Positions 1-64,000 of a stretch of DNA of 64,000 nt are shown here, piece after piece. Below the pieces are notes generated by a model. It saw nothing but the letters and a program-made list of their open reading frames with translations, made no database searches and was not told the DNA's origin. This stretch comes from Leisingera daeponensis DSM 23529 (lineage in GTDB: Bacteria > Pseudomonadota > Alphaproteobacteria > Rhodobacterales > Rhodobacteraceae). Every line of letters begins with the position of its first letter. Position 1 is the first letter of the stretch. Location: positions 146,549 to 210,548 of the forward strand of contig NZ_KI421502.1 of the NCBI RefSeq assembly GCF_000473145.1. The letters run 5' to 3'. Made by a program: the position numbers and the translations under genes.

Positions 1-3000
1 GACAAGGCCTCATCCACCGCCTTCTGCATCGCCGCCAGGTCCGGGTCTGGCAGCGCCCGGATATGCGGGCCGACAACCCGCGCCAGCAGCTCCTCCACCG
101 GCGAGGCCGCACGCGGCGTGATGCCGGTGTCCCTGATCAGCTGCTGAAAGGCGCTCAGCCGCATGTCCGCAGGCACCGCGTTGCCCGCCGAGCTCCGCTT
201 GGGGGCCCGCGCCCTGGTGCCGTATTTCTCCGCCCAGGCCTTCAGCGTCTTGGCGGCGTGATCCGCCGTCGCGCCGCTCTGCAACTGCTTGCGCAGGCCC
301 GCCAGCTCGGAAAACAGCTCCACGTTTTCATAGAGTTCATCCGGATGCAGCCCGTCCAGGTCCTCCAGCTTCACCGCAATCCCGGCGCCCTCCTTGCCGA
401 TCGGCAGCACCAGTCCGGTGGCAAATCGCCCGATCACATCCTCGACCGTATCGGGGTCCAGGAGGATCGCCTTGCGCGCCGCCAGCGCATCGCCGGTCTC
501 CATCTGCCCCTTGGCCGCGCGGCCGGAGAAATCGCCCAGAACGGCCATCCGGAACCGCTTGCGTTCCAGCTTCTGCGCCGCAGGCCGCTCCGCGCTCATG
601 GTGCCATAGGCAAACTCCGGTTCGTCCGAGAGTTCCGCCCCGGCGGTCCCTGCCGCTGGCGCCGCGCCGCCGTCGTCCAGATCCCCCAGCAACGCATCCA
701 GATCCTCGCCGCCATCCCCGCTAGTGTCCTCATCGTCATCGCCAAGACCGCCGAGCAGATCATCCAGGTCCAGATCCATGTCCCCGTCATCGCCCATCAG
801 GCTGTCCAGATCCGCATCCGCGTCCTCCAGCCCGCCCAGCAGCGCGTCGAGGTCATCTTCGGCGCTTTCCGCGCCGTCCGCCTCTTCGGCGTCCGCGTCT
901 TCACCGAGACCGGCCAGAAGGCTGTCCAGATCACCGTCGTCGTCCTCGTCGCTGCCAAGGCCGCCCAGCAGGTCATCCAGGCTGGCATCCTCCCCGGCCT
1001 CCTCCAAACCGACCAGCAAATCATCGAGACCGCTGTCCCCGGCGTCCTCGCCTGCGGGATCTAAGGTCTCGTCCAACCCGCCCAGCAAGGCGTCCAGATC
1101 ATCACCGCCGTCTTCTTCGGTGGCCCCATCATCAGCCAGAAGCGCGTCCAGATCGGCGCTGCCCTCTTCTTCCCCGGCGTCCAAGCCGCCCAGAAGATCA
1201 TCCAAACCGCTATCCTCTGCCGCGTCCTCTGCCACCGCTTCGTCCGCCGCATCACTCAACAGCCTGTCCAGATCGCTCTCGGTGTCTTCCTCCGCATCCA
1301 GACCGCCGAGCAGACTGTCCAGATCGTCATCCTCGTCCAGCCCGCCGGACAGAAGCGCTTCCAGATCCGCATCACCGCTTTCCGTGTCCTGCGCGCCGCC
1401 CGCCCCTGCGAGGTCCGCCAGAGCATCAGCGGTGCCTTCCTCAGCCTCGTCTTCCAGCGCACCGCTGCCAAGGTCCGCCAGCAAATCATCCAACCCGCTG
1501 TCTTCACCCTCCTCGTCTTCCAGCGCGTCAAGGCCGCCCAGGATATCGTCCAGATCCGTCTCATCCTCCGGGCCATCTTCCGGCGGATATTCCGCCAAAC
1601 CGGCCAGCACATCCCCGGCGGCGCCGGTTTCACCGGTCTCTGCCGCTGCTTCCAGGCTGCCCAGAACGGCGCTCAGGTCTTCTTCGGGCGCGGCGTCCGG
1701 CGCAGCATCCAGCAATCCCTCAAGAATGTCCGCCGCTTCATCCTCTTCCGCGTCCTCGATCCCGGCAGCGGCCAGGCTTTCCAGCGCATCCTCTGTTTCG
1801 CTGGCAGCGCCTTCCTCTCCGGCTGCGTCCGCCAGCAGACTGCCAAGCACATCTTCCAGGCCATCCTCTTCCTCAGCATCCGGAACCGCTGCCTCCGCCA
1901 GGCTTTCCAAGGCCGCCGCGGCCTTCGCGCCTCTTTCTTCCTCCGCCTGTTCCAGACCGGGCAGCCCGCTCAGCACGCCGGAGATATCTTCCTCCGCGTC
2001 CTCGGAAACCTCCACGGAAGCCAGGCTTTCCAGCGCCGCCCCGGAAGCGTCTTCAGCCTCTTCCTCCACCTCGGCCGAGGCGAGCCCCTGCAGAACCGCG
2101 GAAAGATCCTCCTCCACAGCGGCCTCTGGCACATCCAGATCCGCCAGCGCGTCCAGCACGCCCGAAGGGTCCTCCGCCGCGGTCTCAGGGATCTCAACCG
2201 CCGCAAGGCTCTCCAGCGCCGCGCCAGCGGCATCCTCCCCGGCAGGCTTCTCAGGTTCTTGCGCCGCCAGCCCGGCGAGCACAGCGCCGGACGTGTCCTC
2301 TTCCTCATCGGGCATTTCCGCCTGCGCCAAGCCTTCCAGCACGGCGCCCGTCTGATCGCTCTCTCCGGCGTCCGGAAGCTCCACAGCAGCCAGCGAGGCC
2401 AGCGCCTCCCCGGCTTCATCGCCCTGGTCTTCGTCTTCTGGTGCAGCCGCACTCAGGCCGGCCAGCACATCCGCTGCACCATCCTCTGCCTCGGCGTCCT
2501 CCGGGGCCTGTGCGGCAAGCCCTGCCAGCACGTCACCCGTGGTGTCCGCCTGCTCCTGCGGAAGCTCCAGATTGCGCAGGGAGTCGAGCGCCGCCGCGCT
2601 CTCAGCATCCGCCGCCGGCGCCGACACCGCGGCCAGCAGCGACGGGTCGTTCAGGATCTTCTCGATCAGCGCCTCGGCACCGGTCTTGCCGTCCATATAG
2701 GCCATCAGGTTCTGCAGCTGGGTGCGCGCCTCCAGCAAGGGCCGCAGCGCCTCCACCTTGGCGGCGATTGCCCCGGGCGAAAAATCGGCCAGGCTCTCAA
2801 ACGTCAGGTCGACCGTAAGATTGCCCTCGCCGGTCAGCGTGTTGGGCACGCTGAAGGCGGCGCGCGGCGCCAGCCCCTTCATCCGCTCATCGAAGTTGCC
2901 GGCGTCGATTTCCAGGAACTTGCGGTCTTCAATCGCGGGCTGCTCGACCTTGGATTTCCCAATCAGATCGCTCATCACCCCCATCACGAAGGGCAGCTGC

Positions 3001-3095
3001 ACTTTCTTCTCGGCGCCATACAGCTCCACATCATATTCGATCTGAACGCGCGGCGCCCGGTTGCGGGCGATGAATTTCTGCGAGCTGTCAGCCAT
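1..3095 (-). CDS. Giant TssB-domain fusion with acidic repeats (partial at left edge)
   Basis: The frame is open from the ATG at 3095 to the window edge, at least 1,031 codons. Residues 1 to about 165 are a TssB (VipA) sheath domain almost identical to the stand-alone TssB at 14387-14902. Next come about 640 residues very rich in Asp, Glu, Ala, Leu and Gly. The first half has degenerate repeats around a LAxLE-type helix with PEDAEED spacers; the second half has many copies of a DLDxLLGGLD-type motif. After about base 660 the chain becomes ordinary again, with an FRMAVLGDFSGRA segment and a later LDGLHPDELYENVELF segment, which resemble the start of fused TssB/TssC-type sheath proteins. I infer a sheath-associated fusion protein; its C-terminus lies outside the window. 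The ATG overlaps the end of the sodium channel gene by 8 bases, suggesting coupled translation. The TssB domain is certain; the function of the whole is not. Confidence 0.8.
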   Translation of the reverse strand, partial: MADSSQKFIARNRAPRVQIEYDVELYGAEKKVQLPFVMGVMSDLIGKSKVEQPAIEDRKFLEIDAGNFDERMKGLAPRAAFSVPNTLTGEGNLTVDLTFESLADFSPGAIAAKVEALRPLLEARTQLQNLMAYMDGKTGAEALIEKILNDPSLLAAVSAPAADAESAAALDSLRNLELPQEQADTTGDVLAGLAAQAPEDAEAEDGAADVLAGLSAAAPEDEDQGDEAGEALASLAAVELPDAGESDQTGAVLEGLAQAEMPDEEEDTSGAVLAGLAAQEPEKPAGEDAAGAALESLAAVEIPETAAEDPSGVLDALADLDVPEAAVEEDLSAVLQGLASAEVEEEAEDASGAALESLASVEVSEDAEEDISGVLSGLPGLEQAEEERGAKAAAALESLAEAAVPDAEEEDGLEDVLGSLLADAAGEEGAASETEDALESLAAAGIEDAEEDEAADILEGLLDAAPDAAPEEDLSAVLGSLEAAAETGETGAAGDVLAGLAEYPPEDGPEDETDLDDILGGLDALEDEEGEDSGLDDLLADLGSGALEDEAEEGTADALADLAGAGGAQDTESGDADLEALLSGGLDEDDDLDSLLGGLDAEEDTESDLDRLLSDAADEAVAEDAAEDSGLDDLLGGLDAGEEEGSADLDALLADDGATEEDGGDDLDALLGGLDETLDPAGEDAGDSGLDDLLVGLEEAGEDASLDDLLGGLGSDEDDDGDLDSLLAGLGEDADAEEADGAESAEDDLDALLGGLEDADADLDSLMGDDGDMDLDLDDLLGGLGDDDEDTSGDGGEDLDALLGDLDDGGAAPAAGTAGAELSDEPEFAYGTMSAERPAAQKLERKRFRMAVLGDFSGRAAKGQMETGDALAARKAILLDPDTVEDVIGRFATGLVLPIGKEGAGIAVKLEDLDGLHPDELYENVELFSELAGLRKQLQSGATADHAAKTLKAWAEKYGTRARAPKRSSAGNAVPADMRLSAFQQLIRDTGITPRAASPVEELLARVVGPHIRALPDPDLAAMQKAVDEAL

Positions 3096-3942
3096 TGCCC
3101 TGCCCTTTCATCTCCGCGATCTCCGCCCTCAGCGCCTTGATCTGCTCATGCAGCTCCAGAACATGGGCATCGACCACGTCGGTTTCCGATTTCACCAGAT
3201 CCCGCAGCTTTTCGAACTCCGCCTCCGCCTCAGCCTCCACCGCCGACTGCATGGTGTTGACCAGAAGGCCGATGAACAGGTTCAGGACCGAAAAGGCGGT
3301 GATCACGATGAAGGGCACAAAGAACGACCAGGCGAACGGGAACTCCTCCATCACCGGGCGCACGATGCCCATTGACCAGCTTTCCAGCGTCATGATCTGG
3401 AACAGCGAATAGAGCGACCGGCCCAGCGTGCCGAACCATTCGTCAAAGGCCTGCCCGTACATCATCGTCGCCATTACGCCGAAGACATAAAACACGATGG
3501 AGATCATCACGATCACCGCGCCCATGCCCGGCAAGGCATCCAGCAGCGCCTGCACCACGGCGCGCATCTGCGGAATGACCGACAGCAGGCGCAGGGCGCG
3601 CACCACCCGCAGTCCGCGCAAGGCCGACAGGCCCTGGCTGTCCGGCAGCAGCCCGAAAGAGACCACAACCAGGTCGAAGATATTCCAGGCAGAGGAAAAG
3701 AACCGCAGCCCGTAGGCATAAAGCTTCAGCGCCAGTTCCAGCACAAAGATGGTCAGGACCGTGGTGTCGATCACATCCAGCAGCCCGCCCGCATGCGCCC
3801 GCACCGCGGCAGAGGTGCCAAGGCCCAGCGTGATGGCGTTAAAGATGATGATCCCGAGAATGGTATTCGTCACCCAGGGGCGCTCGACGAATTCGCGGGC
3901 GCGGTCCCGAAGCGACATTCCGGTGCTGGCCTGGGTTTCCAC
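3088..3942 (-). CDS. Voltage-gated sodium channel, BacNav family
   Basis: This 284-residue protein has the six-helix layout of a single-domain bacterial sodium channel. The S4 voltage sensor (about residues 107-127) carries Arg at 109, 112, 115 and 118 at three-residue intervals. The pore loop contains the selectivity filter TLESWSM at 185-191, the signature of BacNav channels such as NaChBac and the Silicibacter (Ruegeria) channel NavSp. S6 (about 207-230) is followed by an acidic Glu/Ala neck and a C-terminal coiled coil (about 240-280), the usual tetramerisation domain. It would form a homotetrameric Na+ channel in the inner membrane. The unusual point is its place inside a T6SS operon, directly before the giant TssB fusion, whose start codon it overlaps. 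Family assignment is firm; a link to secretion is inference. Confidence 0.93.
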   Translation of the reverse strand: METQASTGMSLRDRAREFVERPWVTNTILGIIIFNAITLGLGTSAAVRAHAGGLLDVIDTTVLTIFVLELALKLYAYGLRFFSSAWNIFDLVVVSFGLLPDSQGLSALRGLRVVRALRLLSVIPQMRAVVQALLDALPGMGAVIVMISIVFYVFGVMATMMYGQAFDEWFGTLGRSLYSLFQIMTLESWSMGIVRPVMEEFPFAWSFFVPFIVITAFSVLNLFIGLLVNTMQSAVEAEAEAEFEKLRDLVKSETDVVDAHVLELHEQIKALRAEIAEMKGQGNG

Positions 3943-4005
3943 TGGTCTTCTCCCTCTCTGCGGCCCGGCCTGCTTTGGGCCGGGCCATTGCTGTGGTGGT
4001 CCGGA

Positions 4006-5241
4006 TCAGGCGACTGCCTTGCTGACGTTGTCCACCAAGGTCTTCACGGTCTTGATTGCGCCCATCAGCGTCGCCGCTTCCGAGGCAATCGACTTCTTGT
4101 CCAGTTCCTTAAGTTTCTGGATCGTCGTCTGGTCGTCGATCTTCATGCCGTTGCCCTCCATCAGCGCCTGCATTTCCTCCAGATAGGCCTCGCGGTCCTT
4201 CAGTTTGGCGGCCAGTTCGCTGGCGGCGCGTTTCAGCGTCATGCATTCAGCGCCCAGCTTCACCCCCTCTTTCAGAGTTTTCGACGCGCGCACCTTCTTC
4301 ATCAGCTTGTCCGCCGAAACCCCCAGGCTGTCGGTCTTGTTGCGGGTCTTGGTGGTGTGCTCGCGGTAGGCTTTGCGCGCGTTCTCCGCATCATTCACCT
4401 TGGCTGAGATCCCCTTGACCGTGGCATCCAGCAGGTTCTTGGCGATGGACTTGGCGTCCTTGCCCTTGGTCACCTCTTCGCCCATCGCCAGCGCCTTGGC
4501 GGTCAGCTTCTTGATCGCCTCAATCGGCTTCTTCACCGAGATGCCGGAGGTGTCGGTGATCCCCTGCCGCTCTGCCGCCTGCATCAGAACGGTGCCGCGC
4601 AGGGTGATATAGGCCTGGATGCCGGTGTACAGATCCTTGCGCAGCTTGGCCTCGTTCTTGAGCTGCTGATTGAGCTCCAGCCCCAGCTTCACGACCTCCG
4701 TCACAATGGTCTTGTAGGAGGTCACATCCGCGCCGGAGGTCGCCACCAGCTTGGCCACGGACCCTGCAATCTTGATCGTGCCCAGCCCCACCTTGAGCGT
4801 GGTCTTGACCCGCGCCTCCTTCAGCAGCTTGTCGCCCTGGGCCTCTTTCTTGAGCCGCGCTTCGATGGCTTTGTGGGCAGCAGCCTCCGCCGAATCCATC
4901 GCGTTCTTGATCGAGGCGTTGGTCGCCTGGATCATCTTTTCCGCTTCTTTCTGCGCCGCCGCCCCCGGCGTCTCCATCAGCTTGCCAACCTTGGCGTCCA
5001 GCTTCACCGCCTCTTCGGTGATCACCTTCTCATAGCGCTCCAGCTCGGCCATGCCGGCTTCTTCCAGGCGCTTCAGTTTGGTCGAGGGTGCGGGATCCGG
5101 CTTTTTCAGCGTGCCAGTGGTGGTGACTTCAAGCTCCACATCGACCCGGTATTTCGGGATTTCGATGTATTGCAGCTTGGGCTTGGACCGCACCAGATCA
5201 ACGACATAGAACTTGTGCTTAACGGTTGTTGTCTTGGCCAT
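4006..5241 (-). CDS. Lys/Ala-rich helical protein of unknown function in T6SS operon
   Basis: I do not recognise this 411-residue protein. The first 50 residues look beta-rich (KHKFYVVDL, then EIPKYRVDVELEVTTTG), and the rest is almost wholly predicted helix, rich in Lys, Ala, Glu and Leu, with coiled-coil heptads. A weakly hydrophobic stretch (about 150-175, around KVGLGTIKIAGSVAKLVATSGA) might pack or insert into a membrane. There is no signal peptide and no Cys pair; the single Cys is in the C-terminal third. It is 58 bases downstream of tssH and 63 bases upstream of the sodium channel gene, so it is probably in the same transcript. It could be a structural T6SS accessory or a cargo effector; nothing in the sequence decides this. 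No obvious immunity gene sits beside it unless the channel plays a related part. Confidence 0.75.
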   Translation of the reverse strand: MAKTTTVKHKFYVVDLVRSKPKLQYIEIPKYRVDVELEVTTTGTLKKPDPAPSTKLKRLEEAGMAELERYEKVITEEAVKLDAKVGKLMETPGAAAQKEAEKMIQATNASIKNAMDSAEAAAHKAIEARLKKEAQGDKLLKEARVKTTLKVGLGTIKIAGSVAKLVATSGADVTSYKTIVTEVVKLGLELNQQLKNEAKLRKDLYTGIQAYITLRGTVLMQAAERQGITDTSGISVKKPIEAIKKLTAKALAMGEEVTKGKDAKSIAKNLLDATVKGISAKVNDAENARKAYREHTTKTRNKTDSLGVSADKLMKKVRASKTLKEGVKLGAECMTLKRAASELAAKLKDREAYLEEMQALMEGNGMKIDDQTTIQKLKELDKKSIASEAATLMGAIKTVKTLVDNVSKAVA

Positions 5242-5299
5242 CAGGTCTCTCCCTTGTGACTCTTTAACTCAATGCGCAGGCCCGTTGCCCGGCGCCGCG

Positions 5300-8023
5300 T
5301 CACTCAAAAGCGTAGGAAAACTCGCCGTCAGTGACGCCGATATCGACCTTCTTGACCTCCGTGCCCGCCATCAGGCGGCGCAGGAATTCGTTGGAGATAT
5401 CCGGCAGCATCGAATTGGTGACAATGGCGTCGATCATCCGGCCGCCGGATTCCAGCTCCTGGCAGCGCTCGACAATCTTGTCGACCACGGCATCGGAATA
5501 CACCAGCGGCACCCCGTGCGCCTCTTCGACCCGCTTCTGGATGCGGCCCAGTTGCAGCCTGGTGATCTCGGCGATCATGCCGGGCGACAGCGGGTAATAG
5601 GGGATCGTCACCAGACGCCCCAGCAGCGCCGGCGGGAACACCTTGAGCAGCGGATCGCGCAGCGCCTTGGCCATCCCCTCCGGCTCCGGCATCAGTTCCG
5701 GATCGGAGCACAGGTCCATGATCGTCTCGGTGCCGACGTTGGAGGTCAGCAGGATCAGCGTGTTCTTGAAGTCGATCACGCGGCCCTCGCCGTCTTCCAT
5801 CACGCCCTTGTCGAACACCTGAAAGAAGATCTCATGCACGTCCGGGTGCGCCTTCTCGACCTCATCCAGCAGCACGACGGAATAGGGCTTGCGCCGCACC
5901 GCCTCGGTCAGCACCCCGCCCTCGCCATAGCCGACATACCCCGGAGGCGCGCCTTTCAAGCTGCTGACGGTGTGGGCCTCCTGGTATTCCGACATGTTGA
6001 TGGTGATGACGTTCTGTTCACCGCCATACAGCACCTCGGCCAGCGCCAGCGCGGTTTCGGTCTTGCCGACACCGGACGTGCCCGCCAGCATGAACACCCC
6101 GATCGGCTTGTTCGGGTTGTCGAGGCCTGCCCGGCTGGTCTGGATCCGCTTGGCGATCATCTTCATCGCGTGGTCCTGGCCGATCACCCGTTTGGCCAGA
6201 TGCTCCTCCAGGTTCAGGATGGTCTGGATCTCGTCCTTGACCATGCGGCCCACCGGGATGCCGGTCCAGTCGCCCACCACGGAGGCCACCGCCTGGTGGT
6301 CCACGATCGGCAGGATCAGCGCGCTGTCGCCCTGCAGCGCCTCCAGCTCCGCGTTCTTGTCCTTCAGCTCCTGCATCAGCTTGGCGCGCTCGTCATCCGT
6401 CAGCGGGCTTCCGGCGGCGCCCTCCGCCGCGTCGTCCCCGGCATCCGCCGGCGCGTCCACGGGCGCGGCCCCCTCCCGGAGCTTGGCGCGCAGCTCCAGA
6501 ATGCCTTCGACCACCGCCTTTTCCTTATTCCAGCGCTCGGTCAGCCCGGCCAGCCGCTCCTCCTCGGCGGCCTTCGCCGCCTGCACCGCCTCGCGCCGGT
6601 CGGCAACCTCGTAACCGGCAGTCTCGTCGCGGCCGATGATCTCCAGCTCGGTGGTCAGCGCTTCAATACGGCGCTGGCTGTCGTCGACCTCGGCGGGCAC
6701 CGCGTGCTGGCTCACCGCCACGCGGGCGCAGGCGGTGTCCAATAGGCTCACCGATTTATCCGGCAGCTGCCGCGCCGGGATATAGCGCGCCGACAGGCTG
6801 ACGGCGGCCTCGATCCCCTCGTCCAGAACCTGCACCCGGTGGTGCTGTTCCAGCATCGAGGCGATGCCGCGCATCATCAGGACCGCCTTGGGGATGTCCG
6901 GCTCATCGACCTTGACCACCTGGAAGCGGCGGGTCAGCGCGGGGGCTTTCTCGATGTACTTCTTGTATTCGGCCCAGGTCGTCGCCCCGATGGTGCGCAG
7001 GGTGCCGCGCGCCAGCGCCGGTTTCAGCAGGTTGGCCGCATCGCCGGTGCCGGCCGCGCCCCCTGCCCCCACCAGCGTGTGGGTCTCATCCACGAACATC
7101 ACAATCGGCACCGGGCTGGCCTGCACCTCGTCGATCACCTGGCGCAGGCGGTTCTCGAACTCGCCCTTCATGCTGGCACCGGCCTGCAGCAGCCCCACAT
7201 CCAGCGCCAGCAGCCGCACATCGTGCAGGGCCGGCGGCACATCACCGCGCGCGATCCTGAGCGCAAAGCCCTCGACAACCGCGGTCTTGCCCACCCCGGC
7301 CTCGCCGGTCAGGATCGGGTTGTTCTGGCGCCGCCGCATCAGGATGTCGACGATCTGGCGGATTTCCTCGTCCCGGCCCACGATCGGGTCGATCCCGCCA
7401 TTGCGGGCCTGTTCTGTCAGGTCGGTGCAAAACCGCTCCAGCGCCTCGCCCTTGCCCATCGCACCCGGCGCCATCGCGCCGGACGCCTCGCCTGGCTCCG
7501 CCGCGCCGCCGGTGACGTTGGAGCCGTCCTGCGCCCCCAGCCGTTCCTCCGGCGAGCCATCGGTCGCCTGATGGAAGTTGTCCGCCAGATCATCGGCGCC
7601 GATCTTCGCCAGCTCCGGCGACATGCCGGACAGAATGTTGCGCAGGGCCGGCGTCTTCAAAATGCCCAACAGCAGATGCCCGCTGCGCACCTGGCCCGAG
7701 GAATAGAGCAGAGACCCCCAGACCCAGCCCCGCTCCATCGCGTCCATCAGATGATCCGACAGGTCGGAGATCGTCGACGCCCCGCGCGGCAGCATGTCCA
7801 GGGCGCGGGTCAGCTCGGCGGCAATCTTGCCCGTGTCCAGATCGTAATGCTGGATGATCCGGTGCAGATCGCTGTCCTGCTGCGCCAAGAGCTGATGCAT
7901 CCAATGCACCAGTTCGACATAGGGATTGCCCCGCATCTTGCAGAACACGGTTGCGCTTTCGACGGCCTGGTACCCCAGCTTGTTCAGCTTGCCAAACAGC
8001 GCCACGCGGCTGATCTCGGTCAT
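5300..8023 (-). CDS. tssH: T6SS sheath-disassembly ATPase TssH (ClpV)
   Basis: At 907 residues this is the usual size for ClpV, the AAA+ unfoldase that recycles contracted TssBC sheaths in the cytoplasm. An N-terminal Clp-type domain (about 1-160) is followed by a linker, a first AAA+ domain with Walker A GEAGVGKTA and Walker B MFVDETH, a ClpB-like middle region, and a second AAA+ domain with Walker A GTSGVGKTE and Walker B VVLLDEVEKAHPDV. The pore-loop region GAPPGYVGYGEGG is intact. The first Walker B ends DET where DEI or DEA is more usual in ClpB-like proteins. It starts one base after the tssG stop and is in the same operon. Confidence 0.97.
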   Translation of the reverse strand: MTEISRVALFGKLNKLGYQAVESATVFCKMRGNPYVELVHWMHQLLAQQDSDLHRIIQHYDLDTGKIAAELTRALDMLPRGASTISDLSDHLMDAMERGWVWGSLLYSSGQVRSGHLLLGILKTPALRNILSGMSPELAKIGADDLADNFHQATDGSPEERLGAQDGSNVTGGAAEPGEASGAMAPGAMGKGEALERFCTDLTEQARNGGIDPIVGRDEEIRQIVDILMRRRQNNPILTGEAGVGKTAVVEGFALRIARGDVPPALHDVRLLALDVGLLQAGASMKGEFENRLRQVIDEVQASPVPIVMFVDETHTLVGAGGAAGTGDAANLLKPALARGTLRTIGATTWAEYKKYIEKAPALTRRFQVVKVDEPDIPKAVLMMRGIASMLEQHHRVQVLDEGIEAAVSLSARYIPARQLPDKSVSLLDTACARVAVSQHAVPAEVDDSQRRIEALTTELEIIGRDETAGYEVADRREAVQAAKAAEEERLAGLTERWNKEKAVVEGILELRAKLREGAAPVDAPADAGDDAAEGAAGSPLTDDERAKLMQELKDKNAELEALQGDSALILPIVDHQAVASVVGDWTGIPVGRMVKDEIQTILNLEEHLAKRVIGQDHAMKMIAKRIQTSRAGLDNPNKPIGVFMLAGTSGVGKTETALALAEVLYGGEQNVITINMSEYQEAHTVSSLKGAPPGYVGYGEGGVLTEAVRRKPYSVVLLDEVEKAHPDVHEIFFQVFDKGVMEDGEGRVIDFKNTLILLTSNVGTETIMDLCSDPELMPEPEGMAKALRDPLLKVFPPALLGRLVTIPYYPLSPGMIAEITRLQLGRIQKRVEEAHGVPLVYSDAVVDKIVERCQELESGGRMIDAIVTNSMLPDISNEFLRRLMAGTEVKKVDIGVTDGEFSYAFE

Positions 8024-8024
8024 G

Positions 8025-9080
8025 TCAAATCCCTCCCTCTACTCGCTCTTCAGCCCCGGCGCACAATCCCGGGTACAGGTACAAATCATTCACGTCGGGC
8101 TGGTCCGCATCCGGATCGGGGCGCGAGCGAATCCAGCTGGTGTGCCCCAGCCGGGTGGTGCCGCCCAGGGACGCCCGCGGCACCTCATCGCCCGCCAAGA
8201 CCAGGTTCACGTCCCAGTCCAGCACATCGCCGGCATAAGAGCGCACAATGGCGCGCAGCCGTTTCAGCGCCTCACCGCCGGGCAGCAGCCGCTCGTAATC
8301 CTTCAGCGTCAGCGGCCCGATGCGGATGCGGAACTTGGCGGTGCGGCTCCACACCTTTTCGCCGATGCTGGTGCTTTGCCCCAGCCCGCCATAGCCCAGG
8401 CCCCAGCGGTCGTCCGGCTCCAGCTCCAGCCAGCTGCCGACAAATTCCTCCAAGGAGACCGGCACCTCGAAAAACGCCGCCAGGATCGACACCAGCCCGT
8501 CCGGGTTTTTCGCGCCGCGGGCAAGGTGGCCGGCAAAATGCAGCTTGGCCAGGTCGGGCATCTCGTCCCGGCCCGCGAACTTGAACCCATTATAGCCGAT
8601 CAGCGACGCCACCTTGCGCGCCATCGGGTCATCGGCCCGGTCAAAGCTGACCGCGGGCGAGCCTTGCGTCCAGGCGCGGTACAGCAGGCTCATCAGCCGG
8701 TGCGTCAGCATGTCGGCAAAGGCCACCATCGTCGGGTCGCGGTGGTTCCTTTTGCGGTCGCGGGCGTATTCGGTCAGGTGCAGCGGCAGCGGCCCTTGCG
8801 GCCCGAACAGCCCGAAGAAGCGGTTGGTCAGCACCGCGGGGTTATCACCCTCCGCCGGTTTGAAGGCGGCAATGGTCGAAGGCGGGAAGGCCAGTTCCGC
8901 CTCCTGCCCCAGCCGCAGCCTGTCCTGGCGCGGGCGGCGGCTTTCGCCAAGGCGGGGGGCGTCTCCGAAATGCGCCTCCAACACCCTCAGGGCCTGAAAA
9001 ACGTGGTGTTTCTCAGGCTCCGCAGCCAGCCGGCCATAGTGGCTCAGATCATCCGGCCAAGGCCCTTTTCCGGTCGCCAT
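8025..9080 (-). CDS. tssG: T6SS baseplate protein TssG
   Basis: This 351-residue protein matches TssG (ImpH/VasB), a wedge component of the T6SS baseplate that pairs with two TssF copies. Family traits are the N-terminal helix with FFQALRVLE-like spacing (here HHVFQALRVLEAHFGDAPRLG), the FFGLFGPQGPLPLHLTEYARDR segment and a C-terminal GxxTRLGHTSW strand. Its start overlaps the end of tssF by 37 bases, which is common for this pair, and its stop lies one base before tssH. Position and motif agree, so the call is firm. Confidence 0.95.
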   Translation of the reverse strand: MATGKGPWPDDLSHYGRLAAEPEKHHVFQALRVLEAHFGDAPRLGESRRPRQDRLRLGQEAELAFPPSTIAAFKPAEGDNPAVLTNRFFGLFGPQGPLPLHLTEYARDRKRNHRDPTMVAFADMLTHRLMSLLYRAWTQGSPAVSFDRADDPMARKVASLIGYNGFKFAGRDEMPDLAKLHFAGHLARGAKNPDGLVSILAAFFEVPVSLEEFVGSWLELEPDDRWGLGYGGLGQSTSIGEKVWSRTAKFRIRIGPLTLKDYERLLPGGEALKRLRAIVRSYAGDVLDWDVNLVLAGDEVPRASLGGTTRLGHTSWIRSRPDPDADQPDVNDLYLYPGLCAGAEERVEGGI

Positions 9081-10921
9081 CTGGCAATTTCCCCGCGTTT
9101 TTCAGTCTTCAGGACTGTCTCCGTGAATGAGTTGATGCTGGCATACCCGCGGAAGAACCGTTCCAGCACGGCCCCCAGCGCATAGATGTTGCTGCCCTCG
9201 AAAAAACTCTCGTCAAAGCCCAGGGTGATCTCCAGGCCGCGCACCGCAGTCGACAGCACCTCATCGCTCATCCGCCGCACGATGGGCCGGGCGCCAACGG
9301 ACAGGATGCCCTCCAGCTGCTTTTCCGTCACCCGGTCGCCCAAGGGCGCATACAGCCCGACCAGCTCGCGCAGCGCCTCCGCCGACTGGCCCTTGCCGGT
9401 TTCGGCAATCGACACGTAGTTGAGGCTAAGGTGCGAGATCAACCGCCAGGCGGTGTCCCCCTGCGCCAGCGTAGGATGCGGACGGGTGGGCGACACCGGC
9501 AGCGTCACCTTCTTGACCGGCCCGCCTTCGGGCAGGTGGAACACATCGTCATTGCCGGTGGCCAGCAGCATCGGCAGGTCGCGGTTGGTGCAGAGCGCGG
9601 TGACCGCCAGCTGCTCCAGCCCCGGCGAATAGGGCACCTGCGCCCGGTCCACCAGCGTCAGGAACACCTCCGATCCCAGGTAAGAACTGCGCACCCCGCG
9701 CAAACGCTCCTTCTCCGAGCGCTGCCGCATCCGCCGCTTGACGGTGTAATAGGCCGGGTGGCTTTCCCCCGCCGCGGTGAAGTCATTGGCGGAATAGAAC
9801 GGGCGGAAGATCACGTCGTCCTCGCCCTCGCCGCTGATCCCGACCACGCTTTGCAGCGCGTAGACCTCGAAATCGAGCCCTGCGGTGCGGTTGGGGATCA
9901 CGTGATGCTCGGTATCAATCGGCGCAATCCGCACCCGGTCGCAGCGTTTCTCGAACAGGTTCACCGCAGGCACCGCGTTCAGCTGGAACACTTCCGGCAG
10001 CACGATCGGGGCCACCCCGGACATGCCTTCGCGCAGCAGGATATAGAGATCCACCTCATTGCCGGCGGATTTCTCCAGACCCGCCCGCAGCCCCTGCAGC
10101 TCGACAAAGCGGAACCGCTCCGGCATCGCGAAATATTCCTGCAGCAGCCGGTAGCCGTCATAGACCCGGCGCGGCAGCGGCAGCAGCGCCTCTTCCGGGC
10201 TGAACCCCTTTTGCACCACCCTGGCGCCGCGCAGCGGCAGCTGCCAGTCCGCCCGCCGGTCGGTCGAGCGCGCCACGATCCCCTGCACCTGGGTGCACAG
10301 CAGCTCCAGCAGCGGCCAGCTGTTGCCGGCGGTGCCGGACAGGTACAGCGACAGCTTGTCCATCTCCAGCTTGCTGATCGGGTCGCCGTCGATCCGCTTG
10401 ATCCGCAACCGGATGCCCGCCCGCGCGTCATACCCGGTGGCCACGCCCGCCGCGACCAGCTCACCGCGGCCGTCGATATACTGCGCCTCGGTGATCTGGA
10501 TCGGCCACATGGTCAGATCGGCGGCGGTGCGGAATTCGCAGGGCGTCTGCTCGCCCTCGGTCAGCCGCGACCTGAGGGTGGAGCCGCGCTTCAGCACATA
10601 GCCGCTTTTCACCGCCGAGTTCGCCGCATCCGGCTCAAACGCCGCGATCATCATCGACGGCGTCGGCGCCAGGTAATGCGGATAGATGATCTCCAGCAGG
10701 TTCGAGGTGAAGTTCGGATACTGCAGCTCCAGCTCCAGCTGCACCCTCGCGGTCAGGAAGGCGGCCCCTTCCAGCAGACGCTCCACATAGGGGTCGAGCA
10801 CCTCGACCCCTTCCATGCCCAGCCGGGCCGCGATCTTGGGATAGGCGGCAGCAAACTCCGCGCCCATGTCGCGCAGGTAATTCAGCTCATTCTCGTAATG
10901 GGTCAGCAGCCGTGTATCCAT
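9044..10921 (-). CDS. tssF: T6SS baseplate protein TssF
   Basis: This 625-residue protein is TssF (ImpG/VasA), the largest T6SS baseplate wedge subunit. It starts with MDTRLLTHYENELNYLRD, a typical TssF N-terminus, and contains the family stretches FAAAYPKIAARLGMEG, DPYVERLLEGAAFLTARV and LEIIYPHYLAP. I chose the ATG at 10921; a longer in-frame start 87 bases upstream would add residues encoded within tssE and lacks the family N-terminus. The chosen ATG overlaps the tssE stop as TGATG, indicating translational coupling. The 3' end overlaps tssG. Confidence 0.96.
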   Translation of the reverse strand: MDTRLLTHYENELNYLRDMGAEFAAAYPKIAARLGMEGVEVLDPYVERLLEGAAFLTARVQLELELQYPNFTSNLLEIIYPHYLAPTPSMMIAAFEPDAANSAVKSGYVLKRGSTLRSRLTEGEQTPCEFRTAADLTMWPIQITEAQYIDGRGELVAAGVATGYDARAGIRLRIKRIDGDPISKLEMDKLSLYLSGTAGNSWPLLELLCTQVQGIVARSTDRRADWQLPLRGARVVQKGFSPEEALLPLPRRVYDGYRLLQEYFAMPERFRFVELQGLRAGLEKSAGNEVDLYILLREGMSGVAPIVLPEVFQLNAVPAVNLFEKRCDRVRIAPIDTEHHVIPNRTAGLDFEVYALQSVVGISGEGEDDVIFRPFYSANDFTAAGESHPAYYTVKRRMRQRSEKERLRGVRSSYLGSEVFLTLVDRAQVPYSPGLEQLAVTALCTNRDLPMLLATGNDDVFHLPEGGPVKKVTLPVSPTRPHPTLAQGDTAWRLISHLSLNYVSIAETGKGQSAEALRELVGLYAPLGDRVTEKQLEGILSVGARPIVRRMSDEVLSTAVRGLEITLGFDESFFEGSNIYALGAVLERFFRGYASINSFTETVLKTEKRGEIARWRPEKGLGRMI

Positions 10922-11418
10922 CACATGGCCCTTTCCATTTCCACTTCGCCGGTGGTCAGATCGACCTTGCTGCGCAGGTACAGCTCCAGCGGCATCGGCT
11001 GCGCCCACATGTCGGCACGGATCTCCAGGCCGACAGTCATCTCGGTGGCGTCGGTCCCCTCCTGCAGCCGCACATCGACGGAGCCGTCGATGATCCGCGG
11101 CTCATAGGTGGCGATCGCCTTTTTGATCGACCGCCGGATCGCTTCCGCCTTCTCAGCGGTCGAGGCTTCGCCCGCCACCTCCACCAGCCCGTAATTCAGC
11201 ACCGAGGCCGACACCGACGGGTATTTCTCCGCATCGAAATGGCTTTCGACATTCTGGGTGTTCAACAGCCACGACAGATCGCGCTGGATGATTTCCCTGA
11301 GCCGCACCAGATCAATCACCCGGCTCTCGCGGGTTTCCTTCTGATCGCCTGGCGCATTGTCGGTCAGCCGGTCCAGCAGCGAGGGCTGCAGGCGCTCGGC
11401 CAGTGTCTTGTCAGCCAT
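10921..11418 (-). CDS. tssE: T6SS baseplate protein TssE (gp25-like)
   Basis: This 165-residue protein belongs to the gp25/lysozyme-like family that forms the TssE hub-wedge connector of the baseplate. The core is VLNYGLVEVAGEASTAEKAE followed by IRRSIKKAIATYEPRI, corresponding to the gp25 EPR-type motif in which Glu and Arg anchor the sheath. The start is set at MADKTLAERLQPSLLDRL, typical of TssE; the open frame extends 114 bases further upstream but only into tagJ. It overlaps tagJ by 8 bases and tssF by one. Confidence 0.95.
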   Translation of the reverse strand: MADKTLAERLQPSLLDRLTDNAPGDQKETRESRVIDLVRLREIIQRDLSWLLNTQNVESHFDAEKYPSVSASVLNYGLVEVAGEASTAEKAEAIRRSIKKAIATYEPRIIDGSVDVRLQEGTDATEMTVGLEIRADMWAQPMPLELYLRSKVDLTTGEVEMERAM

Positions 11419-12214
11419 TCTCTTCGCCGTGCCCATCCATCCGGAGTGTGCGCACGTCCATGATGGCAATGTCCTCATCGCCGATCGCCAGCAGCCGCTG
11501 GCCCAGACCGGTATAGGTTTCCCCGCCGGCATCCTGCCACACGGTGGCGCGCGCCAGCATCGACAGCCCGTCCGCCTTTTCGCTGCCGGGATAACGCGTC
11601 GGGATCATCGCCGCCACTTCGCCGCCGCCCGCCAGCGTCAGGGTGCCCGTGGTCCAGACCGCATCGCGCAGGTCGCTCGGCTCTTCTGCCTCGAACGAGA
11701 CGATCTTGGAAAACGGCAGCCAGTAGTATTTCCCGTTGATCACAGCCTCCAGCACCGGCCCCAGCCGCATGTCGGCGTCCGCGATCCACTCGAACCGCTT
11801 GCCGTTCACCTCGCCCGGGCTGGCCGGTGCCGCATCGAACGCCTTGGCGCGCAGCTCCGCGGCTTCCTTGGGATTGCCGGCTGCCAGCAGCTTCTGCGCC
11901 TCGATCAGATGCGCCAGCCATTCCTCCGGTTCGCCCAGGATCAGCGGCGATTTCTCCCCGGCAAAGACCTTCTCGCGGTAGACCTCGCAGATGATCGCCT
12001 CCCGGTAGGCCTGCGCCATCACCGTGGCGCCTTCATCCAGCCCCGCCGCCGCCTTCAACTGGGCAATCGCCCGCGTCCAGTCGCCCAGCACGCACAGCAG
12101 CTGGAACAGGAAAACCCGGAGCTTGGCGTTGCTCGCGTCCGCGCGGATCTTGGCTTGCAGCGCCTCCAGCGCCGCCCTGGGATCACCGGCCTTCAGATGC
12201 TCTTCGGGTGTCAT
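11411..12214 (-). CDS. tagJ: T6SS accessory protein TagJ/ImpE
   Basis: The 267-residue product matches ImpE/TagJ, an accessory protein that in some T6SS binds the N-terminal helix of TssB and helps ClpV reach the sheath. It has the characteristic N-terminal tetratricopeptide-like helices (MTPEEHLKAGDPRAALEALQ, then RVFLFQLLCVLGDWTRAIAQL) and a C-terminal beta-rich ImpE core with FEWIADADMRLGPVLEAVINGKYYWLPF, split here by description only. It lies between hcp and tssE. Its presence places this cluster among T6SS types that use TagJ. Confidence 0.92.
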   Translation of the reverse strand: MTPEEHLKAGDPRAALEALQAKIRADASNAKLRVFLFQLLCVLGDWTRAIAQLKAAAGLDEGATVMAQAYREAIICEVYREKVFAGEKSPLILGEPEEWLAHLIEAQKLLAAGNPKEAAELRAKAFDAAPASPGEVNGKRFEWIADADMRLGPVLEAVINGKYYWLPFSKIVSFEAEEPSDLRDAVWTTGTLTLAGGGEVAAMIPTRYPGSEKADGLSMLARATVWQDAGGETYTGLGQRLLAIGDEDIAIMDVRTLRMDGHGEENG

Positions 12215-12305
12215 GGGGCTCTACTCCGCAACGGGGATGGATGCTGCAAATGCTTCAGAAAAAACGGACCCCGGGCGCCGATACGCCCGGGGCCAGCGAA
12301 AAGCG

Positions 12306-12806
12306 TTACTCGACCTTGCCGGTCTGCACGTTCCACTTGAAGGTGCCTTCAGTGGTGAGTTTACCGGTTTTCTGGTTGGTCGACTTGTACTCATGCTCGA
12401 TCGAGGCATAGGCCAGCGACCAGGTTTCTTCCGGAATGCCGTCTTCGCTGGCAGAGATGGAATAGCTGTCCACTACCACATCCTTGAATTTCCAGGTCGA
12501 ATAGACCAGCAGGCCCTGGCTGGCGCTGTCGCCCGAACGGCACCAGTGCATGACGATTTCCGGGCGCACGGTGCCGTTGGCCACCGAGAGGGCCAGACCG
12601 TTGGACGCCTTGCCCATCTGCGAGGTCAGCTCGACCTTGCCGAAGTTGGAATTCGCGTGCATCCGCTGGGTCGAGCCCAGATCGGTCATTTCCACGGCAC
12701 GTTCGACATTCCAGCTCGCGGACTGAACGACGATCCACTTCTTGTGCTGTTCCTCGGTGGCGTCGCCTTCGATGTCCGAGATTTGCACGAACATATTTGC
12801 AGCCAT
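12306..12806 (-). CDS. hcp: T6SS inner tube protein Hcp (TssD)
   Basis: This 166-residue protein is Hcp, which forms stacked hexameric rings inside the sheath and is secreted with effectors. It carries the family N-terminal strand FVQISDIEGDA, the central HWCRSGDSASQGLL region and the C-terminal EEWSLAYASIEHEY-like segment. Length is normal for Hcp and no extra C-terminal effector domain is present. It sits between tagJ (91 bases downstream) and tssC (68 bases upstream). The AT-richer 68-base gap before it could hold an RNA processing site or its own promoter, as Hcp is usually made in excess. Confidence 0.96.
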   Translation of the reverse strand: MAANMFVQISDIEGDATEEQHKKWIVVQSASWNVERAVEMTDLGSTQRMHANSNFGKVELTSQMGKASNGLALSVANGTVRPEIVMHWCRSGDSASQGLLVYSTWKFKDVVVDSYSISASEDGIPEETWSLAYASIEHEYKSTNQKTGKLTTEGTFKWNVQTGKVE

Positions 12807-12874
12807 TTTTCTATCCTTTCAAAAACTAAGAACTCTACTGCAGTATGATGGGTGTGAGGCTGGAGAGTGGGAAA

Positions 12875-14371
12875 TCAGCCTCCTTTTTCCGAGGGCAGTT
12901 TCGATACCAGCCGCAGCGAGACGGACAGCCCCTCAAGCTGGTAATGCGGGCGCAGGAAAAACTTCGAGGAGTAATACCCCGGGTTGCCCTCGACCTCTTC
13001 CACAACCACTTCGGCTGCGGCCAGAGGCTTGCGCGCCTTCTCGTTCTCCGAGGAGATGTCCGCGTTGAAATCAACATAGTTGTTGATCCAGTCCTGCAGC
13101 CAGGATTCCATGTCCTGACGGCTTTTGAACGAGCCGACCTTGTCCCGCACCATGCACTTCAGGTAGTGCGCGAACCGGCAGGTGGCGAACAGGTAGGGCA
13201 GCCGCGCGCCGAGGTTGGCGTTGGCGGTCGCGTCCGGGTCGTCGTATTCGGCCGGCTTGTGCAGCGACTGCGCCCCCATGAAGGTCGCAACGTCGGTGTT
13301 CTTGCGGTGGATCAGCGGCATCATGCCATTCTTCGCCAGCTCCGCCTCGCGCCGGTCGTCGATGGCAATCTCGGTCGGGCATTTCTGATCGACGCCGCCA
13401 TCGGTGGTCGGGAAGGTGTGGCTGGGCAGGTTCTCCAGCGTGCCGCCGCTTTCCACCCCGCGGATGCGCGAGCACCAGCCGTACATCTTGAACGACCGGG
13501 TGATGTTCACCGCCATGCCGTAGGCCGCGTTGACCCAGCCGTATTTGTCGCTGGTCGCGCCTGCGGTGTCTTCCTCAAAGGCAAACTCCTCCACCGGGTC
13601 GGTCTTGGAGCCATAGGGCAGACGCCCCAGGAACCGCGGCATCGCCAGACCCACGTATTTGGCATCCTCGCTGTCGCGCAGGCTGCGCCAGGCGGCATAT
13701 TCCGGGGTCTGGAAGATCTTGGTCAGATCGCGCGGGTTCGACAGTTCCGACCAGCTGTCCATCTGGAACAGCGTCGGCTTGGCGCCGGTGATCATCGGGG
13801 CATGGGCGGCCGCGGCGATCTTGGACAACTCGCCCAGCAGCTCAATGTCCGGCGGCGAATGGTCGAAGTGATAGTCCACCACCAAAGAGCCATAGGGCTC
13901 GCCGCCCAGCTGGCTGAATTCCTCGGTGTAGATCTTCTTGAAGATCGGCGACTGATCCCAGGCCGTCCCCTTGAACTTCTTCAGGGTCTTGGACATTTCC
14001 TTCTTGGTGATCGGCATCACCCGGATCTTCAGCTGCTCGTCCGTCTCGGTGTTGTTGACCAGGTAATGCAGCCCGCGCCAGGCGCTCTCCAGCTGCTGGA
14101 ATTCCTCGTTGTGCAGGATCAGGTTGACCTGCTCGGTCAGCTTCTTGTCGATCTCCGCCACGATGCTCTCGATCGAGCGCAGCGCGTCGTCGGAAATCAG
14201 CGCGGAGTTTGCCAGCGCCTGCTCGGCGAGGGTCTTGACCGCGCTCTCCACCGCAGTCTTGGCCTGATCCGACTTGGGGCGGAATTCCTTCTGCAGCAGG
14301 TTGGCAAATTCGGCAGAGCCAAAGGCGGCTTCACCGGCAGCGGCTTCCGCCTGGAGTTCTTTTTCAGCCAT
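12875..14371 (-). CDS. tssC: T6SS contractile sheath large subunit TssC
   Basis: At 498 residues this is a standard TssC (VipB), which with TssB builds the contractile sheath around the Hcp tube. Family features include LESAWRGLHYLVNNTETDEQLKIR, the VVDYHFDHSPPDIELLGELSKIAAAAHAP segment, the FLGRLPYG motif and the C-terminal ISSENEKARKPLAAAEV strand that interlocks with TssB. It starts 15 bases after tssB and the two are surely cotranscribed. Confidence 0.97.
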   Translation of the reverse strand: MAEKELQAEAAAGEAAFGSAEFANLLQKEFRPKSDQAKTAVESAVKTLAEQALANSALISDDALRSIESIVAEIDKKLTEQVNLILHNEEFQQLESAWRGLHYLVNNTETDEQLKIRVMPITKKEMSKTLKKFKGTAWDQSPIFKKIYTEEFSQLGGEPYGSLVVDYHFDHSPPDIELLGELSKIAAAAHAPMITGAKPTLFQMDSWSELSNPRDLTKIFQTPEYAAWRSLRDSEDAKYVGLAMPRFLGRLPYGSKTDPVEEFAFEEDTAGATSDKYGWVNAAYGMAVNITRSFKMYGWCSRIRGVESGGTLENLPSHTFPTTDGGVDQKCPTEIAIDDRREAELAKNGMMPLIHRKNTDVATFMGAQSLHKPAEYDDPDATANANLGARLPYLFATCRFAHYLKCMVRDKVGSFKSRQDMESWLQDWINNYVDFNADISSENEKARKPLAAAEVVVEEVEGNPGYYSSKFFLRPHYQLEGLSVSLRLVSKLPSEKGG

Positions 14372-14386
14372 CTTTGTCCTCCCCTT

Positions 14387-14902
14387 TTATTCTTCGCTGC
14401 CGGCATCGCCGCCGGGTTTCGGCTGCGCGGCCAGGGTTTTCAGCAGGCTCGGATCCTGAATGATCTTGGAGATCAGATCCTCGGCGCCGGTCTTGCCGTC
14501 CATGTAGGTCATCAGGTTGGACAGCTGGCTGCGCGCTTCCAGCAGCTCGCGCAGCGGCTCCACCTTTGCGGCGATGGCTGCGGGCTTGAAATCGTCCATG
14601 CTTTCGAACGTGATGTCGACCGCCAGGTTGCCCTCGCCGGTCAGCGTGTTGGGCACGGTGAAGGCGGCCCGCGGCGCCATGGATTTCATCCGGTCATCGA
14701 AGTTGTCCACGTCGATTTCCAGAAACTTGCGGTCTGCAACCGCGGGCTGCTCCACTTCGGACTTGCCCACCAGGTCGCTCATCACGCCCATCACAAACGG
14801 CAGCTGCACCTTCTTCTCGGCGCCATACAGCTCCACGTCATATTCGATCTGGACCCGTGGGGCCCGGTTGCGTGCAATGAATTTCTGTGAACTTCCGGCC
14901 AT
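14387..14902 (-). CDS. tssB: T6SS contractile sheath small subunit TssB
   Basis: This 171-residue protein is TssB (VipA). The N-terminal part SSQKFIARNRAPRVQIEYDV and the segment FVMGVMSDLVGKS are family hallmarks, and the C-terminal helix around DPSLLKTLAAQPKPGG is the region usually contacted by ClpV or TagJ. The same domain, differing at only about one residue in five or fewer, forms the N-terminus of the giant protein ending at 3095. It lies between tssA (70 bases upstream) and tssC. Confidence 0.97.
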   Translation of the reverse strand: MAGSSQKFIARNRAPRVQIEYDVELYGAEKKVQLPFVMGVMSDLVGKSEVEQPAVADRKFLEIDVDNFDDRMKSMAPRAAFTVPNTLTGEGNLAVDITFESMDDFKPAAIAAKVEPLRELLEARSQLSNLMTYMDGKTGAEDLISKIIQDPSLLKTLAAQPKPGGDAGSEE

Positions 14903-14972
14903 CTAGGTCTCCTTACTCGTCTTGCTGTCACGGGGGCCGCGGCGGGGGCCGCCGCAGAAACGCCCCTGTCCG

Positions 14973-16037
14973 TCAGTCATCGTCGTCTTCGATGCCGCCA
15001 ATGAGGTGGACATTCTCCACCCCCTGCGGCGCCATATCGTTCATGATGGTGAGGAAGTCGGCCCCCACCAGCCGCTTGGCCCGCTCCAGCAGGATCGGCA
15101 GCGGGCTGGAAGGTTCCGCCCGCCGGTAATAGCCGATGATGCGGTCCAGCGCGTTGGACACATCCGCGGGCGAGTTGATCACCCCCGGCGCCGCCGCCGG
15201 CCGCCCCGCTGCGGCCGCAGCCGGGGCGGCGGCCCCGTCCTCCGCGTCCGCATCCGCTTCGTCGCCGCCGGCAGCCTCATCCGCACCGACACCGGCATAA
15301 CTGCGGATGCGCTTGGCGATCTGCTGCAGCAGCTTGATCAGCGCGCTCAGGTCCGGCCCCTGCCCCGGCGTCTGCTCATCAAACACCGCCGAGATCGCCC
15401 GGACATTCTTCTCCGCCGTCTCGATGGCCGCCAGCCGCTCCGTGATGAGGTCCTCGTCGCTGTCCTGAAAGGCGGCGCCGATGGTGGCCGTGTCGGGAAT
15501 ATGCTCCATGCCCGCAGGCGCGGTCATGATGCCTTCGGCGATTTCGATGTCGCGCAGGGAAAACCGGCCGAAGCCGCGGCTTTCGGTCAGCGGCACCCGC
15601 CGCAGCGAGCGGTAGAGCGGCGACGCCCCCGCCATCCCGTCCGGCTGGCCGCACAGGTCCTGCACCGCATTGATCCGCATCGTCGGGTCGCCGTCGTCCT
15701 CGTCCAGCTCCGGGTGGCAGCTGTCCCAGAACTCCTCCAGGCAGCCGCGGATATAGGTGGTCACGTCGGCAAAGCCGCGCAGCCCCTCGGAATGCAGCAG
15801 CGCATCGCCCAGGAACACCGCCGCGCGCAGATCGTGGCTACGCTCCAGCACCTCCAGCGCTTTCTTCTGCACTTCGCGGTAATCCGGATCCGTCGCCGCA
15901 ATCGTCTCATTGCCCACAACGGATTCTTCCCCGGGCTGAGCCGCCAGCTCCATCTCAGTGAAGGCCGGGTCGTATTCGAGGTTGTCGCCGCTGGGCGAAC
16001 CGTCCCCTTTGGACTGCAGCAATACTGCCGGATCCAT
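14973..16037 (-). CDS. tssA: T6SS baseplate/cap protein TssA
   Basis: The 354-residue product has the ImpA-type N-terminal domain of TssA (GDNLEYDPAFTEME, then DLRAAVFLGDALLHSEGLRGFADV), a central Ala/Pro/Asp-rich linker (about 245-290) and a short C-terminal helical part (SNALDRIIGYYRRAEPSSPLPILLERAKRLV). TssA primes baseplate and sheath assembly. It is the first gene of the minus-strand T6SS operon, so the promoter should lie in the 186 bases before it. Confidence 0.93.
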   Translation of the reverse strand: MDPAVLLQSKGDGSPSGDNLEYDPAFTEMELAAQPGEESVVGNETIAATDPDYREVQKKALEVLERSHDLRAAVFLGDALLHSEGLRGFADVTTYIRGCLEEFWDSCHPELDEDDGDPTMRINAVQDLCGQPDGMAGASPLYRSLRRVPLTESRGFGRFSLRDIEIAEGIMTAPAGMEHIPDTATIGAAFQDSDEDLITERLAAIETAEKNVRAISAVFDEQTPGQGPDLSALIKLLQQIAKRIRSYAGVGADEAAGGDEADADAEDGAAAPAAAAAGRPAAAPGVINSPADVSNALDRIIGYYRRAEPSSPLPILLERAKRLVGADFLTIMNDMAPQGVENVHLIGGIEDDDD

Positions 16038-16223
16038 CTAATAGCCCCCCCGCTTTTTCTTCCGGTTTTGCGGCCTTTGTTAACGTAACGTCAAGCAGCC
16101 CCCCGCCCTTTTCAGAACTGGCGGTTAAGGATGCCCTAATCTCAAACAAAAACTTGACCCTAAGTCAGCCTTATCGGCATCCTGAAGTCAAATGTTTTCA
16201 CACCTTTTTGCGGCGGGTGAATA
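16038..16223. promoter_or_regulatory. Divergent promoter region of the T6SS locus
   Basis: This 186-base gap separates tssA (minus) from the unknown gene at 16224 (plus). It is clearly more AT-rich than its surroundings and should hold promoters for both transcripts. A TTGACC hexamer at 16154-16159 on the plus strand could be a -35 element but has no good -10 partner. The short direct repeat AACGTAACGT near 16083 might bind a regulator. No promoter is assigned precisely. Confidence 0.5.
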
Positions 16224-17069
16224 ATGAGTATTGAGCGCATTTCCGGCAAGGAAGTCAAAGCGATGGTCCGCGAGGGCGCCAGGAAAAGAATGAGCTTTGC
16301 CTTCTGTCTGGACCAAAGCAAAGACCCGCTTCTGATGATCCAGCCGGGCAAGAAACCGGAAACCCTGAAGAACCCGATGAAGAAGGAAGGCGGCGGGCCG
16401 CCAATGGCCTGGGGGACCTATGTGGTGCGCTCCGGCGCGATGGAGATGATCTGCGAAACAGCGCCGCAGCGCATGGTCACTGAGCTGAAGAAATTCCTCA
16501 AGCACGGCAAGCCCAAGGTCAACGTTCTGTTCTACGACGACGGCGGCAACCTGCTGGACAGCCTCAAGCCGGAAAAACCCGAGGGCCAGGTGACGGAGGA
16601 GAAGGCCGCGGACATCTCCGCCCCGGGCATCGACAAGAAGGCCGTCGCGCCGCTGAAGCGCCGGCTCAAGCGCATCCAGCCGCGCATCGGCCTCGCTCCC
16701 GGCCCGCTGGAGCTGAAGCTCAAGCGCGCCTTGGCGAAGGCCGTCAGCCTGATCAATCAGGGCCGCCTGCAGGAGGCCGAGACGATGATCGTGGTGATCG
16801 AACGCGCCACCGCCCGCATCGGCAAGGACCGCGAGGATGAGGCCAAGGCGATGAAACGCGGCCAGCGCGAAATGGACCAGCGCAGCCTGGGCGCGCAGGT
16901 CAAGCGCGCGCAATCGCTACAGGCCAGCGTCGCCCGCGCCCCTGGCAAGGTCCGCGACCGCCTGGGCCGCGCCCTGCATGCCGCCGCCCGCCACCTGAAA
17001 CGCCGCGACCTGGATTCGGCCCGCGACGCCATGGACAAGATCGAAAAGGCCCTGACAGCCCTGGCCTGA
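16224..17069 (+). CDS. Unknown basic protein with C-terminal coiled coil
   Basis: I do not recognise this 281-residue protein. Residues 1-115 look like a compact alpha/beta domain (AFCLDQSKDPLLMIQPGKKPE, with a later NVLFYDDGGNLLDSL strand-turn), and residues about 145-281 are basic, Arg/Lys/Ala-rich helices likely to form coiled coils. There is no signal peptide or membrane segment. It is the first gene of the plus-strand group divergent from tssA, sharing the promoter region, so a role with the T6SS or with the ExbBD-like module downstream is plausible but unproven. Confidence 0.75.
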   Translation: MSIERISGKEVKAMVREGARKRMSFAFCLDQSKDPLLMIQPGKKPETLKNPMKKEGGGPPMAWGTYVVRSGAMEMICETAPQRMVTELKKFLKHGKPKVNVLFYDDGGNLLDSLKPEKPEGQVTEEKAADISAPGIDKKAVAPLKRRLKRIQPRIGLAPGPLELKLKRALAKAVSLINQGRLQEAETMIVVIERATARIGKDREDEAKAMKRGQREMDQRSLGAQVKRAQSLQASVARAPGKVRDRLGRALHAAARHLKRRDLDSARDAMDKIEKALTALA

Positions 17070-17134
17070 CCCCAACGACAGCCCGGCCCGCAGTGGTTGC
17101 GGGCTGGGCATCCCACCGGACCCCGGAGACAGTG

Positions 17135-17554
17135 ATGCCCCTCACCCGCCTGCTGACTGCCCTCGCCCTGATCTGCCTGCCGCTCGCCGCCGCGGCGGAA
17201 ACCGGCCCGCTGCGGGTCGAGCTGAACAAGACAGAGGAGATCGAGGGCGGCGGCTGCCGCGCCTTTTTCCTGTTCCGCAACCAGACCGGCAAAAGCTTCG
17301 AAGGCTTCGAGATGTCGCTCGCCATCCTCGACGGCCAGGGGGTGATCGACCGGCTGCTGTCGATTGATGCCGCCCCCCTGCCGGTCCAGCGCACCACCCT
17401 GAAACTGTTCGAAATTCCGGAAATTGCCTGCGGCAATATCTCTGAAATCCTGCTGCATGACATCACCTCCTGCCAGCCCCAGAACGAGGACCAGATGGAT
17501 TGCTTTCCAATCCTCGAGCTCGGCTCCCGCGCCGCCGCGCCGCTGGTGAAATAG
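17135..17554 (+). CDS. Small secreted protein, unknown
   Basis: This 139-residue protein begins with a clear Sec signal peptide (MPLTRLLTALALICLPLAAAA, cleavage probably after AAAAE or just before) and has four Cys in the mature part (in GGGCRAFF, EIACGN and TSCQ...MDCF), suited to periplasmic disulfides. I chose the ATG at 17135 because it gives a proper signal peptide; the frame extends upstream by 14 codons. Three bases separate its stop from the ExbB-like gene, so it is in that operon and may act as a periplasmic partner of the channel proteins. Confidence 0.78.
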   Translation: MPLTRLLTALALICLPLAAAAETGPLRVELNKTEEIEGGGCRAFFLFRNQTGKSFEGFEMSLAILDGQGVIDRLLSIDAAPLPVQRTTLKLFEIPEIACGNISEILLHDITSCQPQNEDQMDCFPILELGSRAAAPLVK

Positions 17555-17557
17555 GCC

Positions 17558-18175
17558 ATGAGCGGCACCTGGGATATGCTTGGCACCGGCGGCCCGGTGA
17601 TTGCGCTTCTGGCGCTGATGTCGCTGCTGTCGGTCACCGTGATCGCGGTGAAGCTGATCCAGCTCTGGCCGGTGCGCTCCGGCGCGGCGGCCCGCGAACA
17701 GGCGCTGAACCTGTGGCGGGACGGCGACCGCGCACGCGCTCAGCAAAGCATCGAGACCGACCCGTCCCCGGCCGGCCGGGTGATGGGCTACGCCATGCAG
17801 GCGCTGCAGGACGGCCTGCGCGGCCCGCTGCTGCAGGATGAGCTGCAACGCCGCGGCAATGAGGAGGTGAGCCGGATGAACTCGCTGATCCGCCTCCTGG
17901 AGCTGATCGCCATGGTTGCCCCGCTGCTGGGGCTGCTCGGCACCGTTCTGGGCATGATCCAGTCCTTTCAGGAGCTGGAGCTGGCACAAGGCGCCGCCAA
18001 CGCGTCGGTGCTTGCCGGCGGCATCTGGCAGGCGCTGCTGACCACCGCCGCGGGCCTGCTGGTGGCGATCCCCGCCGCCGTCGCCGCCGGTCTGTTCGCC
18101 GCCCGCATCGACGCCGCCGCGCAAGCCATCGAAAGCGCCGCCGGCCGCCTGCTGCTGATCGACGGGTCGCGCTGA
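17558..18175 (+). CDS. MotA/TolQ/ExbB-family proton channel subunit
   Basis: The 205-residue protein has the three membrane helices of ExbB/TolQ: one near the N-terminus (about 12-32) and two after a cytoplasmic loop (IAMVAPLLGLLGTVLGMIQSF and the ALLTTAAGLLVAIPAAVAAGLF region). The GLLGTVLGMIxSF motif and the Thr-rich third helix are family signatures. With the two ExbD-like proteins downstream it should form a proton-driven motor in the inner membrane. It is followed 17 bases later by the first ExbD gene. Confidence 0.92.
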   Translation: MSGTWDMLGTGGPVIALLALMSLLSVTVIAVKLIQLWPVRSGAAAREQALNLWRDGDRARAQQSIETDPSPAGRVMGYAMQALQDGLRGPLLQDELQRRGNEEVSRMNSLIRLLELIAMVAPLLGLLGTVLGMIQSFQELELAQGAANASVLAGGIWQALLTTAAGLLVAIPAAVAAGLFAARIDAAAQAIESAAGRLLLIDGSR

Positions 18176-18192
18176 CACGGAGGGGATCTGCC

Positions 18193-18603
18193 ATGACGAT
18201 CAACCGGCCCGCCCGGCCCCGCGCCCTGATCTCGCTGGTGCCGATGATCGACGTCATGCTGATCCTGCTGGTGTTCTTCATGGTGACATCCACCTACCTG
18301 AACCTCGACATGATCCCGGCGGTGAAACCCTCTGAGGCCACCGCCGCCAGCCCCCAAACCCCGGCCAGCACCCTGATGGTCCGCCTCGGCGCGGACGGCG
18401 TGCCGGTGCTGCGCGGCACTGCATTGGACGCGGACTCCCTGCAGGCCGCACTCTCCGCCGCCATCGCAGAGGAACCCCTCACCCAGGTGGTGATCCTGCC
18501 CTCCGGCGCGGCGCAGACCCAGGCGCTGATCACCGTGATGGACAGCGCCGCGCTGGCCGGCGTCACCCGCCTGCGCGTCCTGCGGCTGGAGGCGCTGCCA
18601 TGA
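18193..18603 (+). CDS. ExbD/TolR-family protein, first copy
   Basis: This 136-residue protein has the ExbD/TolR layout: a short cytoplasmic N-terminus, one membrane helix with the essential Asp (SLVPMIDVMLILLVFFMVTS) and a periplasmic alpha/beta domain. A Shine-Dalgarno GGAGGGG precedes the ATG. Its last four bases overlap the second ExbD copy (ATGA), which indicates coupled translation and fixed stoichiometry. Confidence 0.92.
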   Translation: MTINRPARPRALISLVPMIDVMLILLVFFMVTSTYLNLDMIPAVKPSEATAASPQTPASTLMVRLGADGVPVLRGTALDADSLQAALSAAIAEEPLTQVVILPSGAAQTQALITVMDSAALAGVTRLRVLRLEALP

Positions 18604-19007
18604 AGCTCAACCGCCCGGCCCGCACTCCGCATTCCGAAACCATCATCGCGCTGATCGACGTGGTGTTTTTCCTGCTGGTGTTCTTCATGCTGATCGGCCG
18701 GATGGACGCCACCGCCCCCTTCGACGTCCGCCCCGCCACCGCCGTCACCGGCCGCGACATGCCCGCAGGCGGTGTCACGCTGGCCATCTCCGGCCAGGGC
18801 GCCCTGGCGCTCGACGGGGAGGCGATCGCCCGCAGCGCCCTCTCCCCTGCCCTCTCCGCCCTGCTGGCAGAAGATCCGGCACGGCGCCTGCGCATCAACG
18901 CCCACCGCGCGGCTGAATTGCGCACCGTGCTGCCGCTGGTGGCCGGGGCCGAGGCGCTGGGGTTCCAGGACGTCGTGCTGGTCGTCACCCCGGAAACGGA
19001 CGGGTGA
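18600..19007 (+). CDS. ExbD/TolR-family protein, second copy
   Basis: A second, divergent ExbD/TolR protein of 135 residues, with the Asp-containing membrane helix IIALIDVVFFLLVFFMLIG. Paired unequal ExbD genes next to one ExbB occur in several specialised Ton-like systems and suggest a heterodimer in the channel. It overlaps the preceding copy by four bases, and its stop overlaps the next ATG as TGATG. Confidence 0.92.
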   Translation: MKLNRPARTPHSETIIALIDVVFFLLVFFMLIGRMDATAPFDVRPATAVTGRDMPAGGVTLAISGQGALALDGEAIARSALSPALSALLAEDPARRLRINAHRAAELRTVLPLVAGAEALGFQDVVLVVTPETDG

Positions 19008-20557
19008 TGCGCACCCCGGCCATATGGGTGCTGGGGCTTGCGGCCTCCGCCCTGGTCCACGCTGGCGGCGCCGCCGCGCTGCTGATCTCGCTCACCCCCG
19101 ATCCGCTGCCGCAGCAGCCCGCACCGGAAAGCGCCCTCAACCTGCAGGCCCACCGCGTCCCGCGGTCCGAAGCCGTGCCGCAGGCCGCGGAAGGCGCGCA
19201 AGCCCCTGAATCCAAATCACAAAGCCAAGGCCTCAGCGCAGGCAGCATCCTCCAATCAAGGACCCAGCCAAAGTCCCCCGACGCAGACCGCCTCGCCTCC
19301 GCCGCCCCGCCGGCAGCGCCCCTTGCCCCTGCTGTCCCCCAGCCGCCTGCGGCCGCTCCTGCCAACGCCCCGTCCGACAAGCTCGCCAGCGCCTCCGCGC
19401 CTGCCGCCAGCCTGCCTGACGTCCGCCCGGTTGTCCTGGCCGCCGTGGCGGCGGCGCCGCAATCCGCCCAGGCGGCCCCGGCCCCGGCAGCGGTGCAACC
19501 GGCCCCCGCCGCCGCCGCGGCCCCTGTCCTGCTGGCCGCCGCAGCAGAACCCGCCATCACGCTGGCTGACGCGCCCGCGCCGCTGAGTGCCGCCGCAACC
19601 GCACAACCAGGCGCGGCGGCCCTGCCGCAGGCCGCTCCTGCCAGCCAGCCCAGCCCCGAGGCGCAGCCCGTTTCCGCACCCCTGGCGGACACCGCTCCGT
19701 CCGCCCGGCAAACGCCATCCGTCCTCCCGGACGCGCCCCGCATCAAGGCCGCGCTGGCGTTCCAGGGCGGCAGCGGCGACATCGACCCGGTCTCCCTCGC
19801 CGCCTTCCAGAGCTTCATGCAGCCCGGCGATGCACCGGCCGAAGGCGATCCCTTGCGCGACGGCATCTCCGGCATCCTCGCCGCTGTCCCCTGCTCCCGC
19901 CTGCAAGCCGCGTTTGTTCCCGAAACCGCCACGCTGGAGCTGCGCGGCCACCTGCCCGAGGACGGGCTGCGCAACCCCATCCTGGCAGCGCTGCAAGCGC
20001 AGATGGGCGCCGATATCACCGTCTCCGACCAGATGCGCCTCTTGCCCCGTCCGCAATGCGGCGCGCTGGCGGGGATCGCCCGCGTCGGCCTGCCGCAAAG
20101 CACCGACCAGATCACCAACCCGCTGCTGGTCGGCGCGGACGCCCATGCCCGCGTGCTCGACTATTCCGGCGGCGAGCGGCTGTTCTTCGACCTCACCGCG
20201 CCGGACTACCCGGCTTATGTGTATGTCGACTATTTCGACGCCGGCGGCGCGGTGCTGCACCTCAGCCCGAACGAGCTGGCGCCGCTGGCACAAGCCGCCC
20301 CCAAAAGCGCCCTGCGTGTCGGCGCCAAGGAGGCGGGAGACGCCGGCCTGCACATCACCGTCGGCCCGCCCTACGGCCAGGAAATCGCCGTCGCCTTTGC
20401 CGCCTCGCACCCGCTGTATGACGGCCCCCGCCCGCTCAGCGAACCTGCCGCGCCCTACCTGGGCTTCCTGCGCGCCCAAGTGGCAGAGGCCCGCACCCAA
20501 TACCCTGATTTCAAGGGCGAATGGGTCTATTTCCTGATCACCACCCACGCCCCCTGA
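19007..20557 (+). CDS. TonB-like protein with long Pro/Ala linker and C-terminal DUF4384-like domain
   Basis: About 516 residues. The N-terminal membrane helix contains SALVH, matching the S-x3-H spacing by which TonB couples to ExbB-ExbD. Residues about 40-245 are an Ala/Pro/Gln-rich linker long enough to cross the periplasm. The next part (about 245-365) has Cys residues in VPCSRLQAAF and RPQCGALAG, possibly one disulfide. The C-terminal part (about 380-516) resembles DUF4384-type domains (LFFDLTAPDYPAYVYVDYFD, LHLSPNE, and a late ...GEWVYFLITT strand). No TonB C-terminal domain is seen. I infer an envelope-spanning protein energised by the upstream channel. The start is the ATG at 19007 rather than a GTG three bases before it. 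Confidence 0.82.
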   Translation: MRTPAIWVLGLAASALVHAGGAAALLISLTPDPLPQQPAPESALNLQAHRVPRSEAVPQAAEGAQAPESKSQSQGLSAGSILQSRTQPKSPDADRLASAAPPAAPLAPAVPQPPAAAPANAPSDKLASASAPAASLPDVRPVVLAAVAAAPQSAQAAPAPAAVQPAPAAAAAPVLLAAAAEPAITLADAPAPLSAAATAQPGAAALPQAAPASQPSPEAQPVSAPLADTAPSARQTPSVLPDAPRIKAALAFQGGSGDIDPVSLAAFQSFMQPGDAPAEGDPLRDGISGILAAVPCSRLQAAFVPETATLELRGHLPEDGLRNPILAALQAQMGADITVSDQMRLLPRPQCGALAGIARVGLPQSTDQITNPLLVGADAHARVLDYSGGERLFFDLTAPDYPAYVYVDYFDAGGAVLHLSPNELAPLAQAAPKSALRVGAKEAGDAGLHITVGPPYGQEIAVAFAASHPLYDGPRPLSEPAAPYLGFLRAQVAEARTQYPDFKGEWVYFLITTHAP

Positions 20558-20899
20558 CACCGCCCGGCCGCGGGGGGGCCTCCCGCGCCCGCAGGCCCGC
20601 GGCTGACGCCGCCAGGCCTTCGCGGCCTTGGGCCCGGCGCTGCGCTGACGCGCCGCGCGCACGCCCCCAAAGGCGGATGGAGGCGGCATGGCCTGTGGCA
20701 AACGCCTGAAGGGCAAACCTGCCCTCAAGCACTTCTCAGCAAACGGAAATCACGTTCCTGTCTGGCAGTCCGTCAGCTCCTGAAGCGCTCCGCGCTGTGC
20801 GCCGCACAGCGCCACGCCCAACTGGGAAGGCGCATTTCCTGAAATGCGCCGCAGCAGGCGGGAGCCCTCCCCTGCCCTGCTGGATCAAAGCCCGCAGAC
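20558..20899. other. Convergent intergenic region with two tight inverted repeats
   Basis: No gene is supported in these 342 bases between two convergent coding ends. Two striking inverted repeats lie here: GCGCTGTGCG / CGCACAGCGC with a one-base centre (20792-20812) and GGCGCATTTC / GAAATGCGCC with a two-base centre (20829-20850). Neither is followed by a T run. They may be cruciforms, protein sites, or factor-dependent termination zones for both strands. Confidence 0.6.
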
Positions 20900-22420
20900 C
20901 TACTGGCAGCCGCCCGCCGCCCAGCTCTTCAGCGCCTGTTTCAGCGCCCCGCCAAACGGATGCTGCTTGCCCAAGGAACGCTGCATGTTGAGGCTCAGGT
21001 AAGTGTTTCCCTGCGTGCACAGCCGCTCCCGCGTCCATTGATGGCAGCTGCTGCAGGACTGGTCCTTCCAATAGCTTTCCGGCAGCCCTTCGACCGGCGG
21101 AAACGACGGCGACCGGGTCACCGCCTCGGCCAGCGTCAGGCCGGAGAGCGCCGCCGCATCGGTGTCCAGCGGGCTGGCATAGGTGATCGGCCCGGTTTCC
21201 GCCAGCGCCACCGCCGCAGGGGCGTCCTCAGCCGCGGCTGGCGGAGTGTCCGCGCCGGCCTGCGGGTCCTGGCCTGCCCCGGCGGCCAGCGCCGCAACCT
21301 CGGCGGCGGCCAACTCGGCAAACCGGCCCTCCGGGTAGGCCATCAGATAGGCCTCAAAGGCTGCCTTGCTGCCATCGCCCTGTGCCGCCTGGAACATCGC
21401 CGTTTCGGCATCCGCAGCCGCAACAGCGGGCGCAGGCTCTGCCGGGGCGGCCGGGGCGGCCGTAACCGCAGCGCCTGCGCCGCCGTGCAATTCCTCTTCC
21501 ATCAGGCTGGCCAGCAGCGCCCGCGCCTCATCTGCATATTTCCCGCTGCCGTAGCCGCGCAGGAACAGCATGATCTGCATCGCATCGCGCGACGCCTTCA
21601 CGGAGCGCCAGATCTGCGCCTCCTCGATCTCCGCGGCGCTCATCACCGCTTCCGGCTCTGCCGCGGCAAAGGTGAAGTCACTGACCAGCGAAGACGTGTC
21701 CCAGGGCGTCTGGCCGCCGCCGCTCTGCTCCAGCACTGCCCGGCGCACCTGTTTGAACACCTGCTCCACCGGCGCCCCGGGCACCACGATCTCACGCGCC
21801 AGCGCCTCGGTGAACGGGCTGTTCTCCCCCTCCCCGTCCAGTGCCACCTCCCCCGGCGCGGTAGCGTAGGCCAAAAAGGTCCCGGTCGGCGCCTTCATCT
21901 CCGCCAGGCCGCGTTCGTTCAGATCCGCCACCGCCTTAAACGGGTTGTTGCGGCAGGCATCCAGGATCACGATATTGGTGCGGTTGCGGGCCGAGGCCAT
22001 CTGCCGCAAGACCGACTGCGCCTCCACCGCCATCAGGTCCAGATCGGCGGCATCCGACAGCGCCACATCGACCGGCAAAAGATAGTTGCTGCCAAAGCTC
22101 TGCACCCCGTGGCCGGCATAGTAGAACAGGCCCGTCGCATCCTCCCCTGCCCCGCGCAGCCTGCGTCCGAACCGGGCAATCGCGCGCTTCATCTCAAGCT
22201 GCGGCGCATCCACCGCCAGGGTGACGTCAAAGCCCAGCCGCTCCAGCGTCTCAGCCATCAGCCGGGCATCACGCCCCGGGTTGTCCAGCGGCTGCACCGA
22301 CCCGTAGGCCGAATTGCCGATCACCAGCGCCAGCCGCTCCTCCGCCCAGGCGGCCCTGGCAAGGCCCAGCACCGCGGCGGCCAGAACTGCCAGCCGGATC
22401 CACATCCCGAAAATTCGCAC
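20900..22420 (-). CDS. Secreted caspase-like (peptidase C14) protein with C-terminal CxxCH
   Basis: The 506-residue protein has a signal peptide (about 1-26, ending ARAAWA) and then a caspase p20-like fold. The catalytic pair is visible: His104 in YYAGHGVQ and Cys156 in ILDACRNNP. After about residue 260 come Ala/Pro-rich helical and repeat-like parts. The last 60 residues contain CSSCH (456-460) plus Cys468 and Cys505; CxxCH is the covalent haem c attachment motif, but it could also form disulfides or bind zinc. It would act in the periplasm. It is convergent with the TonB-like gene and divergent from the YceI-OmpA gene. Family call firm, haem binding speculative. Confidence 0.88.
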   Translation of the reverse strand: MRIFGMWIRLAVLAAAVLGLARAAWAEERLALVIGNSAYGSVQPLDNPGRDARLMAETLERLGFDVTLAVDAPQLEMKRAIARFGRRLRGAGEDATGLFYYAGHGVQSFGSNYLLPVDVALSDAADLDLMAVEAQSVLRQMASARNRTNIVILDACRNNPFKAVADLNERGLAEMKAPTGTFLAYATAPGEVALDGEGENSPFTEALAREIVVPGAPVEQVFKQVRRAVLEQSGGGQTPWDTSSLVSDFTFAAAEPEAVMSAAEIEEAQIWRSVKASRDAMQIMLFLRGYGSGKYADEARALLASLMEEELHGGAGAAVTAAPAAPAEPAPAVAAADAETAMFQAAQGDGSKAAFEAYLMAYPEGRFAELAAAEVAALAAGAGQDPQAGADTPPAAAEDAPAAVALAETGPITYASPLDTDAAALSGLTLAEAVTRSPSFPPVEGLPESYWKDQSCSSCHQWTRERLCTQGNTYLSLNMQRSLGKQHPFGGALKQALKSWAAGGCQ

Positions 22421-22607
22421 GCGCCTGCTCCACTTCCTTGCCCCGGTTGACGTGCCCGGACCAGCTTCCCGGTTATTAAGGGTATTTCGTTACCAAACTA
22501 TCGCGTCCCTTGCGCCATGCAGCAACCCTGCTGTTAGACTGCTCGGGTATCTTCCGCCCCGCCCGCGGGGCCGGGACTCCCCGTCCGCCAACCTGAATGG
22601 ATCGCGC
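22421..22607. promoter_or_regulatory. Divergent promoter region, caspase gene and YceI-OmpA gene
   Basis: These 187 bases separate two divergently read genes for secreted proteins and should contain both promoters. The part nearest 22608 includes AT-rich stretches before the signal peptide. No specific box is assigned. Confidence 0.4.
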
Positions 22608-23648
22608 ATGCTCCGCTTAACCCTTTCAATATTAACAGTTTTTCTTATACTCCTCCGTCCAGCCCTGGCCTCCGGCCCGTTTGAGCACGGCTGGCAGCTC
22701 GACACTGAATCCTCGGCCATCCGCTTCATATCCATCAAGAAGGGCAGCATTGCGGAGTCGAGCCGCTTCGCCGCCTTCTCCGGCAGCATCTCCGAACAGG
22801 GCGATGCCGAAATCCGCATCGCGCTGGATTCCGTCGACACCTCCATCGACCTGCGCAACGTGCGGATGCGGTTCCTGTTCTTCGAAACCTTCACCTACCC
22901 CGAGGCCACCATCACCGCCCGCATCAGCCCGGACCAGATCGCCGATCTTGCTGCAGTGCAGCGAAAGCAGGTCGAGCTGCCGGTCACCCTGTCGCTGCAT
23001 GGGATCGACGCGCAGCTGACCGTGCCGGTAGCGGTAACCCTGCTGGGCAAGGACCGCGTTGCCGTGGCCACCGTGCAGCCGGTCATCCTCAAGCTGGAGG
23101 ACTTTGCGCTGAACCCCGGCCGCGAAAAGCTGGAGGAAGCGGCGGGCGTCACCATCACCCCCGTGGGCCTGGTCAGCCTGGATCTGCTGTTTGACCGCAC
23201 CGCGCCCGGCACCGCCTCTGTCCCCGCGGGGACAGTGACCGCAGGCGCCGCCGCAGCGCTGGAGGCCAGCGGCGATTTCAGCCGCGAGGCCTGCACCGGC
23301 CGGTTCGAAATCCTGTCACAGGGCCGCAGCGTCAACTTCGCCCCTTCCACCGCCCGGCTCGACGCCAGTTCCCGCGACTTCCTCAACAGCCTGTCGGACA
23401 TCATCCGCCGCTGCCCGGGCATGATTGTCGAGGTCGGCGGCCACACCGACAGCCAGGGCAAAGCAGCCTGGAACATGGCATTGAGCGAAAAACGCGCAGC
23501 GGCGGTGAACCAGTATCTTCAGCAGAAGGGCATCCCGGCGGAGCGCCTGGTGGCCGTCGGCTATGGCGAGACGACGCCGCTGGTGCCCAACAACACCGCG
23601 CAGAACCGGGCCAAGAACCGGCGGATCGAGTTCAAGGTTTTGAACTGA
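22608..23648 (+). CDS. YceI-like domain fused to OmpA C-terminal domain
   Basis: The 346-residue protein starts with a signal peptide (MLRLTLSILTVFLILLRPALA). I chose the ATG at 22608 because of this; the open frame begins 98 codons earlier without support. Residues about 25-190 resemble the YceI lipid-binding beta-barrel (WQLDTESSAIRFISIKKG, then FAAFSGSISEQGDAEIRIALDSV). Residues about 235-346 are an OmpA/MotB peptidoglycan-binding domain (VEVGGHTDSQGKAAWNMALSEKRA, split here, and NRRIEFKVLN end). It would sit in the periplasm anchored to the wall. A copy of the 16-base palindrome lies inside it at 23219-23234, encoding VPAGT in the linker between domains. Confidence 0.88.
   Translation: MLRLTLSILTVFLILLRPALASGPFEHGWQLDTESSAIRFISIKKGSIAESSRFAAFSGSISEQGDAEIRIALDSVDTSIDLRNVRMRFLFFETFTYPEATITARISPDQIADLAAVQRKQVELPVTLSLHGIDAQLTVPVAVTLLGKDRVAVATVQPVILKLEDFALNPGREKLEEAAGVTITPVGLVSLDLLFDRTAPGTASVPAGTVTAGAAAALEASGDFSREACTGRFEILSQGRSVNFAPSTARLDASSRDFLNSLSDIIRRCPGMIVEVGGHTDSQGKAAWNMALSEKRAAAVNQYLQQKGIPAERLVAVGYGETTPLVPNNTAQNRAKNRRIEFKVLN
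23219..23234. repeat. 16-base palindrome, copy 1 (inside YceI-OmpA gene)
   Basis: Exact TGTCCCCGCGGGGACA; flanking bases extend it to an 18-base palindrome CTG...CAG. First of ten copies; probable ParB site. Confidence 0.85.
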
Positions 23649-23710
23649 ACAACCGGCCACGCCTGAAAATCCATAGCTGTCCCCGCGGGGACAGCCGCAG
23701 AAAACAACCG

Positions 23711-23744
23711 AAGACCCGGCCCCGAACCGGGTCTTTTGTTGTTT
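23711..23744 (+). terminator. Intrinsic terminator after the YceI-OmpA gene
   Basis: Stem AAGACCCGG / CCGGGTCTT with a 7-base loop is followed by TTGTTGTTT. It lies 63 bases after the stop at 23648, between palindromes 2 and 3. Confidence 0.7.
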
Positions 23745-23809
23745 CGCCTCTGGGGGCCACAAGAAGTTTTCCGGCCCTGTCCCCGCGGGGACAGCCTCTG
23801 AAAACATGC

Positions 23810-23841
23810 AAGGCCCGGCCCCTGCCGCCGGGCCTTTTCTT
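23810..23841 (+). terminator. Terminator-like hairpin between palindromes 3 and 4
   Basis: Stem AAGGCCCGGC / GCCGGGCCTT, 7-base loop, then TTCTTTTG. It may be a back-up terminator or a structural part of the repeat unit. Confidence 0.5.
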
Positions 23842-24144
23842 TTGCCGGGCCCGGTGCCGTCAGGAAAATCTTTGGCTGTCCCCGCGGGGACACCTCCGGG
23901 TTCAGGCGTTAGACAGCAGTCCACCGAGCCGCCCGGCGAGTGAGCGCCAAAGTGCTGGAGGGGCTGTTCCGCCCTTTGCCGCCGCAAGCCGCGTGTTGTC
24001 CCCGCGGGGACAGCAGCGCAAAATGGGTTCGAAATCCCCTGATCCGGCCCTGCTCCGCGGGCTGCGGCGGGACAGGCCGCCGGTGCTGTCCCCGCGGGGA
24101 CAGCGCGTGAAAACCTCCCGCAATTGCGGCCGCAGATATGAAAA

Positions 24145-24178
24145 GGGCCCGGCATTTCTGCCGGGCCCCGGTTGTTTT
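24145..24178 (+). terminator. Terminator-like hairpin between palindromes 6 and 7
   Basis: Stem GGGCCCGGCA / TGCCGGGCCC with a 4-base loop, followed by CGGTTGTTTTC. It lies downstream of parB's stop on the other strand, so it could act on either transcript. Confidence 0.45.
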
Positions 24179-24207
24179 CGGCCACTGTCCCCGCGGGGAC
24201 AAACCCG

Positions 24208-25335
24208 TCAGGACGGGTCTTCCAGCGCCGCAAAGAAGGCTGCGATGGCGTCTTCCAGCTTGTGCCGGTCGATTTCCGAGAAGTCGCGCTCCATCGCCAT
24301 TTCGATCTTGCCGTCGCGCGCCTGACAGCGAACTGTCCCCGCGGGGACAGTGCAGCGCAGGGTGGTCTTGGCCACGCCGGCGCGCGGCGCAGCGGGAGTG
24401 CGGGGGGCGTTCTTGCGCTTGCCCTCGGCGAAGCTGCGCAGCACCTCCAGCTCTGCCTCTTCACTCTGCGGCTTCACCCGCGCCAGCGCGTCGCGCAGCA
24501 CCTGGGCGTTCATCGCATCGGCTTCCAGGCGTTTCTTCAAGTCCAGCCCCAGGGCCCGCGGGATCGCCTCCGGGTGTTTCAGCGCATCCCCCACGGCCTT
24601 CAGCACTTGGGCAAAATGGCGGATGTAGATCCGCTTCTGCCGGCCCGCAGAGGCGTAAAGGTCGTTCACCGCATCCTCGATGGTCTCCGCGCCGGTGCCG
24701 GTGTCTTCGGCATAGCGCAGCGCCAGCTGCGCCATTTCGGCGAAGGAGATGTCGCGGCGCACCAGGTTCTCATCCACCATCCGGCGGTAAAGGCTCTGCA
24801 GACTGTCGCCCTTGGCCACCAAACCTGCGGGGATATGGCCGTAGATTTCGTCCCCCGTTTCACTGAGCAGCTCCAGATAGGCCCGCATCCGGCGGTAGCC
24901 CTGGATCAGCTCATAGGTGCCGTCTTCGTTTTCCTCGACCCGGATCGGGTTGGACAGGCCAATGGATTTGATGGAGGCCTTCAGCTCATCCAGCTCCGGA
25001 TCGCGCCCTTCCTTGCGGTCGCGGACCAGCTTCTGCATGCCGATCCGGCCAATCGGAATCCGGTCGACCACCAGGCCCAGCTTCTTCAGCCGCACGAACT
25101 CATGCGCCAGCCGGTCGTTCTCAGCGCGGATCTTCATTTCCGCCTCGGCACGGGTGCGCAACGCATCGGCGTTCTCGGAGATCGCGGTGGCCATCGGCCC
25201 GCGGCGCGCTTCAGACGGTTTGCGCATCCGTTGGTCCGGCTTCTGGACGGCGGTCTCCGCGGGGGGCGTCTTTGGTTCGGAGGGGTCGTTTGGTTCAGTC
25301 GGGAAGTCGATGTCGAAGACTCTGCGTTTGCTCAT
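24208..25335 (-). CDS. parB: Plasmid partition protein ParB
   Basis: The 375-residue protein has the ParB/Spo0J N-terminal nuclease-like domain (DPELDELKASIKSIGLSNPIRV, then YELIQGYRRMRAYLEL), a central helix-turn-helix region (RRDISFAEMAQLALRYAEDTG) and a C-terminal dimerisation part. A basic/acidic N-terminal tail precedes them. It should bind the parS sites, spread, and stimulate ParA. Its ATG overlaps the parA stop as ATGA. One copy of the 16-base palindrome lies inside its own coding sequence near the 3' end (24334-24349), read as VPAGT. Confidence 0.95.
   Translation of the reverse strand: MSKRRVFDIDFPTEPNDPSEPKTPPAETAVQKPDQRMRKPSEARRGPMATAISENADALRTRAEAEMKIRAENDRLAHEFVRLKKLGLVVDRIPIGRIGMQKLVRDRKEGRDPELDELKASIKSIGLSNPIRVEENEDGTYELIQGYRRMRAYLELLSETGDEIYGHIPAGLVAKGDSLQSLYRRMVDENLVRRDISFAEMAQLALRYAEDTGTGAETIEDAVNDLYASAGRQKRIYIRHFAQVLKAVGDALKHPEAIPRALGLDLKKRLEADAMNAQVLRDALARVKPQSEEAELEVLRSFAEGKRKNAPRTPAAPRAGVAKTTLRCTVPAGTVRCQARDGKIEMAMERDFSEIDRHKLEDAIAAFFAALEDPS
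24334..24349. repeat. 16-base palindrome, inside parB
   Basis: Exact TGTCCCCGCGGGGACA, 148 bases beyond the start of the last copy of the main cluster. Confidence 0.85.
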
Positions 25336-26635
25336 GCCTCATCCTCCAGATTTTCCCAGGCTTCCAGCGCGTAGGCCTTGAATTCGTCATAGGCCTGATC
25401 AAACGACGCCCGCGCACGGCGCCAGGTTTCGCGTGTCATGTCCCGGTAATCGATTTCGTAGATCGAACTCAGGAAGCGGCCCGATTGCTCGACTGCGCGG
25501 GTCATCTCGATCGGGTGCTCGGTCATTCTACCCTCGAACACCTTCATAAATGCCGAACGCATCGCACGGTGCAAATCGTTACCGCTTTCGTAACGGGTGA
25601 GGAGGAAGCGGACGTCCTGGAAAACCTTCGGCAGAGCAAATGTCCCCGCGGGGACAACACCGTTAAACGCCGACAGATCCTCCAGCGCCTCAGAGAGCTG
25701 GCCGATGAAGGAGGTGGTGGAGTCATACTCCCAGTAGCCGGGGCCGGAGGGGATATAGAGCATGTCAGCGGCGAAGACCGCGTTCATCGACTGGTAGCCG
25801 ATGGCGGGCGGGCAGTCGAAGATCATCAGGTCGTAGTCCTCGGCCGGGAGCTGGTCGAGGTAGCGGGAGACCGCGGCGAAGAACGACCATTCCGGGTTCA
25901 AGTGGCGGTACTGGGCGGAGGCGAATTCCACGAAGGCCGCGTTGGCGCAGGACGGGATGATGTCGATGGTGGGCAGCTGGTCGGCTTGACGAAATCGCTG
26001 ACCCGCAGGTCCTGCAGCCCCATGCCGGTGATCGCGTCGGGGAGCTGGCGCTGGGGCAGGGCGGTGCCGGACTCGGCGCCTTGCGATACCGCGTTCATCC
26101 GTTCCGTCTCGCGCACCAGGTCGCGGGCCATGATGCCCCAGACGGTGTAGTCCTCGGTGACGTCGCTGAGGCCCATGGAGTGCGACAGGGTGGCCTGCGG
26201 GTCGAAGTCGACACACAGCACCCGGTAGCCGTCCAGCGCCGCGGCATGGGCGAAGTGCAGGGCAACGGTGGATTTGCCGGCGCCGCCCTTGAAGTTGGAG
26301 ATCGCCACCCGCAGCGCCCGTTTCCCCGCGGGGCGCTTGGGCAGCAGCGATTTGCGGTTGATCTTGATGCGGCGGCGCAGCTCGTTGATCTCGTCCAGCG
26401 AATACCAGCGCTGGCGGCCGTCCTCCTCGACATGGCCCTGGGGCAGCGAGGGGTCGGTGGCGAGCCGTCCCCGCAGGGTCGACTGGTTGACGCGGAAGAT
26501 CAGCTCCGCCACCTCCCAGGAGGAGAACCGGCGCAGGGTCTTTTCCAGTTCGGGGGAGAAGGTCTGCTGGCGGATCCAGCTTTGCATCTTGAGAGATTGG
26601 GCCTGCATCTTGGACAGGTCTTCGTGCGTAAACAT
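25332..26635 (-). pseudogene. parA: Plasmid partition ATPase ParA, frameshifted as read
   Basis: Two overlapping frames together make one ParA/RepA-type ATPase of about 434 residues. The first frame starts at the ATG at 26635 (Shine-Dalgarno AAGGAG) and encodes a helix-turn-helix-like N-terminus, the deviant Walker A FKGGAGKST and the switch VDFDPQATLSHSMG. Near 25970-25985 the frame goes wrong after SDFVKPTS; one missing G restores the reading to PTIDIIPSCANAAFVEF and on through DLMIFDCPPAIG to the end. This can be a sequencing error or a real mutation; an essential partition gene argues for the former unless another parA exists. A palindrome copy (25641-25656) lies in the second part, read as VPAGT. 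The stop overlaps parB. Confidence 0.88.
25641..25656. repeat. 16-base palindrome, inside parA
   Basis: Exact TGTCCCCGCGGGGACA within the ParA coding frame, again encoding VPAGT on the minus strand. Confidence 0.85.
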
Positions 26636-26767
26636 CGCTGCTCCTTAGCCTCACACGGTGTTGTTTTTTACAGCGCCCATTTCTTGCGGACGCTAATTCA
26701 GCCTCAATATCCATTTACGCCGAATTTGCAAAAAACGCAAAAGCTAATATGGTTGGAAAGAGCGTCC

Positions 26768-26783
26768 TGTCCCCGCGGGGACA
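26768..26783. repeat. 16-base palindrome upstream of parA
   Basis: Exact TGTCCCCGCGGGGACA, 133 bases upstream of the parA ATG; suited to ParB-dependent control or to nucleating partition near the origin. Confidence 0.85.
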
Positions 26784-26887
26784 CATTTGCAAAAGGCCCA
26801 GCAGCACAAGGGCCTGGGCGATTCGGAAGGCCCCGGCCAAACGATTCGTTTCATTGGATTTTTCTGGGGTTCAGACGCCAGATTTAG

Positions 26888-26961
26888 GGGGACACCTCAG
26901 ACCGGAACACTGCAGATTGGGGGACATTTCCGCGCGAATAGGGGACACTCAGGATGTCCCC
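26888..26961. promoter_or_regulatory. Four palindrome half-sites before the replicase gene
   Basis: GGGGACA occurs at 26888-26894, 26920-26926 and 26941-26947, and TGTCCCC at 26955-26961. The first three are spaced 32 and 21 bases, near whole helical turns. The last two face each other as a spaced inverted repeat. They look like an operator or incompatibility element related to the 16-base palindrome. Confidence 0.55.
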
Positions 26962-27187
26962 CCATACCATTGATACCAATTTTTCTTTCGAAAAAGGGAT
27001 TGGGTCTGAATTCAATTCCCGCCGGCGCTTGACAGAATCGGAATTCCGGACGCAAATCGGATACAACAAACGAATAGCGTTGAGTTCGGAGCCAAACCGG
27101 CCAGCGTAATTCCCGGCAAACCATCCGGGAGCACTTGAGGCAGCACATCCCGGCCCAGGAGGGCAGGGGGGAGAAACGGGGGCAGCA

Positions 27188-27871
27188 ATGCTTGCCAAAC
27201 GGCCTGCGGGGCGCAACGCCTCTGCGCTGAAATATGACATCCTCACGGCGATGGGGGCTTATGCGCTTGCCCAGGGCAAGGGGGCGCAGAGGCTGGTTCT
27301 GCGTTTCATGACACTGATGACCGCGCGCTACAACTGGCAGCGCGATGAACTGGCCGTCGGGCAGCGGGAGATCGCCCGGCTGTGGGACGTGGACGAGCGC
27401 ACGGTGAAGCGCGAGATGGCGAAGCTGCGCGGCATGGGCTGGCTGGTGGTGAAACGCCAGGGCGCGCGCGGGCGGGTCACCGAGTACGGCATTGATCTGG
27501 AGCGGCTGCTGGCGGATACCCAGGAGCGCTGGGGGGCGGTCGGGCCGGACTTCGAGCACCGGATGCAAGGGGCGGACGAGCCGGCGCCGAATGTGGTGCC
27601 GCTGCGCCCCGGCGCGGTGCCGCCTGCGCCGGATGTGTCGGACGGCAGTGAATGGAGCCTGGCCAAGGCGGTGCTGCATGCGGAGGATCCCGCCAACTAT
27701 GCCTCCTGGGTGCAGGGGCTGGAGCGCGCGGGCCGGGCAGGGGGCAGGCTGATGCTGAAGGCACCGAGCCGGTTCCATGCGAACTATGTCATGGCGCATC
27801 TGATGCCGCGCTTGCTGGCGGCTTGCCGCGATGTGGATGGCGAAGTCTCCGCCATTGTTGTGGAGGCGTGA
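27188..27871 (+). CDS. DnaA-like plasmid replication initiator
   Basis: This 227-residue protein has an N-terminal winged-helix-like region (QREIARLWDVDERTVKREMAKL, then GWLVVKRQGARGRVTEYGI) and a C-terminal part that resembles domain I of DnaA (EWSLAKAVL, YASWVQGLERAG, LMLKAPSRFHANYVMAHLMP). That combination is the DnaA-like replicase of Rhodobacterales plasmids, one of the known replicon types there besides RepABC, RepA and RepB. There is no AAA+ domain. A purine-rich Shine-Dalgarno (GGGGGAGAAAC) precedes the ATG. It is divergent from parAB. Confidence 0.85.
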   Translation: MLAKRPAGRNASALKYDILTAMGAYALAQGKGAQRLVLRFMTLMTARYNWQRDELAVGQREIARLWDVDERTVKREMAKLRGMGWLVVKRQGARGRVTEYGIDLERLLADTQERWGAVGPDFEHRMQGADEPAPNVVPLRPGAVPPAPDVSDGSEWSLAKAVLHAEDPANYASWVQGLERAGRAGGRLMLKAPSRFHANYVMAHLMPRLLAACRDVDGEVSAIVVEA

Positions 27872-27976
27872 GGCCGAAACTTGGCCCATATGGTTGAACC
27901 CCTTGGGGGCAGGGGCTTATGTGGGCGGGCAGGGGGCCTGGAACGAACGGCCCCGCGGAACAAGGAGCAGCCCGGA

Positions 27977-29251
27977 ATGAACGGCGCGCAGGACAGGATC
28001 TGTATCATCGGCCTTGGCTATGTGGGGCTGCCGCTGGCGGCCGCATTCGGGCAGTACCGCGAGGTCATCGGGTTCGACATAGATCCGGGCCGCATCGCGG
28101 AGCTGCGCCGGGGCGAGGACCGGACCCGCGAGCTGGAGCCGCAGGAGCTGGCCGCTGCGGAGTTTCTGAAATTCACGTCGGACCCGGCAGAGATTGCGGA
28201 TTGCTCCATTTACATCGTCACTGTGCCGACGCCGGTGGACGCCAGCCACCGTCCCGATCTGCGCCCGCTGCTGGCGGCTTCGGCCATTGTTGGCGGGGTG
28301 CTCAAAGCCGGTGATCTGGTGATCTATGAATCCACCGTCTATCCCGGCGCCACCGAGGAAGACTGCGTGCCGGTGCTGGAAGCGCGTTCGGGTTTGAAAT
28401 TCAACGCGGATTTCTTTGCCGGCTACAGCCCGGAGCGGATCAACCCCGGCGACAAGCAGCGGCGGCTGAAGGATGTGGTGAAGGTGACCTCCGGCTCCAC
28501 GCCAGTGGTGGCGGAGCGGGTGGATGCGCTCTACCGCGAGGTGGTGGCGGCGGGCACCCACAAGGCCGCCAGCATACGTGTGGCAGAGGCCGCGAAGGTG
28601 ATCGAGAACAGCCAGCGGGATATCAACATCGCGCTGGTCAATGAGCTGGCCAAGATCTTCAACAAGATGGGGATCGACACTCAGGCGGTTCTGGAAGCGG
28701 CGGGCACCAAGTGGAACTTCCTGCCGTTCCGCCCCGGTTTGGTGGGCGGCCACTGCATCGGGGTGGACCCCTATTACCTGACGCATAAGGCAGAGCAGCT
28801 GGGCTATCACCCGGAGATCCTGCTGGCCGGCCGCCGCCTGAATGACGGCATGGGCGCCTATGTTGCCGGTGAGATGGTCAAGGCGATGCTGAAACGCGGG
28901 CTTCCGGTGGCGGGCGCGCGGGTGCTGGTGATGGGGCTGACGTTCAAGGAGAACTGCCCGGATCTGCGCAACACGCGGGTGATTGATGTGGTGCGGGAGC
29001 TGCAGCAGTACGGGGCTGTGGTGGATGTCCACGATCCCCATGCCGACCCGGCAGAGGCGCAGGAGGAATATGGCATTTCGCTGCTGGCCGAGCCGGGGCA
29101 GGGGGCCTATGCCGGGATTGTGCTGGCCGTCGCGCATTCGGAGTTCCGCGCGATGGGGGCGGAAGCGGTCCGTGCCTTGGGGGCGGAGGGCGCGCTGGTC
29201 TATGACCTGAAATACGTGCTGGCGCCGGAGGAGGCGGATTTGCGGCTCTAA
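27977..29251 (+). CDS. UDP-N-acetylhexosamine (nucleotide sugar) dehydrogenase
   Basis: The 424-residue product is of the WbpO/TviB type of UDP-sugar 6-dehydrogenases. It shows the NAD-binding [16 protein letters not shown], the [19 protein letters not shown] segment, a central [23 protein letters not shown] helix and the catalytic-Cys region [12 protein letters not shown], with the C-terminal [11 protein letters not shown] lobe. It oxidises a UDP-N-acetylhexosamine to the uronate for surface polysaccharide. The ATG at 27977 has a good AAGGAG site; the frame extends 32 codons further upstream. No other polysaccharide gene is adjacent. Confidence 0.93.
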
Positions 29252-29317
29252 CCGGGGAATTCTCCCGCTCATCCTCGAATTGCTGTATCCTTGCTCATCG
29301 TGGCAAGGAGGTCAGTC

Positions 29318-29752
29318 ATGAGTGACGTGCTGGAAGGCCGCTGCCTGTGCGGCGCGGTGAAAATCCGTGTGGAGGGCGCGCATGATCCGCGCGCCGGGGC
29401 CTGCCATTGCCGCATGTGCCAGCGCTGGAGCGGCGGGCTGTTCTTATGTTTCGAGGCCGATGCAGCGGCGGTGACGGTGGAGGGGCCGGTCTCGCGCTAC
29501 CAATCCTCTGCCTTTGCCGAGCGGGCCTTTTGCAGCACCTGCGGATCGCATCTGTGGATGCGGGACGTGGACAAGGACGGGGAAGCCTATGATCTGATGC
29601 CGGGGCTGTTTGATGCCGCGCTGGCGTGGCCGCTCAGGTCGGAGATCTACGCCGACCGGGCGATGGCATCGGTGCGGCTGGAGGGCGGCCACAAGCGCGC
29701 CACCCGGGATGAATGGGAGGCGCAAAACCCGTTCATTGACGGCGATGTCTGA
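29318..29752 (+). CDS. GFA-family (glutathione-dependent formaldehyde-activating-like) zinc protein
   Basis: A 144-residue protein with the GFA/DUF636 zinc fold: Cys ligands in GRCLCGAVKI, ACHCRMCQRWSGG and FCSTCGSHLW. Members bind zinc; only a few act on S-hydroxymethylglutathione, so the substrate here is unknown. The ATG at 29318 follows AAGGAGG. It stands alone between the UDP-sugar dehydrogenase and the convergent RpiR gene. Confidence 0.9.
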   Translation: MSDVLEGRCLCGAVKIRVEGAHDPRAGACHCRMCQRWSGGLFLCFEADAAAVTVEGPVSRYQSSAFAERAFCSTCGSHLWMRDVDKDGEAYDLMPGLFDAALAWPLRSEIYADRAMASVRLEGGHKRATRDEWEAQNPFIDGDV

Positions 29753-29761
29753 GGGCAGGCG

Positions 29762-30673
29762 TCAGCTGCCGACCCGCGGCAGCTTCGGGCCGCTCCAATA
29801 GGCGCCGCTGTCCTGGCGCAGGGCGTCGTAGGCTTCGATCCGGCGCCGGGCGTCCTCGCCGCCGGCAGCGATCAGATGGGTGAGCAGGCATTCCAGCACC
29901 GCCATCGCGCCGCCGATGGCGCCGAACGGGTGCAGCGAGTTGGCGGCCACGGCCAGCACATGGTCGGTGCGGATGCCGGGGGCGATCACCTCGCTGTCGG
30001 AGATCAGGATCACCGATGCGCCGCGCTCCCCCGCCAGCCGCAGCGCCTGGATGGTGCCGGCGGAGTAGGGGGCGAAGGTGATGGCGACCAGGCAGTCTCC
30101 GGGGCCGATGTCCAGAAGGTCATCCAGCGCGGCCCCCATGTGGCGGGGGACCAGCTCCAGCGAGGGCAAGGCCATACGGCCGACGTAGTGGAAATAGTAG
30201 GCCAGCGCGTAGGACGACCGGGTGGCGGTGACATAGCTGCGGCGGGCGGACGTCAGAGCGTCCACGATCGCCTGCGTCCGCCCGGCCGTCATCAGCCGCA
30301 GCGAGCGGGAGGTGATATTGAGCTGGTTGCGCGCCGCCGCCGCCTGCAGCGCGCCTGCGGGGCCTTCGCCGGCCATGCGCTCCAGCCAGTCCTGGCCAAG
30401 GTCTGCCTCATGCGCGGTGGTGAGGGCGGCGCGGAAGGGGGCGCGGAAGGCCTCGAACGTGTCAAATCCCAGGTGCTGGGCGAGGCGCACAAACCCGTTG
30501 GCGCTGATGCCGGTCCTTTGGGCCGAGGTGCGCACGGTGTCGAGGCCGAAGTCGCCGGGGTTGTCGATCACGTATTTCGCCGCCGCCTTGAGCTTGGGCG
30601 GCAGGCTGTCCATCCGGTCCTTAAGGTGCTGGATCAGCCGGGCGGTTTTCCGGGGGTCGAGATGCGGGTCCAT
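29762..30673 (-). CDS. MurR/RpiR-family transcriptional regulator
   Basis: The 303-residue protein has an N-terminal RpiR helix-turn-helix (VRTSAQRTGISANGFVRLAQHLGF) and a C-terminal SIS sugar-phosphate-binding domain (GDCLVAITFAPYSAGTIQAL, with VILISDSEVI). Such regulators sense sugar phosphates. There is no sugar operon beside it, so the target cannot be named. Confidence 0.92.
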   Translation of the reverse strand: MDPHLDPRKTARLIQHLKDRMDSLPPKLKAAAKYVIDNPGDFGLDTVRTSAQRTGISANGFVRLAQHLGFDTFEAFRAPFRAALTTAHEADLGQDWLERMAGEGPAGALQAAAARNQLNITSRSLRLMTAGRTQAIVDALTSARRSYVTATRSSYALAYYFHYVGRMALPSLELVPRHMGAALDDLLDIGPGDCLVAITFAPYSAGTIQALRLAGERGASVILISDSEVIAPGIRTDHVLAVAANSLHPFGAIGGAMAVLECLLTHLIAAGGEDARRRIEAYDALRQDSGAYWSGPKLPRVGS

Positions 30674-30722
30674 GCGCCGTATCAGAGCAGATGTGCGGAA
30701 AATGACAAGGGCGGAACGGCTG

Positions 30723-31025
30723 TTATTCCGACAGGAACGCCATCAGGTCCTGGCGGGCGTGCAGGATGCGAAGGATCTCGGGGCGGCCGTGTTCCAGCCG
30801 GTAGATCACCAGATGCGCGCCGGAGGGGTGGATACGGACCGGCGGGGTGAACTCTGCCCGTTCGCGGGCCATTTCCAGGAAGTCCGCCAGCAGGTCGAAC
30901 AGGGCAAACAGGCTGTCTGTATAGGCGTCTGCCTGCGCCGCGCCCCAGGTGTGCTGGCCATAGCGCCAGATGGCGGCAAGGTCGGCGCGGGCGGCGGGGC
31001 GGATCCGCCAGCGCGGCTCAGCCAT
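30723..31025 (-). CDS. parE: ParE-family toxin
   Basis: This 100-residue protein is a RelE/ParE-superfamily toxin: PRWRIRPAARADLAAIWRYG at the N-terminus, GAHLVIYRL in the middle and EILRILHARQDL at the end. ParE toxins poison DNA gyrase, though some relatives cut mRNA. It overlaps the upstream parD by 8 bases, the usual order for antitoxin before toxin, and probably helps keep the replicon. Confidence 0.93.
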   Translation of the reverse strand: MAEPRWRIRPAARADLAAIWRYGQHTWGAAQADAYTDSLFALFDLLADFLEMARERAEFTPPVRIHPSGAHLVIYRLEHGRPEILRILHARQDLMAFLSE

Positions 31026-31254
31026 TGCGGCGCATGGCAGCCTTGAAAGCTTCGGCGGTCAGCGCCTCGGACGGGCCGCTGGCGAGGCCTGCATCAATGG
31101 CGGTTTGCAGTTCGGCAATGGCGGCGGCGCGGGCCTGGTCGCGGCGGATCAGGTCGCGGACATAGTCGCTGGAGTTGGCATAGGTGCCGGTGCGGGCGCG
31201 TTCCTCGACCCAATCCTTCATCTGGTCCGGCAGGGAGACGTTCATGGTGGCCAT
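31018..31254 (-). CDS. parD: ParD-family antitoxin
   Basis: A 78-residue ribbon-helix-helix protein, MATMNVSLPDQMKDWVEERA being the typical ParD start, with the YANSSDYVRDLIRRDQ helix pair and a C-terminal toxin-binding tail. I placed the start at 31254, preceded by AAAGGAA; the frame extends 29 codons upstream without a match. It should bind its own promoter, where an inverted repeat lies. Confidence 0.93.
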   Translation of the reverse strand: MATMNVSLPDQMKDWVEERARTGTYANSSDYVRDLIRRDQARAAAIAELQTAIDAGLASGPSEALTAEAFKAAMRRNG

Positions 31255-31283
31255 GGGCGGGTTCCTTTCGCTGCCACAGGATA

Positions 31284-31298
31284 TGGCAATCTTTGCCA
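31284..31298. promoter_or_regulatory. Candidate ParD operator
   Basis: Inverted repeat TGGCAA-TCT-TTGCCA lies 30 bases upstream of parD, where its promoter should be. Autoregulation by ParD is usual in this family. Confidence 0.55.
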
Positions 31299-31335
31299 AA
31301 AGTGCAAGAGAGGAAGCGGGAAGGTTGCCCGCCTG

Positions 31336-31371
31336 ACGCAAAAAGCCCGCAGCTAGATGCTGCGGGCTTTT
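31336..31371 (-). terminator. Intrinsic terminator after the rhodanese-YidC-PEP fusion gene
   Basis: Stem AAAAGCCCGCAG / CTGCGGGCTTTT with a 7-base loop; on the minus strand it is followed by a T run (TTTTTGCG). It ends the large gene and insulates parDE. Confidence 0.85.
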
Positions 31372-31392
31372 GGTTGTTGCTGTCCGGTTGGA

Positions 31393-34300
31393 TCAGGCCG
31401 AGACCACCTTGAGGCCTTTCTCTTCCAGCGGCTCAATGCTGCCGTCTTCGCTGACGGTCACCTTCTCGCCGTGGCTGAGGCTGTCGAGACCCTTGCATGC
31501 GACCAGCATCAGGACGTCCTTTTCGCGGGCAACGATGGCCATGTGGCTGAGCCAGCCGCCGACCTCGCTGAGCACAGCGCCAGAGCGCTGGACATAAGGA
31601 AGCCAGGCCGGGTTGACCATGCGGCAGACCAGAATGTCGCCGTCCTCGAAGTCTGCAAACGCAGCCGGGTCGATGCAGCTGTCGTCTTCCATCCAGAACA
31701 CCCGGGCGGTGGCGCTGCCGCTGCCCGCGACGCAGGTGCCGCCCATGGTGCCGCCGGCCGCCTTGGCCTGGGCGCCGAGCGACAGCAGTTCGCAGTCGCG
31801 CAGGGTGAGGGTGACGTCCGTGGGGGCGGATTTCTTGCGCAGCTCCTCCTTGGCGGCGCGGGCCTCTGCCAGGGCGCGCAGCTGCGCGGGTGCGGACCAG
31901 TTGCCGGACAGAACCTCGTCGAAGGTGAGGCTGAACACCAGATCCCCCAGCCCGCTGATCTGCCCCAGCGCCAACAGGGCGCGGCGCAGTTCGGCGACGA
32001 CGCGCAGGGCCTCGTGCTTGGCCTGCTCCTTGAGGTCCTGGTAGGCGATGGCGATGCCGATGGTATCGTCCAGCTCATCCGGCAGGTTGGCCGGAACCGG
32101 GACGGACCCGATCGGCTCCACCGTGTTGGTAAGCAGCGATTCCAGCAGCGCCGGCGCCTCTCTGTAGCGGGGCGAGGACAGCTCATAGTCGAAGATCGAA
32201 CGGTGCCCCATCAGCTGCGTGGCGCGGGCCTGGGCATCCCTTCCGGTGCAGGAGGCGAGCAGGCTGGAGGGCGCGTTGGGCAGGTCCGCGTGCATCAGGT
32301 GCGCGCGCAGGGCCGGATCGCCAGCCGCTGCCGTGCCGGCCTCGCCCATGGTGAAGCCTGCCAGGATGTTGATCTTCTCGGCCTCCAGATAGACCTCGCG
32401 GATGAACATGTCCTTGAGGGTGGAGATCGCCTCCAGCAGCTTGTCCTGGGGCAGGGCGGCGTAATCCACCGCCTGCCAGATCGCCAGCTTGTTCTTCAGC
32501 TCCGGCATCACCTCGCCGCGGAAGCGGGTGATCATCGGGTGCGCCTGCTTGCGCAGCTGCTTGGCCTTGGCGGCGGTGAGCTTGAGCGTCATGCCCTGTT
32601 TTAGCGCCACATCGACGTAGGTCTTGCCGAACAGGTTGACCAGATGGCCGTCGCGCCCTTCCGGCAGGCCATAGGGCACGCCCAGCTCGCGGCAGGCCAG
32701 GTCAACGCTGCCGCCCGGCGCCCACAGCTCGCTCATCAGCGAGAAGGAGAGCGGGGTGGGGCGGGGCAGGACCTCGGACATTTCGTCCTGTTCCAGAATG
32801 ATCTGGTCCGGGTCCGCACCGGCGTAGCGGTCCAGCAGATCGCGCCATTCGGCGAGGCGGGTCTGTTCCTGCTCGGTGCCCAGGGACAGCGTGGTGATGT
32901 CGCGGCTCTGGACGATCTGGAACTGGCCGTTTGCATAGGCCCATTCCACGTCCTGCGGGCAGCCGAAGGTCTCCTCGATCTGCTTTCCAAGGGCCAGCAG
33001 CGGCGCCATGTCCAGGGTCTGGTCCTGATCGGCATCCGCCGGCAGGCCGGTGTAGCGGCCAAAGCGCAAGGAGGTCGGGGTGACGCGGCCGGACACAAGA
33101 TCCTCGCCGCAGCCCTCGACCCATTCGATCATGGCCATGCCGGGGGCCATCGGGTCCTGGGTGAAGAGGACGCCGGCGTATTCGGCCTGCACCATTTCCT
33201 GCACCACGATGTTGCCCTGATCTGTGCTGTCGCCCTCGCCGGAGTAGCTGGCGGCACGTTCGGACGAGAAGCTGGTAACAACTTCGTCCAGCGCCGCGCG
33301 CATGGTGTCCGCGGTCACGTCGAGCACGGATTCAAAGACGCCTGCGAAGCTTTGATCGTGGCCGTCCTCGTTGCTGGCGGAGGAGCGCACGGCGACCGGC
33401 TTGCCGCCTGCAAGGGCAAAGACCCTGGCGGCAAAGGCGTCTTTTTTCGCATCGGACATTTCGCGGTAGTCGTGGATCGCATCGGAGCGCACGATCACGC
33501 CGCCGGGCACCGGCAGGCCGGCGTTGCGCAGGATCGACAGGCGCAGGGCCTTGTTGCCGGCGTGCTCCAGTTCTTCGGTGTAGCCCATCGGGATCACGCC
33601 GCGCGGCAGCTTGGCAAGGCGGCGCTTGTGGGCGCGCAGCGACACCGCTTCAGCCAGCGTGCGGTGCATGCCGGTGACATAGGCGCGCTGCACCAGCAGG
33701 AGCGTCAGGCTGAAGCAGAGATAGGCATTGGCGGCCGCGGTCAGGCTGAACACCATGGCAAAGAGCGCAGGCATGCCCAGCACCATCCACAGGAGTTTCT
33801 GGCGCTTGGTCTTGGCCACGGCCCAGAGCAGGTAGACGGCGGCAAGCGCACAGAACAGCACCGGCAGGATGAACAGTGGATCGGGCGCGCCGAGGTCCTC
33901 CATCCACAGGAACGGGGTTTGCAGCGAGGCGCTGGCCTCTTGTGCGGCGGAGACGCCCAGCATCATCACCGGCAGAAACAGAAGCGCGGTGAGGTTCTTC
34001 ATCGGGGTCAGGCCTTTTTCGGCGTAGAACGCCTGCACCGCGCGCGCCTTGCGCACCGGGTCATGGGCCAGTTTCGCCTTCAGCGCCTTCATCTCGTCCG
34101 CGGTTTCATTGGTGATGATCTGGTCGCGTTCGGATTTCAGCGCCACCGGAAGAACCAGAATGCGGGTCACGATGGACAGCGCCAGAAGGCCCAGCAGGAT
34201 ATGGCTGCGCTCATGCACCCACAGCAGCGCGGCGGCCAGCGCCGAGATCGCCTTGTCCCAGAGGCCGGTCTGCTGATCGGCCAGCCACGCCTGCACATGC

Positions 34301-35427
34301 GGCTTTGGCTTGGGTGCGACAAAATATTCCCAGGGCAGGGTGTAGCGGCCGCGGAAGTCGATGCCCTGCTGCGACAGCTCCAGCCCCAGCACCTGGCTCA
34401 TGAAGCAGCTGCGGCGGTCATAGCAGGCGGCGATGGTGGGTTTGTCCGGGTCCAGTTCCGCGATGCGCTCCATCAGGTCTGCGGTCGTCATCTTGCGGAT
34501 CGGGATGTTGACGGCGCCGGGCAGATGGCCGGTTTCAAAGTCGCCGGGATAGCGGGTGTCGACGATCTGCAAATCCTCGGTGGTCAGCAGGTTCGTGAAA
34601 TCATCGGTGCTGAGCAGCACGTCCTTGCCCGGATAGTCCGGAATCGCCCGCAGATCGGAGAGGGTTTTCACGTCCTTGTCGGAGAACGCGCGCCCCTCGA
34701 CGATCCATTTCTCGATGCCGCCGGCGATGAAGCTGCAGTCGATGCCCATCGCCGCCAGCTTGGCGCAGGTTTCCGAGCTGCGGTTGCCGTTGTGGCAGAA
34801 CAGCACGACCTTCTGGCCGGGCTTGACCGGCTGGCTCTGGACGAAATCCGGAAAGCGGATATGGGTCGCGCCGGGCAGGGTGCCCATGGCGTTCTCGCCG
34901 GTTTCGCGGATGTCGTAGAACAGGGTCGTGCCGTCTTCCAGCGCCGCCGCGGCCTCGGCGGTGCTCATCGCCAGCGGATGGTCCTCCTGCTTGGTGAAGC
35001 TGGTCTCTTTGAGCGCGGCGTCCTTGATGGTGGTGCCGTCAAACTGCGCCGGCCGGGTCAGGGTTGCCTGCAGTCTTGCCAGTTCCTTCTGCTCATGCGA
35101 GGAATACTGCCAATAGTTACCAGCCGCCAGCGCAATGGCCGCCAGAACGAGCACAGAAATCAGCTTGACCGGGTACCGCCGCGGAGTTCCGCCCGGTTTG
35201 GGGGTAAAACCAAGTTTTGCCGCAACGACAGCGCCGAGGCCGGAAACCATGGCAATTCCAACAGCCAGCACCTGCGACAGCGAAGAGACCGAGCCGATGA
35301 CCAGCTCCGGCGAGGGGATGGCCAGAGCCGCGACCGGGACTGCTGAAAAAAGTGCCGTCAGCACAGTGATTTGCACTGAGCGGTGGCGGGACCCTGAGGT
35401 TCTGTGGGGCAAGGTGGTATTCTTCAC
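31393..35427 (-). CDS. Fusion of two rhodanese domains, YidC-like membrane domain and PEP-synthase-like phosphotransfer module
   Basis: About 1,344 residues from a GTG start with an AGGAAA site (an ATG 33 bases upstream lacks one). Numbering is from the GTG. Membrane helices lie at about 20-70 and 88-104. Rhodanese domain 1 (about 150-250) has Cys211 in FCHNGNRS; rhodanese 2 (about 270-370) has Cys335 in ACYDRRS. Residues about 404-585 resemble YidC/Oxa1: IVTRILVLPVALKSERDQ, then PFLWMEDLGAPDPLFILPV and further helices. From about 629 comes a PEP-synthase-type ATP-grasp (NAGLPVPGGVIVRSDAI, VAVRSSASNEDG, VVQEMV), and near the end the swivelling His1295 in GGWLSHMAIVARE. The C-terminal TIM barrel of true PEP synthase is absent, as in rifampin phosphotransferases. 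Function unknown. Confidence 0.85.
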   Translation of the reverse strand: MKNTTLPHRTSGSRHRSVQITVLTALFSAVPVAALAIPSPELVIGSVSSLSQVLAVGIAMVSGLGAVVAAKLGFTPKPGGTPRRYPVKLISVLVLAAIALAAGNYWQYSSHEQKELARLQATLTRPAQFDGTTIKDAALKETSFTKQEDHPLAMSTAEAAAALEDGTTLFYDIRETGENAMGTLPGATHIRFPDFVQSQPVKPGQKVVLFCHNGNRSSETCAKLAAMGIDCSFIAGGIEKWIVEGRAFSDKDVKTLSDLRAIPDYPGKDVLLSTDDFTNLLTTEDLQIVDTRYPGDFETGHLPGAVNIPIRKMTTADLMERIAELDPDKPTIAACYDRRSCFMSQVLGLELSQQGIDFRGRYTLPWEYFVAPKPKPHVQAWLADQQTGLWDKAISALAAALLWVHERSHILLGLLALSIVTRILVLPVALKSERDQIITNETADEMKALKAKLAHDPVRKARAVQAFYAEKGLTPMKNLTALLFLPVMMLGVSAAQEASASLQTPFLWMEDLGAPDPLFILPVLFCALAAVYLLWAVAKTKRQKLLWMVLGMPALFAMVFSLTAAANAYLCFSLTLLLVQRAYVTGMHRTLAEAVSLRAHKRRLAKLPRGVIPMGYTEELEHAGNKALRLSILRNAGLPVPGGVIVRSDAIHDYREMSDAKKDAFAARVFALAGGKPVAVRSSASNEDGHDQSFAGVFESVLDVTADTMRAALDEVVTSFSSERAASYSGEGDSTDQGNIVVQEMVQAEYAGVLFTQDPMAPGMAMIEWVEGCGEDLVSGRVTPTSLRFGRYTGLPADADQDQTLDMAPLLALGKQIEETFGCPQDVEWAYANGQFQIVQSRDITTLSLGTEQEQTRLAEWRDLLDRYAGADPDQIILEQDEMSEVLPRPTPLSFSLMSELWAPGGSVDLACRELGVPYGLPEGRDGHLVNLFGKTYVDVALKQGMTLKLTAAKAKQLRKQAHPMITRFRGEVMPELKNKLAIWQAVDYAALPQDKLLEAISTLKDMFIREVYLEAEKINILAGFTMGEAGTAAAGDPALRAHLMHADLPNAPSSLLASCTGRDAQARATQLMGHRSIFDYELSSPRYREAPALLESLLTNTVEPIGSVPVPANLPDELDDTIGIAIAYQDLKEQAKHEALRVVAELRRALLALGQISGLGDLVFSLTFDEVLSGNWSAPAQLRALAEARAAKEELRKKSAPTDVTLTLRDCELLSLGAQAKAAGGTMGGTCVAGSGSATARVFWMEDDSCIDPAAFADFEDGDILVCRMVNPAWLPYVQRSGAVLSEVGGWLSHMAIVAREKDVLMLVACKGLDSLSHGEKVTVSEDGSIEPLEEKGLKVVSA

Positions 35428-35660
35428 GGCGTTTCCTGTTGAGCCAGTTCTATCGGGCATTCTGAATTGTGGCGAATTTGCCTAAAAGATTACGAAAATC
35501 TTACTGAACCGTTAATATAGAGGACGGAGAATAAAAGAACCGCAAAATTTTTCCAAGAATTGGAGGCGCGTTAACATTGTATTCTTAACCATGTGGCATG
35601 TAACGAGGGTGGAAAGGCCCGCCCGCTATGCCAGCCGATGTCAGTCAGGAGGCTAAAGCC
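35428..35660. promoter_or_regulatory. Divergent promoter region, fusion gene and PhnD-like gene
   Basis: AT-rich gap of about 230 bases, with AAATTT- and TTAATA-like stretches near 35500-35585, between two divergent genes. It should hold promoters for both. No specific operator is evident. Confidence 0.45.
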
Positions 35661-36557
35661 GTGAAGTTGTTTGCGTGGATCATTGGTATCATTAAGCTTT
35701 TCCTGGGCTCGCTGCGGGCAGCGGCACCGGCTGCTGTGCTGTCCGCGTGCCTTGCGCTGTGGTTTCCGGGGCCGGGCCAGGCTGGGATTGAACTGGTCTT
35801 CGGAACCTATGCAGCGGATAAACCTACTGCAACGGTTAAAAAGTACCAGCCGTTTCTCTCCTTCCTCGCCGGACGCATGAGCGAAGAGCTGGGCGAGCCG
35901 GTGTCGATCCGGCTGAAGATCGCCAAGGAGTACGGCGAGGGGATCCGCCAGCTGGCCAGCGGCGAGGTGGATTTCGCCCGTTTCGGCCCGGCGTCTTACG
36001 TGCATGTGATGCAGGAAAACCCGGGCATCCGGATTGTCGCGATGGAATCCAAGAACGGCGGCAAGCGGTTCAAGGGGGTGATCGTGGTCCACAAGGACAG
36101 CAGCGTTCAGGCGATGGAGGATCTGGCCGGTCTCAGTTTTGCCTTCGGGGATGAGCTGTCGACCATCGGCCGCTATCTGGCTCAGGAATACCTGCTGAAC
36201 GCCGGTATCAGCAGCGCCGATCTTTATGAATTTGCCTATCTCGGGCGTCATGACCTGGTCGGGGAGGCGGTGGGCGCAGGCCGGTATTCCGCAGGCGCCC
36301 TGAAGGAGAGCACCTATAAGAAGCTGGTCGCCAAGGGGGTGCCGATCCGGGTTCTGGCCTCGTTCGACAATGTTACCAAGCCCTGGCTGGCGTCGTCGCA
36401 GATGCCGGAAAACGTGCTGGAGGCCATGCGCAAGGTCATGCTGTCCTCGGAGAACGAGGAGATCGTGCGCCGGATTTCGAAGAACGGGTTCCTGCTGGGG
36501 GACGATCAGGATTATGACATCATCCGCCGGGCAATGGAGCGCAGCCTGGCATTTTAA
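35661..36557 (+). CDS. PhnD-like periplasmic substrate-binding protein
   Basis: A protein of about 298 residues of the phosphate/phosphonate-binding PhnD type. A membrane/signal segment (about 10-45) precedes ELVFGTYAADKPTATVKKYQPFL. The fold motifs GEVDFARFGPASYV, AFGDELSTIGRYLAQEYLLNAG and SSQMPENVLEAMRKVM follow. I prefer the GTG at 35661, which has AGGAGG eight bases before it; an ATG at 35628 is possible. No ABC permease or ATPase is adjacent. Instead a hybrid kinase follows 18 bases later, so this protein probably serves as its ligand sensor. Confidence 0.85.
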   Translation: MKLFAWIIGIIKLFLGSLRAAAPAAVLSACLALWFPGPGQAGIELVFGTYAADKPTATVKKYQPFLSFLAGRMSEELGEPVSIRLKIAKEYGEGIRQLASGEVDFARFGPASYVHVMQENPGIRIVAMESKNGGKRFKGVIVVHKDSSVQAMEDLAGLSFAFGDELSTIGRYLAQEYLLNAGISSADLYEFAYLGRHDLVGEAVGAGRYSAGALKESTYKKLVAKGVPIRVLASFDNVTKPWLASSQMPENVLEAMRKVMLSSENEEIVRRISKNGFLLGDDQDYDIIRRAMERSLAF

Positions 36558-36575
36558 AGGCGCCGCATTGAAGAC

Positions 36576-38860
<2,285 letters not shown>

Positions 38861-38861
<1 letters not shown>

Positions 38862-38878
38862 GCCCGCCGCGGCGGGCT
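38861..38878. terminator. Perfect 18-base GC palindrome between convergent genes
   Basis: AGCCCGCCGCGGCGGGCT sits at the stop of the hybrid kinase gene and 36 bases before the znuB stop. It may help end both transcripts; no T run follows, so it is a weak intrinsic terminator. Confidence 0.4.
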
Positions 38879-38913
38879 GCCAGGTCAGGCTGCGGGCGCT
38901 GCCCGCTGCAGTC

Positions 38914-39720
38914 TCAGCCGCGGCGGCGGTGCAGCAGCAGCCCGGTCAGGCTGGAGGCGGCAAACAGCGCCGCGGCCAGGCAGACAATGCTGGGTCCGGC
39001 CGGGGTATCCAGCGCAAAGGCCAGCTGCAAACCGCCGGTGGCCGACAGCATTCCCAGCAGCGCGGCAATGGCGGCCATCCGCTCCGGCGTGGCGGCAAAG
39101 GGGCGGGCCGCGGCAGCGGGGATCAGCAGCATTGCCGCGATCAGCAGCACGCCCACCACCTTGATCGCCACGGCAACCACCAGCGCCAGCGCAATGGTCA
39201 GCACCATCTGCTCGCGACGCGGATCAATGCCGGCGGCATGGGCCAGGTCGGGGTTCAGCGTTGCGGTCAGCAGGGCGGACCAGCGCCACCACAGCAGCCC
39301 CAGCACCAGCGCCGCGCCGCCCCAGATCACCGCCAGATCGGCGCGGCCCACGGCGAGGATGTCGCCGAACAGATAGGCCATCAGGTCGATCCGCACCCCC
39401 TGCAGGAAAGAAACGGCCACCAAGCCGAAGGCGAGCGAGGAATGCGCCAGCACGCCCAGCAGCGTGTCCATCGCATAGCCGCGCCCGGCCAGCGCCGACA
39501 CGGTGGTGGCCATGGCCAGCGCCGTAGCCAGGACGCCCGCAAAGACGGAGACGTCAAAGCTGAGCGCCAGCGCCACCCCCAGGATCGACGCATGGGCGGT
39601 GGCATCGCCGAAATAGGCCATCCGGCGCCAGACCACGAAACAGCCCAGGGGCGCGGCGGCCAGCGCCACGCCGATGCCGGCCAGCGCGGCGCGGATCAGG
39701 AAATCGTCGAGAAAGGTCAT
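38914..39720 (-). CDS. znuB: Zinc ABC transporter permease ZnuB
   Basis: A 268-residue, multi-helix ABC-3 family permease with FVVWRRMAYFGDATAHASILG and later membrane helices, followed by FSL-free hydrophobic segments typical of ZnuB. It moves Zn2+ across the inner membrane using ZnuC. Its start overlaps the znuC stop by four bases. Confidence 0.95.
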   Translation of the reverse strand: MTFLDDFLIRAALAGIGVALAAAPLGCFVVWRRMAYFGDATAHASILGVALALSFDVSVFAGVLATALAMATTVSALAGRGYAMDTLLGVLAHSSLAFGLVAVSFLQGVRIDLMAYLFGDILAVGRADLAVIWGGAALVLGLLWWRWSALLTATLNPDLAHAAGIDPRREQMVLTIALALVVAVAIKVVGVLLIAAMLLIPAAAARPFAATPERMAAIAALLGMLSATGGLQLAFALDTPAGPSIVCLAAALFAASSLTGLLLHRRRG

Positions 39721-40484
39721 TCTGCGGCCTCGTGAGAGTGCTCGTGCCCGTTCCCGTGGGTGTGGGCGCAGTCGTGGTCGTGGCTGTGGTTGTGTTCATG
39801 CCGGTAGAGCGCCAGCGCGCCCTGGGTGCCGGTGCCGAACAGCGCCCGGTATTCCGGGGCGGAGGCGACATGCTCCGGCGCGCCCTCGCAGCAGACATGG
39901 CCGTTCAGGCAGATCACCCGGTCGGAGGCCGCCATCACAACATGCAGCTCGTGGCTGACCATCAGCACCGCGCAGCCCAGCTCCTGGCGGACCTTCTCGA
40001 TGCGCTGATAAAAGGCGGCGGAGCCGGGCTGATCGAGGCCTTGGGTGGCCTCGTCCAGGATCAGCAGTTGCGGATTGCACAGAAGCGCGCGGGCCAGCAG
40101 CACCCGCTGGAACTGGCCGCCGGAGAGGCCCGACATCTGCCGCGCCGCCAGATCGCCGGCCCCGGCCTGCTCCAGCGCCTCGGCGGCTCGGGCGTCAGAC
40201 ACCCGCTGCGGCAGGCTGAGGAAGCGGCGCACCGTCAGCGGCAGGGTGGGGTCGATGTGCAGTTTCTGCGGCACATAGCCGATGCGCAGCCCCGGCGCCC
40301 GGGTGACAGTGCCGCGCGCAGGTTTTTGCGCGCCGATCACGCTGCGCAGCAGGGTGGACTTGCCGGAACCGTTGGGGCCGACCACGGTGACGATTTCGCC
40401 CGGTTCGATGGTCAGGCTGACGCCGGACAGGACCGTATTGCCGCCGTGCCGGACCGACAGGTTGTTCAGGGCGATCAGGCTCAT
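39717..40484 (-). CDS. znuC: Zinc ABC transporter ATP-binding protein ZnuC
   Basis: A 255-residue ABC ATPase with Walker A GPNGSGKST, signature LSGGQFQRV and Walker B LLILDEATQGLD. The C-terminal 35 residues are His-rich (HEHNHSHDHDCAHTHG), a common extension in ZnuC proteins that can bind zinc. The ATG at 40484 overlaps the zur stop (ATGA); an upstream start inside zur is unlikely. Confidence 0.95.
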   Translation of the reverse strand: MSLIALNNLSVRHGGNTVLSGVSLTIEPGEIVTVVGPNGSGKSTLLRSVIGAQKPARGTVTRAPGLRIGYVPQKLHIDPTLPLTVRRFLSLPQRVSDARAAEALEQAGAGDLAARQMSGLSGGQFQRVLLARALLCNPQLLILDEATQGLDQPGSAAFYQRIEKVRQELGCAVLMVSHELHVVMAASDRVICLNGHVCCEGAPEHVASAPEYRALFGTGTQGALALYRHEHNHSHDHDCAHTHGNGHEHSHEAAE

Positions 40485-40963
40485 GCGGCGGCGGCCTTCT
40501 GGCATTTGGGGCATAGCCCCTCAGCCTCGATCACCGCGCGTTCGATCACGAAACCGGCGTCGCGGGCGGCCTGGCCCAGCTGGCCCTGTGTGGGTTCGCG
40601 CTGTGCCTCCGCCACGGCGTCGCAGGCGCGGCAGATCAGGAAAACCGGAGCGTGGGTCTCGCCCGGATGGGAGCAGGCGATGAAGGCGTTGAGCCGCTCG
40701 ATCTTGTGGGCGAAGCCGTTTTTCACCAGGAAATCCAAGGCGCGGTAGGCCACCGGCGGCTGCGAGCCGAGGCCCTCTTCGCGCAGGCGGTCGAGAATTT
40801 CATAGGCCCCCAGCGCGCGGTGCTCTTGCAGCAGGATTTCCAGCACCCGGCGGCGCACGGGGGTGAATTGCAGCCCCTCTGCCCGGCAGTGGGCGTCCAC
40901 TGCCGCGATGCAGTCCTGAATGCAGCTGCTGTGGTCGTGCGGCTCAAAACCGATGGAGTCCAT
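40481..40963 (-). CDS. zur: Zinc uptake regulator Zur (Fur family)
   Basis: The 160-residue protein has the Fur winged-helix (QFTPVRRRVLEILLQEHRALGAYEI, shown in part) and Cys pairs FLICRACD and GLCPKCQK for the structural zinc site. Linked to znuCB and divergent from znuA, it is Zur rather than Fur. With zinc bound it should repress both transcripts from the shared gap. Confidence 0.94.
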   Translation of the reverse strand: MDSIGFEPHDHSSCIQDCIAAVDAHCRAEGLQFTPVRRRVLEILLQEHRALGAYEILDRLREEGLGSQPPVAYRALDFLVKNGFAHKIERLNAFIACSHPGETHAPVFLICRACDAVAEAQREPTQGQLGQAARDAGFVIERAVIEAEGLCPKCQKAAAA

Positions 40964-41001
40964 TTGACGGGTCCTTTGAGAGGCGGGGTGATTTGCCTCT
41001 T

Positions 41002-41050
41002 GATATGTTATGTTATGACGTTTATCAACCGCGTGATGTTATAAGATTAC
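41002..41050. promoter_or_regulatory. Two candidate Zur boxes between zur and znuA
   Basis: GATATGTTATGTTATGAC (41002-41019) and GTGATGTTATAAGATTAC (41033-41050) both contain the ATGTTAT core of proteobacterial Zur sites. They are 31 bases apart, three helical turns. The second abuts the znuA start. Confidence 0.65.
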
Positions 41051-42076
41051 ATGAGGCTCAAAATGCGGACTTCTAGCGTGTGGAAAAGCGGTGCGGCGGC
41101 GGCGGCCTTGCTGGCCGGGGCAGGCGGGGCCTGGGCCGAGGTGCCGCGGGTGGCGGCGGATATCACCCCTGTGCACGGGCTGGTGGCGCGGGTGATGCAG
41201 GGCCTGGGCGCGCCTGCGCTTGTGGTGCCGCCGGGGGCGTCGCCGCATGGCTATGCGATGCGCCCGTCCGAGGCGCAGGCGCTGGACCAGGCGGATCTGG
41301 TGTTCTGGATGGGCGAGGCGCTGACCCCCTGGCTGGAAGGCCCGCTGGAGGAACTGGCGGGCGATGCGCACCGGGTGGAGCTGTTGGCGGCGGAAGGCAC
41401 CGAAGTGCTGGCATTCCGCGAAGGGGCCCGGTTTGAGGCCCATGGGCATGAGGAGGACCATGGCGATCATGATGATCACGCAGGCCATGAGGATCATGCA
41501 GACCACGACAGCCGCGAGGGCGATTACGATCACGATCACGCGGAGTCGCACGGGCACAGTCATGCGGGCGCCGATCCGCACGCCTGGCTGCTGCCGGCCA
41601 ATGCACAGGCCTGGCTGGACCTGATCGCAGCAGAGCTGGCAGAGCACGACCCGGACAATGCCGCAGCCTACAAAGCCAATGCAGAGGCCGGCAAGCAGGA
41701 GATTGCGGACGCTGCCGCCAGTATCTCGGCGTCGCTGGAACCGTTCCGGACCAAGCAGTTCATCGTCTTCCACGACGCCTATCAGTATTTCGAGCGCGGT
41801 TTTGGCCTGAACGCGGCCGGTGCGATTTCACTGGGGGATGCGGTCAAGCCGAGCCCGGCGCGGATTGCCGAAGTGCGCGGCGTTGTGGCGGATCTCAAGG
41901 TGTCCTGCGTGTTCTCGGAGCCGCAGTTTAATCCGGGCGTGGTCGCCACCGTGCTGGACGGAACCGGAGCAGGCACCGCGCTGCTGGATCCGCTGGGCGC
42001 CAAACTGGAACCGGGGCCGCAGTTTTATCCAGCGCTTCTGCGGGATATCGGCAGTGCGATTGCCGGTTGCGAATGA
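41051..42076 (+). CDS. znuA: Zinc ABC transporter substrate-binding protein ZnuA
   Basis: The 341-residue protein has a signal peptide (to about GGAWA), the ZnuA core with VHGLVARVMQGLG and PPGASPHGYAMRPSEAQAL, and a long His/Asp-rich loop (about 132-175) typical of zinc-specific members. The binding His residues fall in PHGYAMR, ADPHAW and FHDAYQYF. It captures Zn2+ in the periplasm for ZnuBC. It is divergent from zur-znuC-znuB. Confidence 0.95.
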   Translation: MRLKMRTSSVWKSGAAAAALLAGAGGAWAEVPRVAADITPVHGLVARVMQGLGAPALVVPPGASPHGYAMRPSEAQALDQADLVFWMGEALTPWLEGPLEELAGDAHRVELLAAEGTEVLAFREGARFEAHGHEEDHGDHDDHAGHEDHADHDSREGDYDHDHAESHGHSHAGADPHAWLLPANAQAWLDLIAAELAEHDPDNAAAYKANAEAGKQEIADAAASISASLEPFRTKQFIVFHDAYQYFERGFGLNAAGAISLGDAVKPSPARIAEVRGVVADLKVSCVFSEPQFNPGVVATVLDGTGAGTALLDPLGAKLEPGPQFYPALLRDIGSAIAGCE

Positions 42077-42083
42077 GTGAAGG

Positions 42084-42108
42084 GCGGGCCAGGGCGGCCC
42101 GCTTTTTT
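42084..42108 (+). terminator. Intrinsic terminator after znuA
   Basis: Stem GCGGGCC / GGCCCGC with a 5-base loop followed by six T residues, right after the znuA stop. Confidence 0.88.
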
Positions 42109-43379
42109 CATCTGTCGCTGACCAGATGGGTCAGGGTGGCGCCGGTTTCATAGTAGGCGCTGCGCAGGCCCGCGAAGGGGATCGCATGATCCTTGGCAGG
42201 CGGCACGGGCAGGCGGGCGCTGTCGCCGGTCAGCAGCGCCTCGGCCATGGCGGCGCCGAACAGGGTGCCGGGGCCGATGCCGCGGCCCGAATAGCCGAAA
42301 CAGGCATAGCCGCCCTGCAGGTCCAGGATCTTGGGCAAATGCTCGGTGGTCATGGCGATGCGGCCGTGCCAGTGGCTGTGGAGCCGGGCATCCTTCAGCT
42401 CAGGATAGAGCGCCGCCAGCTTGCGGGGCAGCCAGCTTCGGTGCAGAGAGCTGCCGAAGTGGTTGAGTGCTCCCATGCCGCCGATCACCAGCCGCCCGGC
42501 CTGATCCAGTCTCCACGACGACATCACCAGCGCAGTGTCCCAGCAGCCTTCCTTGCCCGGCAGGATTTTCTCCAGCAAGGCCGCGGGCAGCGGATCGGTG
42601 GCGGCCTGGAAGTAATGGACCGGGATCACCCGCGGCGCGCCGTAGCCGCTGATGTCGCGGGCATAGGCGTTGGTCGCCATGATCAGGTGACGCGCGCGCA
42701 GGCTGCCCTTGGGCGTCGCCACATGCCAAGTGCTGCCGTCGCGGCGGATGGCGGTGGCCGGGGAGCGGGTGTGCAGCTGGGCGCCTGCCGCAGCGGCGGC
42801 GCGGGCGAGGCCGCGGGCGTAGGCCAGCGGCTGGATGGTGCCCGCGCGCGGGTCGAACAGGGCGCCGTGAATGGCGTTAGACCCGGTGCGCTGCACGGCC
42901 TCCTCGCGCGGCAGCAGCTCCACCGGCGCACCGATGGCGCGAAGCTGGGCGTGGCGGCGCTGCAGGTCTTTCAGCCCGGACGGCGCATGGGCGCAGTGCA
43001 GGGTGCCTTTACGCTCCGGCTCGCATTGAATGGCGTGTCTTGCGATCAGATCGAACACCATCTGCGGCGCGCCGGCCAGCAGGGCCGACAGGCGGCTGCC
43101 GGCCTTTGCGCCTATTGCAGCGTTGATGTCCTCCGGCGGCAGCCAGAGGCCGGCATTGGCCAGCCCGACGTTGCGGCCGGAGCCGCCGCTGCCGGTATCC
43201 TCCGCCTCGATCAGGTGGACAGAGGCGCCCAGTTCGGCGGCCTTCAAAGCGGCGGAGCAGCCGGTGTAGCCGCCGCCGATCACCACCAGATCGGCCTCGG
43301 CCTCCCCGGAGAATTCCGGGAAGGCAGGGGTTTCCTGGCAGGTTTGGTGCCAGAGGCCGGACGCCAGATCAGATGTCAA
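42108..43379 (-). CDS. amaA: FAD-dependent amine oxidase, probable L-pipecolate oxidase (AmaA-like)
   Basis: About 423 residues of the DAO/glycine-oxidase family: FAD-binding ADLVVIGGGYTGCSAALKAAE at the N-terminus, the GGSGRNVGLANAGLW segment, and the C-terminal GYACFGYSGRGIGPGTLFG. The start is either TTG at 43379 with AGGGG seven bases before it, or TTG at 43397; both overlap the aldehyde dehydrogenase gene. Being coupled to an ALDH7-type dehydrogenase fits AmaA, which oxidises L-pipecolate to piperideine-6-carboxylate. Gamma-glutamylputrescine oxidase is a close alternative. Confidence 0.85.
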   Translation of the reverse strand: MTSDLASGLWHQTCQETPAFPEFSGEAEADLVVIGGGYTGCSAALKAAELGASVHLIEAEDTGSGGSGRNVGLANAGLWLPPEDINAAIGAKAGSRLSALLAGAPQMVFDLIARHAIQCEPERKGTLHCAHAPSGLKDLQRRHAQLRAIGAPVELLPREEAVQRTGSNAIHGALFDPRAGTIQPLAYARGLARAAAAAGAQLHTRSPATAIRRDGSTWHVATPKGSLRARHLIMATNAYARDISGYGAPRVIPVHYFQAATDPLPAALLEKILPGKEGCWDTALVMSSWRLDQAGRLVIGGMGALNHFGSSLHRSWLPRKLAALYPELKDARLHSHWHGRIAMTTEHLPKILDLQGGYACFGYSGRGIGPGTLFGAAMAEALLTGDSARLPVPPAKDHAIPFAGLRSAYYETGATLTHLVSDR

Positions 43380-44871
43380 ACTTGATCCCCTGAGCAAGCG
43401 GCAGCTCGCGTGAGTAGTTCACGGTGTTGGTCTGCCGGCGCATATACCCTTTCCAGGCATCAGAACCGCTTTCACGGCCGCCGCCCGTCTCCTTTTCGCC
43501 CCCGAAAGCGCCGCCGATTTCCGCGCCGGAGGGGCCGATGTTCACGTTGGCAATACCGCAGTCGGAGCCCGCTGCCGAGAGGAAATATTCGGTTTCGCGC
43601 ACGTCGGTGGAGAAGATGCAGGACGACAAGCCTTGCGGCACTTCGTTCTGCATTTCAATGGCTTGGTCCAGATCGGAGTATTTCACCACATAGAGGATCG
43701 GGGCGAAGGTTTCGGTGTGCATGATGGCGGTCTGGGCGGGCATCTCGACAATGGCTGGATGCACATAGGCCGCCGCCGCGTGGCTGTCCGCCAGCGCGCG
43801 GGTGCCGCCATGCACGGTGCCGCCCTCGGATGTCGCCCGTTCCAGTGCGCTGGTCATCGCATCCAGCGCGGCGGCGTCGATCAGCGGGCCGACCAGGGTG
43901 CCGTCCGCGAGCGGGTCGCCGATCGGCAGGCCCTCGTAGGCCTTGATCAGGCGCGGGATCAGCGCGTCATAGATGTCTTCATGCACGATCAGGCGGCGCA
44001 GGGAGGTGCAGCGCTGGCCGGCGGTGCCGACGGCGGAGAACACGATGGCGCGCAGGGCCATTTCCAGGTCGGCGGAGGGGGCGACGATCATCGCGTTGTT
44101 GCCGCCCAGCTCCAGAATGGTGCGGCCGAGGCGTTTCGACATGTCGGCGGAGACCGCCTTGCCCATCGGGACCGAGCCGGTGGCGGAGATGATGGCGACG
44201 TCCTTGGAGGCAGTCAGCGCCTCGCCCAGATCGCGTTCACCAATCAGCACCTGGATGAGGCCCTCGGGGGCGTCACCGCCGAACGCCGCCATGGCGCGGT
44301 CGCAGATCTTTTGCACCGCCAGCGCGGTCAGCGGGGTTTTCTCCGACGGTTTCCAGATCACCGGATCGCCGCAGACCAGCGCCAGCGCCGCGTTCCAGCA
44401 CCAAGGCGCGACCGGAAAGTTGAAGGCGGTGATGATGCCGCAGGTCCCCATCGGGTGCCAGGTTTCGCGCATCGCATGGCCGGGGCGTTCGGAGGCGATG
44501 GTGAGGCCGTAAAGCTGGCGCGAGAGGCCAACCGCGAAGTCGCAGATGTCGATCATCTCCTGCACTTCGCCCAAACCCTCCTGGTAGATCTTGCCGCATT
44601 CCAGGGTGACGAGGCGGCCGAGGTTTTCCTTCTCACGGCGCAGTTCCTCGCCCAGCAGGCGGACCAGCTCCCCGCGGCGCGGGGCCGGCACCAGGCGCCA
44701 GGATTTGAAGGCGGATTTGGCGGCGGCGATCTGCGCTTCGGCCTCAGCCGTGCTGTGCGGTTTCAGCCGGGCGATTTCGCTGCCGTCCACCGGGGTGGTG
44801 ACGGAAAGGCTGCCGCCGGTCAGTTCGGCTTGCGTGAGGCCGGCAGCGGCGAGAATGTCGGAATGGGGCAT
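43369..44871 (-). CDS. amaB: ALDH7-type aldehyde dehydrogenase, probable aminoadipate semialdehyde dehydrogenase (AmaB-like)
   Basis: The 500-residue enzyme belongs to the ALDH7 (antiquitin) branch: the N-terminal LVTLECGKIYQEGLGEVQEM, NFPVAPWCWNAALALVCGD, the catalytic Glu in ILELGGNN and the Cys in TAGQRCTSLRR. ALDH7 enzymes oxidise alpha-aminoadipate semialdehyde (piperideine-6-carboxylate) to aminoadipate in lysine breakdown. The overlapping FAD oxidase downstream supports this. Specificity is inferred. Confidence 0.9.
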   Translation of the reverse strand: MPHSDILAAAGLTQAELTGGSLSVTTPVDGSEIARLKPHSTAEAEAQIAAAKSAFKSWRLVPAPRRGELVRLLGEELRREKENLGRLVTLECGKIYQEGLGEVQEMIDICDFAVGLSRQLYGLTIASERPGHAMRETWHPMGTCGIITAFNFPVAPWCWNAALALVCGDPVIWKPSEKTPLTALAVQKICDRAMAAFGGDAPEGLIQVLIGERDLGEALTASKDVAIISATGSVPMGKAVSADMSKRLGRTILELGGNNAMIVAPSADLEMALRAIVFSAVGTAGQRCTSLRRLIVHEDIYDALIPRLIKAYEGLPIGDPLADGTLVGPLIDAAALDAMTSALERATSEGGTVHGGTRALADSHAAAAYVHPAIVEMPAQTAIMHTETFAPILYVVKYSDLDQAIEMQNEVPQGLSSCIFSTDVRETEYFLSAAGSDCGIANVNIGPSGAEIGGAFGGEKETGGGRESGSDAWKGYMRRQTNTVNYSRELPLAQGIKFDI

Positions 44872-45008
44872 GTCGGAATCCTTTGGATGCGAGGGCAGGC
44901 ATGAGCAAAACTTTAGCCTGCTTTGCGCTGATGTCCCGCCGGGCGTCGGTCTGATATAGAAATTGCACCCTCCGGCGCGGATTGCTATTGAAACTAAATC
45001 CTGAAGCT

Positions 45009-45914
45009 ATGAGCAAAGATCATATGATTGCCCCGCGCCGCTTTCTGCCCTCGATCCCGTCTCTCCTGGCGCTGGAAGCCGTGGACCGGCTCGGCAGCGC
45101 CTCCGCGGCGGCGGAGGACCTGTCGCTGACGCAAAGCGCCGTCAGCCGCCAGCTGAAGCAGCTGGAGGAGCAGATGGGGGTGGATCTGATCGCCCGCGAC
45201 CAGATGCGGATGCAGCTGACGCCGGCGGGCGCAGGCTTCGCCAAGGAGGCGCGCGCGATCCTGACCCGGTTGGCGCAGGCCTCGGTCAAGCTGCGCGCGA
45301 ACCCGGACGGCGGCAGTTTCACCCTGTCGATCCTGCCGTCCTTTGGCCTGCATTGGCTGGCGCCGCGGCTGAAGGGGTTTGCCGCGTCCCATCCCGGCAT
45401 CACGGTCAACCTGCACACCCACAACCTGCCGTTCAGCTTTGATACCGGCACCGCGCAGGCGGCGATTCACTACGGCACCCGGGACTGGCCGGGGGTGGAG
45501 TATCTGCCCCTGATGCCGAAACATGTGCTGCCGGTCTGCGCGCCGGGGCTGATGGACGGGCCGGTGGCCCGCCCGGCGGAGCTGCTGGATTATCCGCTCT
45601 TGCATCTGGAGACGCATCCCGATTGCTGGGAGCAGTGGTTTCATTTGCACGATGTGCCGGCGGAGAAGCTCAGGGGGATGCTGTTTGACCAGTCCTCCGC
45701 CATGACGCAGGGCGCGGTGCATGGGCTGGGGGTGGCGCTGCTGCCGGATTTCCTGGCGGAGAATGAGATCGCGCAAGGGCGGCTGGCGCTGGCGATGGAG
45801 GGTGAGGCGGTGAGCCTGGGCGAGTATTTCCTGGTCTGGCCCGCGGATCAGGCGGAGGAGTATCCGCTGATCAAGTTCCGCGAGTGGCTGCTGATGCAGC
45901 TGGAGGAGAGCTGA
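45009..45914 (+). CDS. LysR-family regulator divergent from amaB
   Basis: A LysR protein of about 301 residues with the N-terminal helix-turn-helix (SASAAAEDLSLTQSAVSRQLKQLEE, in part) and GcvA-like effector domain. The start could be 44982, 45009 or 45024; I prefer 45009 because it gives the usual N-terminal length. It faces amaB across 137 bases and is the natural regulator of the amaBA pair. The next LysR gene begins 2 bases after its stop. Confidence 0.9.
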   Translation: MSKDHMIAPRRFLPSIPSLLALEAVDRLGSASAAAEDLSLTQSAVSRQLKQLEEQMGVDLIARDQMRMQLTPAGAGFAKEARAILTRLAQASVKLRANPDGGSFTLSILPSFGLHWLAPRLKGFAASHPGITVNLHTHNLPFSFDTGTAQAAIHYGTRDWPGVEYLPLMPKHVLPVCAPGLMDGPVARPAELLDYPLLHLETHPDCWEQWFHLHDVPAEKLRGMLFDQSSAMTQGAVHGLGVALLPDFLAENEIAQGRLALAMEGEAVSLGEYFLVWPADQAEEYPLIKFREWLLMQLEES

Positions 45915-45915
45915 C

Positions 45916-46803
45916 ATGCGGCTGCCAAGCCTGACCCATCTGCGCTGCTTCGAGAGTGCGGCGCGGCATCAAAGCTTTACCGCCGCGGGGGAGGAGCTGG
46001 GGCTGACCCAGAGCGCGGTCAGCAAGAAGGTGAAGGAGCTGGAGGCGGATCTGGGGTTCGACCTGTTCCAGCGCGCGGGCCGGGGCGTGGTGCTGACGCC
46101 GGCGGGGCAGGGGCTGGCGGCGGATCTGGAGCTGGATCTGGCAGGCTTGCGCGCCACCCTGCAGAAAGCGGCCGCCGCCGGGGCCGGGCGGTCGGCCCTG
46201 CGGATTGCGGTGCTGCCGGCATTCGCCAACCTGTGGCTGATCCCGCGGCTGCCGGATTTCTTTGCCCGCCACCCGGAGGTGGAGCTGAGCTTTTCCACCC
46301 GGCTGGAGCCGTTTGATTTTGCCCGCGAGAATTTCGACCTGGCGGTGCATTACGGGCTGGATAACTGGCCCGGCACGCATATGGCGCCGCTGTTTGGCGA
46401 GGAAATGGTGCCGGTCTGCGCGCCGGGGTTTCATGCCGCGCATCAGCTGGCGCAAACCAGCAACCTGGCGCAGGCGCCGCTGTTGCATCTTGAAAGCCGC
46501 GCCGGGTCCTGGGCCGAGTGGTTCGAGCGGGCAGGGCTGGCAGGCGCGCCGCGGCAGGACGGGCGCTATTTCGACCAGCACTCGATGGTGATTGCAGCCG
46601 CCACGGCGGGGCTGGGGGCGGCCATCGTGCCTTACGATATGGTAGCGCGGGAGATCGCGGCAGCGGATCTGCTGCGGATACCCGGTCCGGCGCTGGTGTC
46701 GCGCAAGCGTTACTACCTGGTGCGCCCGCATGGGGTTGTGCCGGAGGCGGTGCAGAAGCTGGAAGGGTGGATGCGCAAGCAGTTGCGAGGCAGGCCGGGT
46801 TGA
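45916..46803 (+). CDS. LysR-family regulator, second of the tandem pair
   Basis: A 295-residue LysR protein (MRLPSLTHLRCFESAARHQS, FTAAGEELGLTQSAVSKKVKEL) of the GcvA type. It is clearly a paralogue of the preceding gene and cotranscribed with it. Two adjacent LysR genes may form mixed regulation of the lysine/pipecolate genes and of the aminotransferase that follows on the same strand. Confidence 0.92.
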   Translation: MRLPSLTHLRCFESAARHQSFTAAGEELGLTQSAVSKKVKELEADLGFDLFQRAGRGVVLTPAGQGLAADLELDLAGLRATLQKAAAAGAGRSALRIAVLPAFANLWLIPRLPDFFARHPEVELSFSTRLEPFDFARENFDLAVHYGLDNWPGTHMAPLFGEEMVPVCAPGFHAAHQLAQTSNLAQAPLLHLESRAGSWAEWFERAGLAGAPRQDGRYFDQHSMVIAAATAGLGAAIVPYDMVAREIAAADLLRIPGPALVSRKRYYLVRPHGVVPEAVQKLEGWMRKQLRGRPG

Positions 46804-46932
46804 GGCGGTCCGCCTGGCCGCAGGCCGGGCAGCCATGACAAACAGGAATGGATGCCGTCGAAACCGGCTGGTTTTCCCGCCGGCTGCTGCCGTTTCATTC
46901 TGGCGGAGCATAATCAGCAAGGAGCCCCCGCC

Positions 46933-48141
46933 ATGGCCCAATTCCGCCGCGCCGCCCGTCTCGACCCGATCGAGGTCTCGGAGATCCTGACCATCGGCGC
47001 CAAGGCGGCCGAGATGAAGCGCCAGGGCGCGCCGGTGATCATCCTCGGCGCCGGGGAGCCGGATTTCGACACGCCGGACCACATCAAGGAGGCCGCCGCT
47101 GCCGCGATGCGGGCGGGGGAGACCAAATACACCCCGCTTGGCGGCACGCTGGCGCTGCGGCAGGCGATCCAGGCAAAGTTCAAGCGCGACAACGGGCTGG
47201 ATTATGCGCTGGACGAGATCGTCGCGGGCACCGGCGCCAAGGAAATCCTGTTCGATGCTTTCATGGCCAGCCTCAACCCGGGCGATGAGGTGATCGTGCC
47301 GACGCCCTATTGGACCTCCTATTCCGACATCATCCGCATTGCTGGGGGTGTGCCGGTACTGGTGCCTTGCGGGGATGATACCGGCTTCAGGCTGACCGCG
47401 GAGAAGCTGGAGGCGGCGATCACCCCGCGCAGCCGCTGGCTGCTGCTGAATTCGCCGTCGAACCCGGCAGGCGCAGGGTACAGCGCCGCAGATTACCGGC
47501 CGCTGCTGGAGGTGCTGCTGCGGCACCCGGATGTCTGGCTGATGGCCGATGACATGTATGAGCACATCACCTATGGCAGCTTTGAATTCGCAACACCTGC
47601 GCAGGTGGAGCCGCGGCTGAAGGACCGGGTGCTGACCGTCAACGGCGTCTCTAAAGCCTATGCGATGACCGGCTGGCGGCTGGGCTATGCCGGCGGGCCG
47701 AAGGCGCTGATTGATGCGATGAAGGTGGTGCAGTCGCAATCGACCTCGCATCCCTCGTCCATTTCGCAGGCGGCGGCGGTGGCGGCGCTGACCGGCCCGC
47801 AGGAGGTGCTGGCCGAGCGGCGGGAGAGTTTCCAGGCGCGGCGCGATCTGGTGGTGGAGGCGCTGAATGGCATGGAGGGGATCGCCTGCCCGGTGCCGGA
47901 GGGGGCGTTTTACACCTTCGCCAATTGCGCTGGCGTGCTGGGCAAGCGGACGCCCGGGGGCGCGGTGCTGGAAACCGATGCGGATTTCTGCGCCTATCTG
48001 CTGGACCAGCACCATGTGGCGGTGGTGCCGGGCCGCGCCTTTGGCATCTCGCCCTATTTCCGGATTTCCTATGCCACCTCCGAGGCAGAGCTGAGGGAGG
48101 CGCTGAGCCGGATCGGCGGGGCGGTGGCGGCGCTCAGCTAG
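46933..48141 (+). CDS. Class I aminotransferase (aspartate aminotransferase-like)
   Basis: The 402-residue PLP enzyme has the fold type I hallmarks KYTPLGGTLALRQAIQAKF, NSPSNPAGAGYSA, DDMYEHITYG and the PLP-Lys motif NGVSKAYAMTGWRLGYAGG. It is close to AspC-type aminotransferases. Start at 46933 follows AAGGAG. Substrate is not clear from sequence; the lysine-catabolic neighbours make aminoadipate or a related amino acid possible. Confidence 0.9.
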   Translation: MAQFRRAARLDPIEVSEILTIGAKAAEMKRQGAPVIILGAGEPDFDTPDHIKEAAAAAMRAGETKYTPLGGTLALRQAIQAKFKRDNGLDYALDEIVAGTGAKEILFDAFMASLNPGDEVIVPTPYWTSYSDIIRIAGGVPVLVPCGDDTGFRLTAEKLEAAITPRSRWLLLNSPSNPAGAGYSAADYRPLLEVLLRHPDVWLMADDMYEHITYGSFEFATPAQVEPRLKDRVLTVNGVSKAYAMTGWRLGYAGGPKALIDAMKVVQSQSTSHPSSISQAAAVAALTGPQEVLAERRESFQARRDLVVEALNGMEGIACPVPEGAFYTFANCAGVLGKRTPGGAVLETDADFCAYLLDQHHVAVVPGRAFGISPYFRISYATSEAELREALSRIGGAVAALS

Positions 48142-50678
48142 GCTTCGGCCATGGCGGGCTGGCGGCGGTTGCGCGCATTGGACCAGGCCTGCACCAGCTG
48201 GCGCTGCAGCGCGGCGGCGGCAAGGCCCAGGGCGATGCCGCCGAAGATCGCCAGCGCATCGTTCAGCGGGCTGCGGCCCTCCAGCCCGATCATCGGCATC
48301 AAGAGCTCCGGCACGAAGCGGTGCAGCAGGTAGATCGGGAAGGCCGCCTGCGCCAGCCGCATCAGCGGACGCGCGGCAAAGCGCGGCACCGGCAGGCGGC
48401 TGATGAACAGCAGCCCGGCGATCAGGGCCAGGAGCCACATGTATTTGATCCAGCCGCCGTACCAGTTGCCGCCGAGATAGGCCGCCGAAGGCATGATCAC
48501 GCAGGCGGCCCCCAGCACCAGCAGCCGCTCCCCCGGCGTTTTGGCGGCTGTGATGCACCAGCCGAGGGCAAACAGGTAGAAAACCCACGGCACGGTGAAC
48601 TGTGCGCGCCCGCCGATCTGCCAGACTTCCGGCGCGATCAGGCGGATGGCGACGGCAAATCCCAGGAAGCAAAGGCCGGTGCGGAACGCGCCCTGCCGCA
48701 CCAGCCAGCGCCGCACCTGCGGCAGCGCAAACGGCAGCGCCGCCAGCAGCGTCATTTGCAGATACGCCTCGATGAACCAGTAAAGATAGGGCAGCATCAG
48801 ATGGGTTTCGGGCGTTGTCAGGGCAAAGTTGCCGGCCAGGAAGACCGAGGCCCAGGGCACCTGCTCCCAGGCCACGGCATAGCCGGCCAGGATCAGGTAA
48901 TAGGGGATCAGCACCGCTGCCACCGGTTTGAAAAAGCTGCGCATGCTGCCGGATGCCAGCGCGTCCCAGCGGAAGCCTGCAACGCTCATTCCCATCAGGA
49001 CCACCATTGCGGCCGCACCGCCGTAGACCGGCCAGAATGTCTGGTGCGCAGTGACTACCGCGAGGATGGCAACCACCCTGGCCACCAGGTCAAAGGGCAG
49101 GCTGGCGGAGGGTGCCGGGGCCGCTTGCTCCAGATCCTTGACCGGCATGTCTTCCCAGCCGGCCGGGGCGCCGCCCAGGGCCTCGTCCAGCGCCAGCGAC
49201 AGCTCCACATGGCGCAGCGAGTCGCCGCCAAGCGAGGCGAAACTGTCGTTGCGGCCCACGGTTTGCGGTGCAAAGGCGGCCTGATAGGCAGCCAGAACGC
49301 CCTTCGCAGGCGCAGATTTAGCAGACTGCGCCTTAAGCGCAGGGTAGTCGATCTTGCCATTGGCGCGGCGTGGCAGGGAGGTGCGCGGGATCACTGTGAA
49401 ATGCTGCTGGCCAACGCCGGTCAGCCGGGCTGCCAGCGCGGAGATGCCGTCCTGTGCCCCGCAGACGGCGATGGAGATGCGGGCGTCGTCGCCCCAGACC
49501 GCGGCCTCATGCCCCTGGGCGGCGAGGGCGCGTTCGATGGCGTCGTGGCCGATGCGCAGGCCCGCGATCTTGGACATCCGCGACAGCCGTCCGGTGATGT
49601 GATAGAGCCCGTTTGCATCGCGCCGGGCCAGGTCGCCGGTGGCCAGTTCGCTGAGCTCCGCGCCCCTGGCCAGATCGGCGCTGTCTTCGGCATAGCCCAT
49701 CATCACGTTAGGGCCCTGGTAGATCAGCTCGCCTTCGCCCTCGGGCGCGGTGATTTCCTTGCCGCCGGCATCGCGCAGCAGCAGGCGGCCGCCGGGGATG
49801 GCGCGGCCTGCCGCGCCGGGGTTTGCCAGCGCCTCTTCCGGCGGCAGGTAGCTGATCCGGGCGGTGGCCTCGGTCTGGCCGTACATCACAAAAAACCGCC
49901 CGGCGCGGGCCTGCATCCGGCTGGCCCAGGCGCTGACCTGATCCGGCTCCATGGCCCCGCCCGCCACGGTGAGGGTCTTGATGCTTTCGGGCAGGGCGTG
50001 GGACAGGCCTGCGCTTTCCAGCAGCCTGAAGTGGTGCGGCACACCGGCCAGGCTGGTGGCGCCGGAGGCCTCCAGAGCGGCGGCGAAACCGGCCTCCAGC
50101 ACCGAGCCGGGGGCGAGCCAGAGGCTGGCGCCGGCTGCCAGATGCGAATGCAGCACCGACAGGCCATAGGAATAATGCAGCGGCAGGATCAGCGCGGCGC
50201 GGTCCTCGGGGCGGATTTCCAGATACTGCGCAATTGCGCGGGCGTTGGCGTCCACGGCGGTACCGGTCAGCCGCACGCCGCGGCCATGGCCGGTGCTGCC
50301 GGAGGTTTGCAGCAGCAGCGCAAGCTCCGGGTGGATGGCGGCGGACTCATGCGCATGGGCCAGCAGCTGCCAGGCGCCGCCAAGCCGGCGGAAACTGGCG
50401 GCAGGGCGGAAACGTTCCTCCAGCCGGGCAGCGTTTGCTTCATCCCCGGCGGGCAGCGGCATCACGGCGTGGCCTGTGGCCAGGGCGCCAACATAGGCAG
50501 TGATGGCCTCGGGATCGGCGGCGGCTTCCACCGCAATCAGCTGCCGGTCCTGCGGCAGCAGGGCGCCAAACTGCGCTGCGGCATCGGCCAGTCCGGCGTA
50601 GGACAGCCCGGGTCCACCCGCCGTCTCCAGGCAGGGCCGGGGGCCGAAAGCGCGCAAATTCTCGAGGTCAAAAAACAT
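48138..50678 (-). CDS. Adenylation-carrier-acyltransferase fusion
   Basis: The 846-residue protein has three modules. An AMP-binding acyl/amino-acid ligase comes first (LLLQTSGSTGHGRGVRLTG, MYGQTEATARISYLP, GDLARRDANGLYHITGRLSRMSK split here, and PRRANGKIDYPAL). A phosphopantetheine carrier domain follows, with Ser in LGGDSLRHVELSL. The C-terminal half (about 500-840) is an acyltransferase-3 membrane domain of ten or so helices. It would activate an acid, load it on its own carrier and pass it to an unknown acceptor at the membrane. The start at 50678 has GAAGGAG before it. The gene is single, convergent with the aminotransferase. Confidence 0.9.
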   Translation of the reverse strand: MFFDLENLRAFGPRPCLETAGGPGLSYAGLADAAAQFGALLPQDRQLIAVEAAADPEAITAYVGALATGHAVMPLPAGDEANAARLEERFRPAASFRRLGGAWQLLAHAHESAAIHPELALLLQTSGSTGHGRGVRLTGTAVDANARAIAQYLEIRPEDRAALILPLHYSYGLSVLHSHLAAGASLWLAPGSVLEAGFAAALEASGATSLAGVPHHFRLLESAGLSHALPESIKTLTVAGGAMEPDQVSAWASRMQARAGRFFVMYGQTEATARISYLPPEEALANPGAAGRAIPGGRLLLRDAGGKEITAPEGEGELIYQGPNVMMGYAEDSADLARGAELSELATGDLARRDANGLYHITGRLSRMSKIAGLRIGHDAIERALAAQGHEAAVWGDDARISIAVCGAQDGISALAARLTGVGQQHFTVIPRTSLPRRANGKIDYPALKAQSAKSAPAKGVLAAYQAAFAPQTVGRNDSFASLGGDSLRHVELSLALDEALGGAPAGWEDMPVKDLEQAAPAPSASLPFDLVARVVAILAVVTAHQTFWPVYGGAAAMVVLMGMSVAGFRWDALASGSMRSFFKPVAAVLIPYYLILAGYAVAWEQVPWASVFLAGNFALTTPETHLMLPYLYWFIEAYLQMTLLAALPFALPQVRRWLVRQGAFRTGLCFLGFAVAIRLIAPEVWQIGGRAQFTVPWVFYLFALGWCITAAKTPGERLLVLGAACVIMPSAAYLGGNWYGGWIKYMWLLALIAGLLFISRLPVPRFAARPLMRLAQAAFPIYLLHRFVPELLMPMIGLEGRSPLNDALAIFGGIALGLAAAALQRQLVQAWSNARNRRQPAMAEA

Positions 50679-50913
50679 CCGCAACTCCTTCGAGGGCGGC
50701 GGGTAAGATAATTTACTAATTTTGTCAATTATTGATGCGGGCCGGCTGCGCGACGCTCTCTCACGCCCTCGTGCGGACCCTATCTGAAGTGTGTAATCAA
50801 CATTATGGTAATAATGGATCGAGCCGGGACAGCAGTGGTTGGCATCGCCCGGCTGAACACATGCGGACACCCCCGCCGGCAGCCCGGCGGGGGTGCGCTG
50901 GCGGCGCAGGGGG
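50679..50913. promoter_or_regulatory. Promoter of the ligase fusion and hairpin after degP
   Basis: The AT-rich part near 50700-50735 should hold the ligase promoter. An operator-like CATTAT-GGTA-ATAATG lies at 50801-50816. A GC-rich hairpin (ACCCCCGCCGG / CCGGCGGGGGT, 50869-50894) follows the degP stop on the minus strand and may end that transcript. Confidence 0.5.
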
Positions 50914-52029
50914 TCAGGTTTCCTGGCCGGAACGGTCGCCCAAGGTCACGTCCAGCGTCAGCCCCTTGCCCTGGCGCAGCACCTCGATCTGTGCGGACTC
51001 ACCGGGGGCATTCATCGCCACCGCCGCGGTCAGGTCGCGCAGCTCGTCAATTTCGGCACCGCCAAAGCGCAGCACCACATCGCCGGGCTTCAGACCCGCT
51101 TTGGCAGCGGGGCTGTCTGCCTGCACGCCTTCGATCACCACGCCCTTGCCGGCCTCGCGGCCCAGCACGTTGGCGGCGTCCTCCGACAGCGGCTTGATCT
51201 GCACGCCCAGCCAGCCGCGGGTGATTTCGCCGTCATCTTCCAGATCGGCGACGATCTTCTGCACCATGTCCGAGGGCACCGCAAAGCCGATCCCGACGGA
51301 ACCGCCGCCCGGCGAATAAATCGCGGTGTTCACCCCCACGACCTCGCCTTCGGCATTGAACAGCGGCCCGCCGGAGTTGCCCCGGTTGATCGCCGCGTCG
51401 GTCTGGATGAAATCGTCGAACGGGCCGGAGTTGATGTTGCGCGAGGTGGCCGAGACGATCCCGGAGGTCACCGTTCCCGACAGGCCGAACGGGCTGCCCA
51501 TGGCGATGACCTCATCGCCCACCCGCAGCTCCCCGGAGGAGCCGAAGTCCACCACCGGCAGCGGCGCGTCCGCCGCTACCTTAAGCAGCGCGATGTCGGT
51601 CAGCGGGTCGGTGCCGACAACGGTGGCTGCATGCTTGCTGCCGTCGGCCAGGGTCACGGTCACCGTCTGGGCGTTTTCGATCACGTGGTTATTGGTGACG
51701 ATCAGCCCCTCCTCGGCAATCACAAAGCCGGAGCCTGCGCCCTTCATCGGGCGGCTGTCCGGCTGCTGCGGCAGGCGGCCCCCGAAGCGGCGCATGAATT
51801 CCTCCATCATCGGGTCATTGGGCATTGCCTGGTGGTCCGACACGGGCTGCGCCTTGCCGGTCACCTCGACATAGACAACCGCGGGCGCGACGGTTTCGAC
51901 CAGATCGGCGTAGCCGCCGGCAGGCACGGCCAGCGCAGCGGCCGGGGTCAGCGCAAGCATCGCGGCGGCCGAAGCGGCGGCGGTCAGGCCAAAGGCAAAT
52001 CTCTTGGGGGCGGTGGCAGGATTGGACAT
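50914..52029 (-). CDS. Periplasmic serine protease of the HtrA/DegP family
   Basis: The 371-residue protein has a signal peptide (about 1-34), a trypsin-like domain with His in TNNHVIENAQTV, Asp in PLTDIALLKV and Ser in NRGNSGGPLFN, and a single C-terminal PDZ domain (LGVQIKPLSEDAANVLGREA, in part). One PDZ makes it DegS/DegP-like rather than two-PDZ DegP. The start at 52029 follows CAAGGAGACGAAG. It is divergent from a two-component system that probably controls it. Confidence 0.94.
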   Translation of the reverse strand: MSNPATAPKRFAFGLTAAASAAAMLALTPAAALAVPAGGYADLVETVAPAVVYVEVTGKAQPVSDHQAMPNDPMMEEFMRRFGGRLPQQPDSRPMKGAGSGFVIAEEGLIVTNNHVIENAQTVTVTLADGSKHAATVVGTDPLTDIALLKVAADAPLPVVDFGSSGELRVGDEVIAMGSPFGLSGTVTSGIVSATSRNINSGPFDDFIQTDAAINRGNSGGPLFNAEGEVVGVNTAIYSPGGGSVGIGFAVPSDMVQKIVADLEDDGEITRGWLGVQIKPLSEDAANVLGREAGKGVVIEGVQADSPAAKAGLKPGDVVLRFGGAEIDELRDLTAAVAMNAPGESAQIEVLRQGKGLTLDVTLGDRSGQET

Positions 52030-52100
52030 CTTCGTCTCCTTGCGTTGAAGTGATGAAAGCCAGATGGAGGGCTTGGATTTCAACCGCCTGACGCCTTCTA

Positions 52101-52112
52101 TACAGATCTGTA
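52101..52112. promoter_or_regulatory. Perfect palindrome between htrA and the response regulator gene
   Basis: TACAGATCTGTA lies in the 145-base divergent gap, a likely site for the adjacent response regulator or part of a promoter. Confidence 0.4.
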
Positions 52113-52174
52113 ATGTGCGCTGCGCCGCGCCGGGGTGTATCACCGGCGCGGCTGAAACACGGGAGGGGCCGGCC

Positions 52175-52846
52175 TTGAAAATCCTGGTGATCGAAGATGA
52201 CGCCACCACCGGCCCCTATGTTCAGGCGGGCCTGCGCGAGGAAGGGCATACCGCCGATCTCGTCACCGACGGGCGCGAGGGGCTGCTGCAGGCCACCGCA
52301 GCGGAGTATGACGTGCTGATCATCGACCGGATGCTGCCCGGTCTTGACGGGCTGAGCCTGATCAAGACCCTGCGCGGCGCGGGTGTGCGCACGCCCGCGA
52401 TCATGCTGACGGCGCTGAGCGGCGTGAACGACCGGATCGACGGGCTGGAGGCCGGGGCGGATGACTATCTGGTCAAACCCTTTGCCTTTGGCGAGCTGGC
52501 CGCCCGGGTGGCCGCGCTGGCCCGCCGCCCGGGCCTGCAGGAGCAGGAAACGGTGCTGCGGGCGGGGGATCTGGAGATGGACCTGATCCGCCGCAAGGTG
52601 ACGCGCGCGGGCCAGGAGATTGACCTCCTGCCCCGCGAGTTCCGCCTGCTGGAGCATCTGCTGCGCCGCAAGGGCCGGGTGCAGACCCGCACCATGCTGC
52701 TGGAAGCGGTCTGGGACATCAGTTTCGACCCGCAGACCAATGTGGTGGAGACCCATATCTCGCGCCTGCGGGCCAAGGTCGACAAGCCGTTCGGGACCGA
52801 ACTGATCGAAACCGTGCGCGGTGCGGGGTACCGGATTGCCGGCTGA
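52175..52846 (+). CDS. OmpR-family response regulator
   Basis: About 223 residues from a TTG start preceded by GGGAGGGG: receiver domain with acidic pair IEDD and phospho-acceptor Asp51 in IIDRMLPGLDG, Lys in YLVKPFAF, then a winged-helix DNA-binding domain (LLPREFRLLEHLLRRKGRV, THISRLRAKVDKPF). It overlaps its kinase gene by 26 bases. The layout beside an HtrA protease suggests envelope stress sensing. Confidence 0.92.
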   Translation: MKILVIEDDATTGPYVQAGLREEGHTADLVTDGREGLLQATAAEYDVLIIDRMLPGLDGLSLIKTLRGAGVRTPAIMLTALSGVNDRIDGLEAGADDYLVKPFAFGELAARVAALARRPGLQEQETVLRAGDLEMDLIRRKVTRAGQEIDLLPREFRLLEHLLRRKGRVQTRTMLLEAVWDISFDPQTNVVETHISRLRAKVDKPFGTELIETVRGAGYRIAG

Positions 52847-54200
52847 CCTGTTCAGCCGGGCGCGGGTGCTGCTCCGCTCTTCGCCGATGCGGCAGTCGTT
52901 GTGGCTGTCGCTGCTGTTTGTCGCGGCCAGCTCGCTCAGCCTCGGGATCACCTATTACGTTGCCCATGGTGCCCAGCGGCAGGCGATCGAGCAGAGCCTG
53001 ACTCAGGACATGGCGGGCTTTCGCGCCGCGCCCTCCGCCGCGGCGCTGGCGGCGCTGGTCAATGCCGAAACGCGCGAGACCGACCCGCAGCGCCGCCTGC
53101 TCAGCTACCGCCGTCCCGGCGGGCGGGTGGTGGCCGGCAATGCGGCGATCATGCAGCAGCACGCGGGGTTCCGGGTGGTGGCGCTGGGGCCGGAACCGGT
53201 GGAGATCTCCGGCCGGTTCATTTCGCTCAGCGAATACATCCACGGCGGGCTGCTGACCGTGGCGCAAAGCGCCAAGCCGCTCGATGACCTGCGCCAGACG
53301 TTCCTGTGGGTGTTCCTGTTCAGCCTGCTGCCCGCGACGGCCCTGGCGATGCTGGGCGGCGTGCTGCTGGCGCGGCGCTCAGCCCGTTCCCTCAGGGGGA
53401 TCGAGCGCACGCTGTCGGCGCTCACTTCCGGCGACCTTGGCGCGCGGGTGCCGCAGACCGGGCCGGCGCAGGGCGATATCGCCCGCATCGGCCGCAGCGT
53501 GAACCGCATGGCGCAGGCCCAGCAGCAGGCCACCGAGGCGCTGCGGCAGGTTTCGGCGGACATTGCGCATGACCTGAAAACGCCGATCCAGCGGGTGGCG
53601 GTGCAGCTGTCGCGGCTGCAGGAGATGCCGGACCTGCCAGAAGAGGCGCAGGCGCTGGCGGACAAGGCGCTGGAGGAGACCCGCGGCATCACCAGCACCT
53701 TCCAGGCGCTGCTGCAAATCGCCCAGCTTGAGGACGGCGCGCCGCGGTCGCGGTTCGAAACCGTGGACCTGCGCGAGGTCGCCGCCACCTTTGCCGAAAT
53801 CTATGAACCGGCGGCGGAGGAACAGAACCGCACCCTCAGCCTCAGCCTGCCGGATGCTCCGGTCGCTGTCAAAGGCGACCGCGCCCTGCTGGGCCAGCTG
53901 CTGGCGAACCTCATCGAAAACGCGCTGCGCCATACCCCCGCGGGCACCGGCATCAGCCTGTCGCTGCGCCGCGACGGGGCGGCGGCGGTGCTGTCCGTGC
54001 GCGACCATGGCCCCGGCATCCCGGAGGCGGAACACCAGAAGGTTCTGCGCCGCCTCTACCGGCTGGAGCGGAGCCGGACCACGCCGGGCAGCGGCCTGGG
54101 GCTGAGCCTGGTGGCGGCGATTGCCGGCCTGCACGGGGCCGAGTTGCGCCTCTCCGATGCAAAACCCGGTCTGCGGGCCGAGGTGATATTCACCCCCTGA
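52821..54200 (+). CDS. Sensor histidine kinase partner
   Basis: Up to 459 residues; the GTG at 52821, the TTG at 52836 or the ATG at 52887 could start it. Two membrane helices (about 26-46 and 160-185) bound a short periplasmic part. A HAMP domain, HisKA with the phospho-acceptor His in QVSADIAHDLKTPIQR, and HATPase (LLANLIENALRHTPAG, VRDHGPGIPEAE, GSGLGLSLV) follow. It signals to the overlapping response regulator. Confidence 0.92.
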   Translation: MRGTGLPADLFSRARVLLRSSPMRQSLWLSLLFVAASSLSLGITYYVAHGAQRQAIEQSLTQDMAGFRAAPSAAALAALVNAETRETDPQRRLLSYRRPGGRVVAGNAAIMQQHAGFRVVALGPEPVEISGRFISLSEYIHGGLLTVAQSAKPLDDLRQTFLWVFLFSLLPATALAMLGGVLLARRSARSLRGIERTLSALTSGDLGARVPQTGPAQGDIARIGRSVNRMAQAQQQATEALRQVSADIAHDLKTPIQRVAVQLSRLQEMPDLPEEAQALADKALEETRGITSTFQALLQIAQLEDGAPRSRFETVDLREVAATFAEIYEPAAEEQNRTLSLSLPDAPVAVKGDRALLGQLLANLIENALRHTPAGTGISLSLRRDGAAAVLSVRDHGPGIPEAEHQKVLRRLYRLERSRTTPGSGLGLSLVAAIAGLHGAELRLSDAKPGLRAEVIFTP

Positions 54201-54218
54201 CCCGCCGCGGTTCCGGCC

Positions 54219-55523
54219 CTATGCCGCGGGCTTCATCGGCTGGCCGGCTGCATAGGTCTGCGCGATGGAGCGGTCGTCGCCCAGGGTTTGCAGGATGAAC
54301 AGCTCCTCGGACAGGGTCTCTGCCCGCTGCATCCGAAGGTCCATCGCCGGGGTGGCGCGGGAATCGAGCACCACGATATCGGCCTCGGTGCCCGCCTCCA
54401 GCGTGCCGATCTTGTCCTCCAGCCCCAGCGCCACCGCATTGCCGCGGGTGATCCAGTGGAACGCGCGCAAGGGGTGCAGCTTCTGGTTCTGCAATTGCAG
54501 GACCTTGTAGCCCTCGTTCAGGGTTTGCAGCATCGAATAGCTGGTGCCGGCGCCGATGTCGGTGGCAATCGCATTGGTGATGCCGTGGCTGCGCAGGCCC
54601 GCGTCGTCAAACAGCCCGCTGCCCAGGAACAGGTTCGAAGTCGGGCAGAACACCGGCTTGGCCTTGGTCTCCGCCAGAGCGTCGATCTCGCGCGGTTGCA
54701 GGTGGATCGAGTGGCCGAGCAGCATCCTTTCCGTCAGCAGCCCGTATGACTGGTAGACGTCCAGATAGTCGCGCGCCTGCGGGTAAAGCTCGGCGGTGAA
54801 GGCGATCTCGTCGTGGTTTTCCGACAGGTGGGTCTGGACGTAGCACTCCGGGTGTTCCTGCACCAGCGCGCCGGCCATCTCCATCTGGCCGGGGGTGGAG
54901 GTGATGGCAAACCGCGGGGTGATAGCATACATGCCGCGGCCCTTGCCGTGGTATTTCGCGATCAGCTCTTTGGTGTCGTCATAGCCGCTCAAGGGTGTGT
55001 CCAGCAGGCCCTCGGGCGCGTTGCGGTCCATCAGCACCTTGCCGCCGATCATCCGCATGTTGCGGCGGGCGGCCTCGGTGAAATAGGCCTCGGCGGAGGT
55101 TTTGTGGACCGAGCAATAGGCCACCGCGGTAGTAGTGCCGTGGCTGGTCAGCAGGTCGAAGAAATGCCCGGCCATCTCGGCGCTGTGGCCTGCATCGGCA
55201 AAACGGACCTCCTCCGGGAAGGTATAGTTGTTCAGCCATTCCAAGAGCTGCGAGCCCCAGGAGGCGATCACCTGCACCTGCGGGAAATGCAGGTGGGTGT
55301 CGATGAAACCGGCCATCAGGATATGCGGGCGGTGGTCGATCACCTCGGCGCCTGCGGCCTGCGGGGCCAGCGCATCATAGCTGCCTTTGGCCAGGATCAT
55401 GCCGTCCGCGACCAGCAGCGCGCCGTCCTCGATGAACTCATAGGCGCTGGTGTCCTCGGGGCCTTGCGGCTCGGCGGTGAAGGAAAGCACCCGCCCGCGC
55501 AGCAGCGTCTGTTTCGATGTCAT
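54219..55523 (-). CDS. guaD: Guanine deaminase
   Basis: The 434-residue amidohydrolase has the metal site HLHFPQ in MAGFIDTHLHFPQVQ, the segment YVQTHLSENHDEI and CPTSNLFLGSGLFD, all typical of guanine deaminase, which converts guanine to xanthine. It is the last gene of the purine operon, following the permease and xdhABC. The context makes the substrate quite sure. Confidence 0.95.
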   Translation of the reverse strand: MTSKQTLLRGRVLSFTAEPQGPEDTSAYEFIEDGALLVADGMILAKGSYDALAPQAAGAEVIDHRPHILMAGFIDTHLHFPQVQVIASWGSQLLEWLNNYTFPEEVRFADAGHSAEMAGHFFDLLTSHGTTTAVAYCSVHKTSAEAYFTEAARRNMRMIGGKVLMDRNAPEGLLDTPLSGYDDTKELIAKYHGKGRGMYAITPRFAITSTPGQMEMAGALVQEHPECYVQTHLSENHDEIAFTAELYPQARDYLDVYQSYGLLTERMLLGHSIHLQPREIDALAETKAKPVFCPTSNLFLGSGLFDDAGLRSHGITNAIATDIGAGTSYSMLQTLNEGYKVLQLQNQKLHPLRAFHWITRGNAVALGLEDKIGTLEAGTEADIVVLDSRATPAMDLRMQRAETLSEELFILQTLGDDRSIAQTYAAGQPMKPAA

Positions 55524-55546
55524 GTCGTTATTGTCCTTGGTTCGCA

Positions 55547-55572
55547 GGCAGGGGGCGCTCAGGCCCCCTGCC
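55547..55572 (-). terminator. Hairpin between permease and guaD
   Basis: Stem GGCAGGGGGC / GCCCCCTGCC with a 6-base loop and no T run, lying between two genes of one operon; more likely an mRNA-stabilising or partial terminator element. Confidence 0.4.
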
Positions 55573-55587
55573 CGTTGTTATTTGGGA

Positions 55588-57183
55588 TTATTCGCCCGCC
55601 GGCAGATGCGGCACGTGAGGTTTCACACCGTCCTCTGCCGCGTCCTCATGCTGCTCCGCCTTGTGGAAGATCGGGTAGATGTAGAGGAAGGCCGCGGCGA
55701 TCAGGTAGCCCATGGCGACACCGCTGAATTCCGGCCAATGCAGGCTGGCAGAGTGGATGATGCCGACCAGCGACATCAGCGCCGCCGCCAGGGCAAAGCC
55801 GCCTGCGTTGCGGAAGTCGCCGTCGATCACGCTGGCCACGATGGCGCCCCAGATCAGGCCGGTCAGGATCGCACCCTGGCTGAGCGCCAGATGGCCTTCG
55901 TAGTGTGCGCCCTGCTGCAGCAGCGCCGCTGTCATTTCCGGATCGCCCAGCTGCGCCATGCCAGTGGCACCCAGTGCGCCCAATGCGCCGGCCAGTGCCC
56001 CCCATTTGATCACCAGGAAGGCCGACACATGCGGCATCATCGCGATGGTCACCGCGGCGATATGGTCGGTCTTCACCGAATGCGCAGTGTTCGTGACCAG
56101 GCTCAGCGCCACGAACACCAGAACCGGCGCGGCCGCGGCCACGGGGATCAGGTTGTTGAGGAAGGCCAGGAGGCCAAAGAAGGCGGCAAAGGGGATCACC
56201 AGCCCGACGCCGATGATATAGCCGGAGCGCGCGCCCATCCGCTTATACGCCGGGTGGCCGATGTAGGCGGTGGTCGGGAAGGGCGAGCCGAAGACCGCGC
56301 CGATCATGGTGCCAACGCCATCAGTCACCTGGCACAGGGCCACCGGGTAGTGGTCGCCTGCGGCTTCGGCGCTTTCGACGTTGTTCATGGTTTCGATGAA
56401 GTTGTAGATCTGCACCGGCACCAGGACCAGGAACAGCTCCGGGTTGGCAAACAGATGCTGGATGCCGGCAATCAGGTCACCGAAGTAGGGGACCGGCAGG
56501 TAGATGCCCACGCCCTCGAAGGAAACCGAGGCTTCACCCATGCCAAGCGCCACAACGGTACCCACGATCAGCGCCAGAAGGCCTGCCGGGATGTTGAACG
56601 GCAGCCGGTGGCGGCCGACGAGGCCCCACAGGATGATGATCATCGAGGCAAAGCCGATGAACGGGTTCTCGAAGATCGTCGCCAGCGGCACGGTGCCGAT
56701 GAACACCAGCGCGATACCGCAAAGCGTGCCCAGCATACCGGCGCGCGGGGTCACCCGCTTCAGCCAGGGGCCGACGATGGCGCCAAGACCGGCGACGATG
56801 CCGCCCATGAAGCCCGCGCCGATGCCCACCTGCCAGGCCAGCATGGCGTCATTGGTGGACCAGTAGATCGGCCCGATCACCCCGAACAGGTAGACAAACA
56901 TCACGGGCGTCGAGATGCCATAAGGCAGCGCGGTCACGTCGCGGCCTTCTTTCTCGGCGGTATGCTTGGCCAGCCAGGCATAGACCGCGATACCGGCCAG
57001 GATCGCCACCGCGGCGCCGGGCACGATGCGGCCGAACACGATTTCGGCAGGCATGTTGAAGACAAACTGACAGATGCCCGAAAGCACGATCAGGTTGATC
57101 AGGTTGTCGGTGAACAGCGCCCAGAATGCACTGAAGTCATTCCGCGCGAACAGTTTGTACGTATAGCTCCGCCCTGTGGTCAT
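55588..57183 (-). CDS. NCS2-family purine/xanthine permease
   Basis: The 531-residue protein has some 12-14 membrane helices and NCS2-type sequence (DVTALPYGISTPVMFVYLFG, IETMNNVESAEAAGDHYPVA, VFGSPFPTTAYIGHPAYKRM). It imports a purine with a cation. In this operon xanthine, guanine or hypoxanthine are the likely substrates. It sits between xdhC and guaD. Confidence 0.93.
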   Translation of the reverse strand: MTTGRSYTYKLFARNDFSAFWALFTDNLINLIVLSGICQFVFNMPAEIVFGRIVPGAAVAILAGIAVYAWLAKHTAEKEGRDVTALPYGISTPVMFVYLFGVIGPIYWSTNDAMLAWQVGIGAGFMGGIVAGLGAIVGPWLKRVTPRAGMLGTLCGIALVFIGTVPLATIFENPFIGFASMIIILWGLVGRHRLPFNIPAGLLALIVGTVVALGMGEASVSFEGVGIYLPVPYFGDLIAGIQHLFANPELFLVLVPVQIYNFIETMNNVESAEAAGDHYPVALCQVTDGVGTMIGAVFGSPFPTTAYIGHPAYKRMGARSGYIIGVGLVIPFAAFFGLLAFLNNLIPVAAAAPVLVFVALSLVTNTAHSVKTDHIAAVTIAMMPHVSAFLVIKWGALAGALGALGATGMAQLGDPEMTAALLQQGAHYEGHLALSQGAILTGLIWGAIVASVIDGDFRNAGGFALAAALMSLVGIIHSASLHWPEFSGVAMGYLIAAAFLYIYPIFHKAEQHEDAAEDGVKPHVPHLPAGE

Positions 57184-57214
57184 GGCGGCCTCCTCCTATC
57201 AGAGGACGCAGTCC

Positions 57215-58108
57215 TTAACGGCTGATCACTCCAGCCGTGTCTCCCTCTGCGTCCGGTTGCTTGCCCGCTTGGGGCAGGTCTGTGCTCCATGATGGAGCGG
57301 ACGCGGCAGTTTCAGAGGTCAAATCAGCGATCACTTCCGCCGCCACGAAGGCCGCGATGACGCTGGGCCGCTTGTCGCGGCTGCCGCCTGCCCCGATGGG
57401 GCAGATGAGACGGTCGGTTCCCAAACCGTCGCAATGGTCCCGGCACCAGCGGCGGAACTTCTCCCGCTTGGTGGCCGATCCGATCAGCCCGACATAGCCC
57501 GCATCGCCGCGCTGCAGGGCAGCGGAGGCAAGCAGGAAGTCGAGCGCGTGATCGTGGGTGAGAACGATGAACGCGCTGCCCGCAGGGGCGGCGGCGATAT
57601 CGATCTCAGGAATAGCGCTTTGGCGGATCTCCACATCCGCGTCGCACAGGGCCAGCTCTTCGGCGCGCTGGTCGATCAGGATGCAGCGCACCGGCAGATG
57701 CTGGAACAAATCCGCCAAGGCCCGGCCCACGTGGCCCGCGCCCATCACATAGACATGCGGCAGCGCCTGATCCTCGGCCTGCTGCCGGGCAATGGCGTTC
57801 TCGCGGCCGGCTTGGCGCATCTGCGCCAGCGACATCTCCACCCGGCCGCCGCAGCACTGGCCGATTTCCGGCCCCAGCGGCACGTCCAGGGTGTCGCTGA
57901 TCACACCCTGCTTCAGCATCCGCCGCGCGTGGTCGATGGCGATATATTCCAGCTGACCGCCGCCGATAGTCCCCCACAGGCCTTCCGCCGCCACAAACAT
58001 GCAGGTGCCGGCTTCGCGCGGGGAGGAGCCGCGGACGCGGCTCAGGCGCACCTGCACCACATGTTCATGGCAGGCCAGAAAGTCCTGGAGGGAGCGGCGG
58101 CGGGCCAT
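57215..58108 (-). CDS. xdhC: Xanthine dehydrogenase accessory protein XdhC
   Basis: The 297-residue protein has the XdhC/CoxI N-terminal domain (VRGSSPREAGTCMFVAAEGL, WGTIGGGQLEYIAIDHARRML split here) and a Rossmann C-terminal domain (HVYVMGAGHVGRALADLFQ). XdhC inserts the sulfurated molybdenum cofactor into XdhB. Its start is three bases after the xdhB stop. Confidence 0.96.
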   Translation of the reverse strand: MARRRSLQDFLACHEHVVQVRLSRVRGSSPREAGTCMFVAAEGLWGTIGGGQLEYIAIDHARRMLKQGVISDTLDVPLGPEIGQCCGGRVEMSLAQMRQAGRENAIARQQAEDQALPHVYVMGAGHVGRALADLFQHLPVRCILIDQRAEELALCDADVEIRQSAIPEIDIAAAPAGSAFIVLTHDHALDFLLASAALQRGDAGYVGLIGSATKREKFRRWCRDHCDGLGTDRLICPIGAGGSRDKRPSVIAAFVAAEVIADLTSETAASAPSWSTDLPQAGKQPDAEGDTAGVISR

Positions 58109-58111
58109 GGC

Positions 58112-60430
58112 TCAGCCCTGCCCCTTGAGGGTTTCGATCGCCATCAGCACACGCTCCGGCGTGGCCGGCGCATCCAGACGGGGGCAGACCTTGTAATCGG
58201 CGGTGCTGGCAACCGCCATCGACAGGGCCTCGAACACCGAGATGCCCAGCATGAACGGCGGCTCGCCCACGGCCTTGGACCGCTTGATGGTGCGCTTCTT
58301 GTTCACCGACCATTCGGCCAGCCGGGTGTTGAAGATGCGCGGCCGGTCAGAGGCCAGCGGGATCTTGTAGGTCGAGGGCGCGTGGGTGCGCAGGCGGCCT
58401 TCGCCGTCCCACCACAGTTCCTCGGTGGTGAGCCAGCCCATGCCCTGAATGAACGCACCCTCCACCTGTCCCTTGTCCAGGATCGGGTTCAGCGAGCGGC
58501 CCACGTCATGCAGGATGTCGGTGCGCTCCACCCGGTATTCGCCGGTCAGCGTGTCGACGGACACTTCCGAGCAGGACGCGCCATAGGCGTAGTAGAAGAA
58601 CGGCTGCCCCTTGCCCGCAGCGCGGTCCCAGTGGATTTCCGGTGTCTTGTAGAAGCCGGCCGCCGACAGGTGGACCCGGGCCATGTAAGCCTCTTTCACC
58701 AGCCGGTCGAAGGGGATCTCCTCGCTGCCGGCGCGCACGCGGTTGGGCAGGAACTCCACTTCCGCCTCCGAGACTTCATATTTCTCGGCCGCGAATTTGG
58801 TCAGCCGGGCAATGATCTGCTCCGCCGCGTCCAGCGCCGCCATGCCATTGAGGTCCGACCCTGAGGACGCCGCGGTGGCAGAGGTGTTCGGCACCTTCTC
58901 GGTGGTGGTCTTGGTGATCTTGATGCGCTCGAAATCCACCTGAAAGGCATCGGCCACCACTTGCGCCACCTTGGTGTTGAGGCCCTGCCCCATCTCGGTG
59001 CCGCCGTGGTTCAGGTGGATCGAGCCGTCATTGTAGACATGGATCAGCGAACCCGCCTGATTGTACCAGGTCGCGGTGAAGGAGATGCCGAATTTCACCG
59101 GCGTAAGCGCAATGCCCTTCTTGATGATCTTCGATGCCTTGTTGAAGGCGATGATCTCTTCCCGGCGCTTGCGGTATTCGGCGTTTTCCTCCAGCTCACC
59201 GATCAGCCGGTCGAGGATATTATCCTCCACCTTCTGATGGTACGGCGTCAGGTCGCGGCCCTCCTCGCCATAGAAGTTGGCCTTGCGCACATCCAGCGGG
59301 TCCTTGCCGAGGGCATAGGCGATTTCCTCGATCATCCGCTCCGCCGCGACAACACCCTGCGGGCCGCCAAAGCCGCGGAAGGCGGTGTTGGAGACGGTGT
59401 TGGTCTTCATGGGTCTGCTTTTCAGCAGCACGTTCGGGTAGAAATAGGCGTTATCCGCGTGAAACAGCGCGCGGTCGGTGACCGGCCCGGACAGGTCCGA
59501 GGAATAGCCGCAGCGCGCGGCAAAGCTGCCCTCGACCGCCTGAATGCGGCCTTCATCGTCGAAGGCGACGTCATAGTCGATCACGAAATCATGCCGCTTG
59601 CCGGTGGCGGTCATGTCCTGATCGCGGTCCGGGCGGATCTTGACGGGTCTGTTGTGCTTCTTCGCGGCAATCGCAGCCACCGCGCAGAACAGGTTCATCT
59701 GGCTTTCCTTGCCGCCAAAACCGCCGCCCATCCGGCGCACGTTGACGGTCACCGCATTGTTCGAAACGCCCAGAACATGGGCCACCATATGCTGCGCCTC
59801 GCTCGGGTGCTGGGTGGAGCAATGCACGGTCACATCCTCGTCCTCGCCGGGGACGGCAAAGGCGATATGGCCCTCCAGATACATGTGATCCTGGCCGCCA
59901 ACGGTCATCTGCGCCTGGATGCGATGGGGCGCGCCCTTGCGGCCCGCCTCCACATCGCCGCGCTCCAGCTTCAGCGGGTCGGTGATCATCGGATAGCCTG
60001 CTTCCTGCGCCTGGACCGGGTCCAGCGCGTGCGGCAGCACCTCATAGTCGACTTGTGCCAGTTCGGCGGCGCGGCGGGCGGCATCGCGGGTATCGGCGAT
60101 CACGGCAAACATCGGCTGACCGTGGAATTCGACCTTCGTGGTCGGGAACACCGGCTCGTCATTTTTGCCAGTGGGGCTGATGTCGTTGACGCCTGGGATA
60201 TCATCGGCGGTCAGCACATCCACAACACCGGGCGCGGCGCGCACGGCACTGAGGTCCATGCCCTTGATATTGGCGTGCGCCACGGTGGAGACACCCAAGT
60301 AAGCGTGCAGCGTGCCATAGGGCTCGGCGATATCGTCGGTGTATTGGGCGCGGCCTGTCACATGCTTGATGGCACTGTCATGCTGGCGGTCATGGTGCAC
60401 GGCGCCGCTGATGGTCTGATGGTCTTTCAT
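58112..60430 (-). CDS. xdhB: Xanthine dehydrogenase molybdopterin subunit XdhB
   Basis: The 772-residue protein is the large molybdenum-binding subunit: VTGRAQYTDDIAEPYGTLHA at the N-terminus, RRMGGGFGGKESQM, a FRGFGGPQGVVAAERM loop and NHGGTEMGQGLNTKVAQV are cofactor-binding motifs. It oxidises hypoxanthine and xanthine to urate. It starts 12 bases after xdhA. Confidence 0.97.
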   Translation of the reverse strand: MKDHQTISGAVHHDRQHDSAIKHVTGRAQYTDDIAEPYGTLHAYLGVSTVAHANIKGMDLSAVRAAPGVVDVLTADDIPGVNDISPTGKNDEPVFPTTKVEFHGQPMFAVIADTRDAARRAAELAQVDYEVLPHALDPVQAQEAGYPMITDPLKLERGDVEAGRKGAPHRIQAQMTVGGQDHMYLEGHIAFAVPGEDEDVTVHCSTQHPSEAQHMVAHVLGVSNNAVTVNVRRMGGGFGGKESQMNLFCAVAAIAAKKHNRPVKIRPDRDQDMTATGKRHDFVIDYDVAFDDEGRIQAVEGSFAARCGYSSDLSGPVTDRALFHADNAYFYPNVLLKSRPMKTNTVSNTAFRGFGGPQGVVAAERMIEEIAYALGKDPLDVRKANFYGEEGRDLTPYHQKVEDNILDRLIGELEENAEYRKRREEIIAFNKASKIIKKGIALTPVKFGISFTATWYNQAGSLIHVYNDGSIHLNHGGTEMGQGLNTKVAQVVADAFQVDFERIKITKTTTEKVPNTSATAASSGSDLNGMAALDAAEQIIARLTKFAAEKYEVSEAEVEFLPNRVRAGSEEIPFDRLVKEAYMARVHLSAAGFYKTPEIHWDRAAGKGQPFFYYAYGASCSEVSVDTLTGEYRVERTDILHDVGRSLNPILDKGQVEGAFIQGMGWLTTEELWWDGEGRLRTHAPSTYKIPLASDRPRIFNTRLAEWSVNKKRTIKRSKAVGEPPFMLGISVFEALSMAVASTADYKVCPRLDAPATPERVLMAIETLKGQG

Positions 60431-60442
60431 CTCAAAATCTCC

Positions 60443-61906
60443 TCAGGCGACGGCCAGCCGGACGGCACCGGCGGTTCCCGCATCATGTTCCAGGTAGAAA
60501 CGGCGCAGCAGGTTGCTTGCCGTGAGCGACCGGTATTCCGCAGAGGCGCGCCAGTCGCTCAAGGGGGTGAAGTCCTGCTTCACCGCCTCCGCTGCGGCGT
60601 CAAACGCGGCCTCGCCCCAGGGCTGGCCAACCAGCGCGGCTTCGGCACCGGCGGCGCGCTTGGGCGTTGCCGCCATGCCGCCAAAGGCGATGCGCGCGGC
60701 GGTGATGATGCCGTCCTTGACGGTGACGCTCACCCCGGCGGCGACCGAGGAGATATCCTCGTCCCGGCGCTTGGAAATCTTGTAGGCCGCATCAATCTGC
60801 CCGTCCCGGCGCAGCGGAATGCGGATCGAGGCCACGAAATCGCCCGGCTCGCGGTCCTGCTTGCCGTAGTCGATAAAGAAATCCTCCAGCGGCAGGGTGC
60901 GCGAACCGCCCTTCTTCTGCAGCGTCACCTCAGCGCCAAGCGCGATCAGCACCGGCGGGGTGTCCCCGATGGGGGAGCCGTTGGCGATATTGCCGCCGAT
61001 GGTGCCCATGTTGCGCACCTGCCAGCCGGCGATCCGGTCCCAGTAGGCGCCAAGATGCGGGAAGGCGTCGCGGATTGCCGCCTCGCTCTCCGTATAGGTG
61101 ACGCCGGCGCCGAGGATAAGCGCCTCATCCGTCAGTTCGATGGCCTTCAGTTCCTCCAGGTGGGCGACAAACACCACCGGCGCGATCGGCTTCATGAATT
61201 TTGTGACCCACAGGCCCACATCGGTGGAGCCTGCCACGATGGTCGCCTTGGGGTTCTCTGCCAGCACCTGCGCCAGGTCGGCCGCATCCAGCGGCAGGAT
61301 GGCGCGGTCGTCCTCGGGGCCGGTCACGACACGGGCCTCGGGCTGGAGCGCCTTCAGTTTGGCGGTCAGGGCGTCGCGTTCGGTGGTCAGATAATCATTC
61401 GCCGGGGTGCCGTACTGGTTCACCGCAAGTGCGGCCTTCACAATCGGCTCATAGCCGGTGCAGCGGCAGAGGTTGCCCTGCACGGCGGTTTCCACCTGCG
61501 TCTCATTCGGCTGAGGGTTTTCCATCCACAGCGCATACAGCGACATCACGAAGCCGGGGGTGCAGAAGCCGCACTGGCTGCCGTGGTATTCCACCATCGC
61601 CTGCTGCACCGGATGCAAACGGCCTTGGGGGCCAGACAGATGCTCCACCGTCACCACGTGGCAGCCGTTCAGCGACGCCAGGAAGCGGATGCAGGCATTC
61701 ACGGTCTCGTAGCGCAGCGCGCCTCCCTGCAGGCGGCCCACCAGCACGGTGCAGGCGCCGCAGTCGCCCTCGGCGCAGCCTTCCTTGGTGCCGGTCAGGC
61801 GCTGCTCCAGCCGCAGGAAATCCAGCAGGGTGGTGGTCGCCTTCACGTCCTCCAGCACAATGTCCTTGCCGTTCAGAAGAAAGCGTATGCCGGTTTGATG
61901 TGCCAT
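60443..61906 (-). CDS. xdhA: Xanthine dehydrogenase small subunit XdhA (2Fe-2S and FAD)
   Basis: The 487-residue protein begins MAHQTGIRFLLNGKDIVLED. It has two 2Fe-2S clusters (CAEGDCGACTVLVG and CGFCTPGFVMSLYAL with CRCTGYEP), then the FAD domain (KATIVAGSTDVGLWVTKFM, RNMGTIGGNIANGSPIGDTPP split here) and the CO-dehydrogenase-type C-terminus. It passes electrons from the molybdenum site to NAD+. The start at 61906 was preferred to in-frame upstream starts that lack the family N-terminus. Confidence 0.97.
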   Translation of the reverse strand: MAHQTGIRFLLNGKDIVLEDVKATTTLLDFLRLEQRLTGTKEGCAEGDCGACTVLVGRLQGGALRYETVNACIRFLASLNGCHVVTVEHLSGPQGRLHPVQQAMVEYHGSQCGFCTPGFVMSLYALWMENPQPNETQVETAVQGNLCRCTGYEPIVKAALAVNQYGTPANDYLTTERDALTAKLKALQPEARVVTGPEDDRAILPLDAADLAQVLAENPKATIVAGSTDVGLWVTKFMKPIAPVVFVAHLEELKAIELTDEALILGAGVTYTESEAAIRDAFPHLGAYWDRIAGWQVRNMGTIGGNIANGSPIGDTPPVLIALGAEVTLQKKGGSRTLPLEDFFIDYGKQDREPGDFVASIRIPLRRDGQIDAAYKISKRRDEDISSVAAGVSVTVKDGIITAARIAFGGMAATPKRAAGAEAALVGQPWGEAAFDAAAEAVKQDFTPLSDWRASAEYRSLTASNLLRRFYLEHDAGTAGAVRLAVA

Positions 61907-62001
61907 GGGGCCTCCCGAATGTCTCTTGGGCCAGGCTGGCCCGCTTATGTTATTTTTACCTTGTCTGACTGCATCGGTTAACGGCCGCAATCGCGAAAGC
62001 C

Positions 62002-62020
62002 TTTCAACACCCTGTTGAAA
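62002..62020. promoter_or_regulatory. LysR-type operator between xdhA and its regulator
   Basis: TTTCAACA-CCC-TGTTGAAA is a perfect inverted repeat holding a T-N11-A core, in the 207-base divergent gap. It lies 96 bases before the xdhA ATG and 94 before the LysR ATG. Confidence 0.7.
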
Positions 62021-62113
62021 ATGATTAGGGTAACAGGGGCCGGAACCGGCGTATTTGCTGCCCGCCCGCGTGAAAGGCAAGCGGCGAATGCGCCCCGTAA
62101 AGGTCTGTGAACC

Positions 62114-63031
62114 ATGTCTTATCTGGAATCCCTCAGGGTCTTTACCCGAGTCGTCGAACTGGGCAGCATCACCTCTGGCGGGCGGGATCTGCGGCTGACT
62201 CCGGCGGTCGCCAGCAAGCGGATCAAGGAGCTTGAAAAGCACCTCGGCGTGCGGCTGTTCAACCGCACCACGAGATCGCTGACCCCGACCGAGGCCGGGC
62301 AGCTGTTCTACACCGAGGCCAAGAAGGTGCTCGAATCGATTGAGGACGCGGAGGCGGTGGTCTCCCAGTTCTCTGCCGTGCCGCGCGGGGTGATCCGGGT
62401 GACCGCGCCCCTGGGTGTCGGCCGCCGCATCATCGCGCCGCTGGTGCCGGGGTTTGTCGAGGCGTATCCCGCCACTGAAATCCGGATGCGGATGTCGGAT
62501 CGCAAAGTCGACATTCTGGCGGACGGGTTGGATGTGGCGTTCTTCATCGGCACCCCGCATGACTCGACGCTGAAGATGCGCAAGATCGCCGATTGTACCC
62601 GGGTGCTGTGCGCCGCGCCGCAATATCTGGAGCGGCATGGCACCCCGCAAGTGCCGGAGGATCTTCTATCGGGGCACAACTGCCTGCTGCTGCGCTACCC
62701 GCGCTCACCCGAATATTACTGGACGCTGGCCACGCCGGAGGGGCCGCGCAAGCTGGAGGTGTCAGGCAAATACGACGCCGATGACAGCGACGTGCTGACC
62801 AATTGGGCGCTGGACGGGCGCGGCATCGTCAACAAGCCGCGCTTTGACGTGGCCGCACATCTGCGCAGCGGCGCGCTGGTCGAGGTGCTGCCGGACACCC
62901 CGCCGGAGCCGACGGTTTTCGGCTGCCTGTACCCGCACCGGAAACTGCAGGATCCCAAGATCCGCCTGTTTGTGGATTACGCGGTCAAACGCGGACTGGC
63001 GGCGTTCCGGCAGAGTGAGGCCGGTGAATAG
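62114..63031 (+). CDS. LysR-family regulator of the purine cluster
   Basis: A 305-residue LysR protein with helix-turn-helix SGGRDLRLTPAVASKRIKEL and the CrgA-like effector region (APLGVGRRIIAPLVPGFVEAYP). It is divergent from xdhA and faces the operator, so it probably controls the purine operon in response to a purine or urate. Ligand not known. Confidence 0.93.
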   Translation: MSYLESLRVFTRVVELGSITSGGRDLRLTPAVASKRIKELEKHLGVRLFNRTTRSLTPTEAGQLFYTEAKKVLESIEDAEAVVSQFSAVPRGVIRVTAPLGVGRRIIAPLVPGFVEAYPATEIRMRMSDRKVDILADGLDVAFFIGTPHDSTLKMRKIADCTRVLCAAPQYLERHGTPQVPEDLLSGHNCLLLRYPRSPEYYWTLATPEGPRKLEVSGKYDADDSDVLTNWALDGRGIVNKPRFDVAAHLRSGALVEVLPDTPPEPTVFGCLYPHRKLQDPKIRLFVDYAVKRGLAAFRQSEAGE

Positions 63032-63092
63032 CGACTGCATGGCCGGAAGGGCGGGCACCTTTGGCCCGCCTGATCTGAATTGAGCTCCCGCT

Positions 63093-63296
63093 TTAGCAAC
63101 GGTGAGGATTTTCCTGGCAATAGAGCAGGTTTGCCGCCGCCCCGACTGCGGCGCCTGCGGCCACATTACCGTCCAGAACCGCCGCGCCGGCGGCCCCGGC
63201 GCCCGCGCCGTAAACCAGCCGCTCGCCGGTGGTGTCACCGCAGGCGGCGAGAGTTGTGCAGAGTGCAAATCCTATAGCGAAACTCTTCTTAAACAT
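63093..63296 (-). CDS. Small Gly/Ala-rich lipoprotein
   Basis: A 67-residue protein with a lipoprotein signal peptide and lipobox LAAC (MFKKSFAIGFALCTTLAACG). The mature part is an Ala/Gly/Val-rich glycine-zipper-like stretch (GAGAGAAGAAVLDG, AAGAAVGAAANLL) ending with two Cys. Similar to small outer-membrane lipoproteins of the entericidin or glycine-zipper sort. The start follows AGGAGGAAAT. Confidence 0.8.
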   Translation of the reverse strand: MFKKSFAIGFALCTTLAACGDTTGERLVYGAGAGAAGAAVLDGNVAAGAAVGAAANLLYCQENPHRC

Positions 63297-63560
63297 CACA
63301 TTTCCTCCTTCACGCCCAAACCCCGCAGTGTTGCCGCGGTCCCAAACGGCCAGCTGCCGGCGATTTCCGCCGGGAAAAAGGGTGCCCGAAAGGGATTGGC
63401 GCTGTGGCTGAACAGGCCGGAAGACCCCTGGGTCTCCGGCGCACTTGGGCAAACCCTGTGGCAGTATAACATACGGCAGCTCAGTTTGGTTCCGGCGTCT
63501 TGCAGCACCGGGGGCGCACAGCCGGTGCACGGATGGTGCACGCGGAATGCCGGACAAAAA

Positions 63561-63585
63561 TGGCCCCGCCACGGGGGCGGGGCCA
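63561..63585 (-). terminator. Intrinsic terminator after puuD
   Basis: Stem TGGCCCCGCC / GGCGGGGCCA with a 5-base loop, followed on the minus strand by TTTTTG. It ends the puuD transcript. The rest of 63297-63609 holds only the presumed lipoprotein promoter; no other gene is seen. Confidence 0.88.
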
Positions 63586-63609
63586 CTGGGCTTGTCAGAC
63601 GGTTCTGCC

Positions 63610-64000
63610 TCAGTTCGCGGCCAGCGCGAAGGGCAGATCCTTGGAGGCGCTGCCGTACCAGCGGCGGATCAGGGCGCGCTCGCCGTCCTCCATGAAGGTC
63701 ACGTTGGCGGGCGGCATCGCATGGGTGGCGCCGGCCTGGAGGTAGATCTCCTTGGCGTATTTCGCCACATCCGCCGGGGTCTCCAGCAGCACGTTCTTGG
63801 GCGCGCGGCGGATGCCGTCGTAGTAGGGCTCCCGCGAATGGCACATGGCGCAGCGGCCCGGCACCACGTTCATCACGTCCTCGAAATGCTGATTGCTGGC
63901 GAACACTTGCTCGGATTTGGTCAGCTCCCGCGCCTCGGATTCCTCATAGGTGTCCTGCTGCAGCGGCGCCTGGCTGAGGATCATGATGCCGATGAACAGG
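63610..64000 (-). CDS. puuD: Urate hydroxylase PuuD, C-terminal part (partial at right edge)
   Basis: The open frame continues past the window edge. The visible 130 residues are a membrane-proximal end (LFIGIMILSQAP) and a cytochrome c domain with CAMCH and the distal Met in HAMPPANVTFM. This matches the C-terminus of PuuD, the inner-membrane urate oxidase with a fused cytochrome c. It fits the upstream xanthine dehydrogenase genes, giving the next step of purine breakdown. Confidence 0.85.
   Translation of the reverse strand, partial: LFIGIMILSQAPLQQDTYEESEARELTKSEQVFASNQHFEDVMNVVPGRCAMCHSREPYYDGIRRAPKNVLLETPADVAKYAKEIYLQAGATHAMPPANVTFMEDGERALIRRWYGSASKDLPFALAAN

Follow-up and report, generated by a model that had tools for sequence, protein, structure and literature searches.

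What could a single protein do that joins two rhodanese domains, a YidC-type membrane core and a phosphotransferase, and what ties its gene to neighbouring genes for a periplasmic binding protein and a transmembrane kinase? These questions are raised by a locus on contig NZ_KI421502.1 of Leisingera daeponensis DSM 23529, studied here within a window of 64,000 nucleotides, the whole stretch of DNA that was analysed. We tentatively favour the view, at a probability of roughly 0.4, that the fusion is a membrane enzyme of the RPH type which phosphorylates a small molecule, and that the neighbouring pair senses its substrate or product.

One gene and one chain

The fusion gene and the parts of its product were located as follows.

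31393..35460, minus strand: whole fusion gene, a single open frame of 1355 amino acids; exact start codon uncertain
35107..35376, minus strand: N-terminal hydrophobic segments, residues ~29-118
34702..34962, minus strand: rhodanese domain 1, residues 167-253, loop CHNGNR, predicted periplasmic
34330..34617, minus strand: rhodanese domain 2, residues ~282-377, unusual loop CYDRRSC, predicted periplasmic
33676..34194, minus strand: YidC/Oxa1 core, residues 423-595, with groove arginine R433
32887..33570, minus strand: ATP-grasp domain, residues ~631-858, with K637, R692, S711, E839, Q851 and R853
31741..32853, minus strand: RPH-type substrate domain, residues ~870-1240 (boundaries approximate), with second-site residues K1144, E1145 and K1148
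31453..31650, minus strand: swivelling phospho-histidine domain, residues 1271-1336, with H1306

The original prediction of one chain holds, but the gene end that it placed at 35427 is an internal GTG lying 11 codons downstream of the ATG. Its assignment of two rhodanese domains, a YidC/Oxa1-like region, an ATP-grasp domain and a swivelling histidine domain to that chain was confirmed by Pfam matches to PPDK_N (7e-35), to two rhodanese stretches (2.7e-23), to 60KD_IMP/YidC (7.3e-15; 55.8 bits, above the cut-off of 35) and to PEP-utilizers (3.5e-14). Matches of these four families in a single chain are far above chance. The domain-architecture search that had been called for recovered all four together in 119 of 120 listed homologues (the best 120 of a longer list), and in 111 of 120 of a second list, again the best 120 of a longer one. 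Among aligned relatives, PPDK_N, rhodanese and 60KD_IMP occur in 27/27 and PEP-utilizers in 26/27.

A ParA frame near the gene in the window appears interrupted, so the assembly may contain errors, and a frameshift, a misassembly or a chance join of separate genes could in principle have produced the long frame. No frameshift or misassembly was found, however; the fusion recurs in 119 of the best 120 homologues and, at 34-97% identity, in many assemblies, with relatives as far as a gammaproteobacterial bin (34% identity). Its key residues are likewise kept in the two protein sets used for the fusion's residue counts below, namely 73 full-length relatives from genome loci and, as a check, 171 proteins from databases, each 1250 amino acids or longer, that were chosen without rhodanese-loop peptides. 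The observed fusion is real, and the probability of an artefact is negligible. Conservation of the loops in the 80 loci retrieved is partly a product of selection because retrieval used exact peptides from both rhodanese loops.

The phosphotransferase half

For RPH, the published account (PMC4844700) describes a small molecule as the target of phosphorylation, the order ATP-grasp domain, substrate domain and C-terminal histidine domain, and K22, R117, T136, R666, E667 and H825 as essential residues. These align with K637, R692, S711, K1144, E1145 and H1306 of the fusion. K637, R692 and K1144 are invariant in both sets (73/73 and 171/171), so that a lysine always occupies the position of RPH R666; S711 is Ser in 70 and Thr in 3 of the 73 relatives and Ser in 169 and Thr in 2 of the 171 proteins. 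E1145 is kept in 72 and 171, and H1306 in 71 (two gaps) and 170 (one gap), respectively. As judged from sequence, the C-terminal half has the RPH domain order and appears to keep all essential residues, two of them conservatively changed; the alignment to RPH covers the ATP-grasp domain and, beyond it, profile positions 441-737 against RPH 546-865. The retained ATP-site and histidine-site residues support the predicted phosphoryl-transfer enzyme. The chain ends about 20 residues past the histidine domain, and the PEP-synthase barrel is indeed absent there, as had been noted, but not through simple loss, because the C-terminal half is of the RPH type with a substrate domain of a different kind.

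RPH-like domain order and catalytic residues, the plasmid location of the fusion genes in Leisingera and Phaeobacter, and the name rifampicin phosphotransferase that some sources give to homologues would also suit a drug- or toxin-inactivating enzyme which, like RPH, phosphorylates a natural antibiotic, here on its entry through the membrane, with the pair inducing the fusion. By contrast, the score of 128.2 bits lies far below the cut-off of 999 for the curated RPH family NF041857, and the partners belong to oxyanion-binding families. We consider drug inactivation quite unlikely.

Topology, rhodanese domains and membrane core

Hydropathy and charge profiles of the 73 relatives, together with alignments, point to an N-terminal signal-peptide-like stretch ending before AIPSPEL (the AIPSP motif occupies residues 47-51), followed by two predicted transmembrane helices. 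Loop charges fit the positive-inside rule, the two stretches flanking the rhodanese domains being near neutral. The rhodanese domains are accordingly predicted to be periplasmic, the YidC-type core to span the membrane and the phosphotransferase to be cytoplasmic.

The active-site loop of rhodaneses follows the pattern Cys-x4-Arg. Domain 1 fits it, with C222 and R227 both present in 73/73 relatives and in 170 and 171 of the 171 proteins, respectively. Domain 2 departs from it: the position five residues after C346 is Ser in 151/171 and Gly in 20/171, and arginines stand instead at +3 (168/171) and +4 (167/171). C346 and C352, which share this loop, are found in 171/171. Only five cysteines, C222, C232, C242, C346 and C352, are conserved in more than 90% of relatives (each at least 71/73 and at least 158/171), and all of them fall within the rhodanese part, which is predicted to be periplasmic; the best-kept cysteine of the membrane or cytoplasmic half reaches at most 65/73 and 118/171. 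C232 is missing in two of the 73 relatives (L065 and L083), both of which also lack C242.

This distribution gives no support to the earlier suggestion that sulfane sulfur is coupled to phosphoryl transfer. In a sulfur relay, a rhodanese persulfide would pass through the core and be joined to the phosphoryl group, giving a thiophosphate or thio-activated product. The canonical CHNGNR-type loop of domain 1 would serve such a relay, and selenophosphate synthetase, with its ATP to AMP chemistry, offers a parallel. Yet the rhodanese domains are predicted to lie on the far side of the membrane, and the other half lacks comparably conserved cysteines, which makes a sulfur relay very unlikely.

The core matches E. 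coli YidC 342-536 (E 1e-14), and profile and alignment both indicate that the middle region is YidC-like in sequence. The PFLWMEDLGAPDPLFILP segment falls inside the match, and R433, the arginine of VTRILVLP, corresponds to R366 of E. coli YidC (numbered by counting along the alignment). It is kept in 73/73 and 171/171, in line with the conserved positive residue of the YidC/Oxa1 groove (PMC8920935). These features would be expected of a phosphorylation-coupled insertase, in which the phosphotransferase modifies a membrane protein that the core has inserted or assembled. On the other hand, the same genome carries a separate YidC match, the fusion scores 56.6 bits against a cut-off of 84.3 in the YidC subfamily profile TIGR03592, and its C-terminal tail serves as a linker to the phosphotransferase. 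In addition, RPH acts on a small molecule in the account cited above, and no gene for a candidate substrate recurred in the neighbourhood among called ORFs, that is, those of at least 90 amino acids. The data lend no support to the prediction that a membrane partner is inserted or modified, and we regard an insertase as distinctly improbable.

A predicted sensor pair linked to the fusion

The following features flank the fusion gene.

35628..36557, plus strand: PhnD/PtxB-like periplasmic binding protein, partner of the fusion
36576..38861, plus strand: transmembrane hybrid histidine kinase with two receiver domains
35461..35627, no strand assigned: divergent intergenic region between fusion and binding protein, with a promoter-like site at 35604-35576 (minus)
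31341..31371, no strand assigned: terminator-like hairpin of 13 pairs with A and T tracts, directly after the fusion stop codon

The promoter-like site is at chance level (1 found, 0.6 expected), no shared motif was seen in 74 upstream regions, and the evidence for the hairpin is weak because 3 such sites occur in the region against 3.1 expected. No ABC transporter gene was identified beside the binding-protein gene, and no DNA-binding output domain was found in the kinase. Among PADLOC anti-phage models, the fusion and the binding protein matched 0 families, and the 3 weak matches of the kinase were confined to its C-terminal receiver end.

An oxyanion-type binding protein is encoded near the fusion in 70/81 loci (61 of PhnD type, 9 of PstS type), in 68/81 with a transmembrane receptor beside it, and the pair and the fusion are arranged in five ways that differ in type, side or strand. 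A kinase accompanies the binding protein in 60 of the 61 PhnD-type loci, the exception (L055) ending at the edge of its stretch. When genomes without linkage were searched, both partners turned up elsewhere in 5/6, the binding protein with 54-64% identity. Among 198 genomes of the family, counted at E 1e-100 and 1e-50, five had both fusion and binding protein, one the binding protein only, none the fusion only and 192 neither; the Fisher p of 2.5e-9 overstates independence because the sampled genomes have relatives among them and the window's own genome was counted. The mirror-tree correlation is r 0.93 (56 loci; value without control). The proposed link to the PhnD-like protein and the hybrid kinase is thus well founded in linkage and co-occurrence. 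Counting against our favoured reading, the pair occurs without the fusion in one genome of the family sample (G477) and in 4/7 positives of a phylum sample of 398 genomes, and one bin (L066) has the fusion with neither partner found.

The nearest solved relatives of the binding proteins bind phosphite or phosphonate (PhnD type) or phosphate (PstS type). PtxB (PMC5700983) binds phosphite through an S-T-S..H oxygen-binding motif and a tyrosine cap for the P-H bond. S178, T179 and H208 of the partner are kept in all 60 readable PhnD-type proteins (61 aligned, one gap), the third motif position being Ile in 59 and Val in 1. Phosphite itself is an unlikely ligand because the position of the cap tyrosine is Lys (K251) in 60/60.

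The pairs are of two unrelated types with differing outputs: type I receptors are hybrid kinases in 5/5 scanned, while those of type II carry GGDEF-EAL in 6/7 and MCP in 1/7. A quick tree of the fusion shows two or more switches of partner type. Given two unrelated types, different outputs and these exchanges, the constant link between fusion and pair is probably the sensed molecule. No response regulator was recognised among the identified recurrent neighbours, which make up part of the clusters; in one genome (G508) the fusion adjoins a receiver-domain match.

These data bear on two further accounts. The fusion might be a sensor-effector: the cysteines of its rhodanese domains would respond to the state of sulfur or thiols and turn the phosphotransferase on or off, the product of which would act on signalling, with the pair as a parallel input. 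The five conserved cysteines on the predicted periplasmic side, the joint loss of C232 and C242, the pairing of C346 with C352 and the steady co-occurrence with the sensor pair are compatible with this idea. Since receptor outputs differ, however, it is unlikely that one downstream signalling protein is the common target, and we rate a sensor-effector as possible but rather unlikely. Alternatively, the three genes may form a novel, self-contained signalling system in which the fusion, as membrane synthase or group translocator, makes a phosphorylated small-molecule signal by RPH chemistry and the pair is dedicated to detecting it, whole detectors (PhnD type with kinase, PstS type with c-di-GMP or chemotaxis output) being exchanged between lineages that retain the synthase; this seems unlikely to us.

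Proposed mechanism and significance

For the favoured small-molecule phosphotransferase we envisage that H1306 takes a phosphoryl group from ATP and that, as in RPH, AMP and Pi leave as products. The phospho-H1306 domain would swing to the substrate domain and transfer the group to a substrate hydroxyl; the substrate itself would be bound at the membrane core or come from it. The rhodanese domains may select or gate at the periplasmic side, perhaps via their thiol state. Binding protein and receptor would report the level of substrate or product, and each lineage would connect this report to its own output.

Database entries for the family read PEP/pyruvate-binding, PEP-utilizing, rifampicin phosphotransferase or YidC insertase, names that each leave the greater part of the protein out of sight. 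If our reading is correct, YidC-type cores can serve small-molecule enzymes besides protein insertion, and RPH-type enzymes have a membrane-bound branch. The ready sensor pair would offer a route to the natural substrate of this branch: its ligand can be screened directly, so an orphan enzyme family becomes testable.

Comparison with known systems

Sensors of the AioX/AioS and ArrX type (PMC5908839) likewise place a PhnD-family binding protein beside a transmembrane kinase, but the pair described here is tied to the fusion, and no DNA-binding regulator was recognised alongside. With PtxB (PMC5700983) the partner shares the ST-x..H oxyanion motif but has Lys for the cap tyrosine. RPH (PDB 5FBS; PMC4844700) has the domain order of the fusion's C-terminal half and, apart from two conservative changes, its essential residues. 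This half by contrast continues a chain with a YidC core and two rhodanese domains, has a sensor pair as its companion and is 57 positions shorter from the end of the ATP-grasp match to the C-terminal end (profile 246-737 versus RPH 317-865). PEP synthase and pyruvate phosphate dikinase have ATP-grasp and phospho-histidine domains in common with the fusion, whose histidine domain is, however, C-terminal with no barrel after it. The likeness to the prodigiosin ligases PigC and RedH consists of profile matches only, far below both cut-offs. In E. coli YidC a large extracytoplasmic P1 domain precedes the core. The fusion shares with YidC/Oxa1 insertases the core with its groove arginine and, by prediction, a large extracytoplasmic module ahead of it, but has two rhodanese domains in the place of P1, a C-terminal tail that runs on into the phosphotransferase, and a score below the YidC subfamily cut-off. 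Tandem rhodaneses (e.g. PDB 6MXV) resemble it in having two such domains in a row, whereas in the fusion the second loop reads CYDRRSC and both domains belong to a larger, membrane-bound protein.

Gene and architecture of the fusion

The fusion joins two rhodanese domains, a YidC/Oxa1 core and a C-terminal half that resembles rifampin phosphotransferase (RPH). It is encoded by a single unbroken frame on the minus strand (31393–35460, 1355 residues, window ORF call), and this one chain matches two rhodanese stretches and the Pfam families 60KD_IMP (YidC/Oxa1), PPDK_N (ATP-grasp) and PEP-utilizers (phospho-histidine), each above its cut-off. The gene of the original prediction is thus real, but its boundary had been set at an internal GTG, 33 bases inside the frame, which reaches 35460. 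Annotated starts differ among relatives, lying about 70 residues later in one close plasmid and upstream in a Phaeobacter inhibens record. The upstream start is more likely: with the later one the protein would lose the AIPSP motif, identical in all 51 sequences aligned, together with a stretch resembling a signal peptide. The window is part of contig 4 of a 4.64-Mb genome in five contigs, which holds one copy of the fusion and a separate YidC match.

Among 5.8 billion proteins searched, 7992 candidates were scored and 463 had E ≤1e-10. The domain-architecture search proposed earlier found all four Pfam families in 119 of the best 120 of these 463. The C-terminal half alone retrieved 1077 proteins (all four families in 111 of the best 120), and the matches listed included a second group of 38–41% identity whose three organism-named members belong to Hyphomicrobiales, Rhizobiales and Rhodoplanes. 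Scanning genome contigs for two exact rhodanese-loop peptides yielded 85 relatives, of which 80 loci were kept; these are mainly from Rhodobacterales, with Hyphomicrobiales bins, one bin labelled Ramlibacter (L066) and a gammaproteobacterial bin (L083) with a fusion of 34% identity. An artefact or frameshift is rejected, as the same fusion recurs across database homologues and loci and its residues are kept in 73 relatives and 171 proteins; the frameshift or misassembly that might have joined separate genes was not found. A stand-alone-half search returned 78 proteins, with E dropping from 6e-98 to 2.5e-12, and none of the six inspected is a convincing natural split form; three short ones (P0123, P0154 and P0215) have ends that read as out-of-frame sequence. 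The architecture is real and conserved. In keeping with the original view that no such protein had been described, searches of open-licence PMC papers turned up no description of it, the papers listed being judged unrelated; one may exist elsewhere. The fusion had no match among known defence systems.

Some assignments of origin are doubtful. A contig labelled Nocardioides marinus (L060) carries an 81% identical fusion among Leisingera/Phaeobacter-like neighbours and probably reflects contamination or mislabelling of the assembly; bacterial contamination is also likely for the proteins named Nymphon striatum (P0115, P0176).

Membrane core and topology

A 24-sequence profile of residues 405–605 matches E. 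coli YidC (4UTQ) along 342–536 at E 1e-14, as well as YidC chains of other bacteria and OXA1L of humans; beyond these chains the profile search gave no match below E 0.4. R433, an arginine in 73/73 locus relatives and 171/171 database proteins, aligns with E. coli R366 (numbered along the alignment), the groove arginine of YidC. By sequence, the middle region is therefore YidC-like, as first proposed.

Mean charges over 73 relatives (Lys+Arg versus Asp+Glu) predict that both rhodanese domains are periplasmic and the phosphotransferase cytoplasmic. Inside segments are the N-tail (2.3 vs 0.1), loops 78–98 (4.4 vs 0.1), 439–487 (10.0 vs 6.5) and 550–558 (2.9 vs 0), and the C-tail (6.5 vs 0.9). 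Outside are stretch 47–56 (0 vs 1.0) and loops 510–533 (0.5 vs 2.2) and 573–580 (0 vs 0.1), together with two near-neutral stretches bordering the rhodaneses (2.0 vs 1.4 and 1.2 vs 0.9).

The C-terminal half

A 51-sequence profile matches the structure of Listeria RPH (5FBS) in two parts: the ATP-grasp domain, and RPH residues 546–865, which take in the second half of the domain that binds rifampin and extend into the histidine domain at the C terminus. The alignment with PEP synthase covers the ATP-grasp and histidine domains only. Accordingly, the ATP-grasp and swivelling-histidine domains first recognized are present, but their framing as a PEP synthase lacking its barrel is rejected in favour of the RPH domain order. 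Residues reported as critical in RPH (PMC4844700) have counterparts in the fusion that are nearly invariant, two of them conservatively changed (Ser for Thr136, Lys for Arg666).

Table. RPH residue and role (PMC4844700); aligned fusion residue; full-length locus relatives (n=73); database proteins (n=171, those of at least 1250 residues among 260)
Lys22, first site; K637; 73; 171
Arg117, first site; R692; 73; 171
Thr136, first site; S711; S 70, T 3; S 169, T 2
Arg666, second site; K1144; 73; 171
Glu667, second site; E1145; E 72, Q 1; 171
His825, phosphate carrier; H1306; 71, 2 gaps; 170, 1 gap

A phosphotransferase reading is thus well supported at the level of individual residues. By RPH chemistry the fusion would convert ATP, an alcohol and water into a phosphate ester, AMP and Pi. 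Its scores lie far under the curated ones for RPH, PigC and RedH, which makes it a relative outside these functional groups. We class it with the RPH-type dikinases, as a membrane-bound variant, and not under the insertase-type role suggested originally.

Rhodanese domains and cysteines

The loop of the first rhodanese domain reads C222-HNGN-R227 and that of the second C346-YDRRS-C352. Since the 80 loci had been chosen by these loops, conservation was rechecked on the 171 database proteins, where C222 is kept in 170 and R227, C346 and C352 in all. C232 and C242 are each cysteine in 71/73 and 158/171 sequences, and are missing together in both exceptions among the 73 (L065 and L083). Outside the rhodanese region no cysteine exceeds 65/73 or 118/171. 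If there is sulfur or thiol chemistry, it thus seems restricted to the predicted periplasmic region. This argues against a relay of persulfide to the phosphotransferase, and hence against the coupling of sulfane sulfur to phosphoryl transfer once envisaged.

Distribution

The fusion is patchily distributed. Counting the window's own genome, it occurs in 5/198 genomes of the family, in 3/398 of the phylum sample and, at full length, in 2/385 of the class, where three further matches cover the ATP-grasp only. The order to which L072 belongs has it in 2/249 genomes, those of L072 and L056. Among plasmid records, 81 have one place spanning at least 80% of the query, and the 40 of these listed are all Leisingera or Phaeobacter; no phage record has a place covering 80% of the protein.

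A predicted sensor pair near the fusion in most loci

Beside the fusion lie a binding protein and a transmembrane receptor, which form with it a trio.

35628–36557, divergent from the fusion: PhnD-like binding protein (Pfam)
36576–38861, divergent from the fusion: hybrid histidine kinase (Pfam)
38914–42076, adjoining the trio: zinc uptake genes (ABC-3 permease, ATPase, ZnuA)

Within the stretch available for each of 81 loci (the window and 80 relatives), the nearby binding protein is of the PhnD type in 61 and PstS-like in 9, with neither in 11; a receptor gene adjoins it on the same strand in 68/81. PhnD-type genes lie upstream on the opposite strand (54), downstream opposite (6) or upstream on the same strand (1), PstS-type genes downstream on the same strand (7) or upstream opposite (2), giving five combinations of type, side and strand. 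All 60 aligned kinases keep the phospho-acceptor histidine and the second receiver aspartate, and 58 of them the first receiver aspartate.

Of the 11 loci without a linked binding protein, five are cut short or lie at the end of a contig; for the other six the whole genome was searched. Five of these encode the binding protein elsewhere (54–64% identity), with the kinase as its neighbour. In the sixth, L066, only weaker PhnD relatives were present; the best of them (32%) directly precedes a frame for an ABC-type ATPase, and L066 is the only one of the six in which the search gave no sensor pair. Downstream of its fusion (L066 14033–16918) lie genes for an MFS transporter, a protein resembling low-molecular-weight phosphatases and a binding protein of the TctC type; these may be partners of a third kind. 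In G508, the genome of L058, the pair is on another contig, and a receiver-domain match (L099) directly follows the fusion on the opposite strand.

At cut-offs of E 1e-100 and 1e-50, 5 of the 198 family genomes contain both the fusion and the binding protein, 1 (G477) the binding protein alone, 0 the fusion alone and 192 neither, so that the co-occurrence with the PhnD-like protein suggested for study is borne out (Fisher p 2.5e-9, a value overstated by kinship among the genomes). In the phylum sample the binding-protein profile matches 7/398 genomes, three with the fusion and four without; in these four a relative of 39–43% identity adjoins a kinase. Given these fusion-free pairs and the absence of a lone fusion in the family, the sensor pair is broader than the fusion, and the fusion seldom occurs without it. 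Loci L118–L121 belong to a wider family of PhnD-like binding proteins with hybrid kinases and no fusion; L120 has two binding-domain matches within one frame.

Partner exchange and candidate ligand

The type II (PstS-like) binding proteins have phosphate-binding proteins as nearest solved relatives. Their receptors differ in output: six of seven scanned are PAS-GGDEF-EAL proteins and one has an MCP signalling domain (HAMP in 5/7), whereas type I (PhnD-like) receptors are hybrid kinases in 5/5 scanned. On a quick tree of 52 fusions, obtained by a short search, with L083 on a long branch and rows without known partner left uncounted, partner type changes at least twice; L056 (PhnD) and L059 (PstS) are sisters (SH-aLRT 97). 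Binding protein and receptor thus change together and outputs differ while the fusion stays constant, so that the simplest common link is the ligand. We consider it likely that the pair senses a compound which the fusion makes, uses or transports.

In PtxB, according to PMC5700983, an S-T-S..H motif holds the phosphite oxygens and a cap tyrosine the P-H; which PDB chain corresponds to which PtxB was deduced from residue numbers. All 60 readable partner sequences keep S178, T179 and H208, with Ile (59) or Val (1) at the third motif position, K251 at the cap position, and R182 and R207. This pattern argues against phosphite and points to a tetrahedral oxyanion carrying an additional group that is negative or polar. 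A SulP-type sulfate permease gene next to the fusion-free pair of L119 is a weak hint at sulfur oxyanions. AioX binds arsenite through a cysteine; arsenite sensing is rejected here, as only 11/61 binding proteins have a cysteine beyond residue 40.

A metabolic operon around the trio is likewise rejected: none of ten neighbour proteins scanned in other lineages suggests a pathway (acyl-CoA and fatty-acid enzymes, glycosyltransferase, FixG, heavy-metal ATPase, hydrolase, glycine dehydrogenase, RACo-type protein, GDP-mannose-type enzyme and one without match). A shared operator in 74 upstream regions is rejected too, since no 9-mer recurred in more than four of the distant loci that were compared. 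In the gammaproteobacterial locus, the gene following the trio (L083 14297–15349) shows a phytase-like match below threshold (E 9.6e-6, 26.1 bits vs cut-off 27.6).

Neighbourhood in the window

The zinc uptake genes, with a Fur-type repressor as annotated in relatives, adjoin the trio in many Rhodobacterales but are absent beside fusions of distant lineages and are therefore treated as local synteny. Directly beside the fusion is a ParDE-type toxin–antitoxin pair (30723–31341; ParE above, ParD below cut-off), whose toxin cluster is present in 8 loci. A ParA-type partition gene (25332–26714) appears split into overlapping frames (25898–26635 and 25332–26714) where a close Leisingera plasmid has one AAA ATPase of 1305 bp, reflecting a frame interruption or sequence error. 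Type VI secretion genes (5300–14371) include a ClpB-type AAA protein (5300–8023), TssF (9044–11008) and the sheath protein VipB (12875–14371). A caspase-domain protein is encoded at 20900–22420; the related plasmid has a caspase-family gene near ExbD, MotA/TolQ/ExbB and DUF4384 genes. Further genes encode a single chain in which an AMP-binding enzyme domain is combined with an acyltransferase domain (48138–50870) and an ion-channel protein (3088–3942; Ion_trans, E 4e-39). No structured RNA reached Rfam gathering scores in the window.

Comparison with known systems

The fusion matches RPH over the ATP-grasp domain, the later rifampin-binding part and the C-terminal histidine domain, yet it scores far below the RPH cut-off. 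The place taken by its predicted periplasmic rhodanese pair is occupied in YidC by the P1 domain. The PhnD-like partner, finally, keeps the serine, threonine and histidine with which PtxB binds oxygens, but has a lysine where PtxB has its cap tyrosine.
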